A DNA stretch of 64,000 bases from Brienomyrus brachyistius (taxonomy: Eukaryota > Chordata > Actinopteri > Osteoglossiformes > Mormyridae). The stretch spans positions 22,988,461 through 23,052,460 of the forward strand of contig NC_064548.1 in the NCBI RefSeq assembly GCF_023856365.1. Direction: 5' to 3'. This document shows, in pieces, positions 1-64,000 of this stretch (its first letter is position 1; each line of letters opens with the position of its first letter). The position numbers and the translations under genes are program-made. The notes below the pieces were generated by a model, which did not search any database, had not been told where the DNA came from, and saw nothing but the letters and a program-made list of their open reading frames with translations.

Positions 1-2044
1 AATTCCAGATTTTTCTTTCCATCACGTGGCCTGAGGGCTCAGTTGGACCAGAAGTCATGTTGTGATGACGTTGGTGCTGGACAACTAGCGATCAGCTGTC
101 CTGTCTTTCTCGATCAAATCTTTTAGCGGAGAGTGTTGCAAGTGTCTTTTTTTTGTCTTCTAGATTGTTCTCTAGTCTAGGAACACGAGACTGTTAGATG
201 TATGTGCTTGAGGTCATGCTGTTGATCTCTGGGTAAGGAGAGCCATGATTCATCACGTTCCAGTTGTGCTCCTGTAATTCTGTTCTCCGGGCATAATCCA
301 GAACAAGAACTGCAATAGTAGACATATTACTTCTTCATTTTTTTCAACTTATAAATACTCCAGCTACTGCCATTTCGTACCCCTGTCTCCGACGCATTCG
401 GTCGCTGTCAAATCCTGCAGCCGCCGTTGATTTTTCTGCAGCTCAGCGGTGCGGTTGAAGGGCGGCAATAATGTTTCATCTTTGTCTACTAGCCGACGTG
501 CGTCTGTGAAGCCACGCGCTGCCGATCTGGCTCTCGGTTGCCATGGCGAATTCAGCATACGTGTCCGAGGAGCCCGTGCCCCCACCCTCTCTGTCTTCCC
601 GGTAGCCTGCGTTGCTACACCCTCCAGCTTTTAGTGCCTCAGTAGGTCATTCTGCTGCACGGGAAAGCCGACGTTTGGCCCTGTAAGGAGATAATTACCC
701 CCAGCGTGATTAGCATGAGGGCAGACTCCCCCCCCCCCCCCCCCCACGCGCATTTTTACATTTCAGTCGGCCCTGCCGTGGTACGCCTTGATCACTTTAT
801 AGCTGCTTAACCCCTTGGTGCGCTGAATGACCCACTTTTTCCTTGGACGGGGGGCATTGTTTTCTGCCCGTGCTCTCTGGCAGCTGGGTGAGGAGCTGCT
901 GATGTAGGTCCAGGGAAATATAAATGTCTCCCCTGGGATGTAAGCGGGGTGGCATTTAGGGCTCTCTATTCTTGGCTTATTCCGCGTTTTCATTGAGAAT
1001 ATCGTCTTCGTGGTGAAACACACTTTTTTTCCCCTAAAAATGTGCTATTTTTCAGTGTCCCAAATGGTAGCTTCTGTACTGAATTGCTTATGTACTGAAA
1101 TAGCATGCGTATACATACTCATCCCTCGTTAAGATTTTGAGCTTTTCGTCGATTGTGCTCTTGAAAGATTGAAAGAGTTAAACTCCTGTGTTGAGTGGGA
1201 AGTCGTGGGTTCAGTTTATTGATTTATTTGGCTCAGCCAGGGGTCCTGGTCGCTGTTTCTTAGCCCCTGGCTCCCCAAGCAGCCTGGCCTGCCTTCCTGC
1301 TCCCATATCTCCATGCGACGAAAAGCTGGGTCACGCCAGAGGTTGCCATCTGTCTTTGTGGCTCCCCCCTGCAGAGCAGCAGCGGAGGTGCTCCTGTGGG
1401 GAACGGCTACGCTAAGCGATCCGACAGGCCGTCATCCTTCATCGCAGGCTGGAGCGTCCCCCGCCGATAAGGACGAGAGGGGAAAGCTGGCGTTTAGCCT
1501 TTCTCACCTTTTCTGGCTGCCATTTTCGAATCGGAGTGGCATTAAAAACGGGACAGTGCCTCTTTGGAGAGTACCGAAATGTGTCGGTAGACTGTATCCT
1601 CTAGGCTTCCCAGCAGTGATGCACACTGGGCCTCGTAGCTGTGGAGGCTTCCTGATTTACACTTGAAGGAAATTTGCGTGCATTTCCTTGTTTCCTTTTC
1701 AGCAGTTCTCAGACGCATGTCGATCTGCCATTTTTTGTGTGTCGCCGTGGTTCTGAGAGACAGCACCCGCTTAGCTCATGAGCCCTTGGAATGAGCGGCT
1801 TTGCGTGTCCCTGCCAGCCCAATTTACAGACGGCGGGGCGCTGGGGGTGACGTGCCCGGACCTCGGGCCTGGCCCTCTCCTCCGCTCTTCCCGTATCCCA
1901 GGGAGATCGTCTGAGCTGGCTCATACACCGCGGCCCCCCCCAGCGCGCCACGCAACAGGGGTGGGAGCCCATCGTTAAATTTTAAACTGAGCCAGACAGT
2001 GGGATGTCTCGGGGGGGGGCGGGGGGGGATGGTCTGGGAGGGTG

Positions 2045-2190
2045 TGGCGGTAACAAAGGAATTGGCCCATGCTGCAGAAGTTAAGGACCTGGATTAAAGG
2101 GTACTGGGTTCAAGCCCTAGGAGGGAGTCTACTGTACCGCAAAGTTCCAGTGAAATATCCCGCTATCTGAATGGGTGGAATTGCAGGCTG
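2045..2190 (+). repeat. tRNA-derived SINE-like fragment
   Basis: A Pol III B-box-like sequence GGGTTCAAGCC lies at about 2106-2116. The tail (TGAATGGGTGGAATTGCA) resembles the tail of the copy near 31470. The A box is not clear. Confidence 0.4.
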
Positions 2191-2971
2191 CACCAGCTGA
2201 GCAAGAGATGGAAATAAAAAGCATTGATGGGGGCTTACAGTGAGGCAGTAAAATGTTGATGGGTGTGCAGTGTTGCACCACAGGGCCTATTAAAGACACC
2301 CAGAGCTTAGCCGTTAATAAGGCAGCACGGAGATTGTGCTGTATGGGGGCGCGCTGCCACACTCCTATACAAGTTAGCAATTTGCTGCTCGTGCCTCTCG
2401 TGCAAATATAACCTCAAAATGCCCCCTGCCTATGGAATGCATTATAAACTCCATCCCCCTGGATGATTGCCTCTCCATGCCAAAGGATTAAAGTTAAATA
2501 TAGTTGTATAATGACTAGGTTATGTTAAACTACCACCGGTTTACCGTCAGCGCTAGCTCACGTGCACAAGAGTGCCGGCCGCCTGCCGGGGCTGTCGCCA
2601 TGGAAACGGAGGAGCCGATCAGCAGCCGGACCAGCCCGCCTCGGTCTCTGCCTCTAGAAAGAAAGATAACGGCGAGGATGTGCAATCGCTGTCGCTCTGC
2701 AGATGTTCTGTAAGCTGCGGGGGGATTTTACATGCAGCTCATGGCTTGGGGGGTTGAGATGACACTGGAGCTTGCCAGGTCTCCAGATTTAGAGCCTTGC
2801 GATGCCCCCCCCCAGCCCTCCACCTCCTGGGGTGCACATGCAGTTGTCCTCTCCTGCCGGAATGCTAACGAGCCCATTAGGCTAATCGTCGCCACGTGGC
2901 TTTCGTGCTGCGCTACCCGCGTCTTCACCATCACCGTCATTTTTGTCTGGTTCACCTGCTCACCCTGCAAG

Positions 2972-2998
2972 CTTAGGGTTAGGGGTTAGGGTTAGGGG
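2972..2998 (+). repeat. Short interstitial TTAGGG-like repeat
   Basis: About four imperfect units of TTAGGG/TTAGGGG. Similar CTAACCCTAACC blocks occur inside a fish repeat at about 41180, so this may be a fragment of that element rather than telomeric DNA. Confidence 0.5.
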
Positions 2999-5900
2999 CA
3001 CCTTGTTTTTGAGTCGGTCTCCTTGTATCATTACTACTATTACATCAGTCCTCCTAAAATAGCTCCTCCCTACAAATGTAAAAAAAGAATTAAATAACTA
3101 AGGAAAGCAGAGATTGCAAACTGGCTTCAGGTGACAGAGAGAGGCTTAGGCTCCCGACCCTCTGCGGGGGGCTTTTCAAGGGAGGTTGCATGGGGAACAT
3201 CAGGTGCCCTGGACTTTCTCGGCCAGCTCCATGTTTCCGGCTGACCCTGCCACTCGCCCCAGTGCTCATTAAGGTCCTTGTCACCGTGTCAGTCGGCACA
3301 TGTGTGAGTATCATCTGCGGTGCCCCTACACTCATAAATTATGAATGAGTAATTAATTTGCAATACGAACCCGTGCCAAAGCAGCACTGCCTGCTCTGTA
3401 AGGACCTGAAGGGCTGCTGTAAGGCCAGCAGGTGGCATGATGATTAAGGGCAAGGCAGTTACCAGTGCACATGCCTGGGAATGTCTGTCAGCCAGTGCCA
3501 GCTAAACAAAACAAGAAATATTAGTTCAGTGTCTGTAATCAACACAGCGGTAAGATGTCTGTGTCATTACGTGGCAATTTAAGTTTAAAGAGTTTAAAAA
3601 TAAACCTGTATATTTTATATATCTTTTTTAAATGTCGTAGTACCAGTTAATAACATACTTACGCCACTTTATTTTTTAATGAGGGGAAAAAATATGCTGA
3701 GAATAAGTTGAATTTCAAACAAATGCACGTTTCTGGAACACAGCACCAGCGTAAACTGAGAGCCTCTGTGAGCCGTTCGCTGTTCACGTCAGCAGTCAGG
3801 TCTGTCATCGAATCATCACCGTCAGGAAACGGGCCTTCATGTACCGAGGAATGGAACGTGGTCTGAGTCTGAATGTTAGTCTGCTGCTTTCGTGTTACTG
3901 CGACCGGGGTGGTTAGCTAGGGCGGCCTTTTCGCAATGGCTACCCCTCTGCCATCTTGTTGCTGTCCAGATCATGTTTTCGGTCTCTGTGGGAGTGACTC
4001 CTGAGGCCTTGGCCCACACGCACATGAAGCTTTTTTTGGGGGCTGACACGTCTTTTTCCATAACCTAGGAACCCCCCCCCCCCCCACCCAGACCAGCTGA
4101 CTGCCGTTACGTAAAGCTGCCAACAGCAAATCGTGTCGAGCAGCGATGGGTAAAATCAGGAAATCTAATTTGGCCCTCAGGCATCACAAGTCCTGCCAAG
4201 TTCCCGATGTTCTGCAAATCTCCCCCTTTTTTATCAATGAGCCTCTCTTAGGCTCCTTTTTATTTTAGCTCTCTGGAACAGGAACAACAAGAAGCCTTTT
4301 GTGAGCCCTTCCGGTTTTCCATTCTTGTCAGAAGGCTGGTTTTAGGCGACTCATGGTGAGCCCGTGAAAGCTGGCTTTCACCAACTGCGCTTACATAATG
4401 GGATCCGTTCCTATAAAGGCCGTTTCACAGATTCGGAGGCAGCCGCTGGCCTGGTCAGCTTGGCCGACTTGGCCTGGTAAACGGCTGCTGTGGTCTGTGC
4501 GCGATCTTAGCCTCTGCCAGCAGGACGAGTCGCCGCAATCCGGCCATTCGTCCAGTGGTGAGCGACAGCAGACCACGGCAAACGGGGCACTGGAGCACTC
4601 GATTGGAAATGAAGTGAAGGAATTGGAGTGTTTCAGTTTCGCCACCCGTGTCCAGATAACAGCTTTGCAGCAGTACATTTAGGCAGAATACATAACTTGA
4701 GTTGATCCAGCTAAATAATTTGCTCTTCAAGCTGACTAAACTGTGAGATTCTTTGAAAATGAGCTAAGGAGTTTAAACCAGGGTTTATGTTCCATAGTAA
4801 CACAGAAAGACTGAATAGCAGTTCATTTGCTGTTGGCCTTTCTTGCGTAGAAATTAGATGATGCTGGACTGTTATTGATTTCAGGTCATCCTGACCGGGT
4901 CCTGCTCAGTCTGTGACACGTCACCATCGCTATGGTGTCACCATGACACCCAGCAGTCCTGTGAATCATAAGCGGCTCCTGTTAGTCATTACATAGGAGT
5001 CCTTTCTCCTGTACATGTCACATATCGGCTGACTATATGCTTTGGTGCTTAGCAGTCGCTAAAATCCACAGAGATCAAGTGAAATGAAACGTCTTAATCG
5101 GCCAGCTATTTTGGATAACTATTTAAGCCTGAAAATGCTGTTTGTTTTGATTGCGGCTGCAACCAGATGATGATCTCATGGCATGTTCTGAGGCGCTGAG
5201 TATTGAGAGTTGATGATAAATCACGATAATCCTGCTCCTCTCAGCCTCGCCTACATGATCACCTTATTAGCGAAACATGTTGGACAGTTTAAGACCACAA
5301 ACCCTTGCATGATTAGTCCTTTCATTTCTCACTACCATCTTCCTTTGCTCTCGCTTAAGGTGGAAAAACCCAAGAATAGAAGATGGAGCTGAAGAACGTG
5401 CCCATTGCTGTTAAAGATTTAATCGGCTGTTTGAAATATTCACTGACATTCTTTTCTCTGTTGCTCACTGGCCTCTTAATTCTCTTTCTGTGAAGCATGC
5501 AGTAAATCACAATCATTTTAATTGCGCAGTGGAATGTGACCTCATATGTGGTGGCAGTTTCAGCCCTGGGCGATTTTAAACATGCAAACTTCTGGTCACC
5601 AGTCCAGCTGCCACACGTGGGCACAGTATTGTCATGTGTGCAAGCTGTGTGATGAGAGTGTCGCCAAGTTCAGCCCCTATCAGTGTCGGTGAGTGAAACG
5701 CCAACATTCCTCAGGTACAAAATGGGCTCTGTGTTCAGTGTAGGGATGGAAGTCCCTTTATTTTCCAATAGTTGCATTCTGCAGAACTGAAGAATTGATG
5801 GTCCAGTCTGTTATATGAGGTTTTTAAGAAAGTAAAGCTGAATTCCCTCCTCATATGCTCCTCACCGAGTATAGTGAGAACCTCTTCATTCCAAGGTCCA

Positions 5901-8900
5901 TTAAGAGTGTTTGGGAGGAGGTGATGAAGCACTACGTGGCCAGCGATTTGGATAGACAGCCAGACCACTAGGAGGTCTCTCAGCCATTAGTCTGTCAGGT
6001 GATGCCATACAGGTGTCCCGGTTCATGTCCCTTTTTACTTAAATTCAAAAGTCATTCTTGATGGAAAGATTGTCTGGCTGTTGATTTGTAATGTCTACTG
6101 GGGTGGCTGGCAGTGACGACTGGGGTTTGGTCACAGCTGTATCTCATTCTCTCTCTGTGGCATGAAGGCAAATGGCAAACCATTGGCTCGAGTTCCCTTG
6201 ATGTATTTTTAATGCGGGTTTTTTTTGGTCGTCCTGGGTATTCTCACTAGGCAAACCCCCCCTCCCCCAGCGCATCCATGGACAGTATGGTCTCCTCCGT
6301 TAGACTGGCTTGAAGCCAACTTGTACAAGGATGAGTGAAAATCTGCAGTATTGTTACAGGTGAAGAAACTTTGATGTCGGGGTGTTTCCGCAACAATGAG
6401 CTATAGCGATGTAGTTCTTTGTGTGGCAGCTCATGGTTTGTCTGTCTTTCTGGGAAGTGCCCATATTCAGGGTGAGATTAAATGTAAAGAAATGAGGTCA
6501 AGTTGGTGGGCAACATGTTCTCCTAGGATTTGGAGTCCCGGAGTCCCCATCACGAGGCCATGTGACACGTACTCTGCCTTACACAGCATCACCCTTCAGG
6601 CTCTTTTGGTTGGCTTTTATGTTGTCTTGATTGGTTGGAGGAATTAATCTGATTCATTTCCTGTTGCTCTCTACCTGTCAAGCCTTTTTGTTCGATAACA
6701 GTGGAAAACATTTGTGGAAAATTCGTTTTATCTGCGGGAGTACTCTCTTCCAAACTGTTGGCACACGTGGTCGAGTAACACTCCACTCATCTGTCTTCAT
6801 TTATGATGGACGGGGTCATGGGCAGGTCCCTGGAGTCTGTCTCAGGCAAAATAGTAGACAGGGCTTGTCTCGTTTGATATAGCAGTGAGTCAACACGGTA
6901 TTCACATATTTGTCGGGAATTCATGAGATGACTGAGTACTTGGACATCAGTTATCAAAGAATTGGCTTGCAGGGGATTTGGGGACAGCCTTCAAGAGAAG
7001 CTGTGATTCTCTTATTTGATGGTTGGTTGTCAACAGCCAGCTGTTAGTTTGCCTGTCTTCCAGATGGTACCTTGGCAGTGACTCGGTATTGGTACCACGC
7101 CTCCCATCAGCATTTGCTGTGGCCTGGCTGAACCGTCGCAGCCTGTTTCACAGGAAATGATGAGGCGAGAACCGTCCAGCCTCATTGTTCACTTCAACCC
7201 AGCCTCCTCCTCTTGCCGATAGATCTCACCATTTACTGCCTTGGCTACTGACCTCGCTACGCTGCTCTGCATGAACAGTCACATGTAAAAATGGGAGTGG
7301 CCCCGGTGGGCACTGAATGCTTCAAGACATCCAGCTTGGCTTCGGATAATGATGGGAAAACGTGGCCGTTAAAACTGGAAGGAACCAAAATTAAGCTCAA
7401 AAATAGGGGATAAAAAGTACCACAGATGATTGATGCAAGCTGTGCCAGCAGCCATATTTATGTTAAATAGCGTGTTCCAGATATGCTGACCAGTGTGTTT
7501 TGCTCGAGTCCTTGGGCTGTGCTCCATTAAAATGATAAGTATGTAGGTAGAATGACCCATTGCATGCAAGCCGCCAAACACCCTCGGTAAACCAGACTTT
7601 GGGAGTGATTTGTGTTTTTATGATTGCTCTGGGTTTTCCATGATCTTGAGAGGTGTGGAGCCGCTTTTTGCCCTTCCCTCTTACTGCCACACCCATACCA
7701 CTCATAGCTGGACTCCCAGTCCGGGAGAACCTCCATCATGTTGGCATTACAGACGGTGCCCACCTTATGCCCCTGCTCCCATGACTAGGCACCTGTTCCG
7801 CATGCTAGACTATTTACAAAGACAGGCGTGTAGCCAGCCAAGCTTAATCTGCAGCAACTGCTTCTCCAAAGCGAAGCGGTATTAAGCATGACCATCAGTG
7901 CAGATTAAGACTGGATGAAGATCATATCAAAGAGCTATTTGGTGTGAGAAGGTTTCAGCTGCCAGAAGTTATTTGCCATTATTTATCAAGCATTTCGCTT
8001 GCAGGTTTTATTGAAATATCCTTTGTGATTTATTGTTACTCCCTGTTACTTGCCAATCGGTCACATTTCTTGTCCACTAAACAGTACATCTCCTACTGCT
8101 GATCTTGGACTTCTTTCTGTCTGCTAAAAAGTTAATTTTGACCCTGAATTAATAATGACAAAGAAGGTCTTTGCTTTGAATGACCAGGGTGTATATCTGT
8201 TTGTCAAGAGATGAGTTTTCATTACATTGACATCTGGGAGTGACACTACAAGACGAACGTGATTATTATTGTTGGTAAGCAGGGAGGTGGTAATATTTCT
8301 GTGACTATCTGATATGGACAAAACCCACAGATGGTATTTTTAAGACTGGGAATCTGGAATCTTGTGTTTTTTTCCGTGTCAGGTGCATCCCACAAGGAAT
8401 CATTTGTATTTGTCCTAGATGCTGTGTTTTCCTGACAGAATGAGCATTTTGGTCCGTTTTTGCAGACAGGTTGTTCCTGCTAATGACTCCCTGTACTCTA
8501 CATGGGAGCCTGTATCTTCAGTGAATTGACTTGGCGAGAGAGAGAGTCTCTTGGCTTGTTTGCTGTCGTGGTGGTCTAACAAGGAAGTCACAGGTAGGTG
8601 TTATATAAGCAATAATGCCAGGATGCCTCTGCCCAGTGTCCCACGGCCAATGGTTTAGGGCCCCATAGTCTGTAGGTCTCATGGAGTGTAATGTCAGAGG
8701 CCCTGGATAAAGTGTTCGCTCAGTGAGCGAAATCTCTCTCTACTGAAGGGTCTTTGTTTTATTTTTACACCTCACTGTTCGTCATTCCCTGGCTTCCTCT
8801 GAGCGGCACTTAAGCTGTGCTGAGACCTGCTGGCTTCTCTGTTTTCAGAGTTGTTCTTCAGAAAGTTCAGAAAAAAACAGCCCTCTGTGTTTTTAGAGGG

Positions 8901-10580
8901 AAAATAATTTATGGCCTAAAGTTTAACTTGAGGGAAAAACGCGGAGCCCTTTTCTTGCCCCTGCTCCACACCTCTGGACCTTACATTTTCCACTAACACA
9001 TCATTCCTGTGTTTATCTTCTCTGCGTTGCAGCATATCGCTGTCGTCCACCAGCAGTTTCATATGGCAGGGAGGTGCAGTTCTGCAGTGGTGCGCACAGT
9101 TCTGAATGCACATGCAGATTGCGTCCCCTGCACTTAACTTGTAATTAAATTTAATTGAATTGTAATTAATTTCGGCACATGTCACAGGGAATAGTGTGTC
9201 AAACACCTACGTCTTGCAGTTCTAATAAGAGTCTCACTTTGAGCTCTGGGAATCGTTCCTCAGTTTCTCTGCGTTATAGAGACACTGCGGGGTGAATGGA
9301 GTCGATGTCAGAGTCTGCGAGGCAGCAGCTGGCCTCATTTTCACAGAGACGAACACGTTTGGTTGCGTCTTGCTCAGGAGCCTGTACTGGCTGGACATGC
9401 CATGCCTCCCCTGTCAGTCACAGGTCATGGGGGTGGGAGGTGAATGCACGTTCGGCTGGCTGGACCAGGTACTGTTTTAACTTCTCCAATGCAAAGTGCG
9501 TATTTCCAAAAATCCATTATTTCAAGGGCATGAAAGAACACATTTTCTCAGAAACTGCTTTAGAAAATAAACCTAAGACAATGGAATGAGACACCCTTAG
9601 CACTTCGTCAGAAAGTGGCCTTTCCATCTGACAGTGACGATAGGCTTTTCGTCCTGCCGAATGCCGTCCTCTATGCTTTGTTTACTGCAGTGGCGTTTCC
9701 TGTAGGATTTCCCCTCGCCCGTGCCCCGTGCATCTTCAGGCAGACCCTGAGCAAGACCCTGGTCAGCAAGGACCTTGTGCTGGACACAGATATAGAAGTT
9801 GCATAGATGAGTTAATTTTTTCATCACATCTGAAATTATTCTGATCTCAGGCAAAACATAAGCCTTGTTGGAGAGCTAACAGCCTTTTCTGAGCTTATTT
9901 GTGTCTGCTGTCCTTTTACCGTAGATTTCCATGCTGTAATTTTCAGTTTTTTTTTTTTGTGGTAGCATTTTAGAGGGGTCTAGTGAATGAATGCTGACTT
10001 TTATCCTCAGGTCATGGCAGCAGTAGAGTGGCTGAGAACGTTCCGGATCTGTAATCCGAGTCCCTTACAGGCACACACTGAGCAGCCAACCTTTCCTTTG
10101 TGTCAGAAACCTGTTTCGCCCCCTAAGCAATTTTTTTCTGGAAGGTAGTATATTATCCCAGAATCAGACTCTAATCAGTGTTGTTGTGCTGAATTAATGG
10201 CCTTTTCTTCTTCTGTGGTGTCGGGTAACTGCTTTTGTGACTCGAGGTGACAGCCAACAGTCTTCCGATGAGTAGTGTAATTCCTTTCTTGCTTTATTTT
10301 GGTTGAATACCCTATTTTGCCCTCTGTGTCGTGGGCTGCTGCTGTTGTTAATGGCTGTACAATACGCTTTGATGTTGAATCCTCTTTGTTTTGGCCATGT
10401 GAATTCCCATGCACTTCCTGTAATCTGCTGGCATTTGTTGTATCTTAAAGCAGGCATGCCTGCTCCCACACACTAACGTCGTCCGGTAGGTCTTCACTCC
10501 CAGACTTTCTGTCTTCTGTCTCTTGGCTCTTCACTATCCATTGAGAAACAGCAACCTTCACATGCCTTCGACTGCCTGCA

Positions 10581-10840
10581 CAGAGCTATGGCGGCCTGCA
10601 CAGAGCTATGGCGGCCTGCACAGAGCTATGGCGGCCTGCACAGAGCTATGGCGGCCTTCACAGAGCTATGGCGGCCTTCACAGTGCTATGGCGGCCTTCA
10701 CAGTGCTATGGCGGCCTTCACAGTGCTATGGCGGCCTTCACAGAGCTATGGCGGCCTTCACAGTGCTATGGCGGCCTTCACAGACTTATGGCGGCTTTCA
10801 CAGGCCCATAGCTGCCTTTGCAGGCTCACAACTGCCCATG
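10581..10840 (+). repeat. 20-bp minisatellite, 11 clear plus 2 degenerate units
   Basis: The unit CAGAGCTATGGCGGCCTGCA is repeated head to tail. Units 1-3 end CTGCA and from unit 4 (10641) on they end CTTCA. Several middle units have CAGTGCT instead of CAGAGCT, and the last two (10801-10840) are decayed. The unit has no stop in any forward frame, so ORFs of up to 112 codons run through it. These have no sign of being real genes. Confidence 0.95.
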
Positions 10841-12023
10841 GGAACTCATGGACTTTTATAGGTATATGACGTCCTGTCAGACACTGAGGCTACCAGACTG
10901 AAATTTACCACTCCCATGCTGTCTCTGTGGCCTACACCCCCCTTCATTATGACAGACCTTCAGGTCAGGTGGAGGTGCCCCCGCCTTCATGCGTCACCCC
11001 TCGGTGTGATGGTGCCTTGGCTAGAGGCGTGGAGCCAGTATCCTAACCTGAAAATGTGCTGGTGGAGCTTAGTGACTGCTTAGCTCAGGTTACGGCTGTA
11101 ACCCACTGGTAAAATCAGAGCATTTGGCACATTTGACTGATTGATTGTTTTCCTGCCCGTGAGACTGACATCACTGGGTAAATATACATGTCTGTACCGC
11201 TCATCTGATTGGGTAAAAATGACCATGGGGGACACAGGTCATGGGAAGCGGGCCGCAGCTTTATACTTCCTCCCTGTGCACGGGATTCCCCAAGTGCAGT
11301 GTTGCCGATTCCCAGCTGAAAAGGGAATGACCCCTGTTTTAGTCCTCTAATTAAATCACTGATGACAAACGAATCATTTGGGCTAAGGAATGTAAATCAC
11401 TGCGTGCCCCCATGCTGTGTTGGAGGAGTCGACGTCCGAGGGCAAGAGTTGGCGGGCCAGTATCTGAAAGGGTTCTTCTCGTGCTAGACCCTGGGCAGAA
11501 TCAGGCGTTCCGATAAACTGGTTTGTGGTCCATTTAGAATAAGGTGATGATGAGTTATTCATCTTAACGTTAAATGATGGACTGCTGTTTAGGAGTCACA
11601 CAGAAGGGGAGGAATGCCTTGGCTGTTTCTGCTGCCGCTTACTAGGACAAAGTATTTAACTTTGGTGGGGTGGGGGAGAGGGGCTTTCTCGCTTACTCTG
11701 TCCATTTGTGATTGAGACCACAAAGGACAGGGGCCCTCTGAGCAGCCATTGTGCCGACGCATTCCTGTGATTCTCAAAGTGGGAGCTCAGGAATTCCGCT
11801 GGGGATGAATCGTACCCCGAGGTGTGTGTGGCTAAGTTAGTATAGTGACCATTTGCACTTGCACAGGGCGCCCTGCGTTTGGGTAATGTTTGGTCATCCT
11901 CGTTTGCTCGAAAGTTCTTGGTGGTGTGGAAAGCAGATAACCCCCCCTCCCCAACACACCCCTGAAGCCCCTTCAAATTGTCAGGCTTTTTTCAGTTGTT
12001 TGTGCTTTCATTTATACAATATA

Positions 12024-12025
<2 letters not shown>

Positions 12026-12056
<31 letters not shown>
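12026..12056 (+). repeat. (GT)n microsatellite
   Basis: About 15 uninterrupted TG units in intron sequence just left of the piggyBac composite. Confidence 0.95.
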
Positions 12057-12059
<3 letters not shown>

Positions 12060-12524
12060 ATATGATTAAATTGCAGTTTCTGTAATTTGGTTGAACCATT
12101 GAATATTTCCTTGTTTATCTGTTGCTGGTTTTTGGTTTGTCTTTTTTGCCATTTTGGATTCTGTTTTCTGTTATGACATTTCTGAGCCCTTTTCTTTTGC
12201 CTTTTAACACTAGAACTGCCAAATCTACGCAAATTTGCGTAAATTCCCTGGGCCTAACACCTACTAGCATCCCTGCTGAGAGTTTCTTGGGCCATTGTCC
12301 TCCTGCTTTTGTTGTGCAAACACACCCATTACCTGTGAGGCCTGGCACATTTGCATTTTTTTACTCAGAGCAGCTAAAATCCAAGGCAGGCTAAACCTCT
12401 GTGTGTGACATGGAAACCTTCACAAAAGTCTGCCATATCTATACCAAATATCCCACATGCTGACTGACCTGCAAATATGAAAGACACACATTCACAAAAT
12501 ATATGGAAGCACAAGTCTGTTTTA

Positions 12525-13574
12525 TTTATAAAAAAAATTGAGTGTTTCAAACTTTGCAGTGTTTGCAGACCCAGTGACCATCATCCCTGCATTTGGCGCA
12601 AGTGAATTTGTAACACTTTGCACTGGTAAACCTGCTGCGGTTTCTGTTGCAGTTCTCCTGTACCTGACACTGAGTTGTCCATACAAGTCCTGGCACAGCA
12701 GCAGCCTTCCTCTGTCCCCATAGCCTTTTGTGGCATAAATTGGCAATGGAGTTCCTTGGCTAGATGACTCAAAAATAATCTTCTTTTGCCTTCCCACCCT
12801 GTACATGCCTTGTACAGAACGTAGGAATTTGCCACCACCAGGTCCAGCATGTTGTAAAATACAGCTACTGGCCACCTGCATGTTGCTGCTCTTACGGAAT
12901 ACATGCGCGCCATTTGGTCCAACACATTTACACCACACTATAACAGCAGAGAGAGAGAGAGTCATGAGTGTATTTGCTTTTTTTCTACCTTCTTTCTATA
13001 TAGGCCTGTATAGTACATATCAGAAAACATTGTAGCACTGATGTAAAATTATACACACATTCACATACCTTCATGTGGTTATAGTCTGTTATCGTGTTGG
13101 GTTTCCTCTTTCTGCCTTCACAGATCGCCACATCTTGGTCCAAGGAACTCAGAACACACACAATCTTGTTTTTTTAGGTGCATAAATTGTCAAGGAGACA
13201 CTGCCACTTCTAAGCACTGACGCGGAGAATTCCTCTTGCTGTGCAGTGTCCTTTGAAATTGGAGGAAGTTCATACCAAACTTTATTCCCTGTGCTCAGTA
13301 GTGTTGTTTTGCGCTGAAGCAGTCTGTGTGACAGTGCCAGTGAGGTGAAGAAATTGTCCGTTGTGACATTTCTCCCGTCATCCAGAAATGGCTCCATCAG
13401 ACTCATGACCATGTTCTCTGCCAGCCTCTCCCTTTTCTGGTGACTGGGGTCCTTTCCCAAGTTAGGGGACACGTTGCAGACGTATTTGGTCTCCAAATCC
13501 GTGGCCATCCAGAACTTGATCCCAAATTTGTCCGGCTTGGATGCGATATACCAAGTGACATGGAATGGATCCAC
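12525..13574 (-). pseudogene. piggyBac transposase fragment, left arm (PGBD-like)
   Basis: Minus-strand pieces include [18 protein letters not shown], then VTTDNFFTSLALSHRLL (holding the second catalytic Asp of the DDD triad in piggyBac transposases), then LDQMARMYSVRAATCRW (the third Asp region) and a Cys-rich C-terminal end. The pieces lie in more than one frame, and the 5' part including the first catalytic Asp is absent. This is a decayed copy interrupted by the L2 insertion. Confidence 0.85.
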
Positions 13575-14759
13575 ATCTACTCCACGTTGTCTTTCCACCG
13601 GTGTCCCTCAGGGCTCGGTTCTTGGCCCTCTCCTATTCTCCCTCTACACTAAATCTCTTGGCGAAGTTATATCCTCACATGGCTTCTCCTACCACTGCTA
13701 TGCCGATGACACTCAACTCATCCTCTCCTTCCCTCCCTCAGACACTCATGTCTCCACTAAGATCTCTACATGCTTGGCAGACATCTCATCTTGGATTACC
13801 ACTCACCAGCTAAAACTCAAAACTAGTAAAACTGAGTTGCTTTACATCCCGGCTGACTCATCCCCCCTCCAGGACCTTGCGATCTCCTTTGACAACTCCC
13901 TGATCCGTCCTTCGGTTTCTGCTAGAAACCTTGGAGTTACCATAGATGATCGGTTGTCATTTTCCTCACATATCACCAGTCTTTCTCGCTCTTGTCGGTT
14001 TCTCCTCTTTAACATCAGGAGGATACGTCCATTTCTTTCCACCCAGGCTACCCAGATACTCGTCCAGTCCCTCGTCATCTCACGCCTTGACTACTGCAAC
14101 TCGCTTCTAGCGGGTTTACCACTGAGCGCCATCCGTCCCCTCCAACTGATTCAGAATGCAGCTGCTCGTCTTGTTTTCATCCTTCCCAAGTTCTCCCACA
14201 CCACTCCTTTGCTGCGCTCCCTCCACTGGCTTCCTGTAGCTGCACGCATCAGATTCAAAACACTGATGCTCGCATACAAAGCCAAAAATTCTCTGGCACC
14301 ATCCTACCTAAAGGACCTCATCACACCCCGCTCTGCACCACGATCTCTCCGATCCTCCAGCACTGCTCGACTGGTCCCACCTCCCCTCAAGGCACAAGGA
14401 AGACACGCATCTCGGCTCTTCTCTGTCCTGGCACCTAATTGATGGAATGAACTCCCCCTAGATGTCCGAACAGCTGAATCCTTGAATGTCTTCAAGCGAC
14501 GACTCAAAACTTTTCTTTTTCAGAAATACCTGACGTAGAACTTCTATATTCTTACTCGACTCTTTTTCTGGTGTGTGTTTTAAAAAAAATAAAATAAAAT
14601 AAAAATTCTGCACTACTCAATGGCGTTCTCAGATATAGTATTCGTAGCTGGGGTCCTTATTGAGCTAGCATCGGAAATTCATTGCAGAGTCTCAAAGCAC
14701 TTATGTAAGTCGCTCTGGCTAAGGGCGTCTGCCAAATCCTGTAAATGTAAATGTAAATA
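13575..14759 (+). mobile_element. 5'-truncated L2-clade LINE inserted in the piggyBac element
   Basis: The reverse transcriptase C-terminal half is visible: [18 protein letters not shown], then [14 protein letters not shown] with the YADD catalytic box, [28 protein letters not shown] and [13 protein letters not shown]. The main ORF meets a TGA at 14440-14442 just before WNELPLDVR. The 3' end has A-rich tracts and the L2/SINE tail (GTAAGTCGCTCTGGCTAAGG, then GTAAATG repeats ending near 14759). It is truncated at the RT domain, as is common for LINE insertions. Confidence 0.9.
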
Positions 14760-14854
14760 TACTGCATGGACAATGAACCTTGGTCGAGAACAGCTGTACA
14801 TCTATGTTCATGTGTTCTCCTGGAGTGAAACTTTCAGCACAGTTCTTGGTGAAG

Positions 14855-15300
14855 GCTGGCAGAGAACGTGGTCATGAGTCTGATGGAGTCATTTCTGGAT
14901 GACGGGAGAAATGTCACAATGGACAATTTCTTCACCTCACTGTCACTGTCACACAGACTGCTTCACTTTACTGGGCATGGTGAATAACGTTTGCCGTGAA
15001 CTTCCTCCATTGGCAAAGGACACTGCACAGGGAAAGGAATTCTCCACGTCAGTGTTTAGAATGGCGCGCATGTATTCAGTACGAGCAGCAACAAGCAAGT
15101 GGCCAGTAGCTGTGTTTTACAACATGCTGGACTTGGTGGCGGTGAATGCCTACGTTCTGTACAAAGCATCTACAGGGTGGAAAGGAAAAAGAAGATTGTT
15201 TCCGATTCTTCTAGCCAAGGAACTCCATTGCCAAATACAGGGATGATGGTCACTGGGTTTTCAAACGCTGCAAACACAGACTTTGAAAGATAGACAGACT
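14855..15300 (+). pseudogene. piggyBac transposase fragment, right arm
   Basis: Plus-strand remnants contain the DNFFTSLSLS region (about 14920-14950) and MARMYSVRAATSKWPVAVFY at about 15061-15120, then AYVLYKASTGWKGKRRLF. The sequence is similar to the left arm but has separate internal deletions: the part between the DNFFTS block and the C-terminus is shortened, and about 130 bp before the Cys-rich end is gone. Confidence 0.85.
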
Positions 15301-15978
15301 GTGTGGGACAGTAACCACTGAGACAAAAGGCAGAAAGATGACGAAGAGATGAACCTGGAACTGAGGCACGGATACATCAATTTTTACATGAACAGCCAAA
15401 CATGCAAAGCTGGAGAGATCACACAAAAACAAAATTCACTTTTGGTGTTATAATTCAGTGATGGCCAATGAAAATGAAATGACATTTTATTCTGTATGTG
15501 TATGAGCATGTCAAAAACCATGGACCATGACTTCACTCAGCTTATGACATTTATATACAAACATGCATTGGAGACTGAAGTGTTAGCATGTTTTCATTTT
15601 ATTCATTTCATTCTATTAGCAACTTTTCATTCTATTTTCACTCAATTTGTTTTATAAATAACACAGACTTGTGTTTCCATATATTTTGTGAATGTGCGTC
15701 TTTCATATTTGCAGGTCAGTCAGCGTGTGGGATATTTGGTATAGATATGGCAGACTTTTGTGAAGGTTTCCATGTCACACACAGAGGTTTAGCCTGCCTT
15801 GGATTTGAGCTACTCTGAGTAAAAAATGCAAATGCGCCAGGCCTCACAGGTAATGGGTGTGTTTGCACAACAAAAGCAGGAGGAGGATGGGGCTGAAGAC
15901 CTGCGAAAATCACAGCAGGGGTGACAAACACCTTGGGACTCTCAGCAGAGAATAAAAACTCGGTAAATCTAGTGTTAA

Positions 15979-18041
15979 AACGTCAGACATTCTGAATAGA
16001 AGATAGAAGATAAAGCTTCTGCTTACCTTTGCCTGTATCTGCCCCCCAAGCTCCAAAATGCATTGGTATGGACAGCCCCCACACAGCGAGGACCAGGGCG
16101 GAATACGGAACCATGACTGTTGTTCAACAGTGTCCTCCCTTTACCTCCAGTCCTTAAGCTGTCTCACAGTACTAGCAACGTCCTTGTGGGGACTCTTATT
16201 TGAGCATTTGAGATGTTTCTCGCCTCTCAGAAGGCCTGGGGCTTATTTCATAAACGCTTCACAGTATGAATTTGGGAGTCAACAGCCAAGCTTCCGTGGC
16301 CGGAGTAAAGGACCAGCCATTTACCGTTTCACGGAAGGCTGCTCGGAGCTGGACAGCGAGGCAGCCATATTTGTGGTTTCCACGGTGTATTGAAGCACGT
16401 GCGTTTGGAGCACGCAGAACATCAGCACTGGCAGAGGGCTATTTTTGGGGTTTCCGATGCGGGTACCAGTGGGCTGAAAGTAGACTTAATTCACAGCTGG
16501 TTTGGAAATTCCAGACCTACTAGGAATGCTGAGCACCCTCTGTATTCCGGACGACGTTCCCGTCAGTCACCTAGTCGGATCCAGGAGGAGACAGGGTGAG
16601 ACAGTCTCCTGTAGCAGATTTGACAGCCGTTAAGTTGAAGACCGTTAAGTAACAACTTTTTTATTACGCACTGTTGCACCAAGATGTAATCGGAGCCAGA
16701 GGCTCGTTTTGACGGAGGTGTCGTGTATCTTATCCAGGTGCCGACTTGGAGGAGCCTCCGCCTCCGGTAGCCATGGGGCGCTGTTTGCTCAGCTGCTCTC
16801 CCGAGGTTCCCTGATTTGCCGTGACTCAGTCGGCCGTTTTATGTAATTGCCTTTGATGTCAGGCTGCTCCTCTGAGAGGAGGTTCTAACCGGATGCGTGA
16901 GATTCGAGTCCCCCGCCATCCAATGCCCTTGGCTTGACGTTCGCAAACAGTGTGATGCGTGAATTCCAAGGAGACCTCATGGGCTGTTTAGACTAAGGTG
17001 GTTTAAATGTATCACCTGGAGGATCTCCTTCAGCACTGAAGGGAGAGAGAGCCCTTGTGTTAGAGGATATAGCCATCTTCCACCTCGCCTTTATTTACGA
17101 AGGCTATCCAGTGTCGTCATTATGTGGAGTTTCTGGCATAGGCATCCCGGGTTTTTTCAGTGGAGGAACATCCTTCACAACATGCTTGTTCCCTCTGCAA
17201 AGGAAGTTGATTTTCTCCTGGGCGTGCTGAGGCTGCATTACTCTCTTCTGGTTCTTCAGCACAGAAAAGATTTAAATAGGAACTTCTAAACAATGAGAGA
17301 TATATGTAAACACAAAGACAGTTACATCTATAAATATCTAATGCTGGAAGTGTTTCAGACGATTTTTTTTTTGTTTTTTTTTTACAAATACAGACCAAAG
17401 TTTTGTTTCATGCAACCAGTTCAGTATAAAAAATCACAGTTTGATTACTCAACTGGTTTGTTGGGGGGAAAAATAAAACCTTCGTCTGGATTTGCAGTTC
17501 GTCTGCAGTGAGCCCTCGATCTCCATTTTCTTCAGCTGCTGGCAAAAGCTCCACTGGAAAAAAAAAAAAGAAGGAACTTGCGTAATTCTATAGTTCAGTG
17601 CTGCCTCTGCCTTGCTGTTGGTTTTACAAGGGTTTCCAGAAACTTCTGTTTGGTGCTGTGCCTCTGCTTCTACTCCAGCGGGCGTAGTCATGCCAGTTGG
17701 GCCCAAATTCTTTTGCCAGTGGTGTGTCACCCCCATCGGGCTAAGTTGGCAGTGCTGACACTCGCAGCCCATCTCTGCTGGTGTGGCAGGATAGGATGGA
17801 TGTAGTAATCAATGCAGTTGGGTGTCTTGGAGGAAGTGAGCTGCCCCTTGACGGTCCGTTTGATGGCCTGACTGAGGACGGAACCTTGAGTGATGTTGAC
17901 CGCATGTTGACGTGGTCGCCATGGTGATCAGTCTCTCAGCCTTGTTCCTTTGGTATCTCTCTGGCTGCAAGGGTATCTGGGTATCATTCCGTGTCGTGGT
18001 GATTCATAGTGTCTTTGGTTTTGCTTTGTTCTGTGTTGCAG
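15979..18041. other. Intron between the piggyBac composite and the first FERM exon
   Basis: No exon was recognised. A T-run lies at about 17365-17382 and an A-run at about 17558. A short phrase near 16165-16200 (CGTCCTTGTGGGGACTC) resembles the AC-flanked repeat found at 41060-41385. Confidence 0.6.
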
Positions 18042-18146
18042 CAACGGGTTCCCGGCAAGGTTCTCTTTGACTTGGTCTGCGCCCACTTGAACTTGATCGA
18101 GGGGGACTACTTTGGCCTGGAGTTCCAAAACCAGCGCAAGATGACT
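18042..18146 (+). CDS. farp1: farp1 exon: FERM F1 lobe, first exon found in the window
   Basis: The acceptor is TGTTGCAG before CAA CGG and the donor is ACT|GTGAGT, phase 0 to phase 0. It encodes the ubiquitin-like F1 lobe, including [20 protein letters not shown] and GLEF, diagnostic of the FARP/FRMD7 group. The preceding exon should end near a DDTQEAFEVP-type sequence, and nothing of that kind was seen between 1 and 18041. Confidence 0.95.
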
Positions 18147-21100
18147 GTGAGTCTTTCTTCATCTGGATTCCATCCCTCTGTTGTGAGCGGTGCTGATAAG
18201 TAGCTTGGGCTACAGATGGTCTGTAGTGCTGAGCAGATCATCTCAGGGGCCATCAAAGATCTGTAAGAAACAACATCTGTAACCTCAAGCAAGAAACATC
18301 CACACAGAGCCTAGACAGCAAGTTAAATTTGCCTGGTGTTGAATTTAACGGAGGGGAGGGTTACACTTTGGAGCCAGATGTTATACCCCCCTGATACACC
18401 CCCCCCCCCCCCATCCCACCCAGCAGGCTCTGACCCCATGTTTGTTTCCACAGGTTTGGCTGGACCTGTTAAAACCCATCGGCAAGCAGATCACGCGTGA
18501 GTGTCTCCCCAGGGGAGCCCCTATCAGGTTTAAGGAGTATGCGTGAATGATAATGATTAAAATATGTCATTGTAAAACTGTAACAAGGCGTGACCTTCCA
18601 GGGCCCAAGAACACGATCCTGCGGTTCGTGGTGAAATTCTTCCCTCCAGACCAGGCCCAGTTGGTGGAAGAACTGACCAGGTGAGCTGAGCGTCCCCGTG
18701 TCCCCTGCCTCCCACCGCATTCCTCTACCTCGTATTCTGCCTCCATTGTTCTTTATCGGCAGCTGTCTGCACGCTGCCTATCTTCGCCAGCCCCCCCCGC
18801 CTGTCCACAGCCTGGCTCGAGCCGGAACCCGTGTAGTTTTATTCTGTGTTTTTCCCCCAGAGCTGGAAGATTAGTGGACCAGAGCTGCCCTCAGCTGTTC
18901 TTGAGAATGGGGGCCTTGTTTGGGTTATGGCAGGCTTCATGAAAGCCACTGGCTGCTCGTCATGAGCTGATTGGTCCATCTGCTGCCGGTGGCCAGAAGC
19001 GAGGCTCTCTATCCCCAAGAGCAAGCTTATGAATCAAAGCTGGCCCAGGGGCTGGCGTTTTCTGCACTATTCAGCAAAACGGGGGGAGGACAAAGAAATA
19101 TCAGCTGCCAAAATCAAGGAACACCTACCAACCCCCCCCCCCAAATGTTTCCGATAATTTCTTTTGAAGTTTTAAAAAAAATCTGTAAAACTATATTTCC
19201 GTTGTTTTAGATGTTTATCTACAAATTTCCAAAAAATAAAAAATACGGAAGCCCAGATTGAGGCTAACATGTCCTGGGCAGCCATCCCCATCCCTTTTGG
19301 GCCGCTGGATGCTCAGTGAGCTGTGTAAACACTGCGCTGGCCGTCGCTCAATGCTGGATGCCTTTTCCACAGAACGCCAAGACCCGCGGCTCCGGAATGC
19401 CGATTTATATTTGTTTAGCGTGAAGCTGTCTGTCTTGTCGAAGCGTTTCCCGCTGTCCATTGATTAGCTCTTTGTTATTGTCCTCGCTGACACATTAATC
19501 CCGAAGGAGACGCGGCCCAGTTTCTCCCATCTCTGTCATGTCTGTGTGGCCGGTGCCACTTATTTCCGTCTGACGTGTTTGACCAATTTCCCAAAGCAAA
19601 GCATATCTCACACCTGGATGTTTCTTAGGGGCGGTGATTCTCTACCCGGTCCTTGGAGGCGTCTAGATTGTCCATCTGGGAGCTGGGAAGGATGCAAACA
19701 AATGGCCTCTCTGAGAGCTCCTGGGGACTATGTTGAAAAGCACTGTTCTAGAACAAGTGTGGTTAACACCTTTCCTAGGGTTAGGGTGACTGCATAGCTC
19801 CACGATAACTAGATTGGCTGTAGTCTGTTAGCACACTGGTCACCTTCGCCCTCTCCTCTGCCCTCCCAGGTACCTCTTTGCCTTGCAGATCAAGTACGAT
19901 CTGGCTTGTGGACGGCTGACCTGCAATGAAAGCAGCGCCGCCCTGCTGGTCTCCCACATTGTTCAGTGTGAGTCTATAGCTGCACTTGGTCATTAGAATT
20001 GTCTGATTTTCTGTGGTCCGTCTTGTTCTTTATACTCTTCATCGTTGAAAAAAGTCCTTCACCGAAGGTGCAAACACGTGCCACTTTCGGTCCCTCCTGT
20101 TGCTCGTCACACTGTGGATGGTCGATTTTTTTTTTGGCCATTCTGCATGCAGAGCACGTGAAACCACATGCATAGCTCCCGGTTGTACCTGGAGGGGCCC
20201 CACAGTGAAGGTTTTTCTCCTCCCCCCCAGCTGAAATCGGGGACTTTGACGAGACGCAGAGCAGGCAGCACCTTCTCTACAACAAATACATTCCTGACCA
20301 GGAGGCCCTGATGGACAGGATCCTGGATTTCCATCGCAAGCATGTGTGAGTCCGGCGGGCTGGCGAGTGCGAGTGAGCGAGCGTGTGTGGGTGCCACCTT
20401 TTTAAATACGATACTTTTGTTATGCTTCAGTTTTGTTGAAATGGCTTAATTGAATTTAATGCAGTTAGGAGGACATCCATTAAAGTAGAAATGTTGCCCT
20501 TCTCTGTGTGTGTGTGTCTGTGTCTGTGTGTGAGAGAGGGGTGCGTACATACATGTGCGTGCATGCATGCTATGTCACCATTATAACCCTTTATGCAATT
20601 CAATTAAGTGGAAAAGATGGTGTTCATGTCTCATTAAGAATTAATCCCTTTAGAAAATGCCACTTGAAAGGTCAGTCACATTCCACCAACCTCATTCCGG
20701 ACAGAGTGATTCCAGCAGAACCATTCGCCGATTATTACCCTAATCTGTGCCATCTACTGCACGTCTCTGCAGTGCAATACGGTCGCACTTCGTTCTTAAA
20801 TGTGTTTTAGCGTGGGTTTCGATTTTCAGAGTCGCATGGTCAAAGCAGCAGTGTCAACATGAAACCACGAATGACTTCCTATAGGAACGATTACAGTCCC
20901 TGTCGAGTGTGTGAGTGGCGACTGATGGAGGGTGGGAGTGGGAAAGCCCCCATTTCCTTTTCCTGTCTCCCCCTCGTATGGGGGAATCGACACTGACGTT
21001 AGCTGTTGCTTGTAATGGATGCCGTCTTGCTATCTGTACAGCTGGAAAGAGAGGGCGAGCCGCCGACAAGCCGGCAGTAGATATCGCTGCGCTGCGTCCT

Positions 21101-24100
21101 GCCCCCCCACCCCTCACCACTCCCTTCCCATTTGGTGATAACACCAAGACACCGTTCCGGGTGAAACCTCACTGAGAATTCAGTCACTAATTAAGCACCA
21201 CACACAGGAAACAGGAAGTCATTTTCAGAAATTACAGAGGCAGGGAAGCATCCTGTTGGAGAACACCCGGTCGAGCTAGCTGAGGTTTGGTAGTTTGAAA
21301 ATGCTGATTTATGCTGGCTTTCACCATGAAGTACCGTTAATTATGATAGTTCATTAAAGTAGGGATCAGGAACTCTGAAGCAAATGCTGCATTGACTGTT
21401 ATGGAGCTTGGAGGGATGGCGAGGGATTTTTCTGAGATACACGAATGACGTGACATGCAACTTAGGACAATGCTGGTGGATGTGTTTCCATTACAGTGCA
21501 GGCATGTCCCTACATAACAGTTTACTGTTTCTCAGAATTAATGTCACATGACGTCAGTGTCTGAGGTCCAATCGGGTGTTTAATTATGCAAGTCTCAGAG
21601 TGTGCAATTAGTTTGACAGTCACGGCTAATAGTTTGCCACATTTCAAAGAAGTGTTTTATGACTGTTCTTGCATGTTAATCTAATGCACAGTTTAAGACA
21701 TTTTATGGGGTAAAATGAATTACAACTGATGTGGAAAGTATGCTGGGAACCATGTGCAAGCTGATGGAATAGGACAATAACACAATTCAGTAGAAGCTGT
21801 AAATACTGACGATTTAGCTAGCTTGCCATTCCTGAATTGATGGACGTCCTTCTGGTTACTTCACAGGACATTATAGGAAGTGTTGAACACGTGTCAGTAA
21901 TTAAAATACAGTTTTATATGTGAGCATTAAGGCTCTGTGCTCGCATTGGTCCTTGTATGCGGTGGCACGATGCGAGTCACCAGATTCGTTTCTCTTCTCC
22001 AGAGGCCAGACCCCGGCTGAGTCCGACTACCAGCTCTTGGAAATCACACGACGGCTAGAGATGTACGGCGTGCGTCTCCATCCAGCCAAAGACCGGGAGG
22101 GCTGCAGGCTGAGCCTGGCTGTTGCCCACACAGGAATCCTAGTCTTTCAGGTGACTGGTGGACTCTTCCGGTTTGACCCGTGGGCTAGTGTTTCTTAGTT
22201 GGCCAGTTGGATACTCAACCCCGTACCCTGCTTTTCTTATGGGAAATCCGTGCTTGTTCCCAGTTAAAATGGTAATTTTGATGTAGCCCAGTAACAGTGC
22301 CGTTGTTCTATGATGGATAATTTGTCTGTTTTGTTTCGAAGAAGCTTTCCCTTGTATATCCCTGGCTGAACTTTGAGAGTTATGCCCAACATAAACATAT
22401 GTTCAGTTTTGAACTTACAGTAACGTATTACCCAGAATATACAGTAATGTCCTTTTGCCCAATAGCAGGGGAGGCTTCATTTCTGGTAGAAACTCCTCAT
22501 TAAAAACACCACAAGCAGACAGCGAAAGCTATTTTTTCTTGTTTATAGATTTTCCGATGTAGGATTGGCTTTTTTTCCTTTTTATGTGCTGCTGAAATTG
22601 AGGGAACGTTTATCATTGTGCTGAAAGGGTCGTCGCACTGAGAGTTTTTTTTTTCCCCCCGTGTGTTTTCTGAAGGGGCACACGAAGATAAACGCCTTCA
22701 ACTGGTCAAAGGTCCGAAAACTGAGCTTCAAAAGGAAGCGGTTTCTCATCAAACTCAGACCAGACCCAAATGTGAGTGCCTCTCTTATACAAGCCCTGTC
22801 TCAGACAAAAGGGCTGCGTTGTGTGACAGTGATAATGAATGATGTTGATGATGAAGACACAGAACATCTTAGGTTCAGTTGTTACAGTTCTAGGAATTGA
22901 TGTCAGGTGTTTTACTGGTAGGACGACTCTCAGAATAATCCAGCTATAAATTGTATAAAAATCATTATGTCTATATAGCCGATTTTGACTGAATATAAGA
23001 TGACTGCGTAAATAACGTTCTTTTATTTGTGGAAGGAGCTTAAACTGAGATTAGAACATTGAGATACCATAAAATAATCTTGTAGCAGATTGTCAATCTG
23101 GGGTCATACGTTATAGTAATAAAATGATAATATTTAATCCCCTTCTCATTGTTGTCTACATTAGCTACATTCTCCCATTTTATCTTCATTCAGCAAGATG
23201 TTCAAACCTGATAGTGCGGTCGGTAGCAGTCTGTACGGCTGACCTGCCACTGTGTGACTGTCCCCTACTGCAGAGCGCGTGTCAGGACACCCTGGAGTTC
23301 CTCATGGTCAGCCGGGACCACTGTAAGGTCTTCTGGAAGATATGTGTGGAGTACCATGCCTTCTTCAGGCTCTTTGAGGAGCCCAAGCCCAAACCCAAAC
23401 CTGTGCTCTTCACCAGGGGGTCCTCCTTCAGGTTCAGGTAGAGTCCGATGATGGTGCAAACTCTGGGACAGATTTTTTAATACCTAATGCAGTGTTTCCC
23501 AATCTGGAACTCGTGGACCCACAGTTACCCATGTTTTTGCTCCCTCCCAGCTCCCTGCCAGACAGTCCACATTTTTGCTCCCTCGTAGCTCCCTGCCAGA
23601 CAGTCCACATTTTTGCTCCCTGCCAGACAGTCCACATTTTTGCACCCTCCCAGCTCCCAGTAGGGAGTAGGGAGCTGGCAGGGAGCAAAAACATGGGCCG
23701 ACTGTGGGTCCATGAGGACCAGATTGGGAAGCACTGCTTGATGGTTACGGAGATAATGATTTACTACATGGGTATTGCTGAAATAACTATGAGGTAGGAT
23801 TTAAAGTAACGTTCCTCAACATGTCTTACACATTTCTTTTCTCATGTTCTGTCACCTCCTCCTCCCCATCACCGTCTTGTCCTCTCCATGTCTTCCACCT
23901 GTACTTCCATTCAGTGGCCGGACACAGAAACAGGTGATTGATTACGTCAAGGATTCGGAATTCAAAAAGATCCCTTTTGAAAGGTAGGACTTTGGGTATT
24001 TTGGGATTGTGTTTCTTTTAGGACGGTGCAGGTCGTCTTTGGTCCACCTTTAACCTGCTGGATCTGGACATCGTCACAGAATGCTCTGGAAAAGTAGCTG

Positions 24101-26142
24101 AGGAGGCTGTGTGATGAAGCGTGTGTGTTCTGGGCTGACTTGGGATGGTGAACCATTACCGGCCTCCCATGCCTCTTCTGTCTTCCAGGAAGCACAGTAA
24201 GATCCAGTCCAGCAGCAGCCCATCCCTTCTGCCTTCCCTGCGGCGCTCGGACGTCCCCACAGAGGTCAGTCGTGCTTCCCGCTCTGCTGCCACCCCTCAT
24301 TTTAGCTGAGGGAGCCTTGCTGCTGAGTGACTCATTGTGGTCTACAAGCTTATGTTTAATTCAGTTGCTGAAAGCAGGCCAGTAAATTTAGACAGACCAA
24401 AAAAACACCTTCCATAGTGTTTATATATATTGGCATACGTAATGGTCAGTCCTCAATTAACGATCAGTAAGCACAAGTCTGATTAGTCCTCTTTTTTATT
24501 TAATGTTATTGAGTTTATTGACATATTTTATGCAGTGCACTGTCAGAAAAAAGAGTACCCTTTTGTACCTTTGTCACTGGGGCTATACCCTCAAGGGTCT
24601 GCCAGCTGTACCCTAGCTGCAGGTAAATGTACATTTTAAGATACAGAAATGGACCATGGGGAACATTTTTGTACCATTGATGGTACGCTAATGCTGTTTG
24701 TACTTTGGGTATGTTCATAATCTATTTCTGTACCTTAAGTTAGACTAAAAGGTACATTTACCTACCGTTAGCATACAATTGGCAGACACTTGAGGGTATA
24801 TCCCCAGTAACGAGCAAAGGTACAAAATTATACTCTTTTTTTTTCTGATAGTGTAGGAGAAGGTGACTCTTGCTTCTTTTGGGAGCCTGTTGAAGTGGCC
24901 GCCGTCCTCGTTGATCATTGGTAGCCTGAACTTCTGACTTTGCTCCCCAGAGCACCAGCAGCACCTCCGGGATCAAGACCGAATCCTCGAGCCAGCACAA
25001 CTGGAGCTTGGCGGAACAGCAGGGGAGCAGCCCCTCTGCCCAACACAATGGGGGAGGATGCGAGGCTCGGGTCGGCCCCGGGGCGGAGGAGGGGCGGGGC
25101 CAGGGGACCCCCGCTAGGCAGACGGCGGAGCAGCTGAGCACAGGTCCAGCATCCCGAGCCGCCAAGGGCAGCAGCTCCTCTATCCCGTACATCGACTGCA
25201 GTGACATAGATAGCGAGTATGACCTGGCCAAGTGCCACGTCACACGCTCCCGTTCCCGCAGTAACGACACTCACGAGGATGAACCGGCGTTCTGGGGAGG
25301 CGGGGTTAATGGCGCGTACCACCATGAGCGCGAGCTGCGCCTGGCCAAAATCCGGTACCCGGGCCAGCCCGTGCCGCGACTCTGACGACGAGTCGTTGGA
25401 CGCTTCCCGCTCGGGCAGCGTCCCCCTCCGCGCGCCGCTCCACAGCACCCTGCTGGATGATGTTTTTCGCACCTCGGAGCAGCGAAGCCCCCTCTTGCCT
25501 CGCCGAGTCCTGGCGGGCAGCAAGAGTGCCACCTCCAGCCCGCTGGTGAGCGCTTTTCACCGGACCGGGTCGCTCGGTCACGAGCCCAATGGGCACGTGG
25601 GGCGCTGGGGTGACACCAACCGGGTCTTCGGCACACGTCCAGGGCAGCGCAACAGAGGGGCCCTTTACGGCAGCCACTCTCCCCTCGCCATGCGCCCGCC
25701 AGCCCCACATAAGCTGCGAAACGGGCATAACCGCTCAGAGACCGACCCCTCGGTCCTCAGCCGCGGTGGCGAAACACCGGGCCGCCAGGCACGCTCCGCC
25801 ATCGCCGAGCGCCGCGTGGTGGCCAATGGCCTGTGTCCCCCCAGCCAGCCCAAACAGAGCCCCGCGCGTCGACTGTACGGCCGAACAGGCGCTGATCACG
25901 TGGGAGCCGTCCAGATGACGGACGGCTCCACAAGCAGCGGCACCGAGTCCAGTGACTCTGAGTCGGAGGCAGGCATCTCCGTGGGCCACCCGCTCATGTA
26001 CGGCAACCCCATTGCCGTGGGCAACGCCTCGCCCATGCCGGGGAGTAAATTCTCCTTCGGCAGCCTGTTGGACGAGGAGCTGGAGGACGACGCCTGCTTT
26101 AACTTTAGCGACGAGGACGGCTCGCGGGTCCTGAGCTGTTAG
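18042..26142 (+). CDS. farp1: farp1, predicted short isoform: FERM-FA plus FRMD7-like tail (apparent +1 frameshift)
   Basis: This model uses the first ten FERM-FA exons (331 codons here), then the exon at 24951 read past its internal donor. Zero frame continues 144 codons to TGA 25383-25385. The +1 frame then runs 252 codons, 25384-26139, to TAG 26140-26142. The tail is Ser-rich and ends acidic. Two stretches recall FRMD7: [12 protein letters not shown] (zero frame, about 25171-25206) against FRMD7 SSSSFPFIYMDP, and ESSDSESE...YG...SPM...[15 protein letters not shown] (+1 frame, about 25945-26103) against ESSDSESE...YG...SPM...GSLQLDEEDEDAYFN. FRMD7 is a FERM-FA paralogue without DH or PH that affects actin and neurite growth. 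The total of about 780 residues, with the missing N-terminus, is near FRMD7's 714. Both the isoform and the frameshift are inference. A one-base assembly error or a real frameshift mutation would look identical. Confidence 0.6.
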
Positions 26143-27079
26143 GGTGCTCGGCTGGATTTTGCTCGTTTTCACATAGTCTTTGCCTCTGGTGACTGTGTAG
26201 AGCCACCTTGAGGTGTTTCCCCTCGCATAAGTGTTGATGTTCCCTAAGTCTCTAAAGAGCTTTTCCCATGGGAAAGATATACTGGTTTAGAGATGAGTGG
26301 GGATTATGTTTAAATGCATCCCTCTCCCTTTGCGTGCAAAGTCAACTTTGCCCAGTAGGGGGAGGGGCCATGCGGACTGGAAACGAGGTCACTCTTCGCT
26401 GTTTTGTCAGACCTGAATGGTTTTTTTGTCCGCTGGGGTTTGGGAAGCGTCTTTGTGCCAAGCTGCAGGTTTAGATGGGAGCTGCGGACTTTGTGTCCAG
26501 TCTGGACTGAAGCCTAACGAAGCACTTTGTTCTCTCTCACTCTCTGTAAAAACCCCGGTGTGGTTGACAGGCAAAGCTGACCACAGCGGATCGGGGATTT
26601 CGGTTCACTGCAAACCCCAGCTAACCGACATCTAATGATAACTAAATTTCAGAATGAACGTTTATTAATGATAGATTTACCACGACCCTCACCTGGAGAA
26701 GTGGATTGAAGGTTAGAATGGACTAAAACCTTGAGTTCAAAATGATTATTTTCCACGAGAGGATGTATAACAATCTTTGAAATATGAAATCAGTGCTCAG
26801 TCAGATGCCTTCACGCGTATTAATGGTAGGATTCAAAATGTAATTCTTTTATTTACATTTTTTTCCTTTTCCTAATAGAAGTCTTGATTTCACACTTGAA
26901 ACATTTTTAATGAAGGTTTCCAGTTAGTCTTGTGCAGTAGGTTAGTTGGAAGGAGATTCTTACTCTTAGATGTCGGGTAGATTAGTTTACACAAGTGTAG
27001 TATTGTTTACCTGTGACATTGAATGTGTTCATCATAGCCTTAGATGCGTTTCCCTGGTGCGGTTTGTGGTCATCTCGTT

Positions 27080-27169
<90 letters not shown>

Positions 27170-30100
27170 CCGCGTGTCTGCATCGTGTGCAGCTGTGCTT
27201 GTGCTCAGAAGGCTGATCTACCTGTAGCAGAATAAACCCCCCTGCCCGCCCCCCCCCCACTAACCCATGTAGTTCTCCAGCTCACCTGTTGGTCGGACGC
27301 CCTTATGGGACTCTGTAGTGGCAGGCTGTGAGAGGCTCCGCTGTAGGTGGGTCTTATTTTGGTTCAGATGAGCATGTGACCCAACCACGAATGGCCGTGA
27401 ACCAGTTCACAGACTGTAATGCATATGGGGTTAGGGCCAGTGACTGTCGTTACCGCTGGGAACAGTGGTGTACCTTTAAGGCTGTAATCCCCTGTCTTCT
27501 CTGGACCGTGGCTTGGAAGAAACGTCCCTCGGCTGACTGTGACGGCTGTGTCCATGTCGCCTCGCTGCTCACCCTCCCCGGGCATGTTCCCCATGCCCTT
27601 CCGCTTGGTCAGCTGAGGTGCCGACCTCCACAAGCACCTGCCCAGCCTTGTGACACTCTCACTATCCAGCATGCACTGCTGCCCAGCCTCTCCCAGAACC
27701 GTTTACTTCCTTCTCTTTTTACAAATTCAAGACCTATGGAGCTTCATGCCCATTATTGTCATCTGTTTGTGATGTATGACCTGACTATCCTATCTGACTC
27801 TGTTTGTAACACAATGCTTGTTTTCTTTTAAAAATCAAAAGAAAGCTCTTTGTCAAATGTAAACACTCTCCTGTCAGCATGTCCTTGTTGGAAAGAGATC
27901 GTACACCACTTCTGCTTCTCTTCTTTCGCTGATCTGCAGTGGCCAGCCTACCTTTCCGTGGGGGTGGGGGGGGGGGGGCGGTGGCGGTGCCGGCCAGGGT
28001 TCCCTTTGAACGCAGTGATCCCATTAACTTCAGAGTTAGCTTCAGGAAGCCGCAGCGTGGAATAATCTAGCAGGGGCTGCATGTTTGTGTAAGAAACGTC
28101 CATATTTATTCAACCGTTATGCATATCTCACTCACTTTGCTGTGATTTTTTAAAATATTATTTATACAGTTCCCAAATTTTGTACTGCACTAATTACAAA
28201 TGTTAAATGACCCACAAATGTAAAGATGCACATAAATTTTTGGTTCGCTCTTCTGATGATTATTTCAACTGTATTGGGATTCAAGACGTCTGTGAAAGGT
28301 CTGCAGTGAATTTTACTTTCTATGTTTTATTTCTGCAAAATGAAGAATTTCCTGTAGGTGGATCTCTTGTACTCTGCTAAGAAGGTTGGGTCAGTGTTCC
28401 TCAGGCTACGCTGTTGAGATTTAGGCAGCGGGAGAACGAGGGTCACCTTGGTTACTGGATCACTGCGGTTTTAAAGAGACACTGAGCGCTGACTGTTGGC
28501 TTTTCATGGGCTGATATGCTGCACGCAGCTAACGCACTGCTTATGGGACCACCGGTTATTGATCTGGGGGGGGGGGGGTCTGAACCAGATCGACGCAGTA
28601 CGGCATTGCTGTGCCAGTTCCACCCGTGTTCAGCCAGCCAGACAGTCTATGTATATTGAACCCCCCACCCATTAAGGGTAGAATGCATGGGCACTTCTGC
28701 ACAGGGGGCTACCACCACCCCAACACTCTGGCATGTCCCTGGAGAGTGAACCCCCGCCCTCCCCCCCCCACCCTACCACCACCCTTGCTCTCTGGCATGG
28801 CGTGTGTCCCGCAGTGTCCCCCACTGCGTGCCCACTGGCACACTTTACGTTTCCGCCCCATTCAGTCCTCCCACAAGCAGCACTTTCAGTAAGTCTCACT
28901 GCAAGACTCGTAGCCTTTTTTGTAAAACTAAACAGTTTTCTAAAGCATGTTTCATATTAGCATTAACGTTTGTAAGCTTATTTCGTACTGAGCTTCTTTT
29001 CTTGAGGTTGGCTCTTTAGTCCTTTTTGTACTATGCTATTAGTGCGTATTAATCGCAGTCTTGCGTTTTGCTGAATGCTCCGTCACGGCCGCGGTTGGCA
29101 GAGATACCTGCTGAAAGTGCTGCTTCTCACTGTCCCAAAACCAGAACCCAGAACACGGGATGGACTGTGTGTACTGACGGCCCGGCTATACCCTGACCTG
29201 TTCTCTGTCCTCGATCAGCCCGGCCTCCTCTCCCCATAAAAAGCTGTTGAGTTGGTATAAGCCAAGGCAGTTCTCATGACTGTCAGTTGGGCTTTGTTAA
29301 GTCTTGGCGAGGGGTGGGCTAAGTCTACACTCACTGTAACACCCCCCATGCATTTCCTAACTGCTGGAAGACTTCTGTTGAAAACTAGGCCCCGCTATGT
29401 ACTTGCGACTGTAATACTTTTGTATATTCTAGCTTTGTATTGGTGTTCCTCTTGGCACGTGCTGCATTCTGTTACTGTCTGATTTTCTATACTTTAACAT
29501 TGTATAGGGTTGTGCACTAGTGTCAATAAAGTTGACCTTTGTGAAGTGGGAGTCCAGAATCTTCTTTAAAGACCCCCAACGATGTCTTGTGATCGTCCTA
29601 GATGCTAGAGTATCCCTGCCCTCCCGTCTGTGGTGGTGTTAGTAGAACATTCTTAGTTGTTGTCGTGTGTTTGTCTCTCATTTATGCATTGGTTCTCGTG
29701 GGGGTGTGTCTGTGTAGCATGTGTGCTGGCCGTTTTGCACCATCCCATCGTCACTCCTCTTCTTCCATCACGTAGCCAGTTTCCCACTCCGTGTCGTAGA
29801 TGGCTAGAGGTTGCAGGTTAATCGCTGTCTTTTTGAAGCCAGCCTAGCGCGCTCAGTGGACAGAGAATCCGTGTCGGGCAAGTATGCCGTCCAGAACCGT
29901 AGCAAATGTAGTCATGATGTAGTTGAATTAGGTAAGTCATTCTGTCTGCCGATTTTTTTTTTTTGTTTGTTTTCATGACCGAAAGGGGCTGAAATATGTT
30001 GACCCATCAGACCCTTGAAGCCACATTCATACAATTGGAGATCTTGAGGTCTTCACATGCCTCCAGCAAATTATTGCAGTTAGCTGTAGCCATAGACCAT

Positions 30101-33100
30101 TTGATGCCCTGTTTGATGTCCCTTCTACCTATTTGCATACACCCTAGCCTTAGACATAAGAAGTTCTCTGAATGCAAAAAGCATTTCCCACTTACTGTCT
30201 TTTTACACTCTCTTTCAGGAAGAGCATCCAACAGCCCGCGCCTGTCGGATTCCTCAGGGGCATCCCAGGGTCTGCTCAATGGGCAGAAGCAGGCACTGAC
30301 CCCAGGCCAGAGCCCCGATGGCCGGCAGCCTTCCCCACTCACCAGCCCACTGCTCAATGATGCCGGCTGCCTCCGGACTGACGACGAGGACGAGGTTCGG
30401 AGGAAGGTTTGTGGCCCAAATGGCCGTGGCATGTAAAAAAGTTGGAGTGGGATCGATTGGGTGTTGGCAGCTGCTTTGGTGGTCAGCCAGAGATCATCTG
30501 TGTGCACTGAACTTGACATGTCTCTTAGTTTCCTCTATTACATCTTTGAATTCATTCAGTGCTCTCTGTTGCAGAGGTTCCCCACCGACAAGGCCTACTT
30601 CATTGCCAAGGAGTTGTTGACAACAGAGAGGACGTATCTCAAGGACCTGGAGGTTATTACTGTGGTAAGTCTGTAGTGATCCAGTTCTGCTTGCAGTTTG
30701 GTGGAGATGCCTTTGCCTCAGGCCATATTGAATGTCACGGATCTCTTGAGGGCTGGCACCGAGTCAGATTTAGGTGAGACAAAACATTGGTAAAACTTTG
30801 GTTAGCTTCCACCATGATCTCTCCTCTTAACAATTACTGTTGGAAGAAACCACATTTTGCTATTAACTGTCAATCAGCAGCTGTTAGCACAGCTAGCTCC
30901 TCTATGGTTTCCAAGGCTATACGCAAGGGAGAGCATGGCGCCTCGACTCTCCATGTTAGTGGGTATGAGTCAAAACCCTTCTAATAATAATAATAACTCG
31001 GTTATTGGCCATTTGCACAAATACGGGTGCATCAAAATTTGTATATTTGTCCTCATTTGGCTCTCCATAGCTTGGGGGTCACAGCGCAGGGTCAGCCATT
31101 GTGCGGCGTTGCTGGAGTTGGGGAGTTTAGCGCCTTCAGACTTAACTGAGCCACTCACCACCTCCACTTGCCTATTCTGTCGACTTTGCATGACTTCCTC
31201 GTGCTTGCGTGCTGCCGCACTGGATTTATGGTCTGAATTTAAACATCCGTCTTGGCAGAGAGCGTCTTGCTTGGTATTTTGTTGTTTATGCACAGAAGTC
31301 CTTTCATTTTTTTCTTTGAAGAGTCATTGAAATCTACCTCCTGTCAGAGGTCTCCCCACTTTGTGGGAAGGGTAGCAAGGAGAACGGTGGTTAAGTAGGT
31401 CTACATGAACTGGTCCCTGGAGCAAGACCCCCAACCTAAATCACTAAAGTACCTAGCTATGTAAATGGGTATAATTGTAAGCAGCAGCAAATGTAAATTT
31501 GTGTCATTATTAACAAAGCCTGCTGGTCTTGTTCAGTGTACTGGGTACACTGCTGTGGTTCTCTGATGAACCGACACTGTTACCATGGTTCTAGGCTCTC
31601 TCTTGGACATCTTTTCTACATTTTTCCCACTTTGTGTCCCTTTTCCTTTCTCTTAGTCCTTCCAGAACTCTGTGGCAAATGACGAGGCCATGCCTGACTC
31701 TCTCAGGAATATGGTTGTCTCCAACTTCGACCCCCTCTACAAGTTCCACACGGGGTTTTTGAGGGAGGTAGAGCAGAGGCTGGCTCTCTGGTGAGTTGAT
31801 GAACTTTGCCATGTTTTCTTGCTGAGTGACTATTGGTGTGTTTTATCATCAAATTGTTACATTTGTCTGCTCAAATTATTTTTAGAAGGTGGTAACATTT
31901 TTCCGGCATACATGGATTAAAGCGATAATTTTGGTTTTATTACATTTTTTTTCCCAAAAAATGAGTTTGTGCCAAACATTGCGGAATAAGCTGGCAAGAT
32001 TTCTGTATATACCTTGTTCATCTGTGTTCATAAACCTCTTGACAGTGGGCCTATTATCTCACACTATCGATCTGTAAACCTGCCTCGCGGCGACTTCCGT
32101 GTGGAGCTAAGGCAGACAGTTGGAGAGGATCCAACAGGAAATTGCATGCCTTAACGTGGCTTCAAGAGCGATGGTTTCTATGGTAATGGATGAGCAGTGA
32201 CAATGGTTCACCCCTCCCTCCATCTGTAGGGACCATCACATGGGAATCTGCTTGCATCAACCGAGTGGTTGATAACGCCTAGCTCTGCTCAAAGAAACTG
32301 AACAGGGAGAGTAGGAGTTGTTAGAATCAATCTTGGGGAAAAATAAGCTGACAAAAGGAATATTATAATGTTGGAATGTCTAATAAAAGATTAAACAGGT
32401 TGTTACATTAAAAATTGAAATGCATCAGTGGTTTGAAGCGTGCTGGAGAAGCAGCCTTAAATTCCCCCCCAAAGGCACTACATTCTGCATGTCTCTTCAC
32501 TGCATTTGATCTACTTTTCAAGTTGGACAGCCTCATGCCGTGTGTGGTAATGAGTCTCGCCTCAGGAATTTGAGAAAGACCATGATAAGTGTGGATCATC
32601 TTCATTCACTTCCTTGTTAGGGCTTGCATGGATACTCCAGGCTTCCCTCTGCTGGTTGGTACATAAAATTGCAGAATATGTATATATATATATATATATA
32701 ATGTAAACCATAGACCTGAGGTGGGCAATATTATTCAGAGAGGACTGTTGAGTATGCAGGTTTTTGCTGCAACTAGATTACTAATTAGCGAACTGATTGG
32801 CTGAAGAGTTCTCACACCTGGGTTTGAACAGTGACTTAAAGGTTATCCTAAAAACCTGTATACCAGCTGACCCTTTGAGGGTCCGACTGCCCACCCCTGT
32901 TGTAGACTATACTGTATGCCCATATGTATGACCATGCTGAGGTTGATGTGATCTGCACAGGGAGGGCCGCTCCAACGCCCACATTAAAGGGGGCTACCAG
33001 CGGATTGGGGATGTCATGCTGAAGAACATCCAGGGCTTAAAGGTACGGACCCTTTGCCAAAATGCTGTTCACTGCCACCGCATTGTTGACACCCACAGCA

Positions 33101-36100
33101 TGAACCAGGGCTGAGCGCTGAAGCTGCATTGCTGGGTATTTGGTGGTGAATGATTCAGTGATTTGGTTCAGAATAAGTAGGATTTTCCAGGAAGTACAAT
33201 TCCCCGAAGCTTATTCATACGACAGGAGAGGTTCTCACAGTCTTAGCAGTCTTAGTATTTTCACCCAGCCAAAATGGCGGTTTTAAATGTCATAGTCACA
33301 GCATTTGTTAAAGATCGTATTCTTTGAGCTCCAACAAATCCTGAAACACAAGGCGTAGTGGGCAGTGTGCATCTCAGGGAGTTGGACACCTGTGTTCAGA
33401 AGGCCATTAGCTTGGTTTCTATAGCTGGCAGGCTAATAATATCACCATTGAACCCTTGAGAAAGTTCCTTTAGACCTTGTAGCACCGTTAATACTATGCT
33501 GGTGTCTCTTGCCGCCCTGTTAAAACTCTTCCCTGTTATTGAAGCCCTGTGTGTTTTACGGGGAGCAGAGGAGCATTAAAGAGTTTGTAGGAGGAAGGCG
33601 GAGCTATTTGGGATCATGGCTGTCTGATTGGTTCTTTGGTATTTAGACAGGCTGCACGCTGGGTCAGAAGTAACAGATGGAATGGGGTGGGGAGGGGGGG
33701 CATTATTTGGCTAATTAAGAGCGCCCTCCCTTCATACTTCCCCCTAAACCAGCGGTTCGCGTTTGAAGCCTTTTTAATCACTCTAATCGTTATGCTCATT
33801 AATGAACATGGTCCAACAAGAAATAGTCATATGGGCTCCACCCAGGGGGTCCACTGAACTCTGCCATGTGACCCAGGCAGGGGTCTGGCCAGCCGGTCAC
33901 CTATGTGTCTGGACTTTTTCATGTGTGGACCAACGGATCTCCTTTGGAGCACCACAGGTGCATTATGGGAATGGGCTTTAAACCATACCGTGATTTAAGT
34001 AGATGACCGTCCAACATAAGTGATGGATTATTATGCTCGAGCAGTAATTCCGACATGGCTGCCCACCTCCTGTAGACACACGCCTCTTCTTATCCGCCCC
34101 CAAATTGTCAAATCGGACCGATAAAGGGACCACCATCCCTTCAGGTGCGCTGAGCGTCTGCCGTTCGTGAAGGCGCCGCCCGTGGCCGCCGGTGTGTGAC
34201 GCGGCCTCCCCGTTTCCTGCAGCAGCTCTCGGCCCACTTGCAGAGGCACTCGGAGGTGCTGCTGGAGCTGGAGACGGCGTGCCGCGCCTCACGCCGCCTG
34301 GAGGCCCTGTGCCGGGACTTCGAGCTGCAGAAGGCGTGCTACCTGCCCCTCAACGTCTTCCTGATGCGGCCCCTGCACCGCCTCATGCACTACAAACAGA
34401 TCCTGGAGCGGCTCTGCAAGCACTACCCCCCCACGCACGAAGACTTCCGGGACTCCCGGGGTAGGCGCCCGCATGTGTCTTTTTCATATTGGCCAGTCTT
34501 GCACTTGCACCCCCCCTTCCCTACACTCCCTGGGACCAGCATCACAACCTTGAATTCAATGAACGGTTCTGTAAATTGCAGGACTGATATGTATGGTGGT
34601 GGGCGGCTCAGCAGGTTACGATGCTGGCTCTGGGATCAGAAGGTTGTCAGTTCAAATTCCATGGTCTGAGGGATGGTTTCACCATTCAGCCCTTGACCTT
34701 TAACCCCTCACTTTTAGAAAATATCAGTTTGTACTGATAATATAATTACTTGTTATCACTGGGGCTGGCTGTACCCTCAAGGGTCCGTCAGATGTATCCT
34801 AGCTGAAGTGTGCATGTACTTTTTAGTCTAATTTAAGGTACAGAAATGGACTCGGAGGAACCATTGTTGTACCATTGGGGGTACATTGTTGTTTGTACTT
34901 TGGGAGATGAAACTGTACCACGGCTGTACCAGTGTGATTTCACCAGGGTTTGACTGACCCCACTGCATCTGCCGAACATCCTAATGTATTTATGTAACAT
35001 TCTAGGTCCGTCCTGTTTTGTACAGGCTAGGAAATACAATTCAGATGTTAAAATTTTGTACGATTTCAGGCGTTTGAACATGCCAGTGACTGCAGTTTTT
35101 AGTGAATCCATGCAGATTTTCCAGTGTCTGTTAGAAGTGACCTGTCTGTCTGATTCATATTAGGGAAACCAATCATTGAACGGAATGGCTTTGATTTACT
35201 GTGGTGTAACAGTATCGTGGGAACGCTGAAACTCAGAGCAGAGAGATGGAACTGCAGCGACAGCCGTGGTTTTTTGGAAGGATGAAGTACAGAGTGTTTG
35301 GGTTGTGAAGCTGGTGTGAGCAGAGTGATTAGGGCTGATTCCTCCCGACGCACGTTCGCCCTCCAGCTGCGCTAGCGGACATATCGGAGATGGTGGCCCA
35401 GCTCCATGGTACCATGATCAAGATGGAGAACTTCCAGAAGCTGCTGGAACTCAGGAAGGACTTGGTGGGCATCGACAATCTGGCCGCTCCAGGACGGGTA
35501 AGCTTTGTCCTCGGATTTCCTCACCCCGGTGACCTCCAGGTCATATCCTAGTTGAAGCAGTAAAGGCTGTGGGTTTTTTCCCCATGAACAAACGGTGACT
35601 TTCCCCATTGTCTGTTGCAGGAGTTCATCAGGTTGGGCTGTTTGAGCAAGCTGTCTGGGAAAGGTCTGCAGCAGCGAATGTTTTTCCTGGTAATTCCCGT
35701 TTTCCTGGATTTAACTGTAACCATGGACGAATTGGGGGAGTGTGATTGGGGGGTGTCACGGCTCAGCGTCAGTCGCTTCCTGATTTGACTCAAATAAGAC
35801 CTGGGTTAATCCCAGAAGTTATTTACAGGATAAAATAATCCCAGCCATGGCTTTTGAAGCCTTGTCCCGCCCGTAGCTGGTCGAGACAAAGACCACTTCA
35901 TTTAGCATTAATGCTTTTATTTCACATCGTTACGCAACTTTTAACACGGCTAAAATTAAAGGGGCGAGAACCAGATTCCTGGACAGTCCTGGAAAATTCC
36001 GGGACAAGCCTCGCAAAGCGCCACTCCCCTGGGTATCGGTGCGTTTAACTCAGTTGGCACTGTGGCATTTGTTAAATGGGCTCTAATATTCAAATTAATA

Positions 36101-39100
36101 AGGTGCCTGTTGCTTAATATGGGCACTTAGTGGATGGCATGCTGACAGGTTAGGGTTGTTTACAGTGGTAACCGGTGAGCTTTTAGAGAGTTCACCCGGC
36201 ATTTGGTAGGTAGGGCAGGGTGGGAGTTAAGGTTGTCACAGTTAGCGTTAGCATTTTTCCCATAGAAGTGAATGAGCAGGCCCCATAAGGATAGGTATAC
36301 CCTACGTGTGTGTGTGTGTGTGTGTGAGTAAAAGGCGTCTTCCATTTTCTGCCTGACAACAGTTCAGTGACATCCTGCTGTACACCAGCCGAGGGACGAC
36401 CACCTCCAATCAGTTCAGGGTGAACGGTCAGCTGCCCCTTTACGGCATGACGGTGAGTCTGGGGCCGTGGGGGAGGGGCCACGGGTAAGTAAATCGCACC
36501 CGAGACCGAGGCTGCTGCTGTTATATCTTAATACGGCGTAAACTAGTAAACAGAGAAGCTGTAAAAGGGGTTAATAAGACTAAGCTGAATATTAGAGCAG
36601 CTGTTAAGTAACCTAACGGAATAATGAGAGTGTGGAGCTGCGCGTTTAAGTCTGTCTGCGCAGCTACTAATTAAAGCATTAGGAAAACAGAAGCTTTGTT
36701 TTCACAGCCCAGTTAGTGTGGGATCCTCTGCGGAGGGCCATGCGGTCGCAGGGAATGCGCACGGGATTACATTACAGCACTGTCGCTGACATCACCGTCG
36801 CCATCCAATCGGCAGCGTCGTCTTCCTCTGTCCCCCACAGATCACCGAGAGCGAGGACGAATGGGGCGTGCCTCACTCCTTCACATTGTTCGGACAGCGC
36901 CAGACGGTGGTGGTGGCCGCCAGGTAAGACCCCCCCCCCCCCCCCAGAGGCATCCGCAGCAGCAGGTTATACTGATGTGCCCCTAACAGAAGGGTTGCCA
37001 TAGCAGCCAGGGCTTTTATTGCCACAAAAATCCATCGGTTACCTGCGATGCTACATGAAACGTTTATCTGGCACGGCTGAGAACTCATGCGTGCCCTCTA
37101 GTGGCCATTTCCTGACATGCACCTCATTAAAGCATTCAAAGTTGAGTTCGGTTTCAGCGTTTGCTCCTTTTTTTGGGTCTGTTAATTACCGTTTTGGCCT
37201 GAACATAACGCTGTTTTTTCCCCCCAAGAAAAACTACATCTAAAAAACACATTCAAGTCTTGCATTCAAGAACTAGAATATAAATGTCATTATAAACATA
37301 CTACAGAAGAGAGCATAGATTATCTGCCTCCTGGCTGAACGTAATTCAGCGTCATTTTCGGAATTCAGCATCACACAAGCGGTGATCGGTGTTTCAGCGC
37401 CTCACCTGGGCAGGATCCCCGAGGCAAACGTTTTCATTTGTTTTGATCCCGCCCACTGTTCCCGATTCGCTGACACATCTGTCATCTCCTTTAATAAAGT
37501 CGAATTATTTTACAGTGACTCAACCACTCGCCACAATACGTTTTGTGCTCTTTATTTGGACCTGCTTCGTGGAAAACATCCTGCATCCTGGGATTTGAAG
37601 CCTTGCCCCACCCATAGATACTTAATAGTCTAATAGCATTGTCACCCAGTCATGTTAGGGTTGCACCTGATTGATGGCCAGTGAGAGATGCAGCTTTTCC
37701 CCGGGCTACGATGGGGTTACATTCTGATTAAGGTGAAAATGCATTTTAATACAGTTCACCTAACCTAACGAACATCATAGCCTAGCCTAGCCTACCTTAA
37801 ACATGCTTAGAACACTTACATTAGCCTACAGCTGGGCAAAATCATTAACACTAACCCTATTTTATAATAAAATGTTGACTATCTCATTTAATTTATTGAA
37901 TAATGTACTGAAAGTGATAAACATTTACCCATCGTAACATGGACCATCTGAACCCGGGGAGCGTCTGTATGTGCCCAAGTCTAAGCTACCCCATGAATGC
38001 ACGCAATCAAACCTTCAGATTTTCTATCACACAATCCTCTTCCAGCTCCGCGTCAGAGATGGAGAAGTGGATGGAGGACATCAAGATGGCCGTTGACCTC
38101 GCCGAGAAGAGCAGTGGCCTTTCCTCTGACCTGTTGGCCAGCAGCCTCGGCAACAAGAGTAAGTTGTCCCGGTTTGCTGCGGGTCGCGGTGCTGCGTGTG
38201 ATGGCAAGACCTTCCTTTCCACCTCCCTCCCTGTTCCACAACTTAACTGCTTCTGTACCATATGATCGCATCTCAGTCGTAATTTAAATTTTAACAAGTT
38301 TTGTAAACTCCATCAGAGTGGCAGGAAATATACAAACAATTCCATTCCCACCTCATCTCCACACTTCCTGTGTCACGGTTAGCAAACTGTTTGAAGGGGA
38401 TGGAGATTGGGGACCTGCTTGAATTTCAGGACAGCGGCCGTCCGGTTTGACAGTCCACGCTTCCAAGTGCTGTGCGGGAAAAACCCGTGTCACGGCAAAG
38501 GTCGGCTGCCTTCGTGCCAAACCCGGCACCGCCACGAGGCCTGAAGTTCACCTGAGCTTCTTGGGCCTGCTGTCATCCTTGTGTTGCGGAGATGAGCTAG
38601 TGACCCGTTTCACTACATTTCCCAGAATCCCCTGAGGACTCAGCCCTGGAGCAGGAGTCTGAGGATGACCTGAGCGCCTCCCGTACCTCCCTGGAGAGAC
38701 AGGCGCCCAACCGCGGCAACACCACAGTGCACGTGTGCTGGCACCGCAACACCAGCGTGTCCATGGTGGACTTTAGTGTTGCCGTGGAGGTACCTGCCCC
38801 GGCACAACACTCCCGCTTCGTCCGCGTGTCCATGTCCGTGTCCGTGTCTGTGTCTTTGTGACTCTCAAACCGGAGTCTCTGTCAAGCTCACTAGTGCTGT
38901 GTCTTCTTCTTTCTTGCTACACGTTCCTGCTCACGGGGCGTGAATCCCAGTGAATCCCCGGAAGTCCTTGCCATCATACTGCACTGTTTCTCCTCAGGCC
39001 TTCTGATGACTCGCTTTCCCATTTCTGTGTCGGACGCTGCTTCCAGTCTTTCACACTAGTGAATTTTAACATCTTAGACCCGTGTTTCCCAATCCGGTCG

Positions 39101-41345
39101 TCGGGAACCTGCAGTTGGTCTAAATTTTCGCTCCCTCCCAGCTCCCGGTAGTAAAAACCTGGACTGTCTGTGGGTCACCAAGCACTGAATTGGGAAACAC
39201 TGCCTTAGTCTTGCACTATGGCTGTGCCTTAGCATTGGAATTCACGGTTGTGCCACGTGGAATGATTTTGTTGCTTGGGATTACGCCCCCATTCTTGTGG
39301 GCATCTCCACTGACCAGCCATCCTGGATGATGCCCCCCTCACCCCTCACATATAATCTATCCTTTAAAATCAAATTACTCTTCTGTTCAGAAGCAGAATG
39401 TTGTAAGTTGTTGGGAGAAAACATGGGCATCGTTAGGTCTGATCACTCAGGGCTATAGCTCCAAGAATTTTAACCCTATAGCCCCGAGTATTTTACCCAC
39501 GATGCGTCTTCCTTCAAAGAAAAAAACGAGCCCCAGGTGAACTTGACTTAGCTCCTGATTTTTTTTTCCAATGGCTATAAACACCCCTGAGAGAAAATAA
39601 AGCTTTAATGTTGCGGTGGCTCAGAAGGTGGCGCTCTAGGAGGCCACCTTTGTTGCCTGAGGTGCTGACCGGCGCTGACCTCACCCACATTATTGACATT
39701 GTTAAAGGTTGAGTTAATGCAGCCATTGATTGACTGCACGCAGTAATCCCCAGCTGTGGGTTTAAAAAGGTCATTTTTTCCATCTGTAACACTGTGTTTT
39801 AAGTGCAAAGGGAATAATTGTTTACAGGGTAACTAAAGCTGGTGCTAACGGGGGTGGTGGGGGGGGGGGTACTGAGGTGTAAAATGAGCATCACTCCTAA
39901 CATGTCCTGTTAATTATTCTTAAAAGCACCAGTCTTGCTGGGTGGCACAGGAAGCCCTTTCAGCTGTTTTTAATGGCCCTTCAGCCCTCCCACCCCCCAC
40001 CAGGCCCCCCCCCCCCCCCCCACCAGGCCCCCCCCAAACAGCTCATCTGTTCGAGTCTGTCTGTTTAACCTGCTTATTACATGTTCAAACTATTCAGCCT
40101 CTGTCTTTGTCCTCCCTTTCCGTCTGTCTCTGTCCGTCCATCGTTCTAACCCCCTCCCCTGTCCCTTGCCTTGTCACGATAGAGGAGCCTAGGCCAGTCA
40201 CTCCCTCACTGGCGCCCCCTTGTGGGGGAGCTGTGCCTTTCTCTCTTGTCTGCTGGCACCGAGTTTACAGCATCTCCTTTAATGATACCTGCAGGAGTAC
40301 AGAGGTAAAATTGCCAGGCAGATGCCCCCCAGCGTTGAGCACCAGCACCTCGCATGAACTATCTATTTCATCTCCGATTCAACCCCCCCCCCCCCAAACC
40401 CGCGATGCGACATTCGCGCATGCAGATTTCCTGCATGACTGTGAGTTTGGCTGATTGTGATAATAGCTGTTTATCATGTGAGTATTACTTGCCTGAGCTG
40501 TGACCCCTGGGAGTGAATCTGCGTCAGCCAAACCTCAGATGATAAGAATCCCCATCCTGGCATGCAGCCTCTTCACCAATCTGCATATTTTACACCTTAA
40601 ATCTAAAAGCACAGGCATCTCAGAGCAGCTATTTATCCGTGTTCCTGGGTCCCCAACTGAATCTGCAAGGTCACTCACTCAGTCTTAACATCCCGAAATT
40701 AAATCCCAGGTCGATGCTTGGCCGCATCATGCAGATCGACACAATACTGTCAGGGTACATGAATTTAGGAGGAAGAAGAGGCTGGATGGAAACTGTGTTT
40801 CTGGAATTCACTTCCGATTTATAACGGGGGCTGTCTATAGCAGTGTCTGCCAACTCGTTGGCCGTGAGCTAGCAGTTACTCACAGAGAGCCAATGACTAG
40901 CCAGCATGACATTTATTAGAAATCAGGCTTCTTTTTTCGTACGTCATGTATAATTCCAGAGCTCCCAGCTGTTACTCTCGCCACCCCACCCACCCAGATT
41001 CCGTTCTGTGTAAAAGTAGATTGGAGACCCCTGGTCTATATTATACCTACAAGGCAGTAAAGGCCAATATATATACACACACATACACACGGTTTGTAAT
41101 TATATCTTTGTGGGGACTCTCCATTCATCTCTATTGGGAAAACTCTAATCCCAACATAACTACCTTAACCCCGACCCAGCCCTAACCTTAACCATAGGTA
41201 ACCAAACAAAATACGAGACATTTTTAGTTTTTTGATTGTATTCGCCGATCTTTGTGAGGACCTGAAAAATGGTCTTCACATTCTCAAAATAACAGCTTAT
41301 CACATTGTGGGAAACGATTGGTCCCCACAATGTAATATAAACATA

Positions 41346-41386
<41 letters not shown>

Positions 41387-43290
41387 GAGGAAACGTTTAG
41401 GGACGACATTTTACTTCATACCTCCCTTATATAGATGTCTCCGATTTCCTGTCGCTGGCTTATGTAAGTCTCTGCCTGTTCTTTGTTATTCCTTATGACG
41501 TTGTCCTCTTCTAATGACACAATGGATAACTGACAGCTTTGACAGCCCTCGTTAACTGCCGGATTCATCTTTTTTTACTCGTCCCCCACCCACTAGAACC
41601 AGCTGTCAGGCAATTTGCTGAGGAAATTCAAGAACAGCAACGGTTGGCAGAAGCTGTGGGTGGTCTTCACCAACTTCAGCCTGTTCTTCTACAAGACGCA
41701 CCAGGTGAGGGGACCGGCGCTGAGGTGCGAGCTCGTCGCAGTGGGATAGGCCGGGAAGGGGTCAGAGGTCAGGGGTCACACAGTTTGCTCTCCTGACCTG
41801 GGATTGTTTATGGGTTAGATAAATGTTTTCTTTAACACTCAAATCAGAGCATTCACTGACAGCAGCATGTGCTTGAACAGCATAACACGAATAAATAAAT
41901 GTACTGGTTTTGTGTCAATACTTCACTCTTGCCTGAGGTTGTAGAATCTGGTGGTGCCTCTTTCCCAAACTGCTTTTATTGTCATATGTTCACGTGTTCA
42001 GACTGTTTTCCGTCAGCAGATGCAGTTCAGAGTCATTAATTGTAATGAATACGAGAGACTGCAGCAGGGTTTTGGTGGGTCTAAGCCATCCCCTTCTTTC
42101 CGTAGGATAATTACCCGCTGGCCAGCCTGCCTCTTCTGGGCTACTCCGTCACCATCCCCTCAGAGTCGGAGAACATCCACAAGGACTACGTCTTCAAGCT
42201 GCATTTCAAATCCCATGTCTACTACTTCCGATCCGAGAGCGAGTACACGTTTGAGAGGTACTTCGTGCTGCATTCTGAACCGAAATGGCCGCCCTCTCAA
42301 AACGTGTTAACAAAGTAAAAAAAGAGTCCAGAAAAGCCCTTTCTGTCCCTGCTTCTGCTATTTTTGGCTTGCTGTCTCATTACCTCTTACCATTTATGCT
42401 TCAAATGAAGGGCAAACCTGTTATACACTGAGAAATGGGTGATTGAGGGAGGCACGGAGGATATTTTAAGCACTAATTGCCTCCATGGTTCCAGTGTCCC
42501 TCTCCTCCCCCCTGGCGGGGCGAGTGAGCCACAGTGTCTCCTCATCACAGCCTGGAGGAGCAAACTAATGACAGCCGGTCTTCAGAGACTCAGCTGGTGA
42601 CACACAAATCGGCCATTTTAATTAGGCCCTCGCCTTTTATTCGTCCCGAGTCTCAAGATGAATTGTGGGAGATTGAAGCCGATAGTCGCAGCTGCATGTC
42701 TGGAGGAATGAAATTGGGGGGTGGGAAACCGTCAGCTTCCCCATCAGACGACGAAACCATGACACGTTTGACACTGTGCTTTGGTGTCCTTTTGGATTCT
42801 CACTTATCGGACTGGCCATTGAAAACCCCGGGCTGTCAAAAGTCCAGACATGTTGGTTTTCAGTCTAACTCGGCTCTTAATGGCTATAGTGACGTCATCA
42901 CAAGGATAGAATTTAAGTTCACCTGTGACTCCAGGTATAAATCAGATGTAAACATACTTGCGTCCAGCAACCTCTTCACACGGAGCCTCTGCATCAAAGG
43001 CTGGTCTCCACACCTGAGAAAAAATATATTTCGGGTTGACGGTGATATTTGACGCGTAGGTGTTTGCTCATGACTAACGCCCTTTCATGTTCAGGCAGGT
43101 GTTCTTTGATCTATCCTAAGGATTTGGGGTCCCGGGGTGACAGTTCCATACCTGTGATGTACACCAGTGCCATCAGCGTGTCTGACACTCTCTGTCCGTT
43201 CCCCGCAGGTGGATGGAGGTCATCCGCAGCGCCACCACCAGCTCCAGCCGTGGCCAAGCAGTGACTCGGAAGGAGCTCCACCCCTATTGA
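18042..43290 (+). CDS. farp1: farp1, full-length isoform: FERM-FA-DH-PH-PH Rho guanine nucleotide exchange factor (5' partial)
   Basis: Twenty-five exons join in frame: 18042-18146, 18454-18496, 18602-18680, 19870-19967, 20231-20345, 22003-22150, 22676-22771, 23274-23437, 23915-23983, 24189-24264, 24951-25143, 30219-30406, 30575-30664, 31657-31790, 32961-33042, 34223-34460, 35367-35497, 35621-35689, 36363-36452, 36841-36923, 38046-38158, 38626-38789, 41597-41704, 42106-42257, 43209-43290. All introns are GT-AG, every phase closes, and the result is 969 codons plus TGA. Window residues about 1-305 are FERM, 306-331 FA, 332-458 a Ser/Pro-rich linker, about 459-660 DH, about 670-765 PH1 and about 855-955 PH2. 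In the known family this is a membrane-associated GEF of dendrites, synapses and growth cones. FARP1 is favoured over FARP2 by the linker end, the PH1-PH2 linker ([16 protein letters not shown]) and the C-terminus, all compared from memory. The N-terminal exon or exons (about 55 residues in mammals) are missing. Confidence 0.95.
18454..18496 (+). CDS. farp1: farp1 exon: FERM F1, VWLDLLKP segment
   Basis: A 43-nt exon bounded by CCACAG and C|GTGAGT, phase 0 to 1. It encodes [14 protein letters not shown], the last part of the F1 lobe. Confidence 0.93.
18602..18680 (+). CDS. farp1: farp1 exon: FERM F1/F2 junction
   Basis: Bounded by CTTCCAG and AG|GTGAGC, phase 1 to 2. It encodes [17 protein letters not shown] then [10 protein letters not shown], the conserved KFFPPD strand and the start of the F2 lobe. 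Confidence 0.95.
19617..19748. repeat. Diverged palindromic MITE fragment (same group as 23490-23736)
   Basis: The copy runs from TTCTCTACCCGGTCCTTGG to GGGGACTATGTTGAAAAGCA and has the central GGGAGCTGGGAAGGATGCAAA. Its inverted arms are decayed. Confidence 0.45.
19870..19967 (+). CDS. farp1: farp1 exon: FERM F2 helices
   Basis: Bounded by CTCCCAG and T|GTGAGT, phase 2 to 1. It encodes [18 protein letters not shown] and the [12 protein letters not shown] helix of the acyl-CoA-binding-like F2 lobe. Confidence 0.95.
20231..20345 (+). CDS. farp1: farp1 exon: FERM F2, EIGDFDE segment
   Basis: The acceptor is CCCCCCCAG and the donor GT|GTGAGT, phase 1 to 2. It encodes SEIGDFDE, then [18 protein letters not shown] and an FHRKHV helix. 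Confidence 0.95.
22003..22150 (+). CDS. farp1: farp1 exon: FERM F2 end and F3 start
   Basis: Bounded by TTCTCCAG and CAG|GTGACT, phase 2 to 0. It encodes [20 protein letters not shown] then [13 protein letters not shown] and [12 protein letters not shown], entering the PTB/PH-like F3 lobe. Confidence 0.96.
22676..22771 (+). CDS. farp1: farp1 exon: FERM F3, INAFNW and KRKRFLIKL
   Basis: Bounded by TTCTGAAG and AAT|GTGAGT, phase 0 to 0. It encodes [20 protein letters not shown] then [12 protein letters not shown], the highly conserved F3 strands. Confidence 0.96.
23274..23437 (+). CDS. farp1: farp1 exon: FERM F3 helix and FA start
   Basis: Bounded by CTACTGCAG and AG|GTAGAG, phase 0 to 2. It encodes [30 protein letters not shown], the Lys/Pro repeat [12 protein letters not shown] and RGSSFRF. 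This ends the FERM C-terminal helix and begins the FA region. Confidence 0.96.
23490..23736. repeat. Palindromic MITE with CAGTGTTTCCCAATCTGG-type ends
   Basis: The left end CAGTGTTTCCCAATCTGG is inverted at the right end (CCAGATTGGGAAGCACTG). Inner arms CATGTTTTTGCTCCC and GGGAGCAAAAACATG pair as well. Inside, a block with CTCCCTGCCAGACAGTCCAC is repeated three times in tandem. Related copies lie at 39079-39203 and 50401-50535. The group is probably hAT-like and non-autonomous. Confidence 0.85.
23915..23983 (+). CDS. farp1: farp1 exon: FERM-adjacent (FA) region
   Basis: Bounded by CATTCAG and AG|GTAGGA, phase 2 to 2. It encodes [17 protein letters not shown] then KKIPFER. SGRTQKQ is the FA signature shared by FARP1, FARP2 and FRMD7. 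Confidence 0.95.
24189..24264 (+). CDS. farp1: farp1 exon: end of FA region
   Basis: Bounded by CTTCCAG and GAG|GTCAGT, phase 2 to 0. It encodes [20 protein letters not shown] then DVPTE. KHSKI is the phosphosite-like end of FA in FARPs, and the sequence is disordered after it. Confidence 0.92.
24537..24854. repeat. Palindromic MITE with CACTGTCAGAAAAAAG ends
   Basis: The left end CACTGTCAGAAAAAAGAGTA is matched inverted by TTTTTTTTCTGATAGTG on the right. Inner segments (GTACCTTTGTCACTGGGGCT and CCCCAGTAACGAGCAAAGGTAC) also pair. It ends about 95 bases before the acceptor of the alternative farp1 exon. A partial relative lies at 34730-34936. Confidence 0.85.
24951..25143 (+). CDS. farp1: farp1 linker exon, form that splices on to the DH domain
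   Basis: The acceptor is CTCCCCAG. The inferred donor is ACAG|GTCCAG at 25143/25144, 193 nt, phase 0 to 1. This donor restores frame with the next exon and gives [13 protein letters not shown], similar to mammalian QPSTG|SLTGSPHL as I recall it. It is weak (+3 to +5 are C, C, A). Two other phase-1 GT sites, after 25200 and after 25260, cannot be excluded. The exon encodes a Gly/Ser/Gln-rich disordered linker. Confidence 0.7.
24951..26142 (+). CDS. farp1: farp1 alternative terminal exon with FRMD7-like tail
   Basis: This is the same acceptor as the linker exon, extended without splicing. Zero frame to 25382 includes [19 protein letters not shown] and [19 protein letters not shown]. The stop is TGA 25383-25385. 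The +1 frame opens at 25384 with [20 protein letters not shown] and ends with [20 protein letters not shown], then [11 protein letters not shown] and TAG. Codons in both parts are GC-rich at third positions, as in neighbouring farp1 exons, and the +1 frame has no stop for 252 codons. The similarity to FRMD7's tail comes from recall, not from an alignment. Confidence 0.62.
25380..25386 (+). other. farp1: Possible +1 frameshift site CTC-TGA-C (or a one-base indel)
   Basis: Zero frame reads CCG CGA CTC TGA. Skipping the T at 25383 continues as GAC GAC GAG TCG in the +1 frame, which stays open to 26140. The layout (sense codon, slow UGA stop, following C) resembles bacterial prfB CUU-UGA-C and antizyme UCC-UGA-U. 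A Leu tRNA on CUC re-pairs poorly at UCU, which weakens the programmed-shift reading. An extra C near 25377 would explain the frames equally well. Confidence 0.45.
27083..27168 (+). repeat. Perfect (GT)43 microsatellite
   Basis: 86 bases of uninterrupted TG in the putative 3'UTR of the short farp1 isoform. Forward and reverse ORFs through it (poly-CV, poly-HT) are artefacts. Confidence 0.97.
27231..27236 (+). promoter_or_regulatory. farp1: Weaker candidate poly(A) signal
   Basis: AATAAA sits about 60 bases after the long GT repeat. What follows is mainly poly-C rather than GT-rich, so it is probably minor or unused. Confidence 0.25.
29525..29530 (+). promoter_or_regulatory. farp1: Candidate poly(A) signal of the short farp1 isoform
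   Basis: AATAAA is followed within 25 bases by a GT-rich stretch (CTTTGTGAAGTGGG), the usual downstream element. A weaker AATAAA at 27231-27236 is followed by a C-rich tract, less typical of cleavage. Confidence 0.5.
30219..30406 (+). CDS. farp1: farp1 exon: linker, SPLLND segment before DH
   Basis: Bounded by TCTTTCAG and AAG|GTTTGT, phase 1 to 0. It encodes [16 protein letters not shown], then [13 protein letters not shown] and [11 protein letters not shown]. In mammalian FARP1 a similar SPLLND...RTDDEDEGRRK block directly precedes the DH domain. Confidence 0.93.
30575..30664 (+). CDS. farp1: farp1 exon: start of DH domain (CR1)
   Basis: Bounded by TGTTGCAG and GTG|GTAAGT, phase 0 to 0. 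It encodes [20 protein letters not shown] then [10 protein letters not shown], the conserved region 1 helix of the DH domain, whose Glu helps contact switch I of Rho GTPases. Confidence 0.96.
31380..31495 (+). repeat. SINE tail fragment
   Basis: GGAGCAAGACCCCCAACC followed by AAATGGGTATAATTGTAAG matches the tail of the SINE at 54821. The tRNA-like head is missing. Confidence 0.5.
31657..31790 (+). CDS. farp1: farp1 exon: DH domain
   Basis: Bounded by TCTCTTAG and TG|GTGAGT, phase 0 to 2. It encodes [16 protein letters not shown], then [20 protein letters not shown]. The first codon is TCC (Ser), where mammalian FARP1 and FARP2 have Trp (VITVWF) as I recall. Confidence 0.95.
32681..32700. repeat. 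(TA)10 microsatellite
   Basis: Ten TA units in a farp1 intron. Confidence 0.9.
32714..32899. repeat. MITE with CCTGAGGTGGGCA / TGCCCACCCCTG ends
   Basis: The termini are inverted. The internal text (AGGTTTTTGCTGCAACTAGA, TTAGCGAACTGATTGGCTGA, CACACCTGGGTTTGAACAG) is shared with a second copy at about 55035-55190. It resembles short hAT-type fish MITEs. Confidence 0.75.
32961..33042 (+). CDS. farp1: farp1 exon: DH domain, RIGDVMLKN
   Basis: Bounded by TGCACAG and AAG|GTACGG, phase 2 to 0. It encodes [20 protein letters not shown] then KNIQGLK. Confidence 0.95.
34223..34460 (+). CDS. farp1: farp1 exon: DH catalytic core (CR3)
   Basis: Bounded by CCTGCAG and CGGG|GTAGGC, phase 0 to 1. It encodes [36 protein letters not shown], then [20 protein letters not shown]. 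The [16 protein letters not shown] stretch is the CR3 helix that forms most of the GTPase contact in DH domains. GC content and third-position GC are very high. Confidence 0.97.
34597..34720 (+). repeat. tRNA-derived SINE copy
   Basis: GGGCGGCTCAGCAGGTTA then GGTTGTCAGTTCAAATTCC (B-box-like) and a tail CCCTTGACCTTTAACCCCTC. It is related to, but more decayed than, the copy at 54821. Confidence 0.6.
34730..34936. repeat. Partial copy of the CACTGTCAGAAAAAA MITE
   Basis: It shares TATCACTGGGGCTG, TACCCTCAAGGGTC, AAGGTACAGAAATGGAC and GTTTGTACTTTGGG with the element at 24537-24854. The terminal arms are lost. Confidence 0.7.
35367..35497 (+). CDS. farp1: farp1 exon: end of DH domain
   Basis: Bounded by CTCCAG and CGG|GTAAGC, phase 1 to 0. 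It encodes [20 protein letters not shown] then [20 protein letters not shown] and APGR, the last DH helix running into PH1. Confidence 0.96.
35621..35689 (+). CDS. farp1: farp1 exon: PH1 start
   Basis: Bounded by GTTGCAG and CTG|GTAATT, phase 0 to 0. It encodes [20 protein letters not shown] then FFL, the first strands of the PH domain. In the FARP structures this domain is reported to fold over the DH site and inhibit it. Confidence 0.95.
36225..36330 (-). repeat. Fragment of the AC-flanked repeat family, with (GT)10
   Basis: The reverse complement reads a CA run, then CCTTATGGGGCCTGCTCATT and CACTTCTATGGGAAAAATGC. This matches the beginning of the element at 41060-41385. The GT run is 36306-36326. 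It lies only about 35 bases before the PH1 exon at 36363. Confidence 0.6.
36363..36452 (+). CDS. farp1: farp1 exon: PH1
   Basis: Bounded by GACAACAG and ACG|GTGAGT, phase 0 to 0. It encodes [11 protein letters not shown] then [16 protein letters not shown]. Confidence 0.95.
36841..36923 (+). CDS. farp1: farp1 exon: PH1
   Basis: Bounded by CCCCACAG and AG|GTAAGA, phase 0 to 2. It encodes [20 protein letters not shown] then QTVVVAA. Confidence 0.95.
38046..38158 (+). CDS. farp1: farp1 exon: PH1 C-terminal helix and inter-PH linker
   Basis: Bounded by TCTTCCAG and A|GTAAGT, phase 2 to 1. It encodes [20 protein letters not shown] then [17 protein letters not shown]. The [10 protein letters not shown] helix closes PH1. 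Confidence 0.94.
38626..38789 (+). CDS. farp1: farp1 exon: acidic linker between PH1 and PH2
   Basis: Bounded by TTCCCAG and GAG|GTACCT, phase 1 to 0. It encodes [20 protein letters not shown], then [12 protein letters not shown] and [20 protein letters not shown]. This block favours FARP1 over FARP2, which has a different sequence here as I recall. Confidence 0.95.
39079..39203. repeat. Palindromic MITE, copy of the 23490 family
   Basis: The copy runs from CCCGTGTTTCCCAATCCGG to ATTGGGAAACACTG with the internal CTCCCTCCCAGCTCCCGGTA. It is shorter than the copy at 23490. Confidence 0.8.
41060..41385 (+). repeat. Interspersed repeat bounded by CA microsatellites
   Basis: ACACACACATACACAC, then ATCTTTGTGGGGACTCTCCA, TTCATCTCTATTGGGAAAAC, CTAACC-rich text, TTGTGAGGACC, TGGTCCCCACAATGT, and finally (CA)17 at 41350-41383. 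Inverted segments (GTGGGGACT / TCCCCACA) suggest a MITE-like origin. Confidence 0.7.
41597..41704 (+). CDS. farp1: farp1 exon: PH2 start
   Basis: Bounded by CCACTAG and CAG|GTGAGG, phase 0 to 0. It encodes [20 protein letters not shown] then [16 protein letters not shown]. Confidence 0.97.
42106..42257 (+). CDS. farp1: farp1 exon: PH2
   Basis: Bounded by TTCCGTAG and AG|GTACTT, phase 0 to 2. It encodes [20 protein letters not shown], then [20 protein letters not shown] and SEYTFER. Confidence 0.97.
43209..43290 (+). CDS. farp1: farp1 last coding exon: PH2 helix and C-terminus
   Basis: The acceptor is CCCCGCAG, phase 2. It encodes [19 protein letters not shown] then RKELHPY and TGA at 43288-43290. 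The tail resembles mammalian FARP1 (...HKESLVY). Confidence 0.95.
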
Positions 43291-44450
43291 TCCAAAGGCC
43301 ACGCCCACTCACCCTTTTATGGTCAAACCATTCCTTATCCTTAACACATCACACCACTTTGTGGCATCAACTTTATTTCTGTTCTTTGCAGGGTTTGATA
43401 CTCTTTTTTTTTGATACTTTTTATTTAGAAAAGGAAAATTAAGAGTTGTGTGTGTCCCACAGCTGGTGCTCTTTAAAGGCTGTGCGTACGCTGGCTGTCT
43501 GCGATACGAGGCTCTTACGCTGCCTTTTGTAGGATTGAATTTTTTTATACAGTTTTTTAAGATTTTGTGAACCACTTTCTGATTTTTACATGTTTTGCAT
43601 TTTATTAATTGTCTTTTTTTTTTTTAAATACAGACTTTAATTTTTTTATTTCAAATGGATAGCTTTCATTTCAGATGTGGCGTAGAGTAAATTTAATTAC
43701 AACTCTGCTTATGATTTTCGTTTGAGAGAAAAGGCTGCTTTTAAAACTGCTTGAGTGAAAATCAATTCTTACCAATGTCTTTATACATTTTACTATGTTA
43801 CTGGTTGGATTTGGAGCGATGGCTGCTTGGGGGGGGGGGGGTTCGTACTTAAAGGGGAGTCTGTGTACGTGCTTAAAGGGAATGTGTATGTGTCTGAGAG
43901 AGCATATGTAATTACAGAGTAAGATGTCCCTAAAAATCTTCATTATTGAACACAATGCTAGTGAGATGTTAATGTATATTTTAAGAGAATGTTATCCATT
44001 TATATATAAGACATGCTTTTAAGGTCAATGATGTTTTGGGTGGTATTGTTAGTTATGTGGAAGTATAAAGCCAATTCTATTCCGATTGGGTAAATATTAT
44101 CAATTATATATTCAAACCCTTAGGTCAGATGTATATAACACTGTTACTTGTTAATTATGTAACACTTTATTACATGCAAATCCTGGAATCGATAGTTTTA
44201 ACAGAGAAATGTATTAAGTACATCTGCAGAACATTGTGTTCTGGGGATCCTACCACCCATTCAGAGGCCAGACTTTTTACACCATATTACAAGTCCTTCC
44301 CCTGATCAAATGAGTGCATATTGAAGTGTTGGTGTAGTGTAGTGTGGACAGGAACATCAGCTGTAACAGAAGATTAAATGCTTTATTTTCCTCAGAAAGC
44401 TGAGAGCTCTATGGAAATGAAAGCAATAAAACAAAATGTGATATTATGTG
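43291..44450 (+). other. farp1: farp1 3'UTR (full-length isoform)
   Basis: About 1.16 kb of AT-rich sequence follows the stop and reaches a strong poly(A) signal. It holds T-runs (about 43403, 43613), a G-run at about 43831 and several ATTTA-type motifs. No ORF of interest is seen. Confidence 0.8.
44425..44430 (+). promoter_or_regulatory. farp1: farp1 poly(A) signal
   Basis: AATAAA is followed by a GT-rich downstream element (TTATGTGTTGGTGTGTTG), the expected arrangement for cleavage near 44445. Confidence 0.8.
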
Positions 44451-44705
44451 TTGGTGTGTTGCTTTTGCTATCCTGTTTAAAGTCGTCTGTATATTATTAA
44501 TTAAAATACATTGTTGTGATGACTCTTGACACAGATAGCTGTGCTGCTTTCACTAGTAAGTTCACAACCTACCCCCAACAGAACCCTTACAATATCTGCA
44601 CCTTTTTTGAACCCGTAGTGTAGGCTGCCCGTAGTGTTTTATTTCACAGTACTGGAGTCGGTGTCATTCAGCATATTGAAAGCAGAGGTAGGTAGCTCAG
44701 GGTCA

Positions 44706-44808
44706 GAAAGTAAAAAATAAGATTTTGTTTCAACCATCCAGTTGACTGGGAGTCATTATACTCAATTGGTTGGTTGAAACAAAATTTGTATTTTTACTTT
44801 CTGAACCC
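44706..44808. repeat. Short near-perfect palindromic MITE
   Basis: AGAAAGTAAAAAATAAGATT and TTTGTTTCAACCA are inverted as TGGTTGAAACAAA and TTTTTACTTTCT. A single half-copy (GGTTGGTTAAAACAAAATCC ... TTTTTACTTTCTGG) lies at about 45404-45450. Confidence 0.8.
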
Positions 44809-45403
44809 AAATGATCCATTTCTTTTGCTAATTTTTTTTTTTTTACTTGTAACCAGAACTTAAACTACCGATTTTAAAATAAGAGTTATTGGTAATTTTT
44901 TTCCCTCTGCTCCACCCACGTTACTTTTTCCTCTTGATTTACATCTGAGGCTCTTGGTAAAGCTTTTGACGCACATTTCTGCTTGCTTCCGCTGGAGGGC
45001 GCTTCTGTGCCATTTTCACGGAATCTTCCCACATGAAAGATGCTGAATGAATGAAGTCAGTAAGACGTGTTTAAAATTGTTGCAACATCTAGCTTTCAAA
45101 GCAGACTTTCAGAAGACCTTATCATAACTGCAAACATGCACTCCATGATGAATGATAGTTTATGTATTTTTAATTACATAAGTAATTAGTTGCTAATTAT
45201 TCAGATATTAGCTATAACACCATGTGAAATTGTGAGTTTAAATGTTTGATTTGCCAGTTTACCGATGACTAAAGGCGTAGTTTAAAAACTTGGCCATGTA
45301 CAGACATACTACAAGCAATTTAGCATCACAAAAGAAGAAATGGATTAGAATTGACGAGTATTGAGTTTACCTGAGTGCTCTGTAACAGACTTTTTATGCT
45401 CCA

Positions 45404-45450
45404 CTGGTTGGTTAAAACAAAATCCTAGTCAGGATTTTTACTTTCTGGAC
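45404..45450. repeat. Half-copy of the 44706 palindrome
   Basis: It contains CCACTGGTTGGTTAAAACAA then ATTTTTACTTTCTGGACTGG, matching the right arm of the palindrome at 44706-44808. Confidence 0.65.
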
Positions 45451-45729
45451 TGGGACTATCCTCCCTCTCACTGCTACATTTAAATGCCAATACTCTAGTG
45501 GGTAGAGCCAATGTTTTACTCAATGTCCTGATTTTGTATTGGCCTGATTTAATTCCTTTGTTATTGAATTTGGGATACTCAAAGTGCTTGGCTTCAAAAA
45601 TATACTTTGTGTAATTCCAATCTTTGGAAATAGGTGGAGCAACAGTTTTGTAATTTGAATTTCGGCATTTCCTTCCTAAGTATTTTGTTTTTAACAGTAT
45701 ATACATGTGATGGCCATCACACTAAATCA

Positions 45730-46645
45730 GTGTTATTCACTTTACCTGTGAGTGGTTTATCTCATTACAATGGCACCGGTCAAGGGTGCCATTATATAGG
45801 AGACAAGTGATCAGTCAGTCCTTGATCTGTTGGAAGCACAATAAAATGGTCAAGCCAAATTGTGATGGCTAGATGCTTGATTCAAAGCATTTCTAAATGA
45901 CGGGTCTTGTGGGGGTGTTTCCCAGAATGCAGTGGGCAGGACCTACCAAGAGTGGTCCAAGGAAGAACAACCGGTGAACCAGTGATGGGGTCATGGACAC
46001 TCAAAGCTCACGGATGCGGGTGGGGAGCGAAGGCCAGCCCGTCTGGTCCGATCCCACAGGAGAGCTGCTGTAGCACAAATTGCTGAAAAAGCTAATGCTG
46101 TCTATGATGGAAAGGTGTCAGGACACACAGGGCATCTTAACGTATGGGGCTGCGTAGCTGCAGACCGGTCAGAGGCTGCGGACCAGTCACAGTCCAGTCT
46201 GGACCCCTGCTCACCACTGAAAGTGCCTGTAATGGGCATGTGAGCGTCAGAACTGCACCATGGAGCAACGGAAGAAGGCGGGAAGAAGACAAGATGGCCT
46301 ACATAATCATCATTGCAGACCAAGTGGACCCCTTTATGGCAGTGGTCTCTTTCAGCAGGATAATGTGTCCTGCCACACTGCAAAAGTTGTTCAGGAATGA
46401 GTTTAGGAACATGAAGAGTTCAAGGTGTTGACTTGGTCCCCAAAATTCGAGCATCTGTGGAATGTTCTGGACAAACAAGTCCAATACATGGATGCCCAAC
46501 CTTGCAACTTACAGGACTTAAACCGTCTGCTGTTAATGTCTTGGATACCTTCAGAGGTCTCGTGGAGTCCATGCCTCAATGGGTCAGAGCTGTTTTTGTG
46601 GTATGAGGGGGGGTCTGCAGAATGTCAGGCAGGTGGTTTTAATGA
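45730..46645 (+). pseudogene. Tc1-like (Tc1/mariner) transposase remnant
   Basis: Translated over several frames, it keeps the order of a fish Tc1-like transposase. First come paired HTH pieces (GLVGVFPRMQWA, KSGPRKNNR, EGQPVWSDPTGELL). Later comes the DDE part LFQQDNVSCHTAKVVQ (second catalytic Asp), and FEHLWNVLDKQV with the PDLNPIE block before it deleted. The segment around the first catalytic Asp is missing too. Stops and frameshifts are many, so the copy is dead. The end GGCAGGTGGTTTTAATG is typical of these elements. Confidence 0.82.
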
Positions 46646-47699
46646 CAAGCCAGGCCGTGATGCAAAGTTTACTTTAGGTGAAAACCTAAGAGCACAAGGA
46701 AGTTTTACATGACTAAACTGAAAAAGTGCCTGTTTAATAATGGAAAATCTACTCATACGAAAGGCTAGAGTTCTGCTGATATGAAAGATTGGAGTTCAAA
46801 GATTAATTTAATTTCCATTTATGGGAGATATATTGTTTGTATTAAATGCACTTCCAAATATACCTGAACCAACATCTACAAGAGGCTGGGTCCCATATGC
46901 AAATTTGTCACCAGGGACAGACGTGTCTATGATATGTGGTACAGAGACTGAGAGCGAATGGTTTCTTCATTTGTAATTTGAGCGATCTTACGCCAAGGGA
47001 TTTTAAGTTTTCAAAATTTTGCCTAGAAATTCACACCTTGGGGGAGACTGGCTAGGTGACTGAACCTCGGTGTTAAAATCTGTCCGGATGTGTGCTACTC
47101 GATAAATAAGGGAAGGGAAGGTGTAGGTCCAATTTTATATATCTATATATATAAAATATATCCAATTTTATAATACAATTCATTCTGAGGGTAAACCTGT
47201 ATATTAACTCCACTGTGTCGGTAAAAATGCACCGAAACGTTGACTAAACAGCTGTATGTGTTTCCACATGCCTGACATGCTGAACATGTCACACATGTTT
47301 TGCACATCAGCCGTGTTAGTTACTTTCAGAAGCTATTATGCTCCGTTGCGTAGGTATCTCCAGTTGGGATTATATAGCAGGTGGATTGGATTTCCCTATG
47401 ATAGGATACTTTTTACACCTTGGTTCCAACATATACTGATGTAGATCTGTCCAGCACTGATTTACAAATTATGTCCTATAATTATAAAAAAAAAAGCTGC
47501 AGTGACCCAACACTAGGTGCAACAAGTGGGGATCTTTCGCTTTCCTTTTTTATATAGTGCCATTAAAATCACGCGTGACTTCCCCCCCACGAAATTTCCG
47601 TCGGCACTCTAGGTGAATTCTGCGATGAGGTGACTGAGATGTTTGGATCGCGGGGGAGTTCAGGGAAGCATTGGGTCTAAATGTGGATTTGGGTGAAGC

Positions 47700-48064
47700 T
47701 CGGTTTGATTTAGATCAGGAGGAGTGGCGATTGAGCTGTTTGCCCGGAGAGCTGGCGCAGCATGGAGAACCGGGAGAGATCCGTATAAGACAGTGACAGC
47801 GCCTGTTGTACGTGAGAGCTGTAACAGAGCGTATGCACACAAGGCTAAACGTTACAAGACAGACTATTCTAAAATGCAAGGGATTAATAAAGAGAGAGAC
47901 TTCTTACCGCGCCTAAGATGATACTGTTTCAGAGTCACGGAGCACTCGGCTTATAGAGAATAACGGGAAGAAAAGCCGGCTGATGGTTTCTATTGGGACC
48001 TCTGCACCTTTCCGCAGATTCTCTTACTCATTGGATATAAGTTGATGAAAGGCTTTTGTCGGCG
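47700..48064 (+). promoter_or_regulatory. dock9: Probable dock9 promoter and 5'UTR
   Basis: CpG density rises toward the dock9 start and continues into the intron to about 48500, as in a CpG-island promoter. No clear TATA box at a consistent distance was seen, and the transcription start cannot be fixed. An upstream ATG at 48045 starts an out-of-frame uORF that overlaps the main start. Confidence 0.4.
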
Positions 48065-48140
48065 ATGTCTCACACAGCCCACTCGGAAACTCGGAGGTTC
48101 ACCCGGGGTCTTAGCAAACCGGGCACCGCGGCCGAGCTGA
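48045..48140 (+). other. Overlapping upstream ORF in the dock9 leader
   Basis: ATG 48045-48047, in weak context (T at -3), opens 31 codons and ends at TGA 48138-48140, inside the dock9 coding exon in another frame. It matters only if the transcript starts upstream of 48045. Confidence 0.4.
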
Positions 48141-48181
48141 GGCAGAGCGTCTCCGAGGCGGTCAGGACGTCTGCGATCGCG
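48065..48181 (+). CDS. dock9: dock9-like first coding exon (zizimin family Cdc42 GEF; 3' partial)
   Basis: ATG at 48065 opens 39 codons ending at GCG|GTAAGT (phase 0). The product contains [20 protein letters not shown] followed by [12 protein letters not shown]. This closely resembles the N-terminus of DOCK9 ([24 protein letters not shown]...) and somewhat less that of DOCK11. DOCK10 differs more. The intron position matches DOCK9, where the next residues would be KPKLIEPLDYEN. DOCK9-type proteins carry PH, DHR1 and DHR2 domains and load GTP on Cdc42. Only the short N-terminal segment lies here, and the next exon was not found before 64000. The start has a purine at -3 (GGCGATG). dock11 is the main alternative. 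Confidence 0.88.
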
Positions 48182-49239
48182 GTAAGTAAAGTGTATTAAT
48201 TTCAGTCGGTTTGCTTTCACTGTATTTTTAAGTGCGTTTCCATCGCGTCCCAGCCACCTATACGCTTTGGTGAAGCGAGTTAATTTGCATGGCGTCACAC
48301 CTCGTATCTAAAAGCATTTATAGGTTAACTTGCTGCTTGCTGTTAAGGGGAGTTTTCGCCCGAGGAGTGAGTGAACTTTGGAAATCTTCTCCCAGGAGTC
48401 CGTGTCGGCGACATGCATCGCTGCGATCTGCCGGTGACTCAGCTCCCGACGGCAGTCGCGGTATATTTCAGATGGGGGCGGCTACGGCTGCCGATCGAAG
48501 CGTGTTTTTTTCGGGTTAAGTGTTGCTTAGTGGGGCCCGCATCGCCTTGGCTTAGTGGTATGCGAACGTCTATATCAGATAAGTATATATAGGATCTGCA
48601 CGCCGGGATGGGAGGCTCAGGCTGCCGGGGTCTCAGTTACCGACAGACGCAGGACTGAAACGCGATGACAGTGTTGCTGAAAGCTCTGAAGTTTGCATCT
48701 GAAGCTGAGTAACAGCTTCACTAAGTGCTCCAGGACATGCGAGCAAAGCCTTCGTGTGGGGAATGTTTTATTTCCAAAAAATAAATTAAGAAAAGCAATT
48801 AATTCTCTCAGAAACATGCAAATTGATATAGGCGTGTTAATCGTCACCTCAGAGGGATTATTTTAAGACTTACCTAGTTAGGACTGGGTGATGATATTCA
48901 CGGAAGCGAAGGATGTCATGGGGTAGCTTCAGTTTGCTGAGCCTCGGATATTTCAGAACTGACATTGTCCGTTTTCTACTGTTTTACTTAAGAAAATACT
49001 TTGTATTTATTAACACAGCATATCAGGATTTCTTGTTCAGCCCGAGATGGGCTAAATGTAAATGAACGAAAATAAAGCCCATTTATACTGGGTGCCTTAT
49101 CCGGCTTAGCAAGAAATCCGGCTTTATGGAACAGACCCTAGATGTTGACTGGCAAAAGTCTATGTAGTAAGGCAGATGTGCTGAGCTATCTTCATTGCTA
49201 TCACTGACCTCCACTCTAGAATCATTGTGTTGTGTTACA

Positions 49240-49605
49240 CTACCATCCACACCCCATCCTGGGAAACACAGGGCCCTCCCTTGGTGGGATTCCATGGAGT
49301 GCACACACACAAACATACACTATGGAGAAGTTGAAGGCATGTGTTCACCTGGACTGGGGGAGAAAACTGGAGTGTACCCAGAGAAAATCCCCCACAAACA
49401 TGGAGAGAATATGCAGATTTCACAAATATATACCTGGGGTTGGGATATGAACCCCTCCAGTCCTGGTGCGGACACCAGAATGAGGTTTGTTGGCCATGCA
49501 CGTTCATACTTACAGGACATCTGGCTTGACATGGGTCTAATAGTGACATAGCTGGGTAACGGTAAGTGTGATGTGACAGTGCGACCCACTGAGCCATCCT
49601 ACCAA
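49240..49605 (+). repeat. Interspersed DNA-transposon-like repeat
   Basis: It contains ACACTATGG, CTGGGGGAGAAAACTGGAGT, ACATGGAGAGAATATGCAGA, GATATGAACCCCTCCAGTCC and CAGTGCGACCCACTGAGCC. This is the order of a common fish repeat (CACTATGGGCAGTTT ... GGAAACCGGAGTACCC ... GAACCCC ... CACTGCGCCACC). A second fragment lies at 61262-61442. Confidence 0.65.
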
Positions 49606-50400
49606 CCTTAAATCCACTGCCACTCCCGTACAAAAGAAGTTATGTCCGAGCAAACATTGATGTGACATGCTGTGATTACTGTATGAACCTGTCACCTCAA
49701 GGAGGAGCATGTCTTGCGTGCTGCTCCGAAGTGAAGCCTGGTGTGAAATAGGCCATTAATCTTGTAGGTGACATGGTGACGTCCAGCTGAGGAAGAGCAT
49801 TGTCTCTCAGGCACATACAGTTTAGGAGTTGTGGTCGTCTCTTAGTGCACTCTGACACGAATAGATGTCCTAGATAATTTTTCTCAGAGGATGCACTTGT
49901 GTGATTGCTTTGTCCCAAGCATCTGAATTACCACAGAGAATTTTATGGGTAAAAGTAGATCTAGATACTGAAAGGGCAGTAGGTGGGGAAAAAAGGGGGT
50001 GTGTGGAACGTAGATAAACATCACGTGTCTTGGTTATGGACCTGTATGGTTGACTGTGATCCCTTAGTTAACCCTTCAGGTTCGAAGTCCAAAGCTCTGA
50101 CTCCCCCATAACAAAGAGTAGCTGTCACCTGTGTCACGTTCAGTTCTAAAAAAAATCAGTTTGAGGTTGTTGGGGTGCATCTGTTCTGTGTTTGGCTGTA
50201 GATTTAAACTGTGAAGTGAGTCGAGCTCTTGGCCACACCCACATCCTGTGAGGAAGAATCGCTCCTGTGTCCTGTGGAAGGTCAGATTACCATGATGTAT
50301 GTCAAGTGACGGGCGTGAGTTGCAGCTTCAGTGCTCTTGGACCTGGGTCGCCCCGTTGGCCCGCATGGTTGCATAACTCTTCTGTAAGCGATCCTGGTTC

Positions 50401-50535
50401 TTGTGTTTCTCAGCCCGGTTCTCAGAGACCACCGGACAATCCAAGTTTTTGCTTCCTCCCAGCTGTGGACTGTCTGGCAGGGAGCGAAAACATGGACCGT
50501 CTGGGGGTCCCTGAGGACCAGGGTGAGAAACACTG
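50401..50535. repeat. Palindromic MITE, copy of the 23490 family
   Basis: TTGTGTTTCTCAGCCCGGTT ... AGTTTTTGCTTCCTCCCAGC ... GGGAGCGAAAACATGG ... CAGGGTGAGAAACACTG. The inverted ends are clear. Confidence 0.8.
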
Positions 50536-53500
50536 ATCTGTTTCTTCTTGTAGCTCTGCTATTGTTCCACCTCTTTTGAGTTTTTCGTATGATTTTATGA
50601 AACGCAGATTTAGTGGCAAAATCAGTTATAACATTTAGGCACAACATAGTGATGGGAGGAATGAGGTGTGAAACCTGCAATGCTTTAAATTTTCCTGTTG
50701 TAACCCACTTTCCGTTGGTTGCTTTACTGGTTCCCAATGGTAATGACAGTGATTGACAGCCATGGTGGGTCCCACCCACTGTGGGTTTCTCAGGTTCATT
50801 TCTCACATTGCTAGATAATCCACTCAAATTGTCTTGACGAATGGATGGAAATGGCTTACAGAGGGAGTCAAAGAAGAAGCAGTTTTATAGCGAGGGGTCA
50901 GTTTTGGGCCAGCTGCACAACTGCAGTCAATAATGCATGTTATATTTCAACCAGCGGCTCACTACCCAGAATCCAGTTCACCATGTCCTGACTATTCCTC
51001 TGTTTGTGCAGACAGCGGGAGTAAAGGGCAGTCGCTGGCAGGAATGAGATCCGCACCATTGGGAGTTTATTTCTGTGAAAGGTTTTGCATCATGTGACCG
51101 GAGGGTAAAATGTTCCGGTCCCTTCTTCTGCGTTCCGTGGGGGGCCACGAAGACCCAGTGGTTGGCATCAAGATGCTGGTTTGACTCAAAGCTGAGTTTT
51201 TCCGCTCTAGAACTGAGAAGCATGCAAATACGAAGACATTGGACTCCCCATGTCCCCATGTCGCTCTCATGCAGCTCTGCATCGATGCTGTTTTCGCCAG
51301 TTGACTTGTGGTTTTACCTGGAATATAGACCTAACCTCTGACTCATCTATACAGCCTTCAGGAATATGTTGATTGACATCGTGGTCATTCCAGACATGTT
51401 AATGACATGGTGAGCGGGGCTGGTTGTTGAGAAACAACATTTGGAAACATGTCAATCAACGTTTCATAAAGATTATGACTCAATTACACGATGCTTAAAC
51501 CAGTCAGTGACTGACAGCGTACAGTAATCCTGTCCACTATGGGTTGCAGAAGCCTGTTCATCTCACCGCTAATGCAAAGCAAAGAAGCTGAAAAAAATAA
51601 AATAAAGTCTCAATGAAAGTACTTTATTAGGGGTGAGCAAAGAGGTATAATTAGTATGAAAAATGAAATACTAATTGGACTAGTAGTCCTAGGGGATTGG
51701 CTAAAGTGGGAGCCGATAAACTGGTCCAGCTGGGGATGGACCGTAGCACTTTGCAAAATCGTAGTCATGGGAAAAGTGTCTTTCGGAATACATGCGCTGA
51801 CAGCCCCTGAGTTTATGTACACCTGTCATAGCAAAGTCTGAAGACCAAGGTCCCCATTTCGAAACCTTCGGCCCCAGCCTGTATGGCTGCCGGTCCGGCC
51901 TGCTGTGGCCTGAGTCCGCTCTTTGTCTACCAAAGGAGGGAAAAGAAAAAGGAGCAGAACCAGTTTTTTTTATCAGCCCGGGTGTCTCTCTTCACGGTCT
52001 GCTATCTTACTTGCTTGATGAGGTACCAAACGGCTGAGTCAAAGATAATTTGCATATGCATACCAGCCGTGGAATTTCTGCAGGAGTACTAGGTTGGAAC
52101 GTTCTTTCATGGACCGCAAGCAGCTGAGGCTCTGTCTGGTTTAATGAAATCGATACTGATCTCATTTGCAGCAGGGGAGCCTAATGACAGCCAGGGACTT
52201 AAAGGGAGTTTAGTGAAGCGCTCGCAGAGGAACCGCAGTCCGGAATGAGGCCTCGGTGTGCGGACCTGGGTGCTGACTCTCGCGCTGATGGTTGCTATGG
52301 AGCCAGGATGTTGTGGACAGCTCCCTTCAGGTTATCTTCTGGGTTTCTCTCCATTTTTACCCAGGATTTCCTATTTGAGATTAAATAAAGTTTAGCTGTC
52401 TAGCGACGTGCCTGATTGTCTGCCATCAGTATTTATGATTCAAGCCCTTAAATCACCTGCCGCGACCGTAATGAACGTCGTCAGACATGCGACATCAGCA
52501 TAATTCGGAGTGTCCCCTCTGCCCTCACATGCAGAAAATCCCATCAGGTCATCTGTCTGGTGCCCCCTCCCACCATTCCCCAGCTCTTCATTGAGGCTCT
52601 CAGGCGACCCAGGTGTTGTAACTGAGATCAGGGGTTTGGCCATCAGGGCAGATTGGGAGACCCAGGACTGTGGGCCATCTTCTCCGACCTCCATCGTGCT
52701 CTCAGCTGCCTTTGATTTACATATTTACATACAAAAGATGAGTTTCTGTAGATGGGGAGGGGCAGCCTTGTCTGTGGCTGCTTGGGCGAGTCCGGGCGAG
52801 CTCTGCACACGGCGACATGCCGCCGCAGCCTTCTGGGGGTGTCCAAAAGCCGCAGACCGTCAAGGATATTCCCGGCGCTGCGTGATTTATGACGGAGGGG
52901 GTCTGGCGTAACGTGAGGAGCAAGAACCGCGCCCCCCCTGGGCCGCTGTGGTTCAGCAGAAACCCGGAGCTCCGCTGGCTAATGGTCATGCGAGATCCTG
53001 CCGCGTCTAAGGCTGCCCCTTCCAAAAAAAACCCCTGTTTACTCCTGTCCTCAGGCTGAACTGGAAATTCAAATACCAGAGATTCATTAGAATTTACAAA
53101 CACCCCCCCTACCCCCCCACTTTTCTGCCAAAACACATAATTAGGCACGGGAGAAACCGCAAACGTGGGTCTGGCTCTCGTTTTTTTTGTTATTAACATT
53201 ACTAGCCTCGCTGACATTATCAATTTTCTTCTGCTGTGGATGATGGGCCAATATGCTGGGGGGGGGGGGGGGGTTGCGTCTGGGCAGCTTAGGTTACAGT
53301 ATCTCAGTTCTGGTGCTTCAGTATTACCTGCCCAAAGCATTGGTTCAGAAGGATGTCGAGTTGTCCCACAGGTGACATTTTTTTTTGAAGGCCAAGAAGG
53401 GCCCGGAAAGAGAGCTGAATTATTACAGCCAAGTGAAAACGAGGTCAGGGTCACGGGCCCAGTCTCCCCAGCTCTGGGTTCAGGCATGTAGATGTGTTAG

Positions 53501-53927
53501 GGAGTGGTGTTGGGTGGAAGTGAAAGCAAGCCCACTCAGACTACGAGAGCGTCAGTAAGGAAGCCCTGTGTCGAAACACCTGTGCACTTAGCTTTGGGCG
53601 TGTCTGTAGTGGCGGGTTTATTTTTCCTTGTGGTCGTCCGGCGGTGTCCCAGCTTGGGGAGTAAGTGGCCAGCCTGGGGCGTGATGGCACTGCAGGTTTG
53701 GGGTCCTGAAGTGCGCGGCTGATGTGATTCTCCCACCGGAGCTGTATGCTGGTCCTGGTTGGCGCTCGCTCTCTCGTCCAGGCTCACATGGCTTAGCTTT
53801 GGGGCGCTGACTCCCTGCTGCATCATCTGCGCAGGCTGCCTGCGGGTACTGGGTGTGCCTGCAGCTCAGCTAATCATACAGAGGCCCCATGTTACCAGAA
53901 CCTTACATAAAGAATCAGGGCGTGGTC

Positions 53928-54491
53928 TAAGGCTGCATGATTCTGGGTAAAACATGAATCACGATTGTTTTTTTTTTTTTCCACTCAACTTTGTAGAACC
54001 GAGAGAGCACACTTAAGGGTTTTAACAAAGAACTCATTTCCAACTGCAAAAAATGCCAAACAAACTTGACCCAAACATCTTCAGTCAAATATTTGCTGCA
54101 AATATTTTTGCTACAAATTTGTCGCGTTAATCCAAAGAGAAATTCACACAAGCGAGTGTGACCCCTTTTTGCGTTTGAACACAACATTATTACTCGAGAT
54201 TAAAAACATCTCTTTCCTCTTCCTCACTGTCGGAAGGATCTTCTCGAGTCTTGATCATTTCGTTTTTGAAGCTTTTTATTTCACCTTGTTGTACACATTA
54301 GATTAATTTTCCCTGTGTGCTGTTGCTCCTGTTGTGTAATGCAGTGCTGTTATTTGTTGATACAGCCTGTGAAGGACAACGAGAGCATTTGGTTTGATGC
54401 ATCGGATCTACCTGCTAATGCAGCTGTCATGTTACAATGCGATCGCATAGGGGAATGATCGCGATTAAAAACTACCAGTCATGCAGCCCTA
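53928..54491. repeat. hAT-like MITE with TARGGCTGCATGA ends
   Basis: Left TAAGGCTGCATGATT and right AGTCATGCAGCCCTA are inverted repeats. Next to them, AATCACGATT and GATCGCGATTAAAA also pair. The interior (563 bp) has no coding capacity. No perfect target-site duplication was seen. Confidence 0.7.
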
Positions 54492-54597
54492 GTGTGAATC
54501 ATCTTCTTCAAAGATGGCGGGTCTGTAGAGTTAGTGTAGGAATTGCTGTTGGTGGTCTACATAGGTTCTGAAAGAGCTAAGAGCTACAGGTCCCTCA

Positions 54598-54788
54598 CAG
54601 CAATGTGTCCCAGTCCAGTCCGCAGGGCACACTGAATGCATCCACATTTTTGTTTTAACCCCGTTCCCAGCACACCTGTAAGGTAGTTAGAGCTCCTGAT
54701 TGCTTGGGTCAGGTGTTCTGGGAGCTGCGATAAAACAGAAATGTGGATCCGTCCAGTGTGCCCTGCGGACTGGACTGGGAGATACTGT
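54598..54788. repeat. Palindromic MITE with CCCAGTCCAGTCCGCAGGGC arms
   Basis: The left arm CCCAGTCCAGTCCGCAGGGC is inverted perfectly as GCCCTGCGGACTGGACTGGG on the right. Inner ATCCACATTT and AAATGTGGAT pair too. Confidence 0.88.
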
Positions 54789-54820
54789 TACAGTGCTACG
54801 GGACCTGGGCAATTGGGAGG

Positions 54821-54925
54821 CAGCAGCTCTGTGGCTTAGGCCTCTGTGCCTGTGACCAGAAGGGTGCTGGTTCGAGTCCCATCATCGGCAGAGTAGTCAC
54901 ATCTCCATTTGACTTTTGAGCAAGA
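54821..54925 (+). repeat. tRNA-derived SINE with clear A and B boxes
   Basis: An A-box-like TGGCTTAGG lies at 54832-54840 and the B box GGTTCGAGTCC at 54869-54879. The tail TTGAGCAAGACCCCCAACCC is shared with the fragment near 31420. The tRNA-like head is not a functional tRNA: its stems do not close well. Confidence 0.75.
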
Positions 54926-55034
54926 CCCCCAACCCCACAGATAAATGTCCTCCCCCTGCATTTGGACCACAGGCCTCACTCCCCTGTATTCATGTGTCTA
55001 TATCTCAAAAGAGAAGAAGATGCCATGTGCTAGA

Positions 55035-55190
55035 CCAGGGGTGGCCAGTCTTATCCAGAAAGGGTTGGTGTCTATGTGGGTTTTTGTTGCCCTAATTAGA
55101 TTGATAATTAAAGGACTGATTAGCTGAAGGTCCTCACACCTGGATTTGAACAGCTGACCCAAAAGGTTACCCTTTTGAAGTTTGTTGCCC
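55035..55190. repeat. Copy of the 32714 MITE family
   Basis: It starts CCAGGGGTGGCCAGTC, followed by GGGTTTTTGTTGCCCTAATT and CACACCTGGATTTGAACAG. The right end is unclear. Confidence 0.7.
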
Positions 55191-58100
55191 CCCCCTCCAC
55201 ATTTGTTCTCTGTGCATACTTACATTTCTGGTGAAAGGGGGTCATTTTATACACATTCTTCCTCCTTTAAAGAGTCTGCAAGCTCCCTAACTGAGGAGAG
55301 CTGGGCGTAGATTTATCGCGGGGATGCTGTTCCGCGCTTCTCTGCAGACCGAAATATTTACATGCATCACAGTGGCACGCACCTTCCTGCCGTGGGGCAA
55401 ATGTCGGGTAGATGGAATTTCTGCAGGGGGGGGCTGCCTGTTGTAATTGATCCCGTGAAATGAATGGAGGTGTTTCTGATGGCATGCGTTCGAAACGGAG
55501 GCCTCGTGTCACGAGCAGAGGAGGGCCCTGGCCAGGTGCCAGAGTGGACCGGTCCCGGTCTTGTAGGGACCTGTGTGAAATGCCACGATGAGAGAGAACC
55601 TTCCATTGGCTCACACGCATCCCCCCCCTCCTCCCCGTACATCAGGCACACGCACACTGAGATTAACTGGGAACAGCCAACTCCCTCGAACCAGCTCGTC
55701 TGGAGCGAGGAACTAGGCGATGCTTCTTTTAATTCTTACAAATATGCGTTCGTTTTACTCCCCACCCTCCCCTGCAGAAGTTGCTGTGCCTTGAGACAAG
55801 ATTGACTGAAATACTGGCGCCGCCTGTTAGATGAAAACTGGAATCGCGGTTGAAAGTACTGTTACTCAGATGGGGCGTGGCGTGACACACGAAGTGCATG
55901 TAAGGGGAACGATCCAGAGCTGCGTGCAGATGACCCTCACATTCACCCGTGCAGGACTGGTCACCTCTGGGTATCTAGACCCTTCGCGTGTCTGAGTAGC
56001 ATAGTACAAATGCCAAGGTACCATTTACTGGATAGATGACACTCATCCCTGCTGTCACTGTTATTGCTATTGTTCTTTATCTGCCCTGGTTGGTTGTCCT
56101 TCCTCCCTGCCCACGGCTTTTAGAAGGTTTTTGTCACAAGTGACAGAGCTTCTCCTTCGGAGAATTTTCTGAAGAACGTCATCTCATCAGAACTGGAATT
56201 ACCTGTTTTTTTTTTTTTTTTTTTTAAACCAGCCAACAAATATGTTGTCACTCAGGAACCGGTCTATCACACTTTAAAAAAAGCCCTTTTGTGTGTCTGT
56301 GTGTGTGTAATGAGTGCGCTTAGTGACCTCATTAACCCTGACAGTAGCGGGGTGTAGTAATGGCTTCATTTAAGGACAGGAAGTAACTCGAGAGCGCCCC
56401 CCTTTGGCTGCAAGTGTGTGCATTAGCTTTGTGTGCCCCCTGAGTGACCCAGAGACCAGCGAGAAGTAAAATATCTGTTATTATCAGCACTGTTATGTAA
56501 GGGTTAATGCAACACAGACTTCATCACATACTTTTAAATGCACAGCTGCAAAGGTTAGGAACCACGTCTGAATGAAAACATTACATAATAATAATAATAG
56601 TATGTTACTCATATCCTTACTCCGACATCCACACATCATGTCTGTTTATATAGTGTGTTTTAATAAGTTTACATTTGTCTAAAGTGTGTGGGAGGGGTAT
56701 TTTAAAGCTTGAACTATTAAAAAATGTTTATTTATATGGTCTTTCTTTATTGCGGATTTTCACCTATCGCTGATGGGTCTGGAAGGTAATGGAACCAGAT
56801 TTAATGACATTCCGATTTTAAACCAACATACCAGTCACGTTTGTACTGTCTGGGTATGTATGCATTAATAAGAGAATTGAAATAACATAACAGTTACTTT
56901 CCCTAGTAACTAATTACTTTTATGTGCAGCAATTGGTAAAGTAATTCAATTAATTTTTAATGAAGTAATTAGTAACTTCACTGCTATTTTCAGTAACTCA
57001 CACAACACTGATTACTACATATTTGACTTACATGTTGGTACCTAAAGACATTTTTTAGTAGAACTACTTTCTTATGAAAATGATTAAACATTTCAGTTCA
57101 GTTTCAACTAATTTTAGCTTGTGTTTTTTGCAACTGGAATTTTTAGTAAAATTAGTTCGAATTAAAGATTATAAAAGCACGTTGAATTACTGTACCAGTG
57201 TGATTCGCCTGGCTGGCAGTACATGTGCGGTTATGGTAAATTAATCAACACCCTTCTGACCAAACAGATTTGGGAAATCAATAGTCGTGCGTTAATGTGC
57301 ATTATTTGTTTATTCGGTTAGCAGACACTGTCCCGAGAATGACCCATAATTTTATGTGTTTTTAACTGAGCAGCTCAAGGGTACAACAGCAGAGCCCTAA
57401 TTTCCATAATTGTGAGCATTTTCCGGAAATGTCGGTGTGGTGGCTACATTAATGCTCGTGATTTTACTGTTGATTAAGTTGGCTTCCATGCCCTTTAATG
57501 TGCTAATTACTGTGTATCTGGGGAGCATGTGATAGTTTTTTTAATCATCGCTATTATTTCCCTCATGTTTTTCTTTGGTCTTAGTACAGTAACCAGTAAT
57601 CATCTTCAGGGTCTGGTCTGATTCTTACACACTGCGATGAAAGTCCTACTCTGCGTATTCTTCCAGTCCCCAGTAAAAACAAAATCGAGATAGAAATTAA
57701 GGTGCTTTTAATAAGGATAAGGATAAATCTTTATTGTCCTTGTCACTTGACAACGAAATTGAAAATAAGACAATAAATTCAATATGAAAATAAATATAAT
57801 TTCCAAATTTTGGTTCCACTACGTCTTCGTATCTGCATGCATCTAAATTAGCTGCATCTTCTTTTTTCTTGTCTGAAAGACTAATTACTTTAAGGGCATA
57901 AAGAAAGAAATGGTGGAACATATTTGTTCAAGTGCTTCAGTAATTATCCAAAGTCTTATTTCATTATTTACAAAGGAATGGTCTCACCAAACGGGTTCTG
58001 GTATCTTAGCTGTCCTTCTGGTTTTTGTGTGTCCGGTTTCTGAAATTCCATTAATTAAAATTAGCCTGGTATCGCAGTTATGTAACTGAGCTCTAATCAG

Positions 58101-58273
58101 TGGCCACACTCGTCCTTGAGGGGGTGCCATTCTGTTTAATTCTGTGCCGGAGCTGTTTTGCGATTCTCCTCATGAGATGCTGCTCCGTAGAATGTAAGCT
58201 TTGTGTGGTACTTGGTAGCTTGTGGTTGCTGCTTGGGGATTGATGTAAAGGGTAGATGAGGAGGCCTCAGAAC

Positions 58274-58325
58274 ACGTGACTCGCCTCAGAGACGTGACTC
58301 GCCTCAGAGACGTGACTCGCCTGGG
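58274..58325 (+). repeat. 18-bp tandem repeat, about 2.8 units
   Basis: The unit ACGTGACTCGCCTCAGAG occurs three times in a row, the last one ending in GGGA instead of CAGAG. Confidence 0.9.
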
Positions 58326-58423
58326 ACAGTGACTATCAGCCTGCAGTTTGGTGATTATTCCGAGAAGTGGCCAGTGTCCTTGGTGCTGGGTAGCAGATTC
58401 AGCATTCAGACTCCTGTGGTGGA

Positions 58424-58451
58424 GTGTGTGTGTGTGTGTGTGTGTGTGTGT
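58424..58451 (+). repeat. (GT)14 microsatellite
   Basis: An uninterrupted GT run in probable dock9 intron 1. Confidence 0.9.
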
Positions 58452-60794
58452 TGTGCAAAGGTTTTACAGTGTGCTATAGTAATCTGTCTGGGAGTCGTGT
58501 GAGGATGTAAGAACCCGTACAGAAACCCTTCATGGCTGTGTGAGATTTTGTCCCTTTGTTGAGCCATTGTTGGCATTCAAAGCTGTCATGTGGTAGTGGG
58601 GTGGTGGTGGGGGGGGGTTGGCTTTTTAAAGCTGTCAGTTGCTTAATGATAGATTCCTAAGCACAACAGGGGTGGCCCTGGACCACAAGCTAAGCAGTGG
58701 GACTGGTGTACTGGTGTGGAGCCGAATGTCTGTAGGTGGCATGGTGGCAGAGGACCTGGCCGTCCTGTCATGTGCTGGGATCTAAGAGAAGGTTGCCGCT
58801 GGTGGAACTGCTAAGATCCTTGAATATAAACTTGTTTAATTGAATATCTGGCTGTATAACTGGGGAAACCCTTTCAGTTGTGTAACTTGATTTGGACAGG
58901 AGTTTGTTTTCCAAATAAAGAGATAATTACAGTGCAGTGCTGGTGTTTGGCCTTGAATATGTTGATTTGGACCAAGAGACGTGTTAACATTAAACAATAA
59001 TGATTAAAAAACAGAAGGTTTTGGTTGTGAGACTTGTTGACAGGAGGGCAATGTCTAGCACCCATATTTGCTTCTTCAGGAAATTGTTTTCCAGTGGAGC
59101 TTTGTCAGGTATTTAAACGTTTTTTCCTGTCTTTGTGTAAGTCCGTATTTCTCAGAAGCAGTTTATGATCTTCATCAATTTATACTGGGTGTTTTAGAGA
59201 AATAGGTGAAGATAAGCACCCTGCTCTTGGGGGAAGTCCCTGTCGGGGGAGGGGGGAGGGTGCGCTCAAATTACGGGTCTGTTTCCTTTACTGCATAAGT
59301 AGCCATCAGCTCTCAATCCCCCCAGTTCTGCCATGGTTGTGGCCTCCCTCTCAAGGATGATTTTCCCAAGGGAACAACTGCAGGGTGTGTATTTTTGGGC
59401 CGGTGTACCCAGATGTTTGAAGTTGCTTATCGCTGGGCCATTTTCCGTTGGATGCCTGAACCGCTTTCAAGGAGAGAAGTGATTCTTTAACTCTTTTGTC
59501 GACTGTGTATTCAGCAATTTTGGTGCAGCGTACCTTCAGATCACGGTCCTCCCGGTGCAATAATGCCTGGAATGTGCAGAACTTGCATTTTAATAAATAA
59601 AATAAAGGTGACAGATCAAGGGCCATCTGTTTCCTCTGCCAGGAAGGGACCCCGAGGGGTGGTCTAACCCATGTTGTCGAGCCCCAGTGATTCTTGGAAG
59701 CCACACCTCCTGAACGGCAGCTTGAAAGCCGCCGCAATCGCTAGCTGACTGGACTTTGCTACTGCCGAAACGCAAACAGATGCTACGAGTTTCGCTGAGG
59801 AGTTTCGTCGCTTGTCACTCTGTAGGTGGAGATACCTGTCTTGTGATTTTTTTATTTTTTTTTTTTGTAACTGTTTTCTTAATTTAATTCAAAACAGTGA
59901 TATCACTACTGGATAATCTATCCATGTCCTGTAACTGCTAATTTGGTACCAGGTCCAAGCGATCCTGTTTGTAACAACATCAGAGGTTCCTCTTCCTGCC
60001 TGTTCGACGGGCACCATCCTGGCCCCACGCTAATTTTGCCGGGCAAACACAGCAACGCGTCCTGCACTGAAGAGGACACCGTATGCTCTCCTCACCATCC
60101 TGTGGCACACAACCCCCCCCCCCCCAGGCCACACCGCTTGAGAGGATTGCAGCTGATTAGCGGAAGGAACAGGCCGAGCCGGTTATCACAGGATTGGCAG
60201 TTAGGTTTGTGGCCGCGTGAGGAGTGCAGGGAGGAAAAGGAAAAGCAGGCAGACTCCGCTGGAAGGTCGGGATGGACTCTGCCATCTCTGCCAGGTTTCC
60301 TCAGGAATCGTTCGTTATTCCTCCAGGATTCAGCTATTTAACACCCTCCCTTTTTCACCGTGTTGGAAATGACACAGCTAGAGAGAGAGATTGCAACTAT
60401 TAAAGGGGAGTGACTGTGTTTTTACAGCTAACCCCCCCTCAGATGCTGGTGGTGTAGTGACACGTCAGCTTCTGTCACTCGCGGCCACTCCCACATCGCC
60501 CTTCCTCTCCACCCTGCTATTTCTGTCCCGTTATCCGTAGTTGCTGACTGTCCTCGTCCTCATCTCAGCTTCTCCTCCTCTGTCGTGCTTTACTTTCATT
60601 GACAGTGACATCATGAAGCACGTGAGATGGCATTAGTTTGGTGGCTTTAGTGGTCACATATCAACGGGGGAACATCCTTGTCTTCCCTAAGGGTCTTTGG
60701 TCCTATTTCCAGCTCTGGCCCTGGGCTTGGGGAGCTGGACACTCTTCAGGGAATTATTGTGGAATGTATAGTTTCATTTACAGTCTTTATACAC

Positions 60795-60870
60795 CTGACA
60801 AAAAACAAAACGTGGTCTTTATCTTCCATATGGCTGATGCTCTTAATCAGAGCAACTTACTACAGCTGTG
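60795..60870 (+). repeat. SINE/LINE tail fragment
   Basis: CATATGGCTGATGCTCTTAA then AATCAGAGCAACTTAC resembles the fish consensus tail GCTGACGCTTTTATCCAAAG/CGACTTACA. A fainter fragment (GGTTAGCAGACACTGTCC) is at about 57315. Confidence 0.45.
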
Positions 60871-61261
60871 TAAAGCAAATTAAAGCACTCCCTTTGTGTG
60901 GTGTTAAATGCACTGTAATTAACTCTGACTGAAAATTTATATGCGAGCTAGAACCAACCAAACACATCATACACGAAACCGAGATCAACATTCTGCTTGG
61001 GCTGCTGAGTAACTCGGCAGATTAAGGCCCTCGACCCGCAGCTCCGGAGGTGCTGCACGATGGCTGATCCTGTGCTGCCTCACCCAAGCTATGTAGAGCA
61101 AAATGAGGTAGGTGAAGAGACAAATTTCTATGCACCTGTTTATATGTACTTATATATGTACTTAATAAAACGTCCATTTGTCTTCTAACTGCCAATCCCA
61201 TGCAGCAAATAGCAGAGGTACACCCATGACTGGGTGGTAGTTTATTTCTACAGTCAAACAA

Positions 61262-61442
61262 ACAGGCAGTCATACACTATGGGCAGTTTACCCTGACTGT
61301 ATATCTTTGGACTGTTGTAAGAAGCCCATTCAAGACAAGAAGAACATGTAGACCCCATTCATTCAGTAGAGGTAGTATTCAAACCCCCAGCCTCGAAGAA
61401 ATAAGGCAACAGGGCTAATTGTAGATCCAGTATGCCAGCCCT
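61262..61442 (+). repeat. Fragment of the 49240 repeat family
   Basis: CATACACTATGGGCAGTTTA, then TATCTTTGGACTGTTGTAAG, AGAAGAACATGTAGACCCCA and TATTCAAACCCCCAGCC match the family order. Confidence 0.65.
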
Positions 61443-63469
61443 CTTCTCCAACTTAAAAACAGGAATCTTCCAAGAGCTTTATTTCGGTATTTTGGAACCT
61501 TGGAACTGTCTGAAGGAGCGTGAGTAGCTGTTCTGTGATCAGTGAGACCCGGTCTTTATGGCGGCCAAGAAGTCTCTCAATCATGACAGTGCCGGTAAGG
61601 GGAAAAATGATGGCTGTGAGGAGACAGATGGTAGGAAAGTGCATCAGAGCACGTGTTTCAGCCTGGGCTGTGCGGGAGGTGTTTTGCATGAGGGTTTTAA
61701 AGGGGAAGTCTACCATGAGATTAATTACAATTGTATATGCAATCACTGTAAGTGTCTGGTGTATTGGACAAGCACCTTTAACAGGGAGCTGGACTTTTTT
61801 CTGAAAGACGTCAGTCTTTGGCCACTGTTTTTGATTTGTATTGGAAGGTTCTAGAGTAGAATGTTCCAGTTCTGCAAATAGTCAGTATTTTATATACCCA
61901 CCCACATGTATTTCTGTGTTTGCTTTAAGCAGTGTGATATTTCCCTTTTTCCCTTTCCCAAAGCTTTTACAGTTTGTGATAATCAAGTAAAAATGAGATA
62001 TAGCTACGTAAAAACAAGGAAATGTTTTGAACAGTCAGCTGCCAGGGGGTAGGAAATAAAATTCTAAATTTTAATAACAAAAATGAAAAGTTTTAGGTTG
62101 AACATAAAAAAAATGTGGAACATGGATAGATTTAAGTGGAAATTGAATCTTGTGCTGGCTGAGTCACATGCCTGATATAACGCATCCCAGAAGTGGGCCG
62201 TTTTCCACAAACGGCCTTTTGATTTTTGTTTTGTTATTGACCTAAACTCGAAACATCCATCCAGGCGAAACACCGACAGCATTCGGTTGGTGTTCTCGCT
62301 TGGCTTGAGTCTTTCCTACAGCACGTGCCTCCGCCGCATTTTTATAAAAGTACCGTTCTGTACTGAGACCAATCTCATTAGCTCCCTGTTCAGCTTTTCA
62401 CATTCCAGACATGCTGCAGGCACGATCGCCTCGGGGATTGGGGTTGGGGTTGCAGTCCTAGAGCTGCTGCTCTGCTTTCTCGTCACTAGGGGGGGTGCTG
62501 TCTCCATTCTTCTGGATCTCATGGAATTGTTGCTCTGATATCAAGTGGGGCTCTGGAGAATTTTCATTTTTTCGGGTCGTCTTTGGATTATGATTGAACC
62601 ACAGGGGAATTCCCTGCTGTGTTAACCTTCCTTGGGAGCTGCTACAGGAGGAAATTGCCTCCTGTTTATGTCAGGCAGAACTGAACGTCTGGTGCCTGTC
62701 AGTGACCTGTTCCGTTCTCCAGACTTCTCTCGGGGATCCCTTCCATTCGGCAGTACTTTGCCTTGGCTGCAGGGGCCACAGTGTGATGGCAGACCCTTGG
62801 CTTCCAGGCAGATTGTTTTGTTTTATGCTTGTTGCATTTTAATCAAGTAGAATTGGTTGCCTCATCACGGCTTTCCTTGCAAACTGGCTCTGGGTGATCC
62901 ATCAATGGCCAAGTTTTAGCCTTGAACAATGGGGGCCGCATACCACAGTAGGTGCGTAAGGTGGGTGCTGACAGTCTTTGGGGTTTTAGTATATAAAATT
63001 TGGCCGGGATCCTATAACTGACAAAAACACGATGAATATCGAACAAAAAAGTACATAAGCCTCCCGTGGAGCACATCTTGTACTCCGTTACCTCCCATAT
63101 ACACCAATCTGACTCCCAAAGAGTCAGAACTATAAAACTCAAAAGAAATTTTTATTAAACTGTGATTAATATGTAGAGTTATTTGCGGCATTTGTTTATA
63201 TTATTTTTCCCAGGTGAAATGTTGTTTAAAGAAAAAAAAAACTTTTAATAACAAAAAAATGAAATGTAGTTGTATCAAAAACAAACTATGAAGTAAAACA
63301 AAGCAACGATAAAATGTTTATAGTTTTATTATTATTTATGTTTCATAATTATTCCAGATGGTTTCAGTGAGGTCATTTTTCTGATGTATCTACTGTGAAT
63401 GGTTTTGCTAATTGAATATTAAGCATTTAATAGTTACACGTAAACATTTTAATTGATGGATGAAACTAG

Positions 63470-63900
63470 TCGCGCGGTTTAATCGGTAGTTTAGCGGAGG
63501 CGCGTGCTCTCCTCGCGCCAGCCGGGTGTTCGCGGTTTCATGTTGGACGGACGAGCAAATGAACTTTAAATCAAACAAAAAGCCAGGATTAATCTCTCAG
63601 CGAAGAACTCCCTGTTTTTTATGAGCGCGGTTATAGTTTCCGTGATGTAGGTTGCATTCATTTAAGGGCCATTAATACTTCAACGCCAGCGCTGCGGTGC
63701 CAGTCCACGACGTTAAGAAAATGGAATTCCGGACTGCGCCGACTTTATTTCAGCATTTCTTTTTTTATTTTATTTTATTTTATTTTATTGTCGGTAGGAG
63801 CTGAACGGTGTTTTGTTAACCCTTTGGCGGGCCTGATTCTCCCGTTAACGTTATATTAAGGGAGAAGTCGAAGCGACAGCTCGTGTCTTCTTCCTTACGG
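63470..63900. promoter_or_regulatory. CpG-rich patch, possible alternative promoter
   Basis: CpG dinucleotides are dense (for example GTCGCGCGG, AGGCGCGTGC, CTCGCGCC) within otherwise AT-rich intron. A (TTTTA)n tract lies inside at 63760-63789. DOCK9 genes use alternative first exons, so this may be a second start, but no coding exon can be defined. Confidence 0.25.
63760..63789. repeat. (TTTTA)n pentanucleotide repeat
   Basis: Six units of ATTTT/TTTTA preceded by a T-run. Confidence 0.85.
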
Positions 63901-64000
63901 AGCCTCTATGAGTATGTGAATATCCCAGCCTTTCTCCTCCCAGTGTCCCCATACCTCTCGGACTTATCTGATGGGCTTATGCCAGTACGGTGGCCATCGC

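Follow-up and report, generated by a model that had tools for sequence, protein, structure and literature searches.

The farp1 gene of the fish Brienomyrus brachyistius raises the question of why an exon that links the FERM-FA half of the protein to its GEF half continues to look like coding sequence far past its own splice donor. A preliminary description of the window, the 64,000-nucleotide stretch of DNA analyzed here, had proposed that the exon also serves as an alternative terminal exon with an FRMD7-like tail. In composite terminal exons, the C-terminus of the protein depends on whether a splice donor or an intronic poly(A) site is used. Our sequence comparisons favor the reading that 24951-26142 is such a composite exon, part of an ancient splice or poly(A) switch that yields either a Rho GEF or a GEF-less protein resembling FRMD7, and that the paralogue FRMD7, whose gene underlies an inherited disorder of eye movement (nystagmus), is fixed in the short state. 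We assign this reading a probability of about 0.82.

The gene lies on contig C16 of a 985-Mb assembly and runs from left to right in the window. Its exons were located by tblastn with a human FARP1 sequence, the splice signals were read and the exons joined; the first coding exon or exons, upstream of 18042, were not located by this search. The features are as follows (a slash marks a splice boundary).

18042..24264, plus strand: ten FERM-FA and following coding exons, common to both forms, one open frame when joined
24189-24264, plus strand: last exon before the linker, ending DVPTE/ in phase 0
24951..25143, plus strand: linker part of the composite exon, used by the long and short forms, acceptor ..ccccag/AGCACC
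25144..25149, plus strand: internal splice donor CAG/GTCCAG, phase 1, within a glycine codon; skipping it would give the short form
25144..26142, plus strand: predicted coding sequence of the short-form (FARP1-S) tail, zero frame to ~25355-25382, then +1 frame to the stop at 26140-26142
25355..25384, plus strand: frame break, seen as a frame change in tblastn, probably a single-base-type assembly indel
25926..26139, plus strand: C-terminal box (YGNP...SPM...FSFGSL.DEE...FNFSDEDG), related to the FRMD7 C-terminus
27231..27236, plus strand: candidate short-form poly(A) signal AATAAA, motif only
29525..29530, plus strand: candidate short-form poly(A) signal AATAAA, motif only
30219..43275 (about), plus strand: GEF-side exons of the long form, linker exon 30219-30406, then DH-PH-PH exons

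The linker at 24951-25143 is in frame with both the upstream exon and the GEF-side exon at 30219. FERM-FA exons are followed by DH-PH-PH exons in one gene, as expected of FARP1 or FARP2, and the same order is found in a second farp1 copy (ohnologue) on C1 and in farp2 on C21. The window gene is not FRMD7 itself, since it has GEF exons and a separate frmd7 lies on C10; nine of 23 weaker matches in this own-genome FERM search were left aside. Between 26143 and 30160 there are two AATAAA motifs, those listed, and a transcript end near 29550, as proposed earlier, is therefore reasonable. Two further observations were made by eye. A piggyBac-like transposase fragment (13149-13607, minus strand) lies beside a reverse-transcriptase-like fragment (13444-14442, plus strand) at 13149-14442, and an imperfect inverted repeat (..gtaccattgatggtac..) at 24540-24860, perhaps a small mobile element, occupies the intron directly before the composite exon.

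Past the donor, two overlapping frames carry the coding signal. In the zero frame no stop codon interrupts the sequence from 24930 until one that ends at 25385; in the +1 frame the open stretch begins at 25210 and its stop ends at 26142. GC3 in the zero frame is 0.84 in 24951-25143 and 0.71 in 25144-25352, and in the +1 frame it is 0.80 in 25378-26139; past the stop at 26142 the three third-position classes have GC fractions of 0.46, 0.53 and 0.50. When the tails of seven chosen relatives are compared with the window by tblastn, the zero frame is matched to 25277-25382 and the +1 frame from 25339-25411. The frame-specific GC3 and the matches of seven relatives in both frames bear out the claim that the exon is coding-like far past its donor.

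The change of frame itself requires an explanation. In the three closest fish (tarpon, salmon and sterlet) the gap between the matched frames is 4-13 bases, which leaves no room for an intron, and an intron across the break was ruled out on these grounds; for the other four relatives the tblastn matches stop earlier, begin later or overlap at the break. Programmed frameshifting was put aside, as the relatives read in one frame and the assembly has frame breaks elsewhere. These other breaks lie in the constitutive FERM exons of farp2 in the same assembly, two of them clear (after KFFP and after TKINLA) and a third probable (FHRRPL):

about 7322, 8000 and 9857 (c21 positions, contig C21): frame breaks in farp2, two clear, one probable

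The FARP2 protein of Paramormyrops is intact at these places. No similar break was seen by eye in the farp1 exons matched by tblastn with human FARP1. Because conserved farp2 exons of the same assembly have such breaks, the break near 25355-25384 is best explained as an assembly indel, and single-base indel errors of this kind mean that frame breaks elsewhere in the assembly also need care. An alternative, which we consider unlikely, is that the break is a real mutation, that in this species or this individual the short form of this farp1 copy ends early at 25385 and is decaying, and that its role is left to the ohnologue or to frmd7. The break is indeed present in the assembly, and a search of the fish's own genome with the last 70 residues returned the window itself only, with no second copy of this C-terminus at E up to 0.001. 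Against decay, 254 codons stay open past the break with a strong GC3 bias and 57% identity to tarpon, so that any break must be recent; the farp2 breaks are of the same single-base type; and of the two farp1 copies it is the ohnologue that has the more diverged tail.

Beyond this assembly, the predicted short form of FARP1 (FARP1-S) is widespread. A search with FERM-FA plus tail as query, scored on the tail only (8,000 candidates scored, E up to 10), gave 166 proteins that match the tail. The best 120 of these 166 were examined further and comprise unnamed open reading frames that cover the tail as well as full predicted proteins with FERM-FA plus tail. Such proteins are predicted in tarpon (55% identity), coho salmon, carp, sterlet, Callorhinchus, Xenopus, birds, a lizard, Tasmanian devil, pig and bat. 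An IPYID-type motif is present in 115 of the best 120, and three of the 120 matches listed also have a GEF-domain label (P0027, P0052, P0100). In an alignment of 15 proteins the conserved tail follows directly after FERM-FA and the linker, and a Pfam scan of tarpon, Callorhinchus and bat FARP1-S and of human FRMD7 finds FERM lobes and FA only in all four. A conserved open reading frame is thus predicted in the FARP1 genes of bony fish, chimaera, frog, birds, a marsupial, pig and bat, as the preliminary description had invited one to look for. Together, the open frames and the conserved predicted proteins uphold its proposal of an alternative terminal exon that replaces DH-PH after FERM-FA.

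The two farp1 copies of B. brachyistius have had an unequal fate. The copy on C1 (C1:43164037-43165260; L026-L027) keeps STGPASRA, the donor and an open frame of 407 codons; its tail is strongly diverged (33% identity to tarpon) and its C-terminal box hardly recognizable. The pig and bat proteins (P0101, P0119) end early, in ..EETEEDE and ..EEQEEEDE respectively, without the FSFGSLQLDEE..FSC box, and to judge from these predicted endings the FARP1 short form may therefore be fading in placentals.

FARP2 has the same kind of exon. In the fish's own farp2, a 342-codon open reading frame lies past the exon that ends DVPKQ/, and the farp2 tail shares 93% identity with its counterpart in Paramormyrops kingsleyae. 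Paramormyrops FARP2 has a 9-residue exon (SLSFNESLR) between the DVPKQ/ exon and the tail exon, which was not located in the own farp2. A search with the farp2 tail gave 95 proteins, made up of predicted FARP2 short forms (FARP2-S), unnamed open reading frames and long or fused forms, the last accounting for GEF labels on seven of the 95. An EE[FY]IDDDP-type block and a length below 950 residues are found in 89 of the 95; the other six, without the motif or with at least 950 residues, were dropped. FARP2-S is predicted in Paramormyrops, eels and their kin, cypriniform and other teleosts, bichir, stingray, frog, reptiles, birds, opossum, rodents including mouse (D3Z4C0), lemur and bat, and blocks such as EEFIDDDPAEISFFAGG are kept from stingray to mouse. 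The long and short forms of Paramormyrops FARP2 follow an identical path through AFPGA and then diverge. In the own farp2 the donor CCAG/GTGCCC fits this split and joins the exon starting at c21 17817; the long form would read E, not G, at the junction. Two tortoise isoforms, X7 and X6 (P0303, P0306), have most of the tail followed by the start of the GEF half, and these predictions suggest a third FARP2 form that would use a late donor within the tail exon.

The FARP1 and FARP2 tails are related to each other. For eight tails of each, picked as slowly evolving or well covered, hhalign gives E 9.1e-10 at a mid-tail block, TEEFIDDDPAEISFF, and a second, collinear C-terminal match with E 3.2e-3. 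Seven of the eight FARP2 tails score above all of their 2,000 shuffles each, and the frog tail does not. When the larger FARP1 model, in which teleosts predominate, is used, FARP2 of mouse and bichir scores above all 4,000 shuffles and that of stingray does not. The mid-tail block is eroded in most of the listed FARP1-S proteins, a loose pattern being present in 10 of 120 (best 120 of 166).

The relation to FRMD7 is restricted to the end of the tail. We compared profiles of 115 FARP1 tails and 107 FRMD7 tails, taken from the best 120 listed of each; five of the 120 FARP1 matches, without the IPYID-type motif, and 13 of the 120 FRMD7 matches, without the anchor, had been dropped. The FRMD7 comparison set consisted of mammalian FRMD7 and the own fish frmd7, and the human FRMD7 sequence used is 100% identical to entry P0121 over the scored residues. 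Local hhalign aligns the two sets at the C-terminus only, with E 1.1e-6 across 56 columns, improving to 1.9e-7 once the fish's own FRMD7 is included; global hhalign of the FARP1 and FRMD7 tails gives nothing. Against the FARP1 tail model, the tail of human FRMD7 reaches 22.6 bits, compared to 10.6 for the best of 10,000 shuffles, half of them within 12-residue blocks (scores were reported for 4,022 and 3,437 per 5,000, the rest being below reporting and taken as lower). Conversely, the window tail scores 12.2 bits against the FRMD7 model and the best of 10,000 shuffles 8.7 (scores reported for 2,728 and 2,573 per 5,000, the rest taken as lower). The terminal open reading frame of the own frmd7 ends SFSDSDSESVYPYYCSTLG...LSSGSLQLDEEDEGGDPFKLTDNDGAKA and scores 19.3 bits against the FARP1 model, the best of 4,000 shuffles reaching 6.9. 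The tarpon FARP1-S C-terminus also matches the own frmd7 directly (tblastn E 1.2e-4, 46% over 37 residues). The related region is the last ~55-80 residues, so that of the two anchors first put forward as FRMD7 homology the +1-frame, C-terminal one holds, on the evidence of hhalign, the shuffles and the own frmd7. The zero-frame, N-terminal one is not supported, as neither profile nor BLAST gives a match there.

Gene structure points the same way. The last intron of FRMD7 follows codon 350 (DVSKQ/) in phase 0, and a splice mutation, c.1050+1, is listed for intron 11. The own frmd7 reads DVSKQ/gt, and the preceding exons of farp1 (DVPTE/) and farp2 (DVPKQ/) end in the same phase, so the FRMD7 tail is entered after the corresponding phase-0 intron. 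FRMD7 is thus like FARP1-S in having FERM-FA and then a domain-free tail, a corresponding last intron in phase 0 and a related C-terminal box. It differs from farp1 in that it lacks GEF exons, none being matched in ~17 kb of sequence downstream of the stop of the own frmd7, and therefore has no switch; moreover, most of its tail cannot be aligned with FARP1-S. FARP2-S does not match FRMD7 directly at a significant level (E 0.17), which makes FARP1-S the bridge between the two.

This pattern could also arise if the tail is real in FARP1 and FARP2 and its likeness to FRMD7 is a convergence of acidic and serine-rich motifs in disordered tails. We judge this improbable. It would account for a match confined to residues rich in S, D and E while other parts of the tail stay unaligned, and for the missing direct match of FARP2-S. 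However, controls that keep composition, including those shuffled locally, fall far below the real score, the match is C-terminal in both proteins, and the FARP1 and FRMD7 genes are already paralogues over FERM-FA with a corresponding last intron. Somewhat less probable still is that the short forms are annotation artefacts, in which predictors have read past a real donor to the first stop and no protein is made: the matching proteins are database predictions and some are odd fusions of the tail with the GEF half (P0052, P0100), but the conservation at the protein level from chimaera to birds, the frame-specific GC3, the FARP2 blocks shared by stingray and mouse, and the relation to the FRMD7 terminal exon, the site of 25 of 140 reported nystagmus mutations (PMC10811807), all speak against it. 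According to the abstract of the same paper, 21 of these 25 C-terminal mutations are frameshifts (PMC10811807).

In the preferred reading of a composite exon with two outcomes, the internal donor would be the point of decision. The donors of farp1 (ACAG/GTCCAG), its ohnologue (ACAG/GTCCGG) and farp2 (CCAG/GTGCCC) share phase 1 and a glycine codon. The window donor, CAG/GTCCAG, fits five of nine consensus positions, the lowest of the 11 farp1 donors scored; the donors of the ohnologue and farp2 fit six of nine, as do two other farp1 donors. All 115 predicted short-form proteins, which read straight across the junction, have glycine there, followed by P in 90 of them, L in 21, Q in two and V in two. 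Since the residue after the glycine is mostly P, a C that departs from the consensus would be expected at +3 of the donor in most cases, if the same donor is used throughout. A donor kept weak by such double coding would suit regulated read-through.

Use of the donor at 25143 would carry the message on to the DH-PH-PH exons and give the Rho GEF, the long form. A message that instead reads through the donor and ends at a poly(A) site near 27.2 or 29.5 kb would encode FARP1-S, in which FERM-FA is followed by ~330 tail residues with no known domain. The ratio of long to short form would then be set by the strength of the donor and the choice of poly(A) site. FARP2 would follow the same scheme with a related tail and a corresponding donor, and FRMD7 would be the paralogue that has the short-type ending only; all three would descend from one gene with both endings. 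We infer that both transcripts are made in B. brachyistius and that the short protein would act as a scaffold.

A system with this anatomy is known from C. elegans. As reported there, the frm-3 products FRM-3A and FRM-3B share FERM-FA; FRM-3A ends without a recognizable domain, and FRM-3B, which has a GEF and two PH domains, arises by alternative splicing inside the last exon of the a form (PMC7260190). In the worm, FERM-FA is sufficient by itself to rescue the clustering of GABA-A receptors, and LIN-2/CASK is recruited by FRM-3 (PMC7260190). As in farp1 and farp2, the long form is spliced from within the last exon of the short form; the comparison is one of gene anatomy as described there. 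FRMD7 is not mentioned in that paper. The FARP2 exon, the position and phase of the FRMD7 intron and the worm gene strengthen the earlier idea of an ancestral gene with both endings. For the mouse protein, it is reported that full-length FRMD7 activates Rac1 and binds RhoGDI-alpha, and that neither the FERM half nor the C-terminal half alone does the latter (PMC3742540). Given this behavior of worm FRM-3 and mouse FRMD7, the GEF-less short form would be expected to have the same FERM partners as the long form and, in the manner of FRMD7, to act on Rac through FERM plus tail (e.g., via RhoGDI) or as a synaptic scaffold. We lean, with less assurance than for the exon itself, towards a wider account. 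An ancestral bilaterian FARP would have switched between a GEF and a GEF-less scaffold through a weak donor in a last exon coding for the scaffold; FARP1 and FARP2 would keep this switch, and FRMD7 would have lost the GEF half and fixed the scaffold. The short FARP proteins would then be related to FRMD7 in function, acting by way of FERM plus tail on Rac/RhoGDI and on synaptic scaffolds of the CASK type, and they may compete with the long FARP forms or back up FRMD7.

Alternative terminal exons are themselves common, and FARP short proteins are already in databases as unremarked predictions (mouse D3Z4C0, Seriola isoform X4, Ensembl-type entries) that are named simply FARP1 or FARP2. What sets the FARP case apart from composite terminal exons in general is that two paralogues conserve the alternative tail and a third has it as its fixed ending. 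Judged by title and start of abstract, none of the listed open-licence papers describes the FARP short form, its link to FRMD7 or the frm-3 parallel, and no paper among the open-licence literature searched treats FRMD7 together with frm-3. The words 'isoform' and 'splice' are absent from the consulted excerpts of the FARP1 structure paper, and the 'short isoform' of the ANKK1-FARP1 paper is that of ANKK1, not of FARP1. A switch between GEF and short form that is common to FARP1 and FARP2, with FRMD7 as the fixed short form, thus appears undescribed in the literature searched.

The C-terminal region of FRMD7 gains relatives, namely a hidden ending of FARP1 and, less directly, an ending of FARP2. 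Should the short forms be produced, GEF-less proteins would come from two Rho GEF genes as well, so that knock-outs of the FERM half, siRNAs and antibodies directed at it would hit two products. For the FRM-3A/FRM-3B pair of the worm there would be a candidate counterpart in vertebrates, and isoform-specific removal would offer a test of how FRMD7 arose and what it does.
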